Origin: Bacteroidales bacterium
Lineage (GTDB): Bacteria; Bacteroidota; Bacteroidia; Bacteroidales; UBA932
Assembly (NCBI GenBank): GCA_017429765.1
Contig: JAFROJ010000062.1
Location: forward strand, 1-38,832
Direction of reading: 5' to 3'
DNA length: 38,832 nt
The position numbers and the translations under genes were made by a program. Below the pieces are notes generated by a model, which worked only from the letters and a program-made list of their open reading frames with translations, was not told where the DNA came from and did no database searches. Below are positions 1 through 38,832 of this stretch, piece by piece. Numbering within the stretch: the stretch's first letter is position 1; the number at the start of each line of letters is the position of its first letter.

Positions 1-3
1 AAC

Positions 4-3000
4 ATGCATTCCAAAAAACTGTTGAGTCTGCTCGCCACGCTCGTTTTTTGCTTGGCGACGACATTTGGTGCATATGCCCAGAACATCACAGTGAAAGGAA
101 CCGTCAAGGACGCCACAGGGCCTATCGTCGGTGCTGTGGTGCTCAGTGGCGGAGCCAACGCTGTGACTGACCTGAACGGCGCTTACACCATCTCCGTTCC
201 TTCGAACGCGGTTCTTGAGGTCTCGTGCCTGGGTTACCAGACACAGAATGTCAATGTGAACGGCCGTTCAGTCATCGACATCGTCCTCGTCGAGGACGCT
301 GAGCTTCTCCAGGAGGCTGTTGCCCTGGGTTATGGAGCCCAGACCAAGAAGAAGGACCTGTCCGCCTCCGTGGGTATCGTGAGCAATCCCGAGAAACTCG
401 CCGGACGCCCCGTCACTTCAACGACCGGTATGCTTCAGGGCCAGGTCCCAGGTGTCGTGGTTTCCTATTCCAACGGTTCCCCGACCAGCGGCCCCAGCAT
501 CCTCATCCGTGGACAAGGCTCCCGCAACGGAGACGGTGTCCTCTGGGTTGTTGATGGTGTCCCTGGCGGCCCTATCACTTCCATGAACGACATCGAGAGC
601 ATCGTCGTCCTGAAGGACGCGGCCTCCGCCGCTATCTACGGAGCCTCGTCAGGAGCCGGCGGTGTTATCCTCGTCACCACCAAGAAGGCCAGCAACGGTA
701 TCCATGTCGAGTATGACCTCGTCACCGGTATCCGTCACGCCAGCAATCTCCCCGAGTGCCTCACCGCTGAGGAGGAAATCCAGATGAGGACCATCTCCTC
801 CGCCAACGCGGGCATCGCCCTCGACACAGGTTGGAATCCCTCTGTCAACCCCTGGATCGCCACCACAAGGACAGACTGGATGGACGAGATTTTCCGCGAC
901 GCTCTCTATCAGCGCCACTCCGCTACCCTCAACTACGGTACGGAACATCTGAAGAGCCGTCTGACCTTCACCTTCAACGACAACCCCGGCGTCCTCGTCG
1001 GAACGTATTCAAGAAGCCTCGGTGTCCGCTACAACGGACAGTACCAGATGAACAAGTGGGTCAAGATCACCGAGAACATCCACTTCTCCGATGGCAAGAG
1101 CCGCGGTACCGACACTGGTTCCAGCCACACCGGAACCATCCTTTCCGCTCTCTACATGCCGCCGTCCGCCGAGGCCTACGCCACCGCGGGACCGTATGCC
1201 GGCTCATTCGGAGGTACCACCACCGAGGATCCTGCCTATGTCGCCCAGTACGGCAATAATTTCGCCGGTCTTCACGGAGACGCCGTGAACCCCCTGCGCC
1301 TCCTCCTCGCCGACACCACCTATGGCCACGGGATCAGCTTCTGGTCAACCACCGGCCTTGAGATCGCCAACATCGTGAAGGGTCTCAAGTTCGTCGACCA
1401 GTTCTCCTACAACATCGGTATGAGCCTCAGCAAGAGTTTCTCCCCGAAGCGTCCCGAGATTGGTAAGCCCAGCCTCACTAACTCATTGAGCGAGAGCGCG
1501 GGCCGCAGCGACGGATGGCGCAACGAGGCCACCCTTACCTACGACCGCACTTTCGGCAAGCACACAGTCGGCGCCCTCGGTGCCGTCACAATGAACCGTG
1601 ACTGGGGTAGAGGCTTCAGTGTGAACGCCTCCTCTTTCGACCTTGAGAACGAGTCCATGCAGTACTTGGCTTTCGCCGGCAGCTACGGTACTCCTACCGA
1701 CTACTACAGCGGACCGGACGCCAATATCGCTTTCGTCGCCCGTGGATCCTACAGCTTCGACGACCGTTACTTCTTCACCGCCTCCTGGCGTCGTGACTAT
1801 GCCGGCCGTCTGCCCCTCGGACATAACTATGGCGATTTCCCCGCTGTCACAGGCGCTTGGAAGATCTCAAGCGAGCCTTTCTTCCCGCAGAGCGACAACA
1901 TCAACCTCGTGAAGATCAGAGGTTCCTGGGGACGCGTCGGTAACCTCGGCTCGATCGGATGGAACTACAAGTCCCCGACCCTCAGCCAGATGGGTGACAA
2001 CAATGACAATGTGATGGCGGGTCGTACCGGTTACGGTACCGGCGGTATCATGAGAGGTGTCACTTGGTCATTGATGAACGCTTTCAACCAGGAGCTGACC
2101 TGGGAGACTTCCGAGCAGGTCGACCTCGGTCTCGACGTCGATCTCTTCAGGGATCGTCTCTCCATGTCCCTCGACCTTTATAATAAGAAGACCTTCAACC
2201 TCATCCAGGGACAGACGATGGAGTGGCCTACCTACATGGGTATCAATCCCCGCCAGATCAACCTTGGTGAGATCAACAACCGTGGTATCGAGTTCGTGGC
2301 CACATGGCGCGATAAGGTCGGCAAGGACTTCAACTACTATGTGACCGGCAACTTCGCCTACAACCGCAACCGCGTCATCAACACCGGTGTGTACGATGCC
2401 GACGGTAACTCAGCGCCTTGGGTCGGTGGTGGCGGCTACGGTCTTGAGACCACTGCCATCTACCGCAGCGAGGTCGGCCAGCCCATCAACTCCTTCTACA
2501 TGATCCCTTACGAGGGAATATTCCAGAGCTGGGAGGATGTCTATGACCACCAGAAGGACGGCAAGCTGATCCAGCCTGGCGCCCGCCCGGGAGACCTCAA
2601 GTTCACCGACGTGAACGATGACGGTAAGATCAGCACCGACGACCGCGTCTATCTCGGCAACCCCACGCCGAAGTACACCTTCGCCCTTTCCGGCGGGTTC
2701 ACCTGGAAGAACCTCAACGTGGACATGATGCTTCAGGGTGTCGCCGGCAACAAGATCGCCTACATGGCCAAGCAGCTCATCCTCGCCGATGTCGAGGGTA
2801 ACTTCAGCCGCGCCAAGGAGATCCTCAACGCCTGGAGCGAGACCAACCGCGACTCGACTATTCCGATTCTGTCCAGGAACGACCCGAACTCCAACCTCGC
2901 GACCCCTTCGGGATGGTATCTTGAGGATGGTAGCTACTTGAGGCTCAAGAACCTCACCATCGGCTACGACATCACCAAGGCCATGCGCAAGATCCCTCAC

Positions 3001-3159
3001 TTCGCCGAGAGGAACTCCTCATGCAACATCTACTTCTCCGGTGAGAACCTCTTCACCCTCACCAAGTACTCCGGAATGGATCCTGAGGTCGGCGGCTACG
3101 ACACCCTGACCTACCCGGTCCACAAGATTTTCGCCTTCGGTGTGAAACTCAACTACTAA
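4..3159 (+). CDS. susC: SusC-like TonB-dependent outer-membrane oligosaccharide transporter
   Basis: This is the outer-membrane channel that imports oligosaccharides with energy from TonB, working with the SusD lid encoded next. The 1051-residue length is normal for SusC. Visible in order are a signal peptide (about 1-26, ending AYAQ), a carboxypeptidase-D-like regulatory domain (about 27-95, beginning NITVKGTVKDATGPIVGAVV), a TonB plug (about 115-230, with LIRGQGSR and VVDGVPGG), then a beta-barrel that closes with FGVKLNY and a terminal aromatic residue, as barrel proteins do. The start at base 4 gives a complete signal peptide, so the gene looks whole, but its promoter and any regulator lie outside the window. 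SusD follows 20 bases later. Glycine codons are mostly GGT, GGC and GGA, unlike the GGG-rich enzymes downstream, which suits a highly expressed gene. The family call is very secure; the transported glycan is inferred from the neighbours. Confidence 0.97.
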   Translation: MHSKKLLSLLATLVFCLATTFGAYAQNITVKGTVKDATGPIVGAVVLSGGANAVTDLNGAYTISVPSNAVLEVSCLGYQTQNVNVNGRSVIDIVLVEDAELLQEAVALGYGAQTKKKDLSASVGIVSNPEKLAGRPVTSTTGMLQGQVPGVVVSYSNGSPTSGPSILIRGQGSRNGDGVLWVVDGVPGGPITSMNDIESIVVLKDAASAAIYGASSGAGGVILVTTKKASNGIHVEYDLVTGIRHASNLPECLTAEEEIQMRTISSANAGIALDTGWNPSVNPWIATTRTDWMDEIFRDALYQRHSATLNYGTEHLKSRLTFTFNDNPGVLVGTYSRSLGVRYNGQYQMNKWVKITENIHFSDGKSRGTDTGSSHTGTILSALYMPPSAEAYATAGPYAGSFGGTTTEDPAYVAQYGNNFAGLHGDAVNPLRLLLADTTYGHGISFWSTTGLEIANIVKGLKFVDQFSYNIGMSLSKSFSPKRPEIGKPSLTNSLSESAGRSDGWRNEATLTYDRTFGKHTVGALGAVTMNRDWGRGFSVNASSFDLENESMQYLAFAGSYGTPTDYYSGPDANIAFVARGSYSFDDRYFFTASWRRDYAGRLPLGHNYGDFPAVTGAWKISSEPFFPQSDNINLVKIRGSWGRVGNLGSIGWNYKSPTLSQMGDNNDNVMAGRTGYGTGGIMRGVTWSLMNAFNQELTWETSEQVDLGLDVDLFRDRLSMSLDLYNKKTFNLIQGQTMEWPTYMGINPRQINLGEINNRGIEFVATWRDKVGKDFNYYVTGNFAYNRNRVINTGVYDADGNSAPWVGGGGYGLETTAIYRSEVGQPINSFYMIPYEGIFQSWEDVYDHQKDGKLIQPGARPGDLKFTDVNDDGKISTDDRVYLGNPTPKYTFALSGGFTWKNLNVDMMLQGVAGNKIAYMAKQLILADVEGNFSRAKEILNAWSETNRDSTIPILSRNDPNSNLATPSGWYLEDGSYLRLKNLTIGYDITKAMRKIPHFAERNSSCNIYFSGENLFTLTKYSGMDPEVGGYDTLTYPVHKIFAFGVKLNY

Positions 3160-3164
3160 TATTT

Positions 3165-3170
3165 AGGAGG
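3165..3170 (+). promoter_or_regulatory. Perfect Shine-Dalgarno AGGAGG before susD
   Basis: AGGAGG lies nine bases before the susD ATG at 3180, inside the 20-base susC-susD gap. Most other genes here start behind AT-rich leaders without any such motif, which is the usual Bacteroidota pattern, so this site stands out. It probably raises susD translation, since SusD is needed in amounts equal to or above SusC. Confidence 0.6.
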
Positions 3171-3179
3171 ACAACTGAT

Positions 3180-4883
3180 ATGAAAAAGTACATATATATA
3201 GCTTTTGCCGCTCTCTTCGCCCTCACTATCGTCTCCTGCGACAAATTCCTGGACTATTCTCCCCAGGGTGTCGTCTCACAGGACAACTTCTTCCTGTCCG
3301 ACGATCAGGCTGAAGGAGCGATCGAGAACTGCTACTACGGCCTCTTCGAGAGGGACGGAATGTTCAGCCGCGAGATCTACTGGGAGCAGGGCTGCGCCAA
3401 CGACATGGTCTGGGGCAAGACCCGTGGTTTCCCGAGCCTCGCGACATTAACCTACACCGGCAACGAGTCCGTTATTCTTGACACTTGGAACAGGATTTAC
3501 AACCGTTACGGCATTCCCAAGGCCAACTGGGTTGTCAACTCCCTTCTCACCAAACAGGCCAAGGAAGGACTTACCGCGGTCGAGACCAGGGTTCTCGGCG
3601 AGGGTTACTTCCTCCGCGCGCAGTACCATCTGCTCGCCGCCTACCGCTACGGCACCAAGGAACTCGGAGTCCCCTTCGTGGCTTACGAGGATGTCGAGGG
3701 TGGTTACAACTACACCATTCCCCCGCAGCTTCCTTCCGTGACCGACAACTACGCCTACATCATCTCCGACCTCAAGAAGGCCGAGGAGATTCTTCCCAGG
3801 GTGGAGGAATATTCCTCAGCTGATCTCGGCCGCGCCTGCAAGCAGTCCGCCGCCGCCCTTATGGCGAAGGCCTACGCTTACTGGGCCATGTGGGACAGCT
3901 CGCAGTGGAGCAACGTGATCGACTGCGTCAACCGCCTCGAGAACCAATACGGCCGCGGCCTGGTTGACAATTTCGCTGACCTGTTCTCCTATGATTTCAA
4001 CAAGGGCTTCTATAACAAGGAGTACTGCTGGGGCATCCCCGGAACCGGCGGCGCTGACGGCTCTGGTAACGGAGGTGTCGAGCTCACCGGTGTCATGCTC
4101 GAGGACAAGGGCTGGGGCAAGTTCAACGGCTGGGGCCAGATCCATCCTTCCTACGACCTATACGAGGAGATGGCGAAGGACAACGAGGACACCAACGGTG
4201 ACGGCGTCTCTGACTATCAGGACACCAAGAACGAGCGTCTCGCGAAGACCATCCTTGAGTACAACGACGAGTTTGTCTATTTCGGTGAGACCATGCGCTA
4301 CTACTCACCTGTCAACATCGAGGTCGGTTTCCAGTGCAACAAGTACATGGAGGCTTTCGAGCCTGCCAATTGCGTCGGAACGACTGTCCTTGACAACGGT
4401 AACTGGCCTGTCACCCAGGTCATGTGGCCCATCGTCCGTTTCGCTGACTGTCTGCTTCTCCGCGCCGAGGCTAACCTTGCCCTTGGCAATGCCGCCGCGG
4501 CCGCGACTGACATCAATAGGATCCGCGTGCGCAGCCACCTGAAACCTATCTCCGGCAACGCCACCTGGACAGACCTCTACCACGAGCGCCGCTGCGAGCT
4601 TGCCTTCGAGTTCGCCGCCGACCACGCGTTCGACTGCAAGAGGTGGGCTATCTCCGGTGCCGCCGAGATCAAGGCTCTCGCTATCAACGAGCTCAACACC
4701 CATCCGAGGGTTCGCCACTATGAGGACAGGATGAATCCCACTTCCCCCTACACTGTCGGCCCTTATGAGGACTACCAGTCTCCGGTCAAGGTCTGGAGAG
4801 ACCAGTGCCTGACCTTCCCTTACCCGACCGACGAGATCACCAAGGCGAACGGAGCTCTCCAGAACCCTCCGTCCTGGCGTTAA
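3180..4883 (+). CDS. susD: SusD/RagB-like surface glycan-binding lipoprotein
   Basis: SusD is the surface lipoprotein that sits as a hinged lid on SusC and captures oligosaccharides for import. The 567-residue protein has a lipoprotein leader with the acylated Cys at residue 20 (IVSC), followed by DKFLDYSPQG, the typical SusD start. TPR-type helices are seen in the EGYFLRAQYHLLAAYRYG stretch. The C-terminal half has LLLRAEANLAL and ELAFEFAADHAFDCKRW, the conserved SusD/RagB end region. The acidic and basic residues right after the Cys (CDKFLD) resemble a surface export signal. The gene is 20 bases after susC behind an AGGAGG site and is surely co-transcribed with it. Ligand specificity cannot be read from the sequence. 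Confidence 0.96.
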   Translation: MKKYIYIAFAALFALTIVSCDKFLDYSPQGVVSQDNFFLSDDQAEGAIENCYYGLFERDGMFSREIYWEQGCANDMVWGKTRGFPSLATLTYTGNESVILDTWNRIYNRYGIPKANWVVNSLLTKQAKEGLTAVETRVLGEGYFLRAQYHLLAAYRYGTKELGVPFVAYEDVEGGYNYTIPPQLPSVTDNYAYIISDLKKAEEILPRVEEYSSADLGRACKQSAAALMAKAYAYWAMWDSSQWSNVIDCVNRLENQYGRGLVDNFADLFSYDFNKGFYNKEYCWGIPGTGGADGSGNGGVELTGVMLEDKGWGKFNGWGQIHPSYDLYEEMAKDNEDTNGDGVSDYQDTKNERLAKTILEYNDEFVYFGETMRYYSPVNIEVGFQCNKYMEAFEPANCVGTTVLDNGNWPVTQVMWPIVRFADCLLLRAEANLALGNAAAAATDINRIRVRSHLKPISGNATWTDLYHERRCELAFEFAADHAFDCKRWAISGAAEIKALAINELNTHPRVRHYEDRMNPTSPYTVGPYEDYQSPVKVWRDQCLTFPYPTDEITKANGALQNPPSWR

Positions 4884-4913
4884 GCGTATGACTTTAAATA
4901 ATAAGAATAAAGC

Positions 4914-6725
4914 ATGAAAAAGATATTTTACGCGATAATGGGTGCGGCCGCCCTTCTTCTTCTCGCCGGTTGCGAGGAGAAAGGTGAGGTCTTCTACCAG
5001 AATCCTTACAGGATCATCGTGGACTATCTGCCTTCGACATTCACCATCAGCGGTGTCTCAGGTACTGTTACTCCCGATGAGAACTACGACTGGATCACTT
5101 CCAACGGCAACGGTAGTTTCACCGTGAGGCGTAACACCAGCGGCCTTATCCGCCGCGCCGAGTTCACCATCTCCGGCTCCAAGGACAAGGCCATAGTCAA
5201 CCAGAAGGCTCACAGCCTTGACGCCTCTGTCTCTTCCGCTCTTGCCGGCCAGGGACTTGGCTCCGCCAACATCGATGTCACCCTGAACACAAAGAATCTT
5301 GACGACTATGCCGGTTGGGGACTTATATTCGGCACCGCCAACGACCGTGCCTCTGGTAAGGTCGTTCCCATGAGCGGCGCTCCTGTCGTCGGTGTCAACA
5401 AGGGTGAGATCACAGGCCTTGCCGAGGGAACTGACTACTTTGTCTGGTCTTACGTCGAGTCCACCGAGGGTGACAGGATTTATTCCAACCCTATCGGTCT
5501 CGTCCCTCCCGTGTATGTCAAGGCTGGTGAGGATCTCCAGGCTGCCATCGATGCCGCGAAGGAGTTCCAGGAGATCCGTGTTGCCGGTGGCGCCGTGTTC
5601 AGCGGAACCATCGTCTTCGACGACAAGAACAAGAACAAGAGTATTTCCGGTGGTTGGAACGCCGATTTCACCGAGCAGAGCTGGGACAACCTGACCGTCA
5701 TTGACGGTGGTGGTGTCAACCGCGGTATCTACTGCGGCGAGAGCCCTATCACTGACATGCCTCTGCAGGGTTCCGTCGAGATCTCCTATTTCGAGATCCG
5801 CAACTGCCTCTGCCTCTCCGGTCATGGTAGCGCCATTCGCGTGTCCGGTGGCCCTGTCACTGTACACCACTGCTACATCCACCACAACGAGGCTGACCGC
5901 GGCACGATCAACACCCGTGAGGACGACCAGTCTTCCGACATCACCGTCTACGACTGCATCATCGTCAACAATGTGGCCAATGGCCATGCCGCCGGTGTCT
6001 GCGTCGAGGACGGACAGAGCCGCTCCAACCCGACCCACGCCAAGTTCTACGGGAACATCATCGCCAACAACCGTTCGATCAAGAACGATGGTTATGCCGG
6101 TTCGGTGTATTTCTACCAGAGCGTTGACGTGCAGTTTGTGAACAACACCGTGGTCAACAACTTCAACTACTACGAGGACAACGGTAACTGGTGGGGCAAC
6201 TTCTATCTCCGTTACAACACCAACGCCGTGCTCGCCAACAACCTCATCCTCCGTCCTTGGGGCGCCAAGAAAGGCGAGGCCGCTTTCCTGCAGAACAAGC
6301 CTATCGATGGTGGCGGAGCCCGCCCCACTGCCCACAACAACATAATTGAGGGAGAAGAGATGCACAATGAAGGTGGCTGGTCCAAGGAGAATGAGGTGAG
6401 GATGCCCAGTAACTTCGCGATCACCCAGGTCCTGAAGAACCCTGACATCCAGATGGTTTCCCAAGCTGACCTTCAGAACAAGGCCGCTGTATTCGCTTAC
6501 AACAGCCTTACCGATTTCCTTGGCGACAACTACATGTCGCAGGGAGTCGCCACTGGCGCTGGTACTCTTGGGACCCTTTCCTACAATTCCTACGACACCG
6601 CCAACCTCGGCGCCAGCTACTCCGCTGACATCAAGGCCTTCTTGGAGAAGATCGGAACCGACATCAACGGCAATCCTTTCGTCAAGAACGGCAAAACCGA
6701 CATCGGCGCTGTGCAGTCCAAGTAA
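4914..6725 (+). CDS. Surface lipoprotein with BACON, Fn3-like and right-handed beta-helix domains
   Basis: This 603-residue lipoprotein occupies the slot just after SusCD where surface glycan-binding proteins or surface endo-enzymes usually sit. The acylated Cys is residue 20 (LLAGC) and is followed by EEK, which resembles a surface export signal. Residues about 30-100 look like a BACON domain (NYDWITSNGNGSFTVRRN). Residues about 101-200 look Fn3-like. Residues about 200-560 form a parallel beta-helix: repeated short strands such as GSAIRVSGGPVTVHHCYIHH, then NNTVVNN and ANNLILRP. The end, TDIGAVQSK, is typical of choice-of-anchor beta-helix proteins. Beta-helices are shared by pectate-lyase-like lyases, GH28-like hydrolases and non-catalytic binders. 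I cannot name a catalytic set, so it is either a new surface lyase or hydrolase, or a glycan-binding protein. A 30-base gap separates it from susD, and a terminator follows it. Confidence 0.8.
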   Translation: MKKIFYAIMGAAALLLLAGCEEKGEVFYQNPYRIIVDYLPSTFTISGVSGTVTPDENYDWITSNGNGSFTVRRNTSGLIRRAEFTISGSKDKAIVNQKAHSLDASVSSALAGQGLGSANIDVTLNTKNLDDYAGWGLIFGTANDRASGKVVPMSGAPVVGVNKGEITGLAEGTDYFVWSYVESTEGDRIYSNPIGLVPPVYVKAGEDLQAAIDAAKEFQEIRVAGGAVFSGTIVFDDKNKNKSISGGWNADFTEQSWDNLTVIDGGGVNRGIYCGESPITDMPLQGSVEISYFEIRNCLCLSGHGSAIRVSGGPVTVHHCYIHHNEADRGTINTREDDQSSDITVYDCIIVNNVANGHAAGVCVEDGQSRSNPTHAKFYGNIIANNRSIKNDGYAGSVYFYQSVDVQFVNNTVVNNFNYYEDNGNWWGNFYLRYNTNAVLANNLILRPWGAKKGEAAFLQNKPIDGGGARPTAHNNIIEGEEMHNEGGWSKENEVRMPSNFAITQVLKNPDIQMVSQADLQNKAAVFAYNSLTDFLGDNYMSQGVATGAGTLGTLSYNSYDTANLGASYSADIKAFLEKIGTDINGNPFVKNGKTDIGAVQSK

Positions 6726-6727
6726 GA

Positions 6728-6841
6728 GATTCTTCGCTCCGCTCAGAATGACAGTTCTGAAATGTTTGTATGACAGCCCTGAAATGGTAGTGTGATAGCT
6801 CGGTATGTTGTCATTCTGAAGGAACGAAGTGACTGAAGGAT
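6728..6841 (+). repeat. Intergenic repeat element: inverted arms around three 22-bp degenerate tandem units
   Basis: The left arm at 6728-6753 reads inward to AGAATGACA. The right arm starts TGTCATTCTGA at 6809-6819 and runs to about 6841, so the two arms are inverted copies of one motif, exact near the inner ends and diverged outside. Between and partly overlapping the arms are three 22-base direct units at 6748-6769, 6770-6791 and 6792-6813. The first two share ATGACAG..CTGAAATG and the third is more diverged (GTGATAG). From memory, TCATTCTGAG-type arms recur between genes in many Bacteroidales genomes. No gene is seen in this spacer. Confidence 0.7.
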
Positions 6842-6843
6842 TT

Positions 6844-6874
6844 GGGGCGAAGCCACTGCGGCTTCGCCCCTTTT
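6844..6874 (+). terminator. Rho-independent terminator closing the susC-susD-beta-helix unit
   Basis: A perfect 11-base-pair GC-rich stem, GGGGCGAAGCC at 6844-6854 and its complement at 6860-6870, encloses a five-base ACTGC loop and is followed by TTTT (6871-6874). It lies about 120 bases after the beta-helix gene. It sits directly in front of a promoter, so it separates two transcription units. The short T run makes it moderately strong. Confidence 0.85.
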
Positions 6875-6877
6875 CGT

Positions 6878-6908
6878 TTTGGATTAGGCGGTTCTTTTAT
6901 TATATTTG
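6878..6908 (+). promoter_or_regulatory. Bacteroidota-type promoter for the downstream enzyme genes
   Basis: TTTG at 6878-6881 is followed after 19 bases by TATATTTG at 6901-6908. This fits the Bacteroidota consensus of a -33 TTTG and a -7 TAnnTTTG. Transcription would start near 6914, leaving a leader of only about 14 bases before the ATG at 6928. It supports the chosen start of the next gene and a transcription unit separate from susCD. Confidence 0.7.
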
Positions 6909-6927
6909 TGTACACGTCGGAGCGCCC

Positions 6928-8109
6928 ATGTCAAGACCTTTCATCCCTCTTCCTCTTTTATGCGCCGCCCTGCTCTTCGCCACGTCATTGACATCGTGCC
7001 GGAGCGGTAGAGAGGATCGCCTCACTCCCGTGAGCTTTGAAGCTGTGGTCATCGACGATGATTTCTGGTCGGACCGCCTGTACAGGCACATGAAGTTCTC
7101 CGTACCGGTCTTTGTCGAGCGGATTGAGAGCCAGGCCGCCCCGACGGGTGATCTCAAGAGCAAGGCCCTGGAAGGGATCGCTTACTCCCTGTTCCTTTAT
7201 CCTGATCCTGTTTTGCAAGCCCGGCTCGACGGCTGGACCGCCGGGAAAGCCTTTGATGGTAACGGGGAAGTCGTTGAGATCGGCCAGACCTTCCGCCCCG
7301 ATAGCCTATCCTCGGTGGGCAGGTTCTTATGGAACTTCAGGGAGATTCTTTCCAGCGGGGATGGGAAGTATGCCGACGAGATGGAACGCTCCCTTTATAA
7401 CGGCGTGCTTGCCGGGATGTCGCTCAAAGGAGACAAGTTCTACCAGAGGGCCTTGCAGGGCCCCCCGGACAGCCCTGTGGATATATTCCGCCTCATTCCT
7501 TCTATCGGAGGCTTCCTCTATGCCGAATCGGGCAAGGCCCTCTGGGTCAATCAGTACATGTGCAATGAGGCTCGGGTCTCCATTGCCGGGAAACCCGTCC
7601 GGGTTCAGGAGAAGACCACCTTCCCTTGGGATGGGGATGTCGCGCTGAGACTGAATATGGATAAACCCGTCAAGGGGGAGATCCGCCTCCGCGTCCCGTC
7701 GTGGAGCCGGGATTATTCATTATCAGTCAATGGGAATATGGTGAATGACGCTCCGATGGACAAGGGCTATGCGGTTCTGGCGCGCGAATGGGCGGACGGG
7801 GACGAGATAGAGCTCATCCTTGACATGTCTGTCAGGATGGTTGCCCCGGATCCCGGCATGAAGGAGTCCGAGGGAAAAAGCGCCCTCTGGAGAGGGCCTC
7901 TCCTGTACTGCCTTGAAGAAGAGGATAATCCCGGAGTCTTTGATTCCATCACCCTTCCCCCGGACGCTTCTTTCGCGTTCTCATGGGAGCCGAAAAAGCT
8001 CTACGGCATTATGGAGATCCGCTCCGGGGATCTCACCTTTGTGCCCTATTACGCCAGCGGCAACCGCGGACCCGGAAAGACGCTGGTGTTCATTCCCCAC
8101 GAGGACTGA
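6928..8109 (+). CDS. Truncated GH127-like lipoprotein lacking the catalytic cysteines
   Basis: This 393-residue lipoprotein (Cys24, LTSC) aligns by eye with both ends of GH127 beta-L-arabinofuranosidases, which act through a zinc-bound Cys nucleophile. The N-terminal VSFEAVVIDDDFWSDRL, then GKYADEMERSLYNGVLAGMS, TFPWDGDVALRL and SALWRGPLLYCLEEEDNPGV are family hallmarks. GH127 enzymes usually have about 640 residues; roughly 230 residues of the (alpha/alpha)6 barrel are missing, between about residues 80 and 110. The conserved CC-P-x-N-x-x-R stretch is here D181-S-P-V-D-I-F-R188, so the nucleophile and zinc ligands are gone. The frame is open throughout. An in-frame ATG at 6829 is rejected because it precedes the terminator and promoter. 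It is most likely a decayed enzyme or a repurposed binding protein, and should not be called an active arabinofuranosidase. Confidence 0.75.
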   Translation: MSRPFIPLPLLCAALLFATSLTSCRSGREDRLTPVSFEAVVIDDDFWSDRLYRHMKFSVPVFVERIESQAAPTGDLKSKALEGIAYSLFLYPDPVLQARLDGWTAGKAFDGNGEVVEIGQTFRPDSLSSVGRFLWNFREILSSGDGKYADEMERSLYNGVLAGMSLKGDKFYQRALQGPPDSPVDIFRLIPSIGGFLYAESGKALWVNQYMCNEARVSIAGKPVRVQEKTTFPWDGDVALRLNMDKPVKGEIRLRVPSWSRDYSLSVNGNMVNDAPMDKGYAVLAREWADGDEIELILDMSVRMVAPDPGMKESEGKSALWRGPLLYCLEEEDNPGVFDSITLPPDASFAFSWEPKKLYGIMEIRSGDLTFVPYYASGNRGPGKTLVFIPHED

Positions 8110-8139
8110 CCAGATGGCCCGTCCCTGTTTTTACTTGTG

Positions 8140-8199
8140 ATTTCGGTTTTATTTTGCGATATTTGCGTTACGTGATTTACGCAACGCAAAAACCGAAAT
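8140..8199 (+). promoter_or_regulatory. Nested palindrome in front of the AAA ATPase gene
   Basis: The outer arms ATTTCGGTTTT (8140-8150) and AAAACCGAAAT (8189-8199) are perfect 11-base inverted copies. The inner arms TTTGCGTTACGT (8162-8173) and ACGCAACGCAAA (8179-8190) pair with one mismatch around a GATTT loop. The block ends two bases before the ATPase ATG. It could be an operator, a transcript hairpin that controls translation, or the end of a mobile unit. The 92-base gap holds nothing else that I can recognise. Confidence 0.65.
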
Positions 8200-8201
8200 A
8201 A

Positions 8202-9332
8202 ATGGGAGATATGATAAAGAATCCATTCCTTGTGGCAGGATATGAGTCCCCGAGATACTTTTGTGACCGTAAGAAGGAGACGGAAGAATTGTCCAATGCC
8301 TTGAGAAACGGACGGAACGTGACCCTCACTTCCCCCAGAAGGATGGGCAAGACCGGCCTGATCTTGCATCTGTTCCACTTGATAAAAGAGGAAGAGCCCA
8401 AATCAGCGGTGATATATGTCGATCTTTATTCGACCGAGAGCCTGGCGGATTTCACAAAGGTTTTCGCTTCAGCGGTCATCAACCAGCTGGAATCGAATCC
8501 CATGAGGATCTTGAAGACAGCCGCTTCCGTGGTCAAAGGATTAAGGCCGACTCTCACTATGGATGAGTTGACAGGCAAGCCGAAGATCAGCGTCGACATC
8601 ACCGGGGGAGACGAGGATTATTCCCTCGAGCAGGCGTTTCAATACATCCAGCGCTCCGGGAAGACCTGTTATATCGCCATGGATGAATTCCAACAGATCG
8701 CCAATTATCCCGAAACCACAGTGGAAGCCTTCCTCAGGGGACGGATCCAGAATCTTCACAACGCCCATTTCATCTTTTCCGGGAGCCAGGAGCACATGCT
8801 GCGGGAAATGTTCCTGTCGCCCAAGCGCCCGTTCTATCTCAGCACCTCCTTGAAATCTATCGGCCCTATTGACGAGGATGACTACTTCGCTTTCGCGAGA
8901 GGTTTCTTCGAGGAGCAGGGGCGTGATCTTCCCCAAGAGGTGTTCCATCGGGTATATCAGAACTATGAAGGTCATACCTGGTTCATCCAGATGGTGATGA
9001 ACCGGTTGTATGCCAATCCCGCGAGGGTCATTGATGACTCTCTGGTTCAGCGATGTGTTCTCGAGATTCTGAAAGAGAATGAATATTACTATCAGTCCCT
9101 GCTCCGGGCCTATTCCAAAGGACAGGCGAAACTGATGAGGGCGATCGCCCGGGAGGGCAAGGTGAAAGAGTTGACTGCGGGCTCTTTCATCATGAACCAT
9201 AAACTGACCGCGGTCAGCAGTGTGAAGAGCGCGCTCACCAGGTTGTTGGATGACGAGGTCATTTACCGCGCTGATGAAGGATACATGATTTACGACCGTT
9301 TCTTCGGGGAATGGTTGAGAAAAGACATTTAA
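8202..9332 (+). CDS. Stand-alone AAA-family ATPase with C-terminal winged helix
   Basis: This 376-residue cytoplasmic protein belongs to the archaeal-ATPase-like group of P-loop proteins (PF01637-like), which are common and often orphan in Bacteroidota. The Walker A motif is S44-PRRMGKT51, the PRRMGKT variant typical of this group. Walker B is CYIAMDEFQQI with D161-E162, and FSGSQEHML follows as a sensor-1-like strand. The last 90 residues look like a winged helix (LTAVSSVKSALTRLLDDEVI). There is no signal peptide, no transporter and no sugar-related domain, so it does not fit the PUL pathway. Its biological role is unknown. The ATG at 8202 is chosen because it lies just after the nested palindrome; the in-frame ATG at 8211 is an alternative. 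The GH92 gene follows only five bases after its stop. Confidence 0.85.
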   Translation: MGDMIKNPFLVAGYESPRYFCDRKKETEELSNALRNGRNVTLTSPRRMGKTGLILHLFHLIKEEEPKSAVIYVDLYSTESLADFTKVFASAVINQLESNPMRILKTAASVVKGLRPTLTMDELTGKPKISVDITGGDEDYSLEQAFQYIQRSGKTCYIAMDEFQQIANYPETTVEAFLRGRIQNLHNAHFIFSGSQEHMLREMFLSPKRPFYLSTSLKSIGPIDEDDYFAFARGFFEEQGRDLPQEVFHRVYQNYEGHTWFIQMVMNRLYANPARVIDDSLVQRCVLEILKENEYYYQSLLRAYSKGQAKLMRAIAREGKVKELTAGSFIMNHKLTAVSSVKSALTRLLDDEVIYRADEGYMIYDRFFGEWLRKDI

Positions 9333-9337
9333 TCTAT

Positions 9338-12229
9338 ATGGCACACATGGGACGTTTCCATAAGACTCTTATATTCTTGTCTCTGGCGTTGGCCATAGTC
9401 GGTTGTTCTGATAGGGGTTCCTTGGTGAACCGGGTCAATCCTTTCATCGGCACGGCGCTGGACGGCCACACGAGTCCGGCGGCGTCTGCTCCTTTCGGTC
9501 TTGTCCAGCTGGGGCCGGACACCCCGGACGGGGGTGTCGCGGGCTATCACGACAACGACAGGGAGATCCTCGGCTTCTCCCACACCCACCTGAGCGGCAC
9601 CGGCCAGGGGGATCTTGGGGATTTCCTGTTCACGCCCGTCGTGGGAGAGGTCCAGAAGGCGGATAATGGATTCATTGTCAGCCCGATGCCTTTCAGGAAG
9701 GAGGATGAGAGGGCCCATGCCGGGTACTATAAAGTGAGTTTCCCCTCGCTGGGAATAGTCGCCGAGATGACCGCCTTGTCGAGCGCCGGCTGCCACCGTT
9801 ACACCTTCTCCGGAAAAGGGGAGAGGAGGATACTGGTGGACATGGGTCATTCCTTGGCCTTCTCATCTCCGGACGGGATATTCTTCGAGGCCGTATCGGA
9901 CAAAAGGATAGTTGGAGGCCGGCATGTGAGAGGCTGGGCTCCGGACCGCTGGGTGTATCTGTCCGCCTTGTTCTCGGAGCCTTTCACCGGCTGCGAGACG
10001 GACGGCCACGACCGTTACCTGCTGACCTTTCCGGAGACCCTTAGCCAACTCACCATCAGCGTGGGAATATCCTCCGTCGATGCGGAAGGAGCTGAGAATA
10101 ACCGGCTCGCGGAGGCTCCTGAAGCTGACTTCGAGGCCGCTCTCAAAGCGTCGGAGGCCGCCTGGAGCGCCAGTCTAGGACGGGTCGCCGTGGAGGGAGG
10201 TTCCCCGGAGCGCCGGGAGGTTTTCTACACCGCCCTTTACCACAGCCTTATCGTCCCCAACCGGATGAACGACCTTGACGGACGTTACAAGAACTATCTC
10301 GGGGATGTCAGGACCGCCCCCTCAGGAACGGGCTTCTATTTCCCCCTGTCCCTCTGGGACACCTTCCGGAGCTGGAACCCCCTGATGACCATTCTTGAGC
10401 CCGGGCTTGTGAATGGCATGGTGTTCAGCATGTTGGACATGTACGACCTCAACGGCCAGCTGCCTCTTTGGCCGCTATGGGGCGACGAGGTGGACTGCAT
10501 GATCGGCTACCACTCAGTCTCCGTGATCGCGGACGCATGGCTCCGTGGGATAAGGGGTTTCGACGGGGAGAAGGCCTTGGAGGCGATGATAAAAACCTCG
10601 AACTCCTACCCCGCGACGGATTGGTACAATGAATATGGCTATATTCCCTGCGACCTCACCCCCCAGTCCGTCTCGATGACCCTTGAATATGCCTACGATG
10701 ACTGGTGCATAGCCCGGATGGCGGAGTCGCTCGGCCACGCTGATTTAGCCTCCGAATATGACGCCAGGGCCCTCAGGTACAGGAATCTCCTGGACACTTC
10801 CACGGGATTCTTCCGCGGAAAGGACTCGGACGGCAACTGGAGGACCCCGTTCACTCCCGACGGCACGGGACGCGAGTCCTCCCGAGACTACACCGAGGCG
10901 ACCGCCTGGCAGTACCGTCATTTCATGATCCATGACGTGGCGGGGTTCGCCGCCATGCTTGGAGGCGTCCCGGCCGCCAGGGCCTCCCTGGATTCTTTGT
11001 TCTCGGAAGGTTACGAGAGCCTGGACGACCACGCTGAGTGGTTTGTCACCGGCAGGATCGGCAAATATGCCCACGGCAATGAGCCGAGCCACGCCACGGC
11101 ATGGCTGTACAACGCTCTCGGGGATCCGTCATCTTCCCAGAGTCTAGTCAGGGAAATCATTGACAATCTTTACTCTACCGGTCCCGAAGGGCTTTGCGGC
11201 AACGAGGATTGCGGGCAGATGAGCGCCTGGTATGTCTTCGCGGCTCTCGGGTTCTACCCTCTTTGCCCTGGTACCGGGGAGTACGTCTTCTCCGCTCCGG
11301 TCTTCCCCAAGGCCACGGTCACTCTCGGCAATGGGAAGCAGTTGACAATCAGGGCTGATCATCCTGAATATCCTTACATAAAAGTAGTGTCGCTGAACGG
11401 CGAGCCGGTCCAGGCCCAGTACATCACCTACGACCAGCTTATGGGTGGCGGGGAACTTTCCTTCAAGCTCAGTAAGGAGCCTTGTCATGACCGCGACGGG
11501 CTCCAGGCGCCATATTCATTGACGGCGGGGGATCTCCTCTCGACCCCTTACTTGACCGGAGAGCCGCGTTTCTTCGACGGTACCTACACCGTCGAGGCCA
11601 GGAGCAGGACTCTGGGCGCGGAGATCAGATACACTCTCGACGGCTCCGATCCGACGGGATCATCCCCGCTTTACGAGGGCCCCTTCCAGGTCAGCGAGGA
11701 CTGTGTCATCTCCATGCGAGCTTTCGGGAGCGGTCTCGAGACAAGTCCTCTCATGAGGGCTCACGCTTTCCCGATAGAGTATCTTCCTGCCCGAAAAGAG
11801 CCATTCACCGCTCCCGGATGCCGTTTCACCTATCATCGTGGCGAGTTCAAGAAGGCCGCCGATGTCCTCGCTTCCCCGGTGGTCTCCAAGGGGATCATGG
11901 AGGGAGTGTCCATAGCCGGCGCTCCCGATGAGGATCATTTCGGGTATGTTTTCTCCGGATATATTGACGTTCCCGAAGACGGTCTTTGGGAGTTCGCCCT
12001 GCGCAGCGACGACGGAAGCGTCCTTGAGATCGACGGCCGCCTGGCGGTCAACAATGACGGCTCCCACTCGGACTACACGGCCACTGGACAGATAGCGTTG
12101 CGTGGAGGCATCCATTCTTTCCGCCTTGTCTACCTTGAGGATTATGAGGGGCAGGTCCTGGGCTGGATGTGGAAGGCCCCGGGGGCGGAACAATTCTCTG
12201 TCATTCCCGAATCGAGATTATTCCATTGA
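9338..12229 (+). CDS. GH92 exo-alpha-mannosidase with chitobiase-C and PA14 domains (copy 1)
   Basis: GH92 enzymes are calcium-dependent inverting exo-alpha-mannosidases that trim mannose from N-glycans or mannans. The 963-residue lipoprotein has its acylated Cys at residue 23 (IVGC). The GH92 N-domain begins VNPFIGTALDGHTSPAASAP and continues GFSHTHLSGTGQGDLGDF. The catalytic barrel has HGNEPSHA with the likely acid E582 and CGNEDCGQMSAW with D624 in the base region. A chitobiase/hexosaminidase C-terminal-like domain (about 745-818, IRYTLDGSDP) and a PA14 domain (about 823-963, YIDVPEDGLWEFALRSDDGS) follow, both probably glycan-binding. The ATG at 9338 is preferred over 9311, which overlaps the ATPase end; 9347 is also possible. 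The family's usual GNEPSHH is GNEPSHA here, so the linkage preference may differ. It is paralogous to the next gene. Confidence 0.93.
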   Translation: MAHMGRFHKTLIFLSLALAIVGCSDRGSLVNRVNPFIGTALDGHTSPAASAPFGLVQLGPDTPDGGVAGYHDNDREILGFSHTHLSGTGQGDLGDFLFTPVVGEVQKADNGFIVSPMPFRKEDERAHAGYYKVSFPSLGIVAEMTALSSAGCHRYTFSGKGERRILVDMGHSLAFSSPDGIFFEAVSDKRIVGGRHVRGWAPDRWVYLSALFSEPFTGCETDGHDRYLLTFPETLSQLTISVGISSVDAEGAENNRLAEAPEADFEAALKASEAAWSASLGRVAVEGGSPERREVFYTALYHSLIVPNRMNDLDGRYKNYLGDVRTAPSGTGFYFPLSLWDTFRSWNPLMTILEPGLVNGMVFSMLDMYDLNGQLPLWPLWGDEVDCMIGYHSVSVIADAWLRGIRGFDGEKALEAMIKTSNSYPATDWYNEYGYIPCDLTPQSVSMTLEYAYDDWCIARMAESLGHADLASEYDARALRYRNLLDTSTGFFRGKDSDGNWRTPFTPDGTGRESSRDYTEATAWQYRHFMIHDVAGFAAMLGGVPAARASLDSLFSEGYESLDDHAEWFVTGRIGKYAHGNEPSHATAWLYNALGDPSSSQSLVREIIDNLYSTGPEGLCGNEDCGQMSAWYVFAALGFYPLCPGTGEYVFSAPVFPKATVTLGNGKQLTIRADHPEYPYIKVVSLNGEPVQAQYITYDQLMGGGELSFKLSKEPCHDRDGLQAPYSLTAGDLLSTPYLTGEPRFFDGTYTVEARSRTLGAEIRYTLDGSDPTGSSPLYEGPFQVSEDCVISMRAFGSGLETSPLMRAHAFPIEYLPARKEPFTAPGCRFTYHRGEFKKAADVLASPVVSKGIMEGVSIAGAPDEDHFGYVFSGYIDVPEDGLWEFALRSDDGSVLEIDGRLAVNNDGSHSDYTATGQIALRGGIHSFRLVYLEDYEGQVLGWMWKAPGAEQFSVIPESRLFH

Positions 12230-12279
12230 AATAGCGGAGACAAAAGAGCATTGATTATCAATACCTTAAGCAAAGACCC

Positions 12280-15222
12280 ATGGTTATTTCAGGACATAGG
12301 AGATTATCTAACAGACTGATTATCAAGGCTGTTGTGTCTCTGCTGCCTGTAATGATGGTGGCTTGCGCTTCCGTTTTAATCTCCTGTTCCGCGAAGCGAG
12401 GAAGCAGGCAGGCTGGAAACCAGGCGCCGGCGCTCAACGATCCCGAGCGGGGCACCCGCTTCGATGTCAATGTGTTCAACGGGACCGACCTGGCCGGGAA
12501 CACCTATCCCGGGGCGACCGTCCCGTTCGGGGCGGTTCAGCTCGGCCCTGACACAAGTCCGGACCGCACCTCGGGCTATCACTACAAGGATTCGGTCATA
12601 GTGGGTTTCAGCCATAACCACCTCTCGGGAACGGGCTGTCCCGACTTCGGGGACTATCTTTTCACCCCGACCCTTTCAGGCAAGGCGGAGCCGCTCGCTT
12701 TCTCCCACAGTGATGAATATGCCTGTCCGGGCTACTACAGGGTCGATTTCCCGGCCGGGATCACAGCCGAGATGACGGCTGATGTCCACACCGGAGCGCA
12801 CAGGTACACCTTCAAGGGAGAAGGAGTCCCGCGGATCCTGGTTGACGCGGAGTATTGCGTCGGCTGGTGGAGCAAGGCCTTGAAGGCTGAGCTTAAGGCA
12901 GACGGGCCGAGGACCATAGTCGGCGAGCGTAACACCACAGCGTGGGCTCATGGACGGGACAGCTATTTCTCCGCCGAGTTCTCCGTTCCTTTTGAGAAGG
13001 TCGAGGAAGCGGGGCGAGGAAAGCTCCTTTTGACATTCCCCGAAGGGACTATGGAGGTGACGGTTCTCGCTGGACTCTCGGGAGTCAGTGTCGGGAACGC
13101 CAGGGCCAACCGTGTGGCCGAGACAGAAGGGGCGACATTCGACGACATTGTCTCCAGGGCATTCTCCCTCTGGGATGAAGCCCTTGGAAGGATCAGGGTC
13201 GAGGGTGGGCCGAAGGACGTGTTCTACACCTGCCTCTACCACACCCTCGTCACTCCCAACCGCCTTGATGACGTCGATGGAACCTACAGGGATTTCAAGG
13301 GGGAGAATCGTCGCATAGACCCCGGAACCCATTTTTACTCAACGCTTTCCCTCTGGGACACCTTCCGAAGCTGGCACCCCCTTCAGACCATCCTTGACCC
13401 GGCCCTGTCGGTTGACATCATAAAGAGCATGCTGGACATGTACGACTGTACAGGGGAGTTGCCCGTGTGGCCCCTTTCCAGTTTCGAGACCGGTTGCATG
13501 ATAGGCTATCACAGTGTCTCGGTCATCGCGGACGCCTGGCTAGGCGGCATAAGGGACTTCGACGGGGAGAGGGCGCTACAGGCCATGGTGGCGTCTTCCA
13601 GAAAGAACGAGGTCAACACTTCGGACGTCTACGCCGCTTATGGCTTTATCCCAGCAGACATCAAGGCCGAGTCGGCCTCGAAGACTCTCGAGTTCGCCTA
13701 TGACGACTGGTGCATAGCCCGCATGGCGGAAGACCTGGGCCACAAGGACATAGCCGATGAATATTTCCGTCGGGCCTTGAGTTATCAGGAGCTCTTCGAC
13801 CCCCGGACAGGATTCATGCGGGGAAAGAAGCAGGACGGGAACTGGTTCATGCCCCTTGAGCCTCTTCTCCGCTCTCGAGACTTCACGGAGGCGACACCCT
13901 GGCAGTACCGCTTTTTCGCCCCGCACGACATCAAGGGGATAGAATCTCTTATGGGAGGACGCGAGGCGATGCTCTCGGCCGTGGATTCCCTGTTCAATTA
14001 CAGGCCCAAGGGTCAGGCTTCCGTCGATGGGGACATCGGCGGGATCAGGGGGCAATATGCCCATGGCAATGAGCCCGGTCACTCCCTTCCGTGGCTTTAT
14101 TACTGGCTCGGAGAGCCTTCCAAGAGCCAGGAGGTCACGCGATGGATCCTGGAAAACGCCTACAGCGCCGCTCCGGACGGGATCTGCGGCAACGAGGATT
14201 GCGGACAGATGAGCGCCTGGTACGTGCTGGCCTCGCTGGGCATCTATCCGGTTTGTTCCGGGACCGGGCAATATATCCTCACAGCCCCCTTGTTCAGGAA
14301 GGCGGAGATCCGGCTCGGCAACGGGAAAACCTTGATCATCAAGGCGGATCATCCGGAGCACGCCTATGTCTCCGATGTCTTCCTTAACGGGAAACCAGTT
14401 GACCGGCATTATATCACGTATTCCCAAATAATGGAAGGCGGCACCCTGGAATTCAAGCTTTCCGCCCGTCCTGACCATGGTCGGGACGATCTTCCGGCAC
14501 CCTATTCCATGACCACAGGGCCGCGAGTCTCCAAACCCGCGGTCATCGGGGATCTTATCCTGTTCGAGGGGGAGGCCGAGGTGAGTATGGACTGCCGTGA
14601 GCGGGGAGCCGTGATACACTTCACCTTGGACGGTACCGACCCTTCGGCCGGGAGCCCCGTGTACACCGGCCCCTTCAAGGTCGGCGAGTCACACGTGATC
14701 AAGGCCCGCGCCTTCAAGGACGGGTTCGAGCCGTCCCCCGTCAACTCCGTCACAGCTCACAAGAATTATTACTGTCCCGTTTCCGACAAAGCCGGATTGA
14801 GGTCTGGCGTGCTGTACACCTACCATACGGCCAATTTCAAGGCTGTCTCACAGATTGAGGAGGATCCCGAGGAAGGATGGGGCGTCATGAGGGAGCCGTC
14901 CATCAGGGAGGCCGGCGCCGAGGATCATTTCGCATATAATTTCATGGGCTACATCGATGTCCCCTCGGATGGAGTGTGGTGCTTTGCCGTGACCAGCGAC
15001 GACGGGAGCGAGCTGTTCGTGGATGGGGTGAGGGTCGTGTCTAATGACGGGTCCCATGAGCCTGTCACAGTCAGCGGAAAAATACCTCTCCAGAAGGGGT
15101 ACCATTCCTTCAAGCTACATTATTTCGAGGACACTGGCGCTCAGGAGCTGTCCTGGGCATGGAAGAAGGAAGGGCCGGGAAACTTTGTTCCGGTTCCTGC
15201 CGACAGATTGTATTACAGATAA
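12280..15222 (+). CDS. GH92 exo-alpha-mannosidase with chitobiase-C and PA14 domains (copy 2)
   Basis: This is a tandem paralogue of the preceding gene with the same domain order, 980 residues long. A long N-region leads to a hydrophobic stretch and an acylated Cys, most likely residue 36 (LISC), with Cys29 possible. GH92 hallmarks are VNVFNGTDLAGNTYPGATVP, GFSHNHLSGTGCPDFGDY, HGNEPGHS with the likely acid E598, and CGNEDCGQMSAW with D640. The chitobiase-C-like domain is about 761-830 (IHFTLDGTDPSAG) and PA14 about 839-980. The copies have diverged strongly outside the active-site blocks, and GNEPSHA becomes GNEPGHS, so they probably act on different mannosyl linkages. The gene begins 50 bases after copy 1 with no promoter that I can see, and is followed after 12 bases by the metallophosphoesterase. 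Confidence 0.93.
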   Translation: MVISGHRRLSNRLIIKAVVSLLPVMMVACASVLISCSAKRGSRQAGNQAPALNDPERGTRFDVNVFNGTDLAGNTYPGATVPFGAVQLGPDTSPDRTSGYHYKDSVIVGFSHNHLSGTGCPDFGDYLFTPTLSGKAEPLAFSHSDEYACPGYYRVDFPAGITAEMTADVHTGAHRYTFKGEGVPRILVDAEYCVGWWSKALKAELKADGPRTIVGERNTTAWAHGRDSYFSAEFSVPFEKVEEAGRGKLLLTFPEGTMEVTVLAGLSGVSVGNARANRVAETEGATFDDIVSRAFSLWDEALGRIRVEGGPKDVFYTCLYHTLVTPNRLDDVDGTYRDFKGENRRIDPGTHFYSTLSLWDTFRSWHPLQTILDPALSVDIIKSMLDMYDCTGELPVWPLSSFETGCMIGYHSVSVIADAWLGGIRDFDGERALQAMVASSRKNEVNTSDVYAAYGFIPADIKAESASKTLEFAYDDWCIARMAEDLGHKDIADEYFRRALSYQELFDPRTGFMRGKKQDGNWFMPLEPLLRSRDFTEATPWQYRFFAPHDIKGIESLMGGREAMLSAVDSLFNYRPKGQASVDGDIGGIRGQYAHGNEPGHSLPWLYYWLGEPSKSQEVTRWILENAYSAAPDGICGNEDCGQMSAWYVLASLGIYPVCSGTGQYILTAPLFRKAEIRLGNGKTLIIKADHPEHAYVSDVFLNGKPVDRHYITYSQIMEGGTLEFKLSARPDHGRDDLPAPYSMTTGPRVSKPAVIGDLILFEGEAEVSMDCRERGAVIHFTLDGTDPSAGSPVYTGPFKVGESHVIKARAFKDGFEPSPVNSVTAHKNYYCPVSDKAGLRSGVLYTYHTANFKAVSQIEEDPEEGWGVMREPSIREAGAEDHFAYNFMGYIDVPSDGVWCFAVTSDDGSELFVDGVRVVSNDGSHEPVTVSGKIPLQKGYHSFKLHYFEDTGAQELSWAWKKEGPGNFVPVPADRLYYR

Positions 15223-15234
15223 ATAATAATCAAT

Positions 15235-16275
15235 ATGGACAGAAGAGATTTTATCAAGGTTTCAGGGGCGGCCGCGGCTGGGATTGCCCTCACCGGATGC
15301 GCTCCCAAGGGAGGCTCCATCAAGGTGAAGAAGGGCGGAAGCGATGTGCCGCCGCTCGCTTTCTCCGACAGGATAGCCAGAGATGTCGAGAAGCGTCCCC
15401 CGCTCAATATCAAGGAGATAACAATCGAGGCCGGAGCGACTAAGCCCTTCGATGTGATGCATGTCTCCGACACCCACATCGTCCTGGCCGACAGCAGGGA
15501 TGACGAGAGAAAGGCCCTCCTGGCCTCCAGGCGCCTGGTGTCGATGAACAGCGGGGAGCATTATCTGGAAGAGGCCATCCGTCTCGCCAACGCGGAGGGG
15601 ATGTACATGATGCACACCGGCGACCTCTACGATTTCGTCTCGGAGGCCAATCTCGACACCACGGCCAGGCACATGCTTGAGGCCGACTGGTTTGTCTGCG
15701 CCGGGAATCATGAATATTCGAAATACGTCGGCGAGGCCCGGGAGGACGAGGCCTACAAGGCTTCCAGCCGAGAGGCGGTCCAGGGCGCCTATCCGAACGA
15801 CCTCACCTTCGCCAGCAGGGTGATCAACGGGGTGAATTTCGTGGCTGTCGACGATGTGTACTACTATTTCACGGAGAGCCAGCATGCCATGATGGAGGAG
15901 GAGATGAAGAAGGGGCTTCCCGTGGTCATGATCTGCCATGTCCCGCTGTACACCCCCGAGTTCTGCAAGTCCGAGCTTGAGATCAACAAAGGCAACTGCG
16001 CCTATCTGACCGGGGTTCCGGAGGAGATCACCTCTAAATACGATCCCGGCAAGACCTATCCCGCCGGGGAGGAGTGGCGCTACCGCAAGGTCCAGCAGAA
16101 GGCGGACAAGCCGACCCTCGACTTCATCGCCTGGCTCAAGGAGCAGAGCCTCCTCAAGGCGATTCTCTGCGGCCACTGCCACAGGTTCTTCGAGGAGCGC
16201 TTCTCCCCGACAGCGATCCAATACGCGGTTGACGCCACCTATCATGGAGGAGCGCAAGTGGTTCATTTCAAATGA
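15235..16275 (+). CDS. Tat-exported lipoprotein, calcineurin-like metallophosphoesterase
   Basis: This 346-residue protein carries a twin-arginine leader (RRDFIK at 3-8) joined to a lipobox (LTGC, Cys22), so it would be folded with metal in the cytoplasm and then anchored in the cell envelope. The whole dinuclear metal set of the calcineurin-like fold is visible: SDTH (D79, H81), HTGDLYDF, CAGNHEYS, MICHVPLY and CGHCHRFF. Such enzymes cleave phosphomono- or phosphodiesters. In a locus with two GH92 mannosidases, removal of phosphate or phosphodiester groups from mannose is a reasonable role, but this is inference. Its first 28 residues nearly match those of the unrelated metallo-beta-lactamase-fold protein at 29679. 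The stop overlaps the next start (ATGA), so the two are translationally coupled. Confidence 0.88.
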   Translation: MDRRDFIKVSGAAAAGIALTGCAPKGGSIKVKKGGSDVPPLAFSDRIARDVEKRPPLNIKEITIEAGATKPFDVMHVSDTHIVLADSRDDERKALLASRRLVSMNSGEHYLEEAIRLANAEGMYMMHTGDLYDFVSEANLDTTARHMLEADWFVCAGNHEYSKYVGEAREDEAYKASSREAVQGAYPNDLTFASRVINGVNFVAVDDVYYYFTESQHAMMEEEMKKGLPVVMICHVPLYTPEFCKSELEINKGNCAYLTGVPEEITSKYDPGKTYPAGEEWRYRKVQQKADKPTLDFIAWLKEQSLLKAILCGHCHRFFEERFSPTAIQYAVDATYHGGAQVVHFK

Positions 16276-18146
16276 TTTCTCGTTTCCCATTCCTGACCGC
16301 CATCTTGGCTGTTCTCCTCGCCGTATCCTGCGGGGAGAAGGAGCCGGCTTTCGTGTCGAGGACCGTGGACTTGACCGTCACTGTGTCAGCTGACAAGTCG
16401 TCCCCGGTCCCTGGAGCGGAAGTGACTATCGACTACGAGCAAAGACGTACGGATCAGGACGGTAAATGCGTTTTCGAGAGCTTGTTGGTCGGGCGGCATT
16501 CGATCACCGTGAAAGCCTATGACTATGAGGATTACACGGAGAGTTTCGTGGTCGCGGAGGGAATGACTGGGTTCCCGGTCAATCTTTCCGCTTTGCCGCC
16601 ATACCTTGAGGCGGATTCCTCGCCTATTCACACAAAGTCCTTGAGAGGGACAAACGAGATTCGGATAAGTTCAAACACGGATTGGACAGTGGTCTCTGAT
16701 TCTCCGGAGATGAGTTTCAACGTCACTTCCGGTCATGGCAGCGGCTCCGTCCGTTGTACCTGGTCATTCCAGCAAGACAGCACCGGCCTGGATTACAAGG
16801 AAGCGTTCTTCTCGATAAGAAGCGCTCGTGACACTCTTGATTTCAGCGTGAGAGTGGCCATGCCGATCTTCATATCGCGGGTTGAGGGGGTGGCGAACAA
16901 TTATGTCGAGAATCCGGACGGTTCCGACATGGGAATAATCCGTTTTTCCCGAAAGGTCAAGGATGTCGAGGTGCGCTATCCTGTCGAGGCGGAAGTCACG
17001 CTTGTGGACGATCACACCGTGTCCTTCCCTGTCCCGGGATCCAATCTATGCCGGGATTTTCTCAAGATCAGTGTCAAGGCCAATTCGGCCAATGGTGATG
17101 GTGTGGTCTGTGAGACTGACAATCTTTCTATTCCTTTTTACGACCAGCGGGCTATCTTCGACGGCACCTGTATGGGATTCTTTATCTCCCAGGACCAGAA
17201 GACCCTGTGGCTTTCCACCGGCGCTCCTGACAAAATCCGTGAGATCGACGCCAAGTCGTTCGAGGTTCTAAAGGAGATTGACGTGGACTTCCATCCGGGG
17301 CCTTTGTCGCTCAATCCCCACAATGGATTGCTGTATGTGATTGATGAATATAGACTGACAGATGATCCTCCCGTGTTGGTCAAATCAATCCATGTCGTCA
17401 ATCCGGAGAACGGAAAGGAAGTGAAGACAATATCTTTCGGCGACCAGTCAGCCTCTCCCTACAAAGTTGTCTTCGCGGATAATGGGATGGGGGCTGTGTG
17501 GGTAGTCAATGAATACGGCAACGACAAAAGGATCCTCCTCATTGACAGCCGGGATGAGGATAAACTTATCACGCACAAGTATTTTGAGCGGGACTTCGAC
17601 ATTGAATTCGAGGATGCCGGGCATAACATTAAAGATATAACGCTGGACAACACAGGGACCAGATTCATCGCCCTGGTCGATAATTCCTACAAGTTCTTCG
17701 TTTTGGATTCGGACGGGGTGGGCGGCCATCACTTCAAGATGCCTAACCGCGCGACAGAGGATGGATTCGGCGGTTCTTTATTCATTCACAAGCAGCATTT
17801 TGAAAAGCCGCTTCTTTATCTGGTGATGCCTTATTCCCAGGCGCTTTATGATATGATCACGAACTCCTATTCCGATCCTTTCACCGGTATTCCCAGCTGG
17901 AATGCCATAGGCGACTTCTGTTACGGGGCTCCTTTCGGGGAAGACATCTGCACCTACTTGTTATTCAAGGACAATTTCCTGTTGGTATTGGACCATACCG
18001 CCAAGAAGATAACCTATAGTGGCGATGTGGCTGTCTCGTATCTGGAAGACTTGATAGCCTTCCACGAGGGAGACCGTGTCCTCTTTTATGAGAATATGGT
18101 GGATAAGACTTACTTCACCGCGCTTAACACATCAAGATTCTGGTAA
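16272..18146 (+). CDS. Lipoprotein with carboxypeptidase-regulatory-like, BACON and beta-propeller domains
   Basis: I recognise the domains but no named family for this 624-residue lipoprotein (Cys20, AVSC; the following GEKE is acidic, as in surface lipoproteins). Residues about 25-105 look like a carboxypeptidase regulatory-type beta-sandwich (VPGAEVTIDYEQRRTDQDGK). Residues about 110-200 look like a BACON domain (NTDWTVVSDSPEMSFNVTS). From about 300 to the end, repeated strand sets such as KTLWLSTGAPDKIREIDAKS and SIHVVNPENGKEVKTISF suggest a YncE-like beta-propeller. No catalytic motif is evident, so a glycan-binding or scaffolding role at the surface is the best guess. The start is fixed by the four-base ATGA overlap with the metallophosphoesterase and by a clean lipoprotein leader. 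Confidence 0.7.
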   Translation: MISRFPFLTAILAVLLAVSCGEKEPAFVSRTVDLTVTVSADKSSPVPGAEVTIDYEQRRTDQDGKCVFESLLVGRHSITVKAYDYEDYTESFVVAEGMTGFPVNLSALPPYLEADSSPIHTKSLRGTNEIRISSNTDWTVVSDSPEMSFNVTSGHGSGSVRCTWSFQQDSTGLDYKEAFFSIRSARDTLDFSVRVAMPIFISRVEGVANNYVENPDGSDMGIIRFSRKVKDVEVRYPVEAEVTLVDDHTVSFPVPGSNLCRDFLKISVKANSANGDGVVCETDNLSIPFYDQRAIFDGTCMGFFISQDQKTLWLSTGAPDKIREIDAKSFEVLKEIDVDFHPGPLSLNPHNGLLYVIDEYRLTDDPPVLVKSIHVVNPENGKEVKTISFGDQSASPYKVVFADNGMGAVWVVNEYGNDKRILLIDSRDEDKLITHKYFERDFDIEFEDAGHNIKDITLDNTGTRFIALVDNSYKFFVLDSDGVGGHHFKMPNRATEDGFGGSLFIHKQHFEKPLLYLVMPYSQALYDMITNSYSDPFTGIPSWNAIGDFCYGAPFGEDICTYLLFKDNFLLVLDHTAKKITYSGDVAVSYLEDLIAFHEGDRVLFYENMVDKTYFTALNTSRFW

Positions 18147-18168
18147 TAATCTAATAATCAATGATATC

Positions 18169-19341
18169 ATGAAACATTCAATTATCATTCTGACGGTGCT
18201 GGCCACCATGAGCGTCTCGCTCAAGGCTCAACAGAGCTACGACGTCGCCGCCTATCTCTATCCCGCCTACGCCGCCGACGATCCCCGGCTCAGGCCTTTC
18301 TGGCCTCACGGCATGGGGGAGTGGGAGACCGTGTACAACATGCAGCAGCGCAATCCCGGCCACTACTGGGACCGTCATCCGCTCTGGGGTTATGTCAATG
18401 AGGCCGACCCCGCCGTGATGGAGATGGAGATCGACCAGGCCGCCGACCACGGTGTGAACGTGTTCATCTTCGACTGGTACTGGTTCGACGGGAGACCGTT
18501 CATGGAGACGACCCTGACCAACGGCTTCCTGAAGGCCCGCAACCGGGACAGGATGAAGTTCTACCTGATGTGGGCCAACCACAATGTGGAGAATTATTGG
18601 GACACCCGCATCTCCAAGTACGGGGGCGAGAACATCATCTGGAAAGGAGGGGTTGACCGCGAGGAGTTCGAGAAGATCTGCAAAAGGAATATAGAGATGT
18701 TCTTCAAGCAGCCGAACTACTACAAGATTGACGGGAAACCTGTGTTCATGATCTACGAGGTGACCACTTTCATCGAGGGAATAGGCGGGGTGGACGCCGC
18801 CGTGGACGCCCTGAAATGGTTCCGGGCCGAGGTGAAGAAGGCCGGTTTCCCGGATCTGGAGCTCCAGTTCACGATGTGGAACCAGCAGTTTAACTACAGC
18901 GGGGTCGATTCGGCCAAGTCCAGCCAGGAGCGCCCGCGCGACTCCTTCGCCCGCAAGATGGGCTTCAACAGCATGTCGCACTACCAGTTCTGCCATTTCA
19001 TCAACGTGGATGATGACTATCAAGTGGTTCTCGACCAGGCGTACCAGGAATGGGACAAGCTTGACGAGGAGTTCACGATCCCTTATTATCCCCACATCAG
19101 CATCGGATGGGACAACAGTCCCCGCACCGGCAAGAGCGCCGTCATCAGGGAGAACACCCCCGAACGTTTCGAGGGAGCCTTGAGGAAGGCCAAGGCCTGG
19201 GTGGACGCCCGCCCGAAACTCCATCCCCTCATCACCATCAACTCCTGGAACGAGTGGACCGAGACCAGTTATCTCCAGCCCGACGATGTCTATGGCTACG
19301 GTTATCTCGACGCTGTCAAAAAAGTCTTTGTCGATGAATAG
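18169..19341 (+). CDS. GH99-like (WbsX-type) glycan-active protein
   Basis: This 390-residue protein has a signal peptide (about 1-20, ending LKAQ) and one domain of the GH99-like WbsX family (PF14307). Family marks are AAYLYPAYA, GVNVFIFDWYWFDGRPF, FYLMWANHN, IDGKPVFMIY and INSWNEWTETSYLQPD, with E362 in the WNEW motif as the candidate catalytic acid region. GH99 relatives are endo-alpha-mannosidases. The WbsX name implies a glycosyltransferase, which does not fit an exported PUL protein, so a hydrolase acting on alpha-mannosyl or related links is more likely. The ATG at 18169 is chosen because it lies after the previous stop and gives a signal peptide; a further upstream in-frame ATG at 18076 would overlap the previous gene. 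The AT-rich leader has the same 11-base TAATAATCAAT as the one at 15224. Confidence 0.82.
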   Translation: MKHSIIILTVLATMSVSLKAQQSYDVAAYLYPAYAADDPRLRPFWPHGMGEWETVYNMQQRNPGHYWDRHPLWGYVNEADPAVMEMEIDQAADHGVNVFIFDWYWFDGRPFMETTLTNGFLKARNRDRMKFYLMWANHNVENYWDTRISKYGGENIIWKGGVDREEFEKICKRNIEMFFKQPNYYKIDGKPVFMIYEVTTFIEGIGGVDAAVDALKWFRAEVKKAGFPDLELQFTMWNQQFNYSGVDSAKSSQERPRDSFARKMGFNSMSHYQFCHFINVDDDYQVVLDQAYQEWDKLDEEFTIPYYPHISIGWDNSPRTGKSAVIRENTPERFEGALRKAKAWVDARPKLHPLITINSWNEWTETSYLQPDDVYGYGYLDAVKKVFVDE

Positions 19342-20893
19342 GTTCCATCGTTTTATCGCCTTGACGGCCGTCCTCGCGACGGCGTCCTGCAAGTCCCCGG
19401 ACCCGATCCAGAACGGCAATTTCTGGGGAGACACCGGTGACGGCAATTACAGGAATCCTGTCCTCGTGGCCGACTATTCAGATCCCGACGTCATCCGTTC
19501 GGGGAACAAGTTCTACATGGTGGCCTCCGACTTCCATTTCATGGGCATGCAGGTCCTGGAATCGGAGGACCTGGTCAACTGGAAGCTCATAAGCCAGATC
19601 TATTCAAGGTTCGACCAGCCTGGCTGGGACACCATGAACCACTACGCCGGCGGTTCCTGGGCGCCCAGCATCCGGGAGCATAACGGCCGCTACTATGTCT
19701 ATTTCTGCACCCCGGACGAGGGCCTTTTCATGAGTTCCGCCAAGGATCCCGCCGGGCCTTGGGAGCCCTTGCATTGTGTCAAGGCCCTGAGCGGCTGGGA
19801 GGATCCCTGCCCTTTCTGGGATGAGGACGGGACCGCCTATCTCGGCCACAGCCGGGTCGGCGCCGGGCCTATCATCGTCCACAAGATGTCGGAGGACGGC
19901 AAAGAGTTGCTTGACGACGGCGTGACCGTCTATGAGGGCCCGATAGCCGAGGGCACCAAATTCCACAAGATCGGGGGTTACTATTACCTGAGCATCCCCG
20001 AGGGGGGCGTCCAGGGAGGATGGCAGACAATCCTCCGCTCCAAGGACATCTATGGCCCCTACGAGAGCAAGAGGGTTCTCGAGACAGGATCCACTTTCAT
20101 CAACGGCCCTCATCAGGGAGCCATAGTGGACACTCGCCAAGGAGAGTGGTGGTTCCTTCATTTCCGTCACATGGACCCTCTCGGCAGGGTGGTCTACCTC
20201 CAGCCCATGAGATGGGAGGACGGGTGGCCCGTCATGGGCGAGGATTATGACGGCAACGGGGTCGGAGAGCCTGTGGAGAGCTGGAGAAAGCCAAAGACAA
20301 GAAAGAAGATAAACCCTTATCTTCCAGCCTCTTCTGATGATTTCAGCTCGGACAGGCTCGGGCTTCAGTGGCAGTTCAACCACAATCCCGTGGACGAGGC
20401 GTGGTCGCTCTCGAGGCGTCCCGGCTTCCTGGCCATCGACGCCCTCAAGGCGGAATCCTTCGCCAAGGCCCGCAACACATTGTCCCAGAAACTTATGGGG
20501 TTCATGGGCTCTTACACGACCACCCTGGACTGCTCGGCCATGGCCGAGGGACAGTTCGCCGGCCTCGCCTGCATGGGCGGGAAGAACACCTGCTTCGGGG
20601 TCATGGCCACAGCCGAGGGGAAATTCATCTACATGGAAGACGAGGAAGGGTTGAGGACTGTCGCCCCCTTGGAGTCGGACAAGGTCTGGATCAGGCTGAA
20701 ATTCGATTCCAACGTGAACATATTCACCTTCGTCTACAGTACTGACGGGGTTGAGTATCTTCCCTCCGGGGAGCTGTTCATGGCCAAGTTCGGCCATTGG
20801 AAGGGCGCGCGTCCCGCCTTGTTCAGCTATAACACCGAGTCAGACGCCGGAACGGCTTATTTCGACGATTTTATCTATATCCTTGAGAAATGA
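19334..20893 (+). CDS. GH43 family glycoside hydrolase with C-terminal beta-sandwich
   Basis: GH43 enzymes are five-bladed propeller, inverting arabinofuranosidases, xylosidases or galactosidases. This 519-residue lipoprotein (Cys19, TASC) shows the full triad: base D50 in YSDPDVIR, pKa-tuning D157 in WEDPCPFWDEDG, and acid E206 in AEGTKFHKIGGYYYLSIPEGG read in two parts. Residues about 330-519 (SDDFSSDRLGLQWQFNHNP onward) form the beta-sandwich that completes many GH43 active sites. The start at 19334 overlaps the GH99-like gene by eight bases; an in-frame ATG at 19286 would lie far inside that gene and break the leader. The next gene overlaps its stop by ATGA. The subfamily, and so the exact sugar, is not settled; arabinose or xylose is likely. 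Confidence 0.92.
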   Translation: MNRFHRFIALTAVLATASCKSPDPIQNGNFWGDTGDGNYRNPVLVADYSDPDVIRSGNKFYMVASDFHFMGMQVLESEDLVNWKLISQIYSRFDQPGWDTMNHYAGGSWAPSIREHNGRYYVYFCTPDEGLFMSSAKDPAGPWEPLHCVKALSGWEDPCPFWDEDGTAYLGHSRVGAGPIIVHKMSEDGKELLDDGVTVYEGPIAEGTKFHKIGGYYYLSIPEGGVQGGWQTILRSKDIYGPYESKRVLETGSTFINGPHQGAIVDTRQGEWWFLHFRHMDPLGRVVYLQPMRWEDGWPVMGEDYDGNGVGEPVESWRKPKTRKKINPYLPASSDDFSSDRLGLQWQFNHNPVDEAWSLSRRPGFLAIDALKAESFAKARNTLSQKLMGFMGSYTTTLDCSAMAEGQFAGLACMGGKNTCFGVMATAEGKFIYMEDEEGLRTVAPLESDKVWIRLKFDSNVNIFTFVYSTDGVEYLPSGELFMAKFGHWKGARPALFSYNTESDAGTAYFDDFIYILEK

Positions 20894-22827
20894 GAAGAAT
20901 CCTCCGCTTGTCCATTCTACTGGCGCTGCTCTCCGCTTGCGGGAGAAATCCCGTCCCCACATCAGACCTTTGTCCGGGCGGTGTCGACTTGATGAGCGAC
21001 ACCTGGGTCGCGACTGACGGCCTTGGGAGGCAGATGCCCCTGATCGACTCGGTGGGCAAGGTCAAGACCGACCACAGGCGTGTCACGGGAATATTCTACA
21101 TCACCTGGCACGGGAAGGGCAACCACGACCTCCCCGGGCCCTACACCGACGTCACCAAGATCCTTGACGAGGACCCTTCCGCGAGGCTCGACCACCGGAA
21201 CCCCCTTTGGAAATACGGCATGTTCCATTGGGGAGAGCCGGAGATGGGTTATTTCCTGAGCCAGGACGAGTGGGTCATCCGGAAAGACATCTCGATGCTC
21301 CAGGACGCCGGGATCGACGTCCTGGTGATGGATGTCACGAACGGGGTCTGCTACTGGGACGAGTGGGAGATCCTCTTCTCGACCATGATGAAGATGCGGG
21401 AGGAGGGGAACAAGACCCCCCAGTTCGTCTTCTGGTCCTACAACAACAAGCCCGTGGATGTCGTCAAGTCTCTTTACGAGCGTTACTACAAGGCCAACAA
21501 GTTCCCTGAGCTATGGTTCCACTGGGACGGCAAGCCCCTGCTGCTCTACAACGCCAATCCCTCGAAAGACGCCAACGGCACCTACGAGACCACAGCGGCT
21601 GACTATCCTCCCGAGATATTCGAGTTCTTCACCTTGAGGAACATGTGGTGGGGCTTCTATCAGGAAAGGGGAGTCCGGTACATCGGTACCGAGGATTACT
21701 GGAGTTTCGGCTATTCGATGGCCGACACCAACATCATCAATATGCCTCCCGCGGAACTGCTCTCCCTCCATCAGGGGAAGCGTGAGGAGGCAGCCGTCAC
21801 ACCCGCCCAGCACCCGGTGCGCCTGCAGGACAGCCCTGTCCCGATCGGGGTCGGCAAGTCCTGGTCCAGGGCCTTCGGGGAGCCGGAACTTGACGAGCAT
21901 GACATGCCGGTGGAGGCCTACGTGCCCTGGCTTGGCGAGAAGGTCAAGAACCCGGAGGCATACGGGATCTATTTCCAGGAGCGTTGGGATGACGCCATCG
22001 AGGGGGATCCCGAGTTCCTTTACCTTAACGACTGGAACGAGTGGACCGCCGGGATGTGGGCCAGGGGAGGTAAAACCGAGTTCCTGCGCCGACCGGAGAA
22101 CCCCTTCGTGTTCATCGACCAGTACAACGCCGAGTTCAACCGCACGATCCAGCCAATGAAGGGCGGCTACACGGACAACTACTACATGCAGATGGCCGAG
22201 AATATCCGCCGCTACAAGGGTGTCAGGCCGATCCCGGTGAACAAGGGGTTCAAGAAGATAGCCATAGACGGAGTTTTCTCCGACTGGGATAAGGTCAAGG
22301 TGACTTACCGGGACACCAGGGGGGATGTCGCCTTCCGTGACGCCGACGGCTACGCCGGCCTGCATTACACCGATTCCACGGGCAGGAACGACATTCACGA
22401 CGCCAAGGTGGCCCTTACCAGGGACGGGAACGTCTGTTTCTATGTCAAGTGCGGCTCGGCCATCACCCCGAGCTCGGATCCGGACTGGATGCTCCTGCTG
22501 ATCGACGCCGACAAGGATCCCGCGACCGGGTGGCACGGCTATGACTTCCTTGTCAACAAGAAGGTCTTGGACGGGAACACGACCTCCGTCATGGGATATT
22601 CGGACGGGGGCTGGACCCCTGTCGCCGAGGTTCCATATTCAGTCGCCGGGAATGAGATGGAGCTGTCCATCCCCGCCTCGGCGCTGGGGATCGCCGGGGG
22701 GAGCCTGGAGTTTGATTTCAAGTGGGCCGACAACTCCGGCGAGCTGGTGGACCCTATCTCCCTTTGCGTCAGCGGGGACACCGCGCCGAACCGAAGGTTT
22801 AATTACCGATTCATATTCAAGAGATAA
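20890..22827 (+). CDS. GH99/GH71-like lipoprotein with C-terminal CBM9-like domain
   Basis: This 645-residue lipoprotein (Cys17, LSAC) has an N-terminal domain, about residues 45-430, with features of the GH71/GH99-like group: VTGIFYITWHGKGNHDLPGP, ISMLQDAGIDVLVMDVTNGV, FHWDGKPLLLYN and YLNDWNEWTAGMW, where E384 lies in the same WNEW motif as the gene two places upstream. Residues about 450-645 (IAIDGVFSDWDKVKVTY onward, with LIDADKDPATGWHGYDF) resemble a CBM9-like carbohydrate-binding or DOMON-type sandwich. Its reaction is not known to me; an exported hydrolase acting on the same glycan backbone as the smaller GH99-like protein is the best inference. Translation is coupled to GH43 through the ATGA overlap. 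GH95 follows 11 bases later. Confidence 0.75.
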   Translation: MRRILRLSILLALLSACGRNPVPTSDLCPGGVDLMSDTWVATDGLGRQMPLIDSVGKVKTDHRRVTGIFYITWHGKGNHDLPGPYTDVTKILDEDPSARLDHRNPLWKYGMFHWGEPEMGYFLSQDEWVIRKDISMLQDAGIDVLVMDVTNGVCYWDEWEILFSTMMKMREEGNKTPQFVFWSYNNKPVDVVKSLYERYYKANKFPELWFHWDGKPLLLYNANPSKDANGTYETTAADYPPEIFEFFTLRNMWWGFYQERGVRYIGTEDYWSFGYSMADTNIINMPPAELLSLHQGKREEAAVTPAQHPVRLQDSPVPIGVGKSWSRAFGEPELDEHDMPVEAYVPWLGEKVKNPEAYGIYFQERWDDAIEGDPEFLYLNDWNEWTAGMWARGGKTEFLRRPENPFVFIDQYNAEFNRTIQPMKGGYTDNYYMQMAENIRRYKGVRPIPVNKGFKKIAIDGVFSDWDKVKVTYRDTRGDVAFRDADGYAGLHYTDSTGRNDIHDAKVALTRDGNVCFYVKCGSAITPSSDPDWMLLLIDADKDPATGWHGYDFLVNKKVLDGNTTSVMGYSDGGWTPVAEVPYSVAGNEMELSIPASALGIAGGSLEFDFKWADNSGELVDPISLCVSGDTAPNRRFNYRFIFKR

Positions 22828-22838
22828 TCATCAAAGCC

Positions 22839-25211
22839 ATGAGGAGAAAATTATTCATACTATTCGTCCTTGCCTCCCAGATCCTTTGCGGGCAGGACAG
22901 GAAGACCACGCTATGGTACCGCCAACCCGCCAAGGATTGGAACGAGGCCCTGCCGGTGGGTAACGGCAGGATCGGGGCGATGGTCTACGGCAATCCCTGG
23001 AACGAGACCATCCAGCTCAATGAGGAGAGCCTTTGGGCGGGTTCCCCGCAGGACGGCAACACCGAGTCCGCCGCCGTCATGCCGAAGATACAGGAACTCC
23101 TCCTTGAGGGAAAGATCGCCGAGGCTAACGAGATGGCCCAGAAGAACTTGGCGGGCGATCCGATGAGGATCCGCTCCTACCAGACTTTCGGGGAGCTGGA
23201 GATAGACTTCTTCGAGAGAGGTTCTGATGACGCGAAGGGTTTTTATCCGGACGGGATCTCGGCCTATGAGCGTTCCCTGGATTTGATGAGGGGGATAGCC
23301 TCCACATCCTTCACCGCCGGCGGTGTCAGGTTCAGTAGGGAGGTTTTCTCATCGGCTCCGGATAATGTGCTGGTGATCAGACTCCTGGCGGACAAGCCGG
23401 GTGCACTGTCCTTCAAGATGAGTTACTCGAGGCCGGAGAACGCGGCCGTCTATCCCGAGGGCGCCGGGACCCTCGCCGTCTCGGGACAGATCATCGACCT
23501 GCCTGACAAGGGGCAGGGCGAGCCCGGGCCTCACATGAAGTTCGCCGCCAGGATCAAGGCCGCCGCCAAGGGCGGAAGCGTGACCGTCGCCGGCAACTCG
23601 GTTTATGTCAGCGAGGCCGATGAGGTCGTGGTCTATGTCGCCATGAACACGGACTACAATTTCTCCAAGCTCAACTTCGACCGCTCGATTGATCCGGATG
23701 AGCTTTGCCGAAAGCAGGTTAAAGCGGCGGAAGGCGTTGGATATGAGAATCTTAAGATGCGCCACGTCGAGGATCACCAGTCCGTGATGGGGAGGGTCTC
23801 CCTCACTCTCGGTGACCCTTCTATGGCGGATGTCCCCACGGACGAGAGGCTCGCCAAGATGAAGGAAGGCGGGTCCGACCCCGCTCTGGCCGCTCTCTAT
23901 TTCCAGTACGGCCGTTACCTTCTGGCAGGCTCTTCCAGGGCTCCCGGAAGGCTTCCAGCCAATCTTCAGGGAATATGGAACCAGGACATCAACGCCCCCT
24001 GGAACGCCGACTACCACACTAACATCAATATCCAGATGAATTACTGGCCGGCCGAGGTCTGCAACCTGTCCGAGACCGTGATCCCTTTCTCCAACTGGAT
24101 CAACGCCATCCGCGAGCCGGGAAGGGTCACCGCCAGGAAGACTTTCGGCGCCGAGGGTTGGACAGTGAACCATGTCGCCGACCTTTTCGGCCACACCTCG
24201 ATCAGCGACGGCGTGGGTTGGGGAACCTTCCCGATCGCCGGCCCCTGGCTCACGCTGCATCTTTGGGAGCATTACCGCTTCACGGGGGACAAGGAATATC
24301 TCCGGGTCGACGCCTACCCGGCCATGAAAGAGGCCGCCGAGTTCCTGCTCTCGTTCATGATCACCGACAAGAACGGTTATCTGGCGACAGCCCCCTCCAA
24401 CTCTCCCGAGAACGCCTACCGGATGCCGGACGGGAAGTCCTTCAACCTGACCTATTCAGCCACGATGGACATCGAGATAGCCGCCGAGCTTTTCGGGGCT
24501 TGCGTTGAGGCCTGTGACATCCTCGGGGACGATCCCGCGTTCAAGTCCAAGGTCAAGGAGGCCATGGCCAAGCTGCCTCCGATCAAGATCGGGAAGCGTT
24601 ACGACACCATCCAGGAGTGGATAGAGGATTACGAGGAGGTCGAGCCTGGCCATCGCCACATGTCCCATCTTTTCGGCCTGCATCCCGGCACTGTCATCAC
24701 CGACAAGAATCCCGAGCTGTTCGCCGCGGCGAAGCGCACAATCGAGCGCAGGCGCAAGTACAACGAGGATCCCGTCACCCGCCAGGGCTCCTACACCGGA
24801 TGGAGCAGGGCTTGGCTGATCAATTTCTACGCCCGTCTGAGGGACGGGGAGGAGGCCGGCTCGAATGTGAAGGCCCTGCTTTCGAAATCGACCCAGAACA
24901 ACTTGTTCGACACCCATCCGCCGTTCCAGATCGACGGAAACTTCGGCGGGACGGCCGGGATAGCCGAGATGCTTCTCCAGTCCCATTCCGGAGAGATTCA
25001 CCTGCTTCCCGCCCTGCCTTCCTGGTGGAAGGACGGAGAGGTCAAGGGCCTAAGGGCCAGGGGAGGCTACACGGTTGACATCAGTTGGAAGAACGGCGTG
25101 ATCGAGTCCGCCACGATCGTCCCTGATTTCTCCGGGAAACATGTCGTACGCTATGGAGACAAGCGTAAGAAGGTGGCCTTCAAGGCCGGTAAGCCATTTA
25201 TATTCAAATAA
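22839..25211 (+). CDS. GH95 alpha-L-fucosidase or alpha-L-galactosidase
   Basis: GH95 enzymes are inverting exo-enzymes that remove terminal alpha-L-fucose, and some prefer alpha-L-galactose. The 790-residue length is typical. The N-domain starts LWYRQPAKDWNEALPVGNGR and QLNEESLWAGSPQDGN, both standard for the family. Catalytic elements seen are the NIN pair N395/N397 in HTNINIQMNYW, which activates water, the probable acid E524 in NSPENAYRMP, and D699 in FQIDGNFGG. These correspond to N421/N423, E566 and D766 of the bifidobacterial AfcA enzyme as I recall it. The leader (ILCGQDRK) is a signal peptide, but the residue before Cys is Leu, so a lipoprotein fate is doubtful and soluble periplasmic placement is as likely. 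No truncation is visible. Confidence 0.94.
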   Translation: MRRKLFILFVLASQILCGQDRKTTLWYRQPAKDWNEALPVGNGRIGAMVYGNPWNETIQLNEESLWAGSPQDGNTESAAVMPKIQELLLEGKIAEANEMAQKNLAGDPMRIRSYQTFGELEIDFFERGSDDAKGFYPDGISAYERSLDLMRGIASTSFTAGGVRFSREVFSSAPDNVLVIRLLADKPGALSFKMSYSRPENAAVYPEGAGTLAVSGQIIDLPDKGQGEPGPHMKFAARIKAAAKGGSVTVAGNSVYVSEADEVVVYVAMNTDYNFSKLNFDRSIDPDELCRKQVKAAEGVGYENLKMRHVEDHQSVMGRVSLTLGDPSMADVPTDERLAKMKEGGSDPALAALYFQYGRYLLAGSSRAPGRLPANLQGIWNQDINAPWNADYHTNINIQMNYWPAEVCNLSETVIPFSNWINAIREPGRVTARKTFGAEGWTVNHVADLFGHTSISDGVGWGTFPIAGPWLTLHLWEHYRFTGDKEYLRVDAYPAMKEAAEFLLSFMITDKNGYLATAPSNSPENAYRMPDGKSFNLTYSATMDIEIAAELFGACVEACDILGDDPAFKSKVKEAMAKLPPIKIGKRYDTIQEWIEDYEEVEPGHRHMSHLFGLHPGTVITDKNPELFAAAKRTIERRRKYNEDPVTRQGSYTGWSRAWLINFYARLRDGEEAGSNVKALLSKSTQNNLFDTHPPFQIDGNFGGTAGIAEMLLQSHSGEIHLLPALPSWWKDGEVKGLRARGGYTVDISWKNGVIESATIVPDFSGKHVVRYGDKRKKVAFKAGKPFIFK

Positions 25212-25222
25212 TAAGAAAGATC

Positions 25223-28200
25223 ATGAGAAGAACCGTTTTGTTGTTGTCGCTGGCCGTCGCCCTCGCCGCTGTCTCTTGCGGGAAGGCTGAGAAGGGGAGT
25301 GAGGCCGCCTCATTATTCGTCCCCGTCGACGAGGTCATCACCCAGAGCTCGACCCTCACCGCCATGGACGCCGAGCCGGGACTCCCGAACCAGTGGCTCG
25401 CCTTCCGGAAAGATATTGAGATAGAGAAGGTTCCGGAATCGGCTCCGGCCAAGGTGGCCGTGGACAGCAAATATTGGCTGTGGATCAACGGGGAGCTCGC
25501 CGTCTTCGAGGGAGGACTCAAGCGAGGGCCGAATCCCAGGGACTCCTATTTCGACGAGGTGGATCTGGCTCCCTATCTGAGGAAGGGAGAGAACAAGATA
25601 GCCCTCCTTCTCTGCTATTTCGGGAAGGACGGTTTCTCTCATAAGACAAGCGACAAGCCCCAGCTTTGGCTCGACTGCCCGGCTATAGGCTTGAGGAGCG
25701 ACGGGAGCTGGCTTTCCAGGGTGCTTCCGGCTTACGGCACGGCCGACTGTCCCGTACCGAATTACCGCCTGTCCGAGTCCAGCGTCCAGTTCGACGCCAG
25801 GGAGGACATCGGCGACTGGAAGACCGGCGAGCATGACGGCTTCTCACCGGCGGTGGAGGTCGAGAGCACTCTCGGGAACCTCCACAGGCGTCCTATCCCC
25901 ATGTGGAAGGACTATGGGGTCGTCGCCGCCGAGTTCGAGACCCGTCCCGGGGCGGAGCGTGACACCGTCGTGGCCATGCTTCCCCACAACATGCAGATGA
26001 CCCCTGTGATCACCGTGGAGGCGGACAGGGGCGGCCGCCGGATCCTGATCGAGACCGACCACGCCAAGGTGGGGGAGGAGTGCGTCAGGGCCGAGTACAT
26101 CACCAAGGCGGGATCCCAGGAATATGAGTCCTACGGCTGGATGAACGGCCAGAAGATCATCCTGACCGTCGACCACGGGGCCGAGGTGAAAGCCTTGGCG
26201 TACAGGGAGACAGGCTATGACACCACTCCCGACGGGGTCTTCGTCTGCGACGATCCTTTCTTCAACAAGTTCTGGGACAAGGGATTACGGACCATCTATG
26301 TCAACGCCAGGGACAATTTCTTCGACTGTCCCGAACGCGAGAGGGCGCAGTGGTGGGGAGACATCGTCACCATCCTCGGGGAATGTTTCTACACCTATTC
26401 CCCCTCTCTCCACGCCCTCGTGAGGAAGGGCATCCGGGAGCTTTGCGACTGGCAGAGGCCGGATGACATCATCTTCTCCCCGATCCCCGGCAACTACGGG
26501 GTGGAGCTCCCTTGCCAGATGCTTGCCGCTGTCGGGCGCTACGGCTTCTGGACCTATTACATGAACACCGGCGACAAGGAGACTATCGAATATGTCTATC
26601 CGGCCGTCAAGAGGTATCTCGCCACCTACAGGATCGGCCCCGACGGCCTGACCGAGTGGCACAATGGAGACTGGAACTGGGGCGACTGGGGCGACAACAG
26701 GGATATGCGCCTCCTCCAGTCGATGTGGTATGTCCTCGCCCTCCAGTCAGTCTCGGACATGGCCGATCTGCTAGGGCTCAACGACGAGGGAAGCGAGTAC
26801 TGGGGACAGATGACCGCCCTGCGCGACGCTATCAACAAGGTCGCCTGGACAGGCTCTTGCTACCGCCACCCCGATTACAAGGGAGAGACCGACGACAGGG
26901 TCAACGCCCTGGCCGTCCTCGCCGGAATAGCCGGTGAGGACAAGTATGACGCTATCTTCGAGGTGCTTAAGAAGGAGTGGCACGCCAGCCCCTACATGGA
27001 GAAATACGTGATGGAGGCCCTCTTCGCGATAGGCCGCGGGGACTACGCCCTTGAGAGGACCCGCGAGCGTTACGACTTCATAGTCAATCACCCGTACCAC
27101 GACACCCTTTTCGAGAACTGGAATGTCGGGGTGAACGGGGACTGGCACTGCGGTTCCGTCAATCACGCCTGGAGCGGCGGCCCCCTGGCTGTCTTCCCGA
27201 CCAAGATGTTCGGGGTCTATCCGCTTGAGGCCGGCTGGAAGAGATTCTCCGTCTGCCCGGACAAGTTCATATTCGATGACTGCTCCCTCTCTTTCCCGAC
27301 TGTGATCGGCGAGGTGGGTGTGGCCTTCAAACGTTCCGGGGAGAAGTCGACCCTGGAGGTCAAGGTCCCTAAGGGCTCCCAAGCCGATGTCAATGTCCCT
27401 TGGGCGAGTTTCAGCGCCACTCTCGGGCCCGGGGAGCATAAGATCGACCTGGCCGCCGGGCCCCGGATGGTGGCCGGTGATTTCAAGTACCGCGACAAGA
27501 GCCTCCCGGTGGACAAGAGGGTCAAGGACCTTCTGAAGCGAATGTCCGTCGAGGAGAAAGTGAACCAGCTGAGCGCCCAGCTACTGTTCATGAACGAGTA
27601 TTACCAGAAAAGGGACTATGAGAAGGGACATGTCAGGAATATCGGGCATTTCCTCTGGGAGGCCGGCCTCCCCAACGATCCCAAGTCCGCCGCCGAGCGG
27701 ATCAACGAGGACACTGAACGCTCCATCCAGTCAAGCCGTTGGGGTATTCCCGTACTCCAGCACGGAGAGGCGTTGCACGGGGCGCAGTGGGGGAACGCGA
27801 CCTGTTTCCCGCAGAGCATAGGAATGGCCGCCACCTTCGACAATGATCTCTACTACAAGGTCGGCCAGGTGGTGGCGAAGGAACTCAGGGCCGTCGGGGT
27901 CCGCCAGGTCTACGCGCCTGTCGTCAACATCACCCGCGACCAGCGCTGGGGAAGGGGACAGGAGAGCTACGGCGAGGATGTCCTCCTCAACTCGGTGATG
28001 GGTGTCGCCTATGTGAAAGCCTTGGAGGAGGGCGGTGTTGTCGCCACCCCCAAGCATTTCGTGGACAATTACGGCGAGGGAGGACATGACTCTTTCGCCT
28101 CCCCGATGTCGTGGAGAGTCCTCAGGGAGGTTTACCTTGAGCCTTTCAGGGCCTGTGTCCAGGAAGGAGGCGCCAGGGGAATCATGGCCGCCTACAACTC

Positions 28201-29659
28201 TGTCGACGGGATTCCCGCCAGCTGCGACAGCCGTCTGCTGAAGGATATTCTTAAAGACGAGTGGGGCTTCGAGGGAATAGTGGTCTCGGACTACGGCGGG
28301 GTGGACATCGTCAGCAACGGCCACAAGATGGCCGAGACTGTCGACGACGCGCTCGCCATGAGTCTGGAGAACGGCCTTGACTTGCAGCTGGCCAACACCA
28401 GCTCCGGCCTGCTTCAACTGGTCAAGGATGGGAAAATCAGCGGGAAGACCCTGGACGAGAGTGTCCGCAGGGTCCTTAAGATAAAGTTCGAGCTGGGTCT
28501 GTTCGACGAGCCTCTTGTCGATCCGGACAAGGCCGCCGAGGTCGTCCGCTGCCCCGAGCACCGGCAGCTCGCCTATGAGGCGGCCGTCAAGGCCATGACT
28601 CTTCTGAAGAATGACGGCACCCTCCCGTTGAGGCCCGGAACTGTCAAGAGGATAGGGGTTTTCGGCCCGGCCGCGGATATTCTTAACGTGGGAGACTACA
28701 GCGGTGGCCGCGGCGGCTGGAGAGGCGACGGAGTGACCCCGTACGATGGCCTGAAGAAGGCTTTCGAGGGCTCCGCCGAGGTTCTTCTGAATAAGAGCGG
28801 CCAGGATGTGGGCTCTTTGGCGAAGTCTTGCGACGTGCTTCTTTTCTTCCCGACCATCACTGAGGACGAGGGAAGCGACAGGAGCAGTTTCAAGATGCCC
28901 TCCGCCCATGAGAGCCGCTCCAGGGAGGAGACGGACGCCATCATAATCGATGAGGCGAGAGATGTCAAGATAGAGATTGACCAGGAGAGGATGGTCCGCG
29001 ACCTGATCGCCACAGGCAAGCCTGTCATCGTTGTGCTTCACAACGGGGCTGTCATCGACATCACCGACTGGGTGGACGGGGCCGCCGCCGTGCTGGAGGC
29101 ATGGTACTCCGGCGAGCAGGGCGGGACCGCCATCGCCGACGTACTGACCGGCAGGCGATCGCCCGGGGGCCGTCTCCCGATGAGTTGGGCGAAAAGCATC
29201 GGCCAGAACCCTATGTACTATTCCATCAAGCCGAGCGGCCGTGGCTACGGCTATGTCGAGAACGACGGCAAGCCGCTCTTTCCTTTCGGCTACGGGCTCA
29301 GCTACACCACATTCGAATACAATGACTTCCATGTCGAGGAGTCCCTCTCGAAGGACGAGCCGCTGAAGGTCAGCGTGAAGGTCACCAACACCGGCGAGAC
29401 GGAGGGCGACGAGGTGGTGCAGGTCTACATCCACGATGAGTTGGCGACGGTCGCCAGGCCGATGAAGGAGCTGGCGGCTTTCAAGCGTGTTACCCTCGCT
29501 CCAGGCGAGAGCAAGGAGGTTGAGATCGAGGTCCCCTACCGCCGCTTCGCCATGTGGGACAAGGACTTGAGGTTCGGGGTCGAGGAAGGCTGGTTCGAGG
29601 TCTGGCTCGGCAAGAACTCCGAGGAGAAGATTGTCGGCGGAAGGGTTTATGTTAGATAA
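25223..29659 (+). CDS. Fused GH78 alpha-L-rhamnosidase and GH3 beta-glycosidase
   Basis: One uninterrupted 1478-residue lipoprotein (Cys19, AVSC) joins two complete enzymes. Residues about 30-745 are GH78: a beta-sandwich start, then F367-DCPERERAQWWGD380, where D368, E373 and D380 have the spacing of D567/E572/D579 in Bacillus RhaB, then the (alpha/alpha)6 barrel and a C-terminal sandwich ending near AAGPR. Residues about 757-1478 are GH3: VDKRVKDLLKRMSVEEKVNQ, RWGRGQESYGED, KHFVDNYGEGGHD, nucleophile D1023 in VVSDYGGV, a second domain, and an Fn3-like tail (VKVTNTGETEGDEVVQVYI). The two parts are joined by about ten residues with no stop or shift. The pair could release rhamnose and the next beta-linked sugar in turn. 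The GH3 sugar may be glucose, xylose or glucuronic acid. Confidence 0.93.
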   Translation: MRRTVLLLSLAVALAAVSCGKAEKGSEAASLFVPVDEVITQSSTLTAMDAEPGLPNQWLAFRKDIEIEKVPESAPAKVAVDSKYWLWINGELAVFEGGLKRGPNPRDSYFDEVDLAPYLRKGENKIALLLCYFGKDGFSHKTSDKPQLWLDCPAIGLRSDGSWLSRVLPAYGTADCPVPNYRLSESSVQFDAREDIGDWKTGEHDGFSPAVEVESTLGNLHRRPIPMWKDYGVVAAEFETRPGAERDTVVAMLPHNMQMTPVITVEADRGGRRILIETDHAKVGEECVRAEYITKAGSQEYESYGWMNGQKIILTVDHGAEVKALAYRETGYDTTPDGVFVCDDPFFNKFWDKGLRTIYVNARDNFFDCPERERAQWWGDIVTILGECFYTYSPSLHALVRKGIRELCDWQRPDDIIFSPIPGNYGVELPCQMLAAVGRYGFWTYYMNTGDKETIEYVYPAVKRYLATYRIGPDGLTEWHNGDWNWGDWGDNRDMRLLQSMWYVLALQSVSDMADLLGLNDEGSEYWGQMTALRDAINKVAWTGSCYRHPDYKGETDDRVNALAVLAGIAGEDKYDAIFEVLKKEWHASPYMEKYVMEALFAIGRGDYALERTRERYDFIVNHPYHDTLFENWNVGVNGDWHCGSVNHAWSGGPLAVFPTKMFGVYPLEAGWKRFSVCPDKFIFDDCSLSFPTVIGEVGVAFKRSGEKSTLEVKVPKGSQADVNVPWASFSATLGPGEHKIDLAAGPRMVAGDFKYRDKSLPVDKRVKDLLKRMSVEEKVNQLSAQLLFMNEYYQKRDYEKGHVRNIGHFLWEAGLPNDPKSAAERINEDTERSIQSSRWGIPVLQHGEALHGAQWGNATCFPQSIGMAATFDNDLYYKVGQVVAKELRAVGVRQVYAPVVNITRDQRWGRGQESYGEDVLLNSVMGVAYVKALEEGGVVATPKHFVDNYGEGGHDSFASPMSWRVLREVYLEPFRACVQEGGARGIMAAYNSVDGIPASCDSRLLKDILKDEWGFEGIVVSDYGGVDIVSNGHKMAETVDDALAMSLENGLDLQLANTSSGLLQLVKDGKISGKTLDESVRRVLKIKFELGLFDEPLVDPDKAAEVVRCPEHRQLAYEAAVKAMTLLKNDGTLPLRPGTVKRIGVFGPAADILNVGDYSGGRGGWRGDGVTPYDGLKKAFEGSAEVLLNKSGQDVGSLAKSCDVLLFFPTITEDEGSDRSSFKMPSAHESRSREETDAIIIDEARDVKIEIDQERMVRDLIATGKPVIVVLHNGAVIDITDWVDGAAAVLEAWYSGEQGGTAIADVLTGRRSPGGRLPMSWAKSIGQNPMYYSIKPSGRGYGYVENDGKPLFPFGYGLSYTTFEYNDFHVEESLSKDEPLKVSVKVTNTGETEGDEVVQVYIHDELATVARPMKELAAFKRVTLAPGESKEVEIEVPYRRFAMWDKDLRFGVEEGWFEVWLGKNSEEKIVGGRVYVR

Positions 29660-29678
29660 CTAATTAATATTCAATATT

Positions 29679-30602
29679 ATGGAAAGAAGAGATTTCATTA
29701 AGGTCTCAGGCGCCGCCGCGGCGGGCCTGGCTGTTTTTGGATGCGCTCCCAAAGCCGGATCCTGGAGCGAGAAGGAGAAAGAGTTGTTCGGGGACAGGAA
29801 GAAAGGTCATTTCACGATGACACAGATCTCCTCCGCGACCGACACGATCGGCAATTCCTACCTGTTCAAGACCGCCGGTGGAAAGGTGATCATGGTTGAC
29901 GGGGGGTTCGCCTCGGACGCCGAGAATCTCCGCGGGAAGATCAAGGAGGCCGGCGGTCACGTGGATCTCTGGTTCATCACCCACCCTCATGAGGATCACA
30001 TGGAGGCGAGCGTCACCATCCTCAAGGATCCCCAGGGGATCACGGTGGACAAGTACATCTATTCCCGTGTCCCCGACGAGTACCTCGACCTGGAGCAAGG
30101 AAGCGCCGAGCACGCCAGGAGTTACTATTTCACCCTTGACAACACCCTGGAGAAGGTGGACTTCATCAACATCCACACACCCGGCCAGAGGTTCGACATC
30201 GACGGGATCGGGATCATGATCCTCGGAGTGGCCAATCCCGAGTACAGGAACAATCCCTACAACAACCAGTCTGTCATCATCCGCTTCTGGGACGACACCA
30301 AGAGCGTCGTTATCCTCGGGGACGCCGGCGTCGAGTGCGGGAACAAGGCTCTCCAGAACTATAAGGAATATCTCGACTGCGACTACATGCAGATGGCCCA
30401 TCACGGCCAGAACGGTTGCTCCGAGGAGTTCTACAAGGCGGTCAACTTCCGCGCCTGCCTGTGGCCCACTCCCTCATGGGTTTGGGAACCCGCCCCCGAG
30501 CACAGCCACCTGAAGACCCGCGACACCCGTCGCTGGATGGACGAGAAAGGCATCACGGAGCACCATGCCAGCTGCATAGAGAAAGACTGGACGCTTCTTT
30601 AA
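29679..30602 (+). CDS. Tat-exported lipoprotein with metallo-beta-lactamase fold
   Basis: This 307-residue protein has a twin-arginine leader (RRDFIK at 3-8) and a lipobox-like Cys22 (FGC), then a metallo-beta-lactamase fold. Metal motifs visible are THPHEDHMEA (the HxHxDH set), ILGDAGVE with the bridging Asp, and MAHHGQNG. The family covers lactonases, phosphodiesterases, sulfatase-like and nuclease enzymes, and I cannot tell which. In this operon a role in removing an ester, lactone or phosphate group from the glycan is plausible inference. The leader closely copies the metallophosphoesterase at 15235 although the enzymes are unrelated. It sits 19 bases after the GH78-GH3 fusion, behind an AT-rich leader, and 15 bases before GH3. 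Confidence 0.85.
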   Translation: MERRDFIKVSGAAAAGLAVFGCAPKAGSWSEKEKELFGDRKKGHFTMTQISSATDTIGNSYLFKTAGGKVIMVDGGFASDAENLRGKIKEAGGHVDLWFITHPHEDHMEASVTILKDPQGITVDKYIYSRVPDEYLDLEQGSAEHARSYYFTLDNTLEKVDFINIHTPGQRFDIDGIGIMILGVANPEYRNNPYNNQSVIIRFWDDTKSVVILGDAGVECGNKALQNYKEYLDCDYMQMAHHGQNGCSEEFYKAVNFRACLWPTPSWVWEPAPEHSHLKTRDTRRWMDEKGITEHHASCIEKDWTLL

Positions 30603-30617
30603 CAGATTGATAGTCAG

Positions 30618-33161
30618 ATGAGAAAGTTATCCCTATTCATTTCGGTGCTTTCCGCCGTCATTCTCTCTCTGGCGGAGGCCGCCGCCCAGAAACCGGCTTT
30701 CCGTGACGAGAGCCTTACCATCGCCGAGAGGGTCGAGGATCTACTCGGGAGGATGACAGTCGATGAGAAAATCGACCTCATGAGGGCCACCTCGCCGGCC
30801 AATCCGCGCCTCGGGATCGAGAAATATTACCATGGCAATGAGGCTCTGCACGGGGTGGTGCGCCCGGGAAGGTTCACCGTGTTCCCTCAGGCCATCGGCC
30901 TGGCCTCGACCTGGGATCCTGAGCTTATGCTCAAGGTGGCGACAGCCATCTCCGACGAGGCGAGGGCGAGATGGAACGAGCTCGGGGAGGGCAAGCTCCA
31001 GACCAACCAGTTCAGCGACCTGCTGACTTTCTGGTCCCCGACCGTGAATATGGCCCGTGACCCCCGCTGGGGCAGGACTCCTGAGACCTACGGGGAGGAT
31101 CCCTTCCTCACCGGGGAGATGGGAACCGCTTTCGTGAGGGGCCTGCAAGGCGACGACCCGAGGTATCTCAAGGTGGTCTCGACCCCCAAGCATTTCGCGG
31201 CCAACAATGAGGAGCACAACCGCTTCGAGTGCGACGCCACCATTCCCGAGAAACAGTTGAGGGAATATTACCTGCCGGCCTACGAGGCCATTGTCAAGAG
31301 GGGAGGGGCCGCCTCGATCATGGCCTCCTACAACGCCATCAACGGCATCCCCTCTTCAGCCAACCCCTGGCTTCTGACAAAGGTGCTGAGGGAGGACTGG
31401 GGCTTCAAGGGCTATGTGGTCTCCGACTGCGGGGGGCCTTCCACCCTTGTGGAGGACCATCACTATGTCTCCAGGCGGGAGACCGCGGCGGCTCTCTGCC
31501 TTCTTTCCGGCCTCGACCTCGAGTGCGGCGACAGCTACTACATAGAGCCATTGAAAAAGGCCTATGAGTTGGGGATGGTGAAAGAGGAGGACATCGACAG
31601 GGCCGCCCGCCGTATCCTGACCGCCAGGATGCGCCTCGGGATCTTCGATTCCGGCGAGAATAACCCCTACACGAGAATATCCCCGGAAGTCATCGGGTCG
31701 GAGAAGCATCAGGCCCTGGCTCTCGAGATGGCCAGGGAATCAATGGTTCTCCTGAAGAACCAGAACGGGATGTTACCCCTCAAGAAGGGCAAGGTCCGCT
31801 CAGTGGCCGTGGTCGGGATCAACGCCGCCTCATGCGAGTTCGGGGACTACAGCGGGACTCCCGCCTCGACCCCGGTGTCGATCCTCGAAGGGATAAAGGC
31901 CGTCGCCGGGAAGGACTTCAAGATCAGGTACGCTCCCTGGAGATCCGCCGTTGACGGGATGGAGGTCATAGCCCCGGACTATTACCCGGAAGGCCTTGAG
32001 GCTGAATATTTTGAGGGAACCGAGCTGAAAGGCGAGCCCAGGAGGCGGGTCGACGAGTGGATCAATTTCGAGCCTTCCAACCAGGCTCCCGACCCCTTCG
32101 TCCCGAACTCCCCGATGAGCGTGAGATGGAAGGGTGCCTTGCGTCCTCCCGTGACCGGGGAATATGTCCTGAGCGTCTCCTCAGACGACGGGTGCAGGCT
32201 CTATCTCGACGGGGATCTTCTCATCGACTCCTGGGGGCCGCACAATGTCCAGCCGGACACGGTGGCGGTCAATCTTGAGGCCGGGAAAGACTACCGGCTC
32301 ACCGTGGAGTACCACAACGAGAGGGATTACTCCATTGCCCGTCTCAGCTGGAGACCGCCCAAGGCCGGGGAGAAGGATCGCCTGGCCATGTACGGCCTTG
32401 CCGGGGAGCTGGCCAAGGAGTGCGACGCCGTGATCGCCGTGATGGGAATCAACAGGACCATCGAGAGGGAAGGCAAGGACAGGGATTTCATTACCCTGCC
32501 CGCTGACCAGATGGAATTCCTCCAGGAACTCTACCATGTCAACAAGAACATCGTCCTGGTGCTGGTCGCCGGCAGCCCTCTCTCCATCCTTTGGGAGGAC
32601 AAGAATATTCCCGCCATACTGAACGCCTGGTACCCCGGAGAGAAAGGAGGCACCGCTGTGGCGGAGGCCTTGTTCGGGAAATACAACCCCGCCGGAAGGC
32701 TCCCTGTCACCTACTACAACAGGCTGGAGGACCTGCCCGCGTTCGACGACTACGACATCACCAAGCGTACCTACAAGTATTTCGAGGGGGATGTCCTGTA
32801 TCCATTCGGCCACGGCTTGAGCTACACCGCGTTCCGCTATTCCGGCCTGAAGGTCGAGGACAAGGGGGAGACGCTGGATGTGTCCTTCGTCCTCAAGAAC
32901 ACCGGAAGGCTCGACGGGGATGAGGTGGCCCAGGTCTATGTCCGCCTTCCCGAGTACGAGGGGAAAGCCCCGATCAAGGAGCTGAGGGCTTTCAAGAGGG
33001 TCCATCTCAAGAGAGGGGAGAGCAAGGTCGTGACCATCCCGGTGCGCCGGGAGGACTTGCGCTATTGGAGCGAGTCCGGGAAACGCTTCGTGATCCCCGA
33101 GGGGATACCGGAGATCATGGTCGGAGCCTCATCGGCCGACATTCGTCTCAAGAATAATTGA
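30618..33161 (+). CDS. GH3 beta-glycosidase with an inserted PA14 domain
   Basis: GH3 enzymes are retaining exo-beta-glucosidases, xylosidases or related hydrolases. This 847-residue protein has a signal peptidase I leader (about 1-23, ending EAAAQ), so it is likely soluble in the periplasm. The catalytic barrel contains NPRLGIEKYYHGNEALHG, RDPRWGRTPETYGEDPF, KHFAANNEEHNRFECDAT and nucleophile D270 in VVSDCGG. A PA14 domain (about 455-590, EAEYFEGTELKGEP and SVSSDDGCRLYLDGD) is inserted in the second domain, as in several beta-glucosidases where it shapes the substrate pocket. A long Fn3-like tail follows (LKNTGRLDGDEVAQVYV). It differs from the fused GH3 upstream, which lacks PA14, so the two probably cut different links. 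GH106 follows 16 bases later. Confidence 0.94.
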   Translation: MRKLSLFISVLSAVILSLAEAAAQKPAFRDESLTIAERVEDLLGRMTVDEKIDLMRATSPANPRLGIEKYYHGNEALHGVVRPGRFTVFPQAIGLASTWDPELMLKVATAISDEARARWNELGEGKLQTNQFSDLLTFWSPTVNMARDPRWGRTPETYGEDPFLTGEMGTAFVRGLQGDDPRYLKVVSTPKHFAANNEEHNRFECDATIPEKQLREYYLPAYEAIVKRGGAASIMASYNAINGIPSSANPWLLTKVLREDWGFKGYVVSDCGGPSTLVEDHHYVSRRETAAALCLLSGLDLECGDSYYIEPLKKAYELGMVKEEDIDRAARRILTARMRLGIFDSGENNPYTRISPEVIGSEKHQALALEMARESMVLLKNQNGMLPLKKGKVRSVAVVGINAASCEFGDYSGTPASTPVSILEGIKAVAGKDFKIRYAPWRSAVDGMEVIAPDYYPEGLEAEYFEGTELKGEPRRRVDEWINFEPSNQAPDPFVPNSPMSVRWKGALRPPVTGEYVLSVSSDDGCRLYLDGDLLIDSWGPHNVQPDTVAVNLEAGKDYRLTVEYHNERDYSIARLSWRPPKAGEKDRLAMYGLAGELAKECDAVIAVMGINRTIEREGKDRDFITLPADQMEFLQELYHVNKNIVLVLVAGSPLSILWEDKNIPAILNAWYPGEKGGTAVAEALFGKYNPAGRLPVTYYNRLEDLPAFDDYDITKRTYKYFEGDVLYPFGHGLSYTAFRYSGLKVEDKGETLDVSFVLKNTGRLDGDEVAQVYVRLPEYEGKAPIKELRAFKRVHLKRGESKVVTIPVRREDLRYWSESGKRFVIPEGIPEIMVGASSADIRLKNN

Positions 33162-33177
33162 AACAGAAGGATTTACA

Positions 33178-35625
33178 ATGAATAACATGAAAAGATTCTC
33201 TATCATTACGCTCATCCTTGCCCTGGTTGCCTGCGCTGTCTCTTGCGCCGGCGGCGGTTCCAAGGAGCCCGGCACCGCGGACCTGGCCAAGATGTTCGAA
33301 ACGCCACCGATCCAGTACGGGCCTTATGTCTGGTGGCATTGGATGGGCCCGAACTTCTCCAAGGAGGGAATAAGGAAGGATCTGGAGGCGATGAAGGAGT
33401 CCGGGATAGCCGGAGCCACCATATTCAACCTGACCTCGGCCGTTCAGGAGTCGGAGGCCCCGATCGGGAACAACCCGTGGCCTGACCAGACCTACAGGAG
33501 CGAGAAATACTGGGAGGCGATAGAGTACGCCGCCGAGGTCGCGCAGGAGCTTGGTCTCAAGATTGGACTCCACAACTCGCCTGGCTACAGCACGACAGGC
33601 GGCCCTTGGATCGACGAGGACAAGGGGATGCGGACGGTGGTTTTCAGCAAGACCGCGCTGACCAGCCTGGGGGGCGAGGTCCAGAGAATAGAGCTGCCTG
33701 TCCCCGAGCTTCCGTCCTTCTCTTTCTATTCCGACTTTGTCGCCAAAGCCACCAAGTTCGAGGACATAGCCGTGATAGCGCTCCCGGCCATGCCTGGCGC
33801 CTCCAAGGATGACGTCGTGGACTTGACCGGGAAGATGAACGGGTCGGGAGTCCTTGAATGGGACGCGCCGGCCGGGAAATGGACGGTCTACCGCATAGGC
33901 CACGCCTGCACCATGGCTTTCCCTCACCCGGTCCCCGAGGAGTTGATAGGGAAGGTCTTCGAGGCTGACAAGATGAGCGCGGAGATCTCCGCCTTCCACT
34001 GGGACAATGTCCTGGGCCCGTTGAGGGAGCATGTCGGGAAATATTTCGGGAAGTCTTTCACTCACATATTGATAGACAGTTATGAGGCCGGAGACCAGAA
34101 CTGGACCGAGGGCTTCCGCGAGGAGTTCGCCAAGGCCCACGACTACGACCCCGTCCCGATGTTCGCCCTCAAGGACGCCTTCCCCGAGGACGAGGCCGTC
34201 AAGGCTTTCGACGAGGATATGAAGGCCACTGTCAGCAGGATGTTCATCGACGATGGTTTCAAGGTGGCGAGGGACAAGATCCACGCCGAGGGGCTCCAGC
34301 TCTTCTGGGAGCCGTACTGGGGGCCGTTCGACACGGCCGAGTCGGTCTCCATCCCCGACCTGCCGATGGGAGAGTTCTGGACTCACAGCGACGGCAGGAT
34401 CAGCGCCACGATAGTGGACAAGGCGAAGGAATATGGCAAGAATCTGGTCGGGGCCGAGGCTTTCACCGGCTGGCCTGACAACAGCCGCTTCACCGAGGAT
34501 CCTGAGTATCTCAAACGCTCCGCCGACGGGACCTTTGTCTCGGGGGCCAACCTCCTCTTCCTGCACCATTGGGTCCATCAGCCTTTCGACGACAGGTACC
34601 AGCCCGGGATGGGCATGGGATGGTGGGGAACCCATTTCGGACGCAACCAGACCTGGTTCAAGCCCGGCAAGGCCTTCTTCGAGTACCTCACCCGTTGCCA
34701 GATGATGCTCCAGCAGGGAACTCTCGAGGACAGGACGGACGACTGGATCCACAGGAAGACAGCCGAGGCGGATATCTATTTCGTGGTCAACCAGGGCGAG
34801 GAGTCGAGAAAGATCACTCTCTGCCCTTGGGATGAGGATGCCTGCCCTGAGCTTTGGAACCCCTATTCGGGAGCGATCTCTTTCGCCCCTGAGATCTGGA
34901 GGGCGGACTCGGTCAATGTCACCCTCGATCCCGGAGCCTCGATGTTCGTGGTCCTGAACCACCTGGGCAAGGAGGGCGTTAAGGCCAAAGCGAAGGACAA
35001 GTACGGCAAGTCTCCCCAGTACATCGGCACGACCAAGGTCGTCAAGCCGCTCGGCGATGCCTGGGATGTCGACCTGGTACCGAAAGTGGACGAGCCCTTC
35101 TCTCTCAAGTCGTTCACTCTGATGGATTTCAGCCAGTGCGCTGACGACAGGCTGAAGTATTTCGCCGGCACCGCCACCTACACCACCAAGGCGATCCTTG
35201 ACGAGGACGACCTCGGGGAGGGGAAGCGTGTTGTCATCAATCTCGGAGAGGTTGACGACATCGCCGAGCTGGAGATAAACGGGCAAAAGGTCGGGGTCTT
35301 CTGGTATCCTCCACACACCGCCGACGTCACCAGGTTCCTCAAAGTCGGGGAGAACGTCATCACCGTCGCCGTCACTAACAATTGGGCAAACAGGCTGATA
35401 GGTGACGAGCGTCTCGAGGCCGACTTCGATTGGGGTATTGACCGAGGCGAGATGAGGGGAAGGGCCATGAAGGCTTTCCCCGACTGGTTCCTCAAGGATG
35501 AGCCTCGCCCCTCCGGAAGAAAGGCTTTCGTGATCTGGTCCTATTACAGGGGAGACTTCGAGCTCCAGCCCGCCGGCCTTGTCGGCCCGGTCTACCTGGT
35601 GGTCTACAATCTCTATAACCCTTGA
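33178..35625 (+). CDS. GH106 alpha-L-rhamnosidase family protein
   Basis: GH106 holds calcium-dependent, inverting alpha-L-rhamnosidases such as BT0986, which acts on rhamnogalacturonan-II. This 815-residue lipoprotein has Cys23 (AVSC), with Cys19 as an alternative. Family marks are YGPYVWWHWMGPNFSKEGIR, KESGIAGATIFNLTSA, ILIDSYEAGDQNWTEGF (E303), LFWEPYWGPFD and WTHSDGRIS. The C-terminal part has a beta-sandwich with ELEINGQKVGVFWYPPHTAD. It is shorter than BT0986 (about 1100 residues), lacking some accessory sandwich domains rather than core motifs. The first ATG at 33178 is used; an in-frame ATG at 33187 gives almost the same leader. Together with two GH78 domains it indicates several rhamnose linkages in the substrate. 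Confidence 0.86.
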   Translation: MNNMKRFSIITLILALVACAVSCAGGGSKEPGTADLAKMFETPPIQYGPYVWWHWMGPNFSKEGIRKDLEAMKESGIAGATIFNLTSAVQESEAPIGNNPWPDQTYRSEKYWEAIEYAAEVAQELGLKIGLHNSPGYSTTGGPWIDEDKGMRTVVFSKTALTSLGGEVQRIELPVPELPSFSFYSDFVAKATKFEDIAVIALPAMPGASKDDVVDLTGKMNGSGVLEWDAPAGKWTVYRIGHACTMAFPHPVPEELIGKVFEADKMSAEISAFHWDNVLGPLREHVGKYFGKSFTHILIDSYEAGDQNWTEGFREEFAKAHDYDPVPMFALKDAFPEDEAVKAFDEDMKATVSRMFIDDGFKVARDKIHAEGLQLFWEPYWGPFDTAESVSIPDLPMGEFWTHSDGRISATIVDKAKEYGKNLVGAEAFTGWPDNSRFTEDPEYLKRSADGTFVSGANLLFLHHWVHQPFDDRYQPGMGMGWWGTHFGRNQTWFKPGKAFFEYLTRCQMMLQQGTLEDRTDDWIHRKTAEADIYFVVNQGEESRKITLCPWDEDACPELWNPYSGAISFAPEIWRADSVNVTLDPGASMFVVLNHLGKEGVKAKAKDKYGKSPQYIGTTKVVKPLGDAWDVDLVPKVDEPFSLKSFTLMDFSQCADDRLKYFAGTATYTTKAILDEDDLGEGKRVVINLGEVDDIAELEINGQKVGVFWYPPHTADVTRFLKVGENVITVAVTNNWANRLIGDERLEADFDWGIDRGEMRGRAMKAFPDWFLKDEPRPSGRKAFVIWSYYRGDFELQPAGLVGPVYLVVYNLYNP

Positions 35626-35637
35626 CATTGAGCCCTG

Positions 35638-36273
35638 ATGAGGCTGTTCCGGTCGGTCATACCCGCACTTTCCCTGCTCTTTCTCCTGGCCCTCCCCGCG
35701 ACGGCCCAGGAGAAAGAGGACAACACCTTCGGGGGCTGGGAGTTCGTCGAGGTCTTCCACGACTTCGGGAACAGCCCCTTTTTCGGGGGATTCTACTTCG
35801 AGCATGACAACTACCAGTACCGGAGACTGGAGTGCTGGTACACCCGTACCACGTTGGGTGTCAAGATATTCCCTTGGCTCAAGGCGGATGTGGCCTACGA
35901 CTTCCTGAGGGAGCCCTCATGGATAACCCACCGCGCGGTCCTCGACCTCACGGCCTCCCTCAAGGAGGGTGGCCTGAAGGTCTCTGTCAGGGAAAGGTAC
36001 ATCCGTGACTGGACCCCCTCGACCGGAGGGAGCGGGAATGTGCTGCGCTCAAGGCTCAAGGTCCAGTACTCGATCCCGGGCAGCCGCTTCAGCCCCTATC
36101 TCGCCGCCGAGGTTTTCACCTGGGGGGACGAGTGGAAAAAGACAAGGCATTATGTCGCCTGCGACTACGACATCTCCAAGGTCGTCCAGCTGGAGGCCTA
36201 TTATCTTTACTACGCTTTCAATGGTATTCCCGCGGAACATGTCCTTGGTCTCGGAATAAATTTCTATCTTTGA
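35638..36273 (+). CDS. DUF2490-like small outer-membrane beta-barrel protein
   Basis: This 211-residue protein has a signal peptide (about 1-23, PATAQ) and a run of alternating amphipathic strands such as LGVKIFPWLKADVAYDFL, LRSRLKVQYSI and VLGLGINFYL, ending in Tyr-Leu. That composition and length match small outer-membrane beta-barrels of the DUF2490 type. No enzyme motif is seen. In PULs, such barrels are sometimes found with rhamnosidases and arabinan enzymes, but the function is unknown; a passive pore or an anchor for surface enzymes is guesswork. It begins 12 bases after GH106, so it is part of the same transcript. Confidence 0.65.
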   Translation: MRLFRSVIPALSLLFLLALPATAQEKEDNTFGGWEFVEVFHDFGNSPFFGGFYFEHDNYQYRRLECWYTRTTLGVKIFPWLKADVAYDFLREPSWITHRAVLDLTASLKEGGLKVSVRERYIRDWTPSTGGSGNVLRSRLKVQYSIPGSRFSPYLAAEVFTWGDEWKKTRHYVACDYDISKVVQLEAYYLYYAFNGIPAEHVLGLGINFYL

Positions 36274-36313
36274 TAATCGCTTGGATATTAACATAAGATA
36301 ATACAACAACACC

Positions 36314-38041
36314 ATGAGAAAATTTTTTGGCACCATCGCGGCCGTCGCCGCCATGTCCGTTCTGCCTTCCTGCGGGGGAGGAGAGAAAACGGCTCCCGCC
36401 GGGACCGGTATAGTCCCGGAGTTCGCCACCGAATACCTCACCCCGACAAGGATCGTCCTTTCTGAAGGGGAGGTCCACAAGGCTGAGCATCTCCTGAAGC
36501 CGTTCTCGGGCCAGGTCTCCACTTCCGAGCCTGAGGTGACAGTGTTCTCCAAGGGAGGCTCGGTGCTCCTCGACTTCGACAAGGAGATCCAGGGCGGCAT
36601 CCAGATCGTCCGCTCGTTAGTCGGTGACAAGGCTCCCGCGAGGTTCCGCCTTTGCCTTGGAGAGTCTGTGAGCGAGGCTCTCAGCGATGTCCGGGAGCCC
36701 GGGACGACAGCCACCAACGACCACGCTGTCAGGGACTTGGAGATCTCTGTCCCTTGGCTGGGAGCGGCCGAGTACGGCAACAGCGGATTCCGTTTCGCCC
36801 GCCTGGATTATCTCGGTGACGATCCCGTGGCGGCCATCGTGGCGATCCGCGCGGTCTCCAAATACAGGAATATCCCTTATCTCGGATCTTTCAAGAGCAG
36901 CGACGAGCGTCTGAACGAGATCTGGCGGACCGGCGCCTACACCGTCCATCTCAACATGCAGGAATATGTGTGGGACGGCGTCAAGCGCGACCGTCTGGTC
37001 TGGATCGGTGACATGCACCCCGAGGTCATGGCCATCGGCACTGTCTTCGGCGACCAGCAGGTGGTCCGCAAGAGCCTGGACTATGTCAAGGAAGGCACAC
37101 CGGTGAACGTCTGGATGAACGGGATATGCTCTTACACCCTCTGGTGGATCATTATCCAGCATCATCTCTACCAGTGGTACGGCGACCTCGACTATCTGAA
37201 GGATCAGGCCGAGTACCTGAACGCCCTTCTCGACCACGTGATCTCGAGTCTCGACGGCAGCAAGGAGGCCTACAAGGAGGGCCGCTTCATCGACTGGCCC
37301 TCTAACGACCAGCCTGATGTCATCCACGCCGGCCTCCAGGCCCTGTCCGTCCGCGCCCTTGAGGCCGGCGCCGACATGGCCGGCTGGCTCAATGACGAGC
37401 CCCTGCGGGAGAAATGCGCGAATGCCGCCGGGGAGCTCAGGAAATATGTCCCGGACAATGTGGGCAACAGCCAGGCCGCCGCTTTGCTGGCCATCGAGGA
37501 CATGCTCGACGCCGAGGAGGCCTCGAGGATCATCCTCGCCAACGGGCCGGAGAAGTTCACCTCCTTCATGGGCTATTACCTGCTCGAGGCTCTGGCCAAG
37601 GGCGGTCACTACACCGAGGCGATGGACCTGATCTCCAAGTACTGGGGCAAGATGCTTGACCTTGGCGCCACGACCTTCTGGGAGGACTTCAACTATGTCG
37701 ACGCCCAGAACGCCGCCCGAATAGACGAGGTGGTTCCCGAGGGCAAGTTCGACATCCACGCCGACGGCGGCGCCTGGTGCTATGTCGGCCTCCGTCACAG
37801 CTTCTGCCACGGCTGGGCCTCCGGACCCACGACTTGGCTGAGCCGTCATGTCCTTGGGATCGAGCCGGTCGGCGTCGGTTTCAAGCAGGTCCGCGTCGAG
37901 CCCCATCTGGGTGACCTCGAGTGGGTCGAGGGAACCTTCCCCACACCTTACGGTGTCATCAAGGTCAGCCACAAGAAGGGCGCTGACGGGAAAGTCTCCT
38001 CTGACATCACCCTCCCCAAGGGAGTCAAACTTGTGAAATAG
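36314..38041 (+). CDS. Short GH78-like alpha-L-rhamnosidase family lipoprotein
   Basis: This 575-residue lipoprotein (Cys20, LPSC, then GGGEK) belongs to the six-hairpin barrel group of GH78. It has a small N-terminal sandwich, then YVWDGVKRDRLVWIGDMHPE (D221, D226, D233) and the barrel with WMNGICSYTLWWI and TTFWEDFNYVDAQN, ending in a short sandwich (VRVEPHLGDLEWVEGTFPT). It is much shorter than full GH78 enzymes of 900 or more residues, since the N-terminal carbohydrate-binding sandwiches are absent. Compared with the fused GH78 upstream, the position equal to E373 is Asp226, so the acid role may be changed; this variant seems to be typical of its subgroup rather than a defect. It is probably periplasmic, acting on small rhamnosides. 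Confidence 0.8.
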   Translation: MRKFFGTIAAVAAMSVLPSCGGGEKTAPAGTGIVPEFATEYLTPTRIVLSEGEVHKAEHLLKPFSGQVSTSEPEVTVFSKGGSVLLDFDKEIQGGIQIVRSLVGDKAPARFRLCLGESVSEALSDVREPGTTATNDHAVRDLEISVPWLGAAEYGNSGFRFARLDYLGDDPVAAIVAIRAVSKYRNIPYLGSFKSSDERLNEIWRTGAYTVHLNMQEYVWDGVKRDRLVWIGDMHPEVMAIGTVFGDQQVVRKSLDYVKEGTPVNVWMNGICSYTLWWIIIQHHLYQWYGDLDYLKDQAEYLNALLDHVISSLDGSKEAYKEGRFIDWPSNDQPDVIHAGLQALSVRALEAGADMAGWLNDEPLREKCANAAGELRKYVPDNVGNSQAAALLAIEDMLDAEEASRIILANGPEKFTSFMGYYLLEALAKGGHYTEAMDLISKYWGKMLDLGATTFWEDFNYVDAQNAARIDEVVPEGKFDIHADGGAWCYVGLRHSFCHGWASGPTTWLSRHVLGIEPVGVGFKQVRVEPHLGDLEWVEGTFPTPYGVIKVSHKKGADGKVSSDITLPKGVKLVK

Positions 38042-38050
38042 TATCCGGTC

Positions 38051-38832
38051 ATGAGAAAGATATTCATAGCCCTTTGCGTCCTCGGCATGGCCGTTCTGGG
38101 CGCCTGTGACAAGAAGACAGCGGAGTCTATCCCTCTTCCCGAACATCCCAGGCCTGACTTCGAGAGGGCCGATTGGATCAACCTCAACGGCCAGTGGGCC
38201 TTCACCTTCAACAATGAGGCCGCCGCCTCTGTCCTTGCCGGCGCCGACCTGGCCGCCATGGACCAGAGGATAGTTGTGCCCTTCCCTTGGGGATCCAAGC
38301 TCTCCGAGGTGGAGGACAAGGGAGACATCGGCTGGTACGGCCGCGAGATCACAGTGCCCAAGTCATGGAAGGGCAAGAGGGTCTTCCTCGTGGTCGGAGC
38401 CTCTGACTGGGACACCCGGGTCTGGCTGGACGGAAACGAGATCGGCCGCCATCAGGGAGGTTATGTCCCCTTCGAGTGCGAGCTGAAGGACGTCCGCTTC
38501 GGCGAGGCCCAGAAGCTTGTCATCAAGGCTGACGACACCGCCAGCGACGCCCATCTCTACGGCAAGCAGGGCTACGGCAACGCCCGCGGGATCTGGCAGA
38601 CAGTCTATCTCGAGGCCAGGGGAGAGAACTACATCAAGACTCTTCATTTCACTCCTGACATCGACAACTCGTCGGTGCGCGTGGATGTGGCCCTGGCCGC
38701 CCCGGCGGCCCAGGGCGAGTCCTTCAAGCTGGCTTTCAAGACCGGCGGGCAGGACACGTTCACCTCAGACCTCGGAGGAAAGGATAAGGCGAGTTTCACC
38801 ATCCCCATCAAGGATCAGCGCTTATGGGACCT
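38051..38832 (+). CDS. GH2 family beta-glycosidase, N-terminal part (cut by window end)
   Basis: Only the first 260 codons are inside the window, so this open frame has no stop here. The start gives a lipoprotein leader with Cys19 (LGAC, then DKKTAES). What follows is the GH2 sugar-binding sandwich: FERADWINLNGQWAFTFNN, GDIGWYGREITVPKSWKGK, WDTRVWLDGNEIGRHQGGY, VPFECELKD and ARGIWQTVYLEA. The immunoglobulin-like domain begins after about residue 215. The catalytic barrel and its two Glu residues lie beyond the edge, so neither activity nor substrate (galactose, mannose, glucuronic acid or arabinose type) can be given. It lies nine bases after the short GH78 gene and extends the operon past the window. 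Confidence 0.9.
   Translation, partial: MRKIFIALCVLGMAVLGACDKKTAESIPLPEHPRPDFERADWINLNGQWAFTFNNEAAASVLAGADLAAMDQRIVVPFPWGSKLSEVEDKGDIGWYGREITVPKSWKGKRVFLVVGASDWDTRVWLDGNEIGRHQGGYVPFECELKDVRFGEAQKLVIKADDTASDAHLYGKQGYGNARGIWQTVYLEARGENYIKTLHFTPDIDNSSVRVDVALAAPAAQGESFKLAFKTGGQDTFTSDLGGKDKASFTIPIKDQRLWD

Follow-up and report, generated by a model that had tools for sequence, protein, structure and literature searches.

The window, a 38,832-nucleotide stretch of Bacteroidales DNA, encodes a protein in which a GH78 module, predicted to be an alpha-L-rhamnosidase, is followed in the same chain by a GH3 module, and the same join was found in 28 other distinct sequences. GH78-GH3 is a new pairing of enzymes, although multicatalytic enzymes of polysaccharide utilization loci (PULs) are as such already known. 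We read the protein as a probably lipid-anchored two-enzyme exoglycosidase of a PUL that would remove rhamnose and then a pentose, the two sites cooperating by closeness. This is our preferred reading, and its chance of being right is a little under even.

The earlier note had described a single chain of 1478 codons with GH78 and GH3 halves. This description held. The frame is uninterrupted on the + strand, GH78 comes first and GH3 (PF00933, PF01915 and the Fn3-like domain) second, and the family models for both halves were passed in the Pfam search. Domain calls were judged against each model's own cut-off, and all five domains scored above it. The features of the gene are as follows.

25223-29659, + strand: GH78-GH3 fusion gene, 1478 aa (open frame and Pfam)
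25223-25279, + strand: lipoprotein signal ending in AVSC, with Cys19 (by motif)
26234-27196, + strand: GH78 catalytic domain PF17389, residues 338-658, with D368, E373, D380 and E631 (Pfam, 104.2 bits, cut-off 24.5; alignment to 2okx)
27212-27400, + strand: GH78 C-terminal domain PF17390, residues 664-726 (Pfam, 37.6 bits, cut-off 22.1)
27446-27487, + strand: join, residues about 742-755, with G752 (alignment of fused sequences)
27548-28480, + strand: GH3 N domain PF00933, residues 776-1086, with E849 and the nucleophile D1023 (Pfam, 221.4 bits, cut-off 27; alignment)
28595-29305, + strand: GH3 C domain PF01915, residues 1125-1361, with the proposed acid/base E1216 (Pfam, 156 bits, cut-off 31; alignment)
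29411-29620, + strand: Fn3-like domain PF14310, residues 1397-1466 (Pfam, 80.7 bits, cut-off 25)

A strict lipobox pattern was found in 24/28 fused rows that have their N-terminus, and the remaining four have LSC or AEC. The fusion protein is therefore probably lipid-anchored at the membrane, judging by this motif.

Alignment to stand-alone relatives puts the end of the GH78 part near residues 741-745 and the start of the GH3 part near 755. The short join, which had been expected near 749-757, thus lies at residues about 742-755. It is similar in all fused sequences, and G752 within it is invariant (29/29). The window is itself a whole contig, one of 75 in its draft genome, and the fusion could in principle be an assembly join or a lost stop codon, a concern raised earlier for positions 27450-27520. 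The same join recurs in 28 other distinct sequences from 26 other public metagenome assemblies, with two copies in each of two assemblies. An assembly artefact was ruled out on this ground, and we regard the probability of this alternative as negligible. The count of 28 comes from 113 loci in total, among which 32 frames have both halves; two of these are the window's own and two are duplicates. A scan of genome contigs kept 77 loci. At E <= 1e-5, Pfam found PF17389, PF17390 and PF00933 in 29/29 fused sequences, PF01915 in 28/29 and the Fn3-like domain in 27/29; three of the 29 are cut by contig ends, L062 and L063 inside GH3 and L056 inside GH78. One further locus, L049:2-3452, is a second copy of the fused type in which GH78 and GH3 are out of frame with each other, either broken or misassembled, and it adjoins an intact fused copy.

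The GH78 half aligns with rhamnosidase B (2okx, which we take to be BsRhaB) at E 1.8e-24, residues 291-726 with 487-942 and 54-168 with 19-134. The DCPSYEQVFWVGD motif of 2okx lines up with D368, E373 and D380, and the GH78 base position, E631, lies opposite 2okx around residue 841 as read off the alignment by eye. Catalytic roles are assigned here from those of the aligned 2okx residues. Both proteins share these four positions (D, E, D and E), which are invariant in 29/29 distinct fused sequences. The earlier note had placed D368, E373 and D380 correctly, as well as D1023 of GH3, but it had overlooked the base E631. 2okx differs in being GH78 only, without GH3. The usual N-terminal rhamnosidase domain was not found in the fusion protein by Pfam. 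The NCBIfam alpha-L-rhamnosidase equivalog NF041572, a model of one specific subfamily and not of the whole family, gave 27.4 of the 1800 bits of its cut-off. Family membership and the catalytic residues predict that the GH78 module is an alpha-L-rhamnosidase.

Among the GH78-only relatives listed from the genus (43-46% identity), 11 are interrupted within the matching stretch by one in-frame stop or two. The stop is TAG in 8 of those 11 (e.g. G142:C211, G200:C230 and G191:C3); decay, errors or recoding are all possible.

In the GH3 half, the nucleophile position D1023 is invariant (29/29). E1216 is present in 27/29 sequences, with gaps in the two whose contigs stop short of it, and its conservation makes it the likely acid/base. 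The substrate is less easily read. No NCBIfam equivalog cut-off was reached. The highest bit score was obtained with the beta-xylosidase/alpha-L-arabinosidase model NF052329 (506.3 of 1050 bits), whereas the BglX beta-glucosidase PRK15098 (455.2 of 666 bits) came nearer to its own cut-off. The two best PDB matches were the xylosidases 7zb3 and 8c7f, followed by EmGH1 and several beta-glucosidases. In both 7zb3 (a beta-xylosidase) and 8c7f, positions 4-415 align with residues 756-1159 of the fusion and the C-terminal part aligns too, and both have in common with it the His-x-Glu motif and the nucleophile region. They differ in that there is no rhamnosidase in the chain, and the part in the middle that holds the acid/base is left unaligned; 8c7f carries Asn in place of the nucleophile, as expected of a mutant.

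Within the His-x-Glu motif, E849 is present in 31/31 fused rows, two of which are duplicates, but it is not exclusive to them, as the more distant GH3 rows have 29 Glu, 14 Asp and 6 gaps. EmGH1 (5z87) likewise has Glu at this position, and 5xxl, which we take to be a beta-glucosidase of B. thetaiotaomicron, has Asp. Residue 847 is His in 28/31 fused rows and Asn in 3, and 7zb3 also has His here. PMC8913315 describes, in two fungal GH3 beta-xylosidases, a Glu that contacts O4 of xylose and a Trp next to C5, the latter in the place of His847 in the fusion. By motif alignment, E849 would correspond to the O4-contacting Glu. Taken together, the GH3 half appears somewhat closer to beta-xylosidase/alpha-L-arabinosidase than to beta-glucosidase; a pentose is the better guess for its substrate and glucose is possible.

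Glucose would make the protein a single-chain naringinase, GH78 plus a GH3 beta-glucosidase acting on plant rhamnosyl-glucosides. Naringinase is an activity pair, a rhamnosidase and then a beta-glucosidase. The preferred reading resembles it in that a rhamnosidase is followed by a second exoglycosidase, and the difference is that this second activity is a beta-glucosidase in naringinase. The paired activities, the BglX score and the many beta-glucosidases among the PDB matches of the GH3 half all speak for a naringinase. Considering that the two best solved chains are xylosidases, that E849 stands where 5xxl has Asp and that the locus is of a complex-glycan kind, we consider it quite improbable. 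A sequence of the type Rha-alpha-X-beta-Y, which the earlier note had proposed for the glycan, is possible, with X slightly likelier to be a pentose than glucose; the order of action that it implies is one that we infer.

The surroundings of the gene were annotated in the same way. The genes needed for the argument are these.

1-3159, + strand: SusC-like, the frame reaching the window's start
3180-4883, + strand: SusD-like
22839-25211, + strand: GH95, directly upstream of the fusion (Pfam)
30618-33161, + strand: stand-alone GH3 with a PA14 insert (Pfam)
33178-35625, + strand: GH106 alpha-L-rhamnosidase (Pfam)
36314-38041, + strand: second GH78, PF17389 and PF17390 (Pfam)

A SusC/SusD-like pair with clustered CAZyme genes identifies the window as a PUL. 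Above the Pfam cut-offs it holds a SusC plug, SusD, GH127 domains, two GH92, a metallophosphatase, WbsX, GH43, GH95, the fusion, a metallo-hydrolase, GH3 with PA14, GH106, DUF2490, the second GH78 and the start of a GH2. Weak matches below the cut-off were a beta-helix protein (4914-6725), a carboxypeptidase-regulatory-like protein (16272-18146) and a GH99-like protein (20890-22827). GH106, GH95 and GH127 bring to mind rhamnogalacturonan-II loci; the two GH92 do not fit such a locus. The match of the GH127 protein at 6829-8109 (426 aa) to the catalytic model (376 positions) is limited to positions 294-342, the N-terminal part of the protein being short or divergent. An AAA ATPase gene (PF01637, 8202-9332) is unusual company within a sugar-degrading locus.

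Relatives of the window's genes were counted in the 28 fused loci, which vary in length, and some of these relatives fall below 40% identity. GH43 was found in 16 loci, GH106 and WbsX in 15 each, PA14-type GH3 in 14, GH95 in 10, GH127 in 7 and SusC/SusD in 1. Two loci, L042 and L057, have no neighbour matching any other gene of the window.

The history of the two halves was examined with separate trees. Neither includes the window's own loci, L011, or L008 and L009, which duplicate L044 and L046; the GH78 tree also lacks L056, the L049 fragment (both short) and rows below 800 bits, and the GH3 tree lacks L062 (short) and rows below 600 bits. In the GH78 tree a single clade of 31 rows (99/99) takes in all 28 fused rows together with L010, L084 and L077; L077 stops at a contig end, so its fused or unfused state cannot be called. 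The join is common to all, while 15 of the stand-alone GH3 genes, compared at their starts, mostly open with a signal-like stretch of their own, as judged by eye. Since the GH78 halves form one clade and share the join, one fusion event is the simplest reading, though there may have been two separate fusions.

The GH3 halves behaved differently. Their grouping as one clade was rejected (p-AU 3.64e-89; 28 fused rows vs 18). At L064:7995-12434, for example, the GH3 half groups with stand-alone GH3 genes (100/99) and the GH78 half with the other fused ones, and synonymous divergence between L064 and L041 is 2.15 in GH3 vs 0.87 in GH78. The GH3 half has thus been exchanged with stand-alone GH3 genes in some lineages. 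The half can apparently also be lost. At L010:3600-3858 the GH78 part runs into the opening codons of GH3 and from these straight into its closing codons, with no GH3 left by Pfam, and in L040, the nearest relative of L010, the edges of the deletion share GGCCGCA. It seems that the GH3 module of L010 dropped out in frame, through a deletion between these short repeats. On the same contig (G033:C7), about 11 kb off, there is a stand-alone GH3. L084, whose tail resembles the join, has perhaps lost its GH3 half as well, a weaker sign than that of L010.

Exchange and loss bear directly on how the two sites could work together. The earlier note had suggested that the product is passed from one site to the other inside the protein. 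This is unsupported. The GH3 half has been exchanged with stand-alone genes and is deleted in one genome, which argues against an obligatory internal transfer, and with a stand-alone GH3 about 11 kb from the L010 deletion, covalent tethering is not essential. The stricter version of ordered action, in which a single chain strips a rhamnosyl-pentose cap off a complex glycan in two ordered steps through kinetically coupled GH78 and GH3 sites across the 14-residue join, is in our view doubtful.

The same observations suit an explanation without any sequential step, in which each module works on its own end or side chain of one glycan and the fusion fixes only their co-expression and localisation. 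Besides the exchanges and the L010 loss, the GH106, second GH78 and second GH3 of the window could do either step. What tells against this explanation is found among unfused genes. At L066:6933-11825 and L117:1880-6817 a GH78 ends 12 and 15 bases, respectively, before a stand-alone GH3 of the fused type, hinting at linked substrates. This hint is weakened by the 12 stand-alone GH3 loci L065-L076, where a GH78 relative lies in the fetched stretch in 5/12 and none in 7/12. The GH78 of L066 and L117 also carries the usual N-terminal rhamnosidase domain, a domain make-up unlike that of the fusion. We consider action at separate places possible but on the unlikely side.

The distribution of the fusion was determined in three sweeps. 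In the window's genus, fused frames were found in 26/400 genomes, its own counted, comprising 23 with full-length frames (25 copies) and 3 cut short. In an order-wide draw the fused frame was found in 0/392 other genomes (393 with the window's own), the other matches being GH78 only. Both sweeps scored the best two candidates per genome at E <= 1e-150, so extra copies may be missed. In a phylum sweep with PF17389 (395 genomes, best five candidates each) the matches listed reach E about 1e-29, and three frames among them have at least 1300 aa (1665, 1333 and 1312 aa). Read from the first start codon, these three contain no domain other than GH78, which one of them carries twice. The fusion may occur elsewhere in the phylum, because the matches listed do not include even the fused gene of the window. 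At L114:2009-6976 (G503), one 1655-aa frame has two GH78 catalytic stretches.

A fusion in so few genomes of the genus, whose GH3 half has gone from L010 and perhaps also from L084, could be a neutral one, tolerated with no gain. Selection was estimated from dN/dS for the 78 possible pairs among 13 sequences other than the window's gene, and for a single pair that includes that gene. In the 23 of these 79 computed pairs whose GH78-half dS was below 1.5, the ratio was 0.042-0.170 in the GH78 half and 0.049-0.144 in the GH3 half. Both halves are under purifying selection. Against the low ratios, the single clade in the GH78 tree and the invariant catalytic residues, a neutral fusion is unlikely.

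Cooperation by closeness is favoured over the other readings, at the strength given at the outset. The domains and catalytic residues are kept in the 29 fused sequences wherever the contig reaches, both halves have low dN/dS, a lipobox is present, the bit scores and solved chains put the GH3 half first with xylosidases, the locus is rich in exoglycosidases (GH127, two GH92, GH43, GH95, GH3, GH106 and the second GH78), and GH78 stands directly upstream of a stand-alone GH3 of the fused type in L066 and L117. Evidence against it comes from the GH3 half, namely the better standing of BglX relative to its cut-off, His847 in place of Trp and the non-exclusive E849, and from the exchange and deletion of that half and the missing neighbours of L042 and L057. 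In the proposed mechanism the GH78 site, which belongs to an inverting family, would take off a terminal alpha-L-rhamnose, after which the GH3 site, of a retaining family, would take off the exposed pentose, beta-xylose or alpha-L-arabinose, of the same branched glycan. The short tether would keep the two activities side by side at the membrane and at a ratio of 1:1, and cooperation would come through closeness, with no closed channel.

The earlier note had not recognised the fusion as a standard architecture, and no GH78-GH3 fusion was found in our literature search, which covered few subscription journals. Other Bacteroidota PUL proteins likewise have more than one catalytic domain, with other enzyme pairs. 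Examples are a multicatalytic CE15-GH8 enzyme (PMC8417218) and fused acetyl-feruloyl esterases (PMC7110780).

Sample-named titles (forestomach, abomasum or rumen) were found for 10/28 fused loci and isolate numbers for the other 18. Several of the isolate-number prefixes (RUG, RUI) presumably denote rumen collections. The sequences point to a fusion that is kept in related ruminant-gut bacteria. For the question of why bacteria that degrade polysaccharides fuse their exoglycosidases, close relatives offer a natural experiment. The pair occurs there fused, unfused, with GH3 exchanged and with GH3 deleted, and the benefit of tethering is directly measurable. If the GH3 half is a pentosidase, a motif of pentose capped with rhamnose is to be expected in a glycan that these gut Bacteroidales use.
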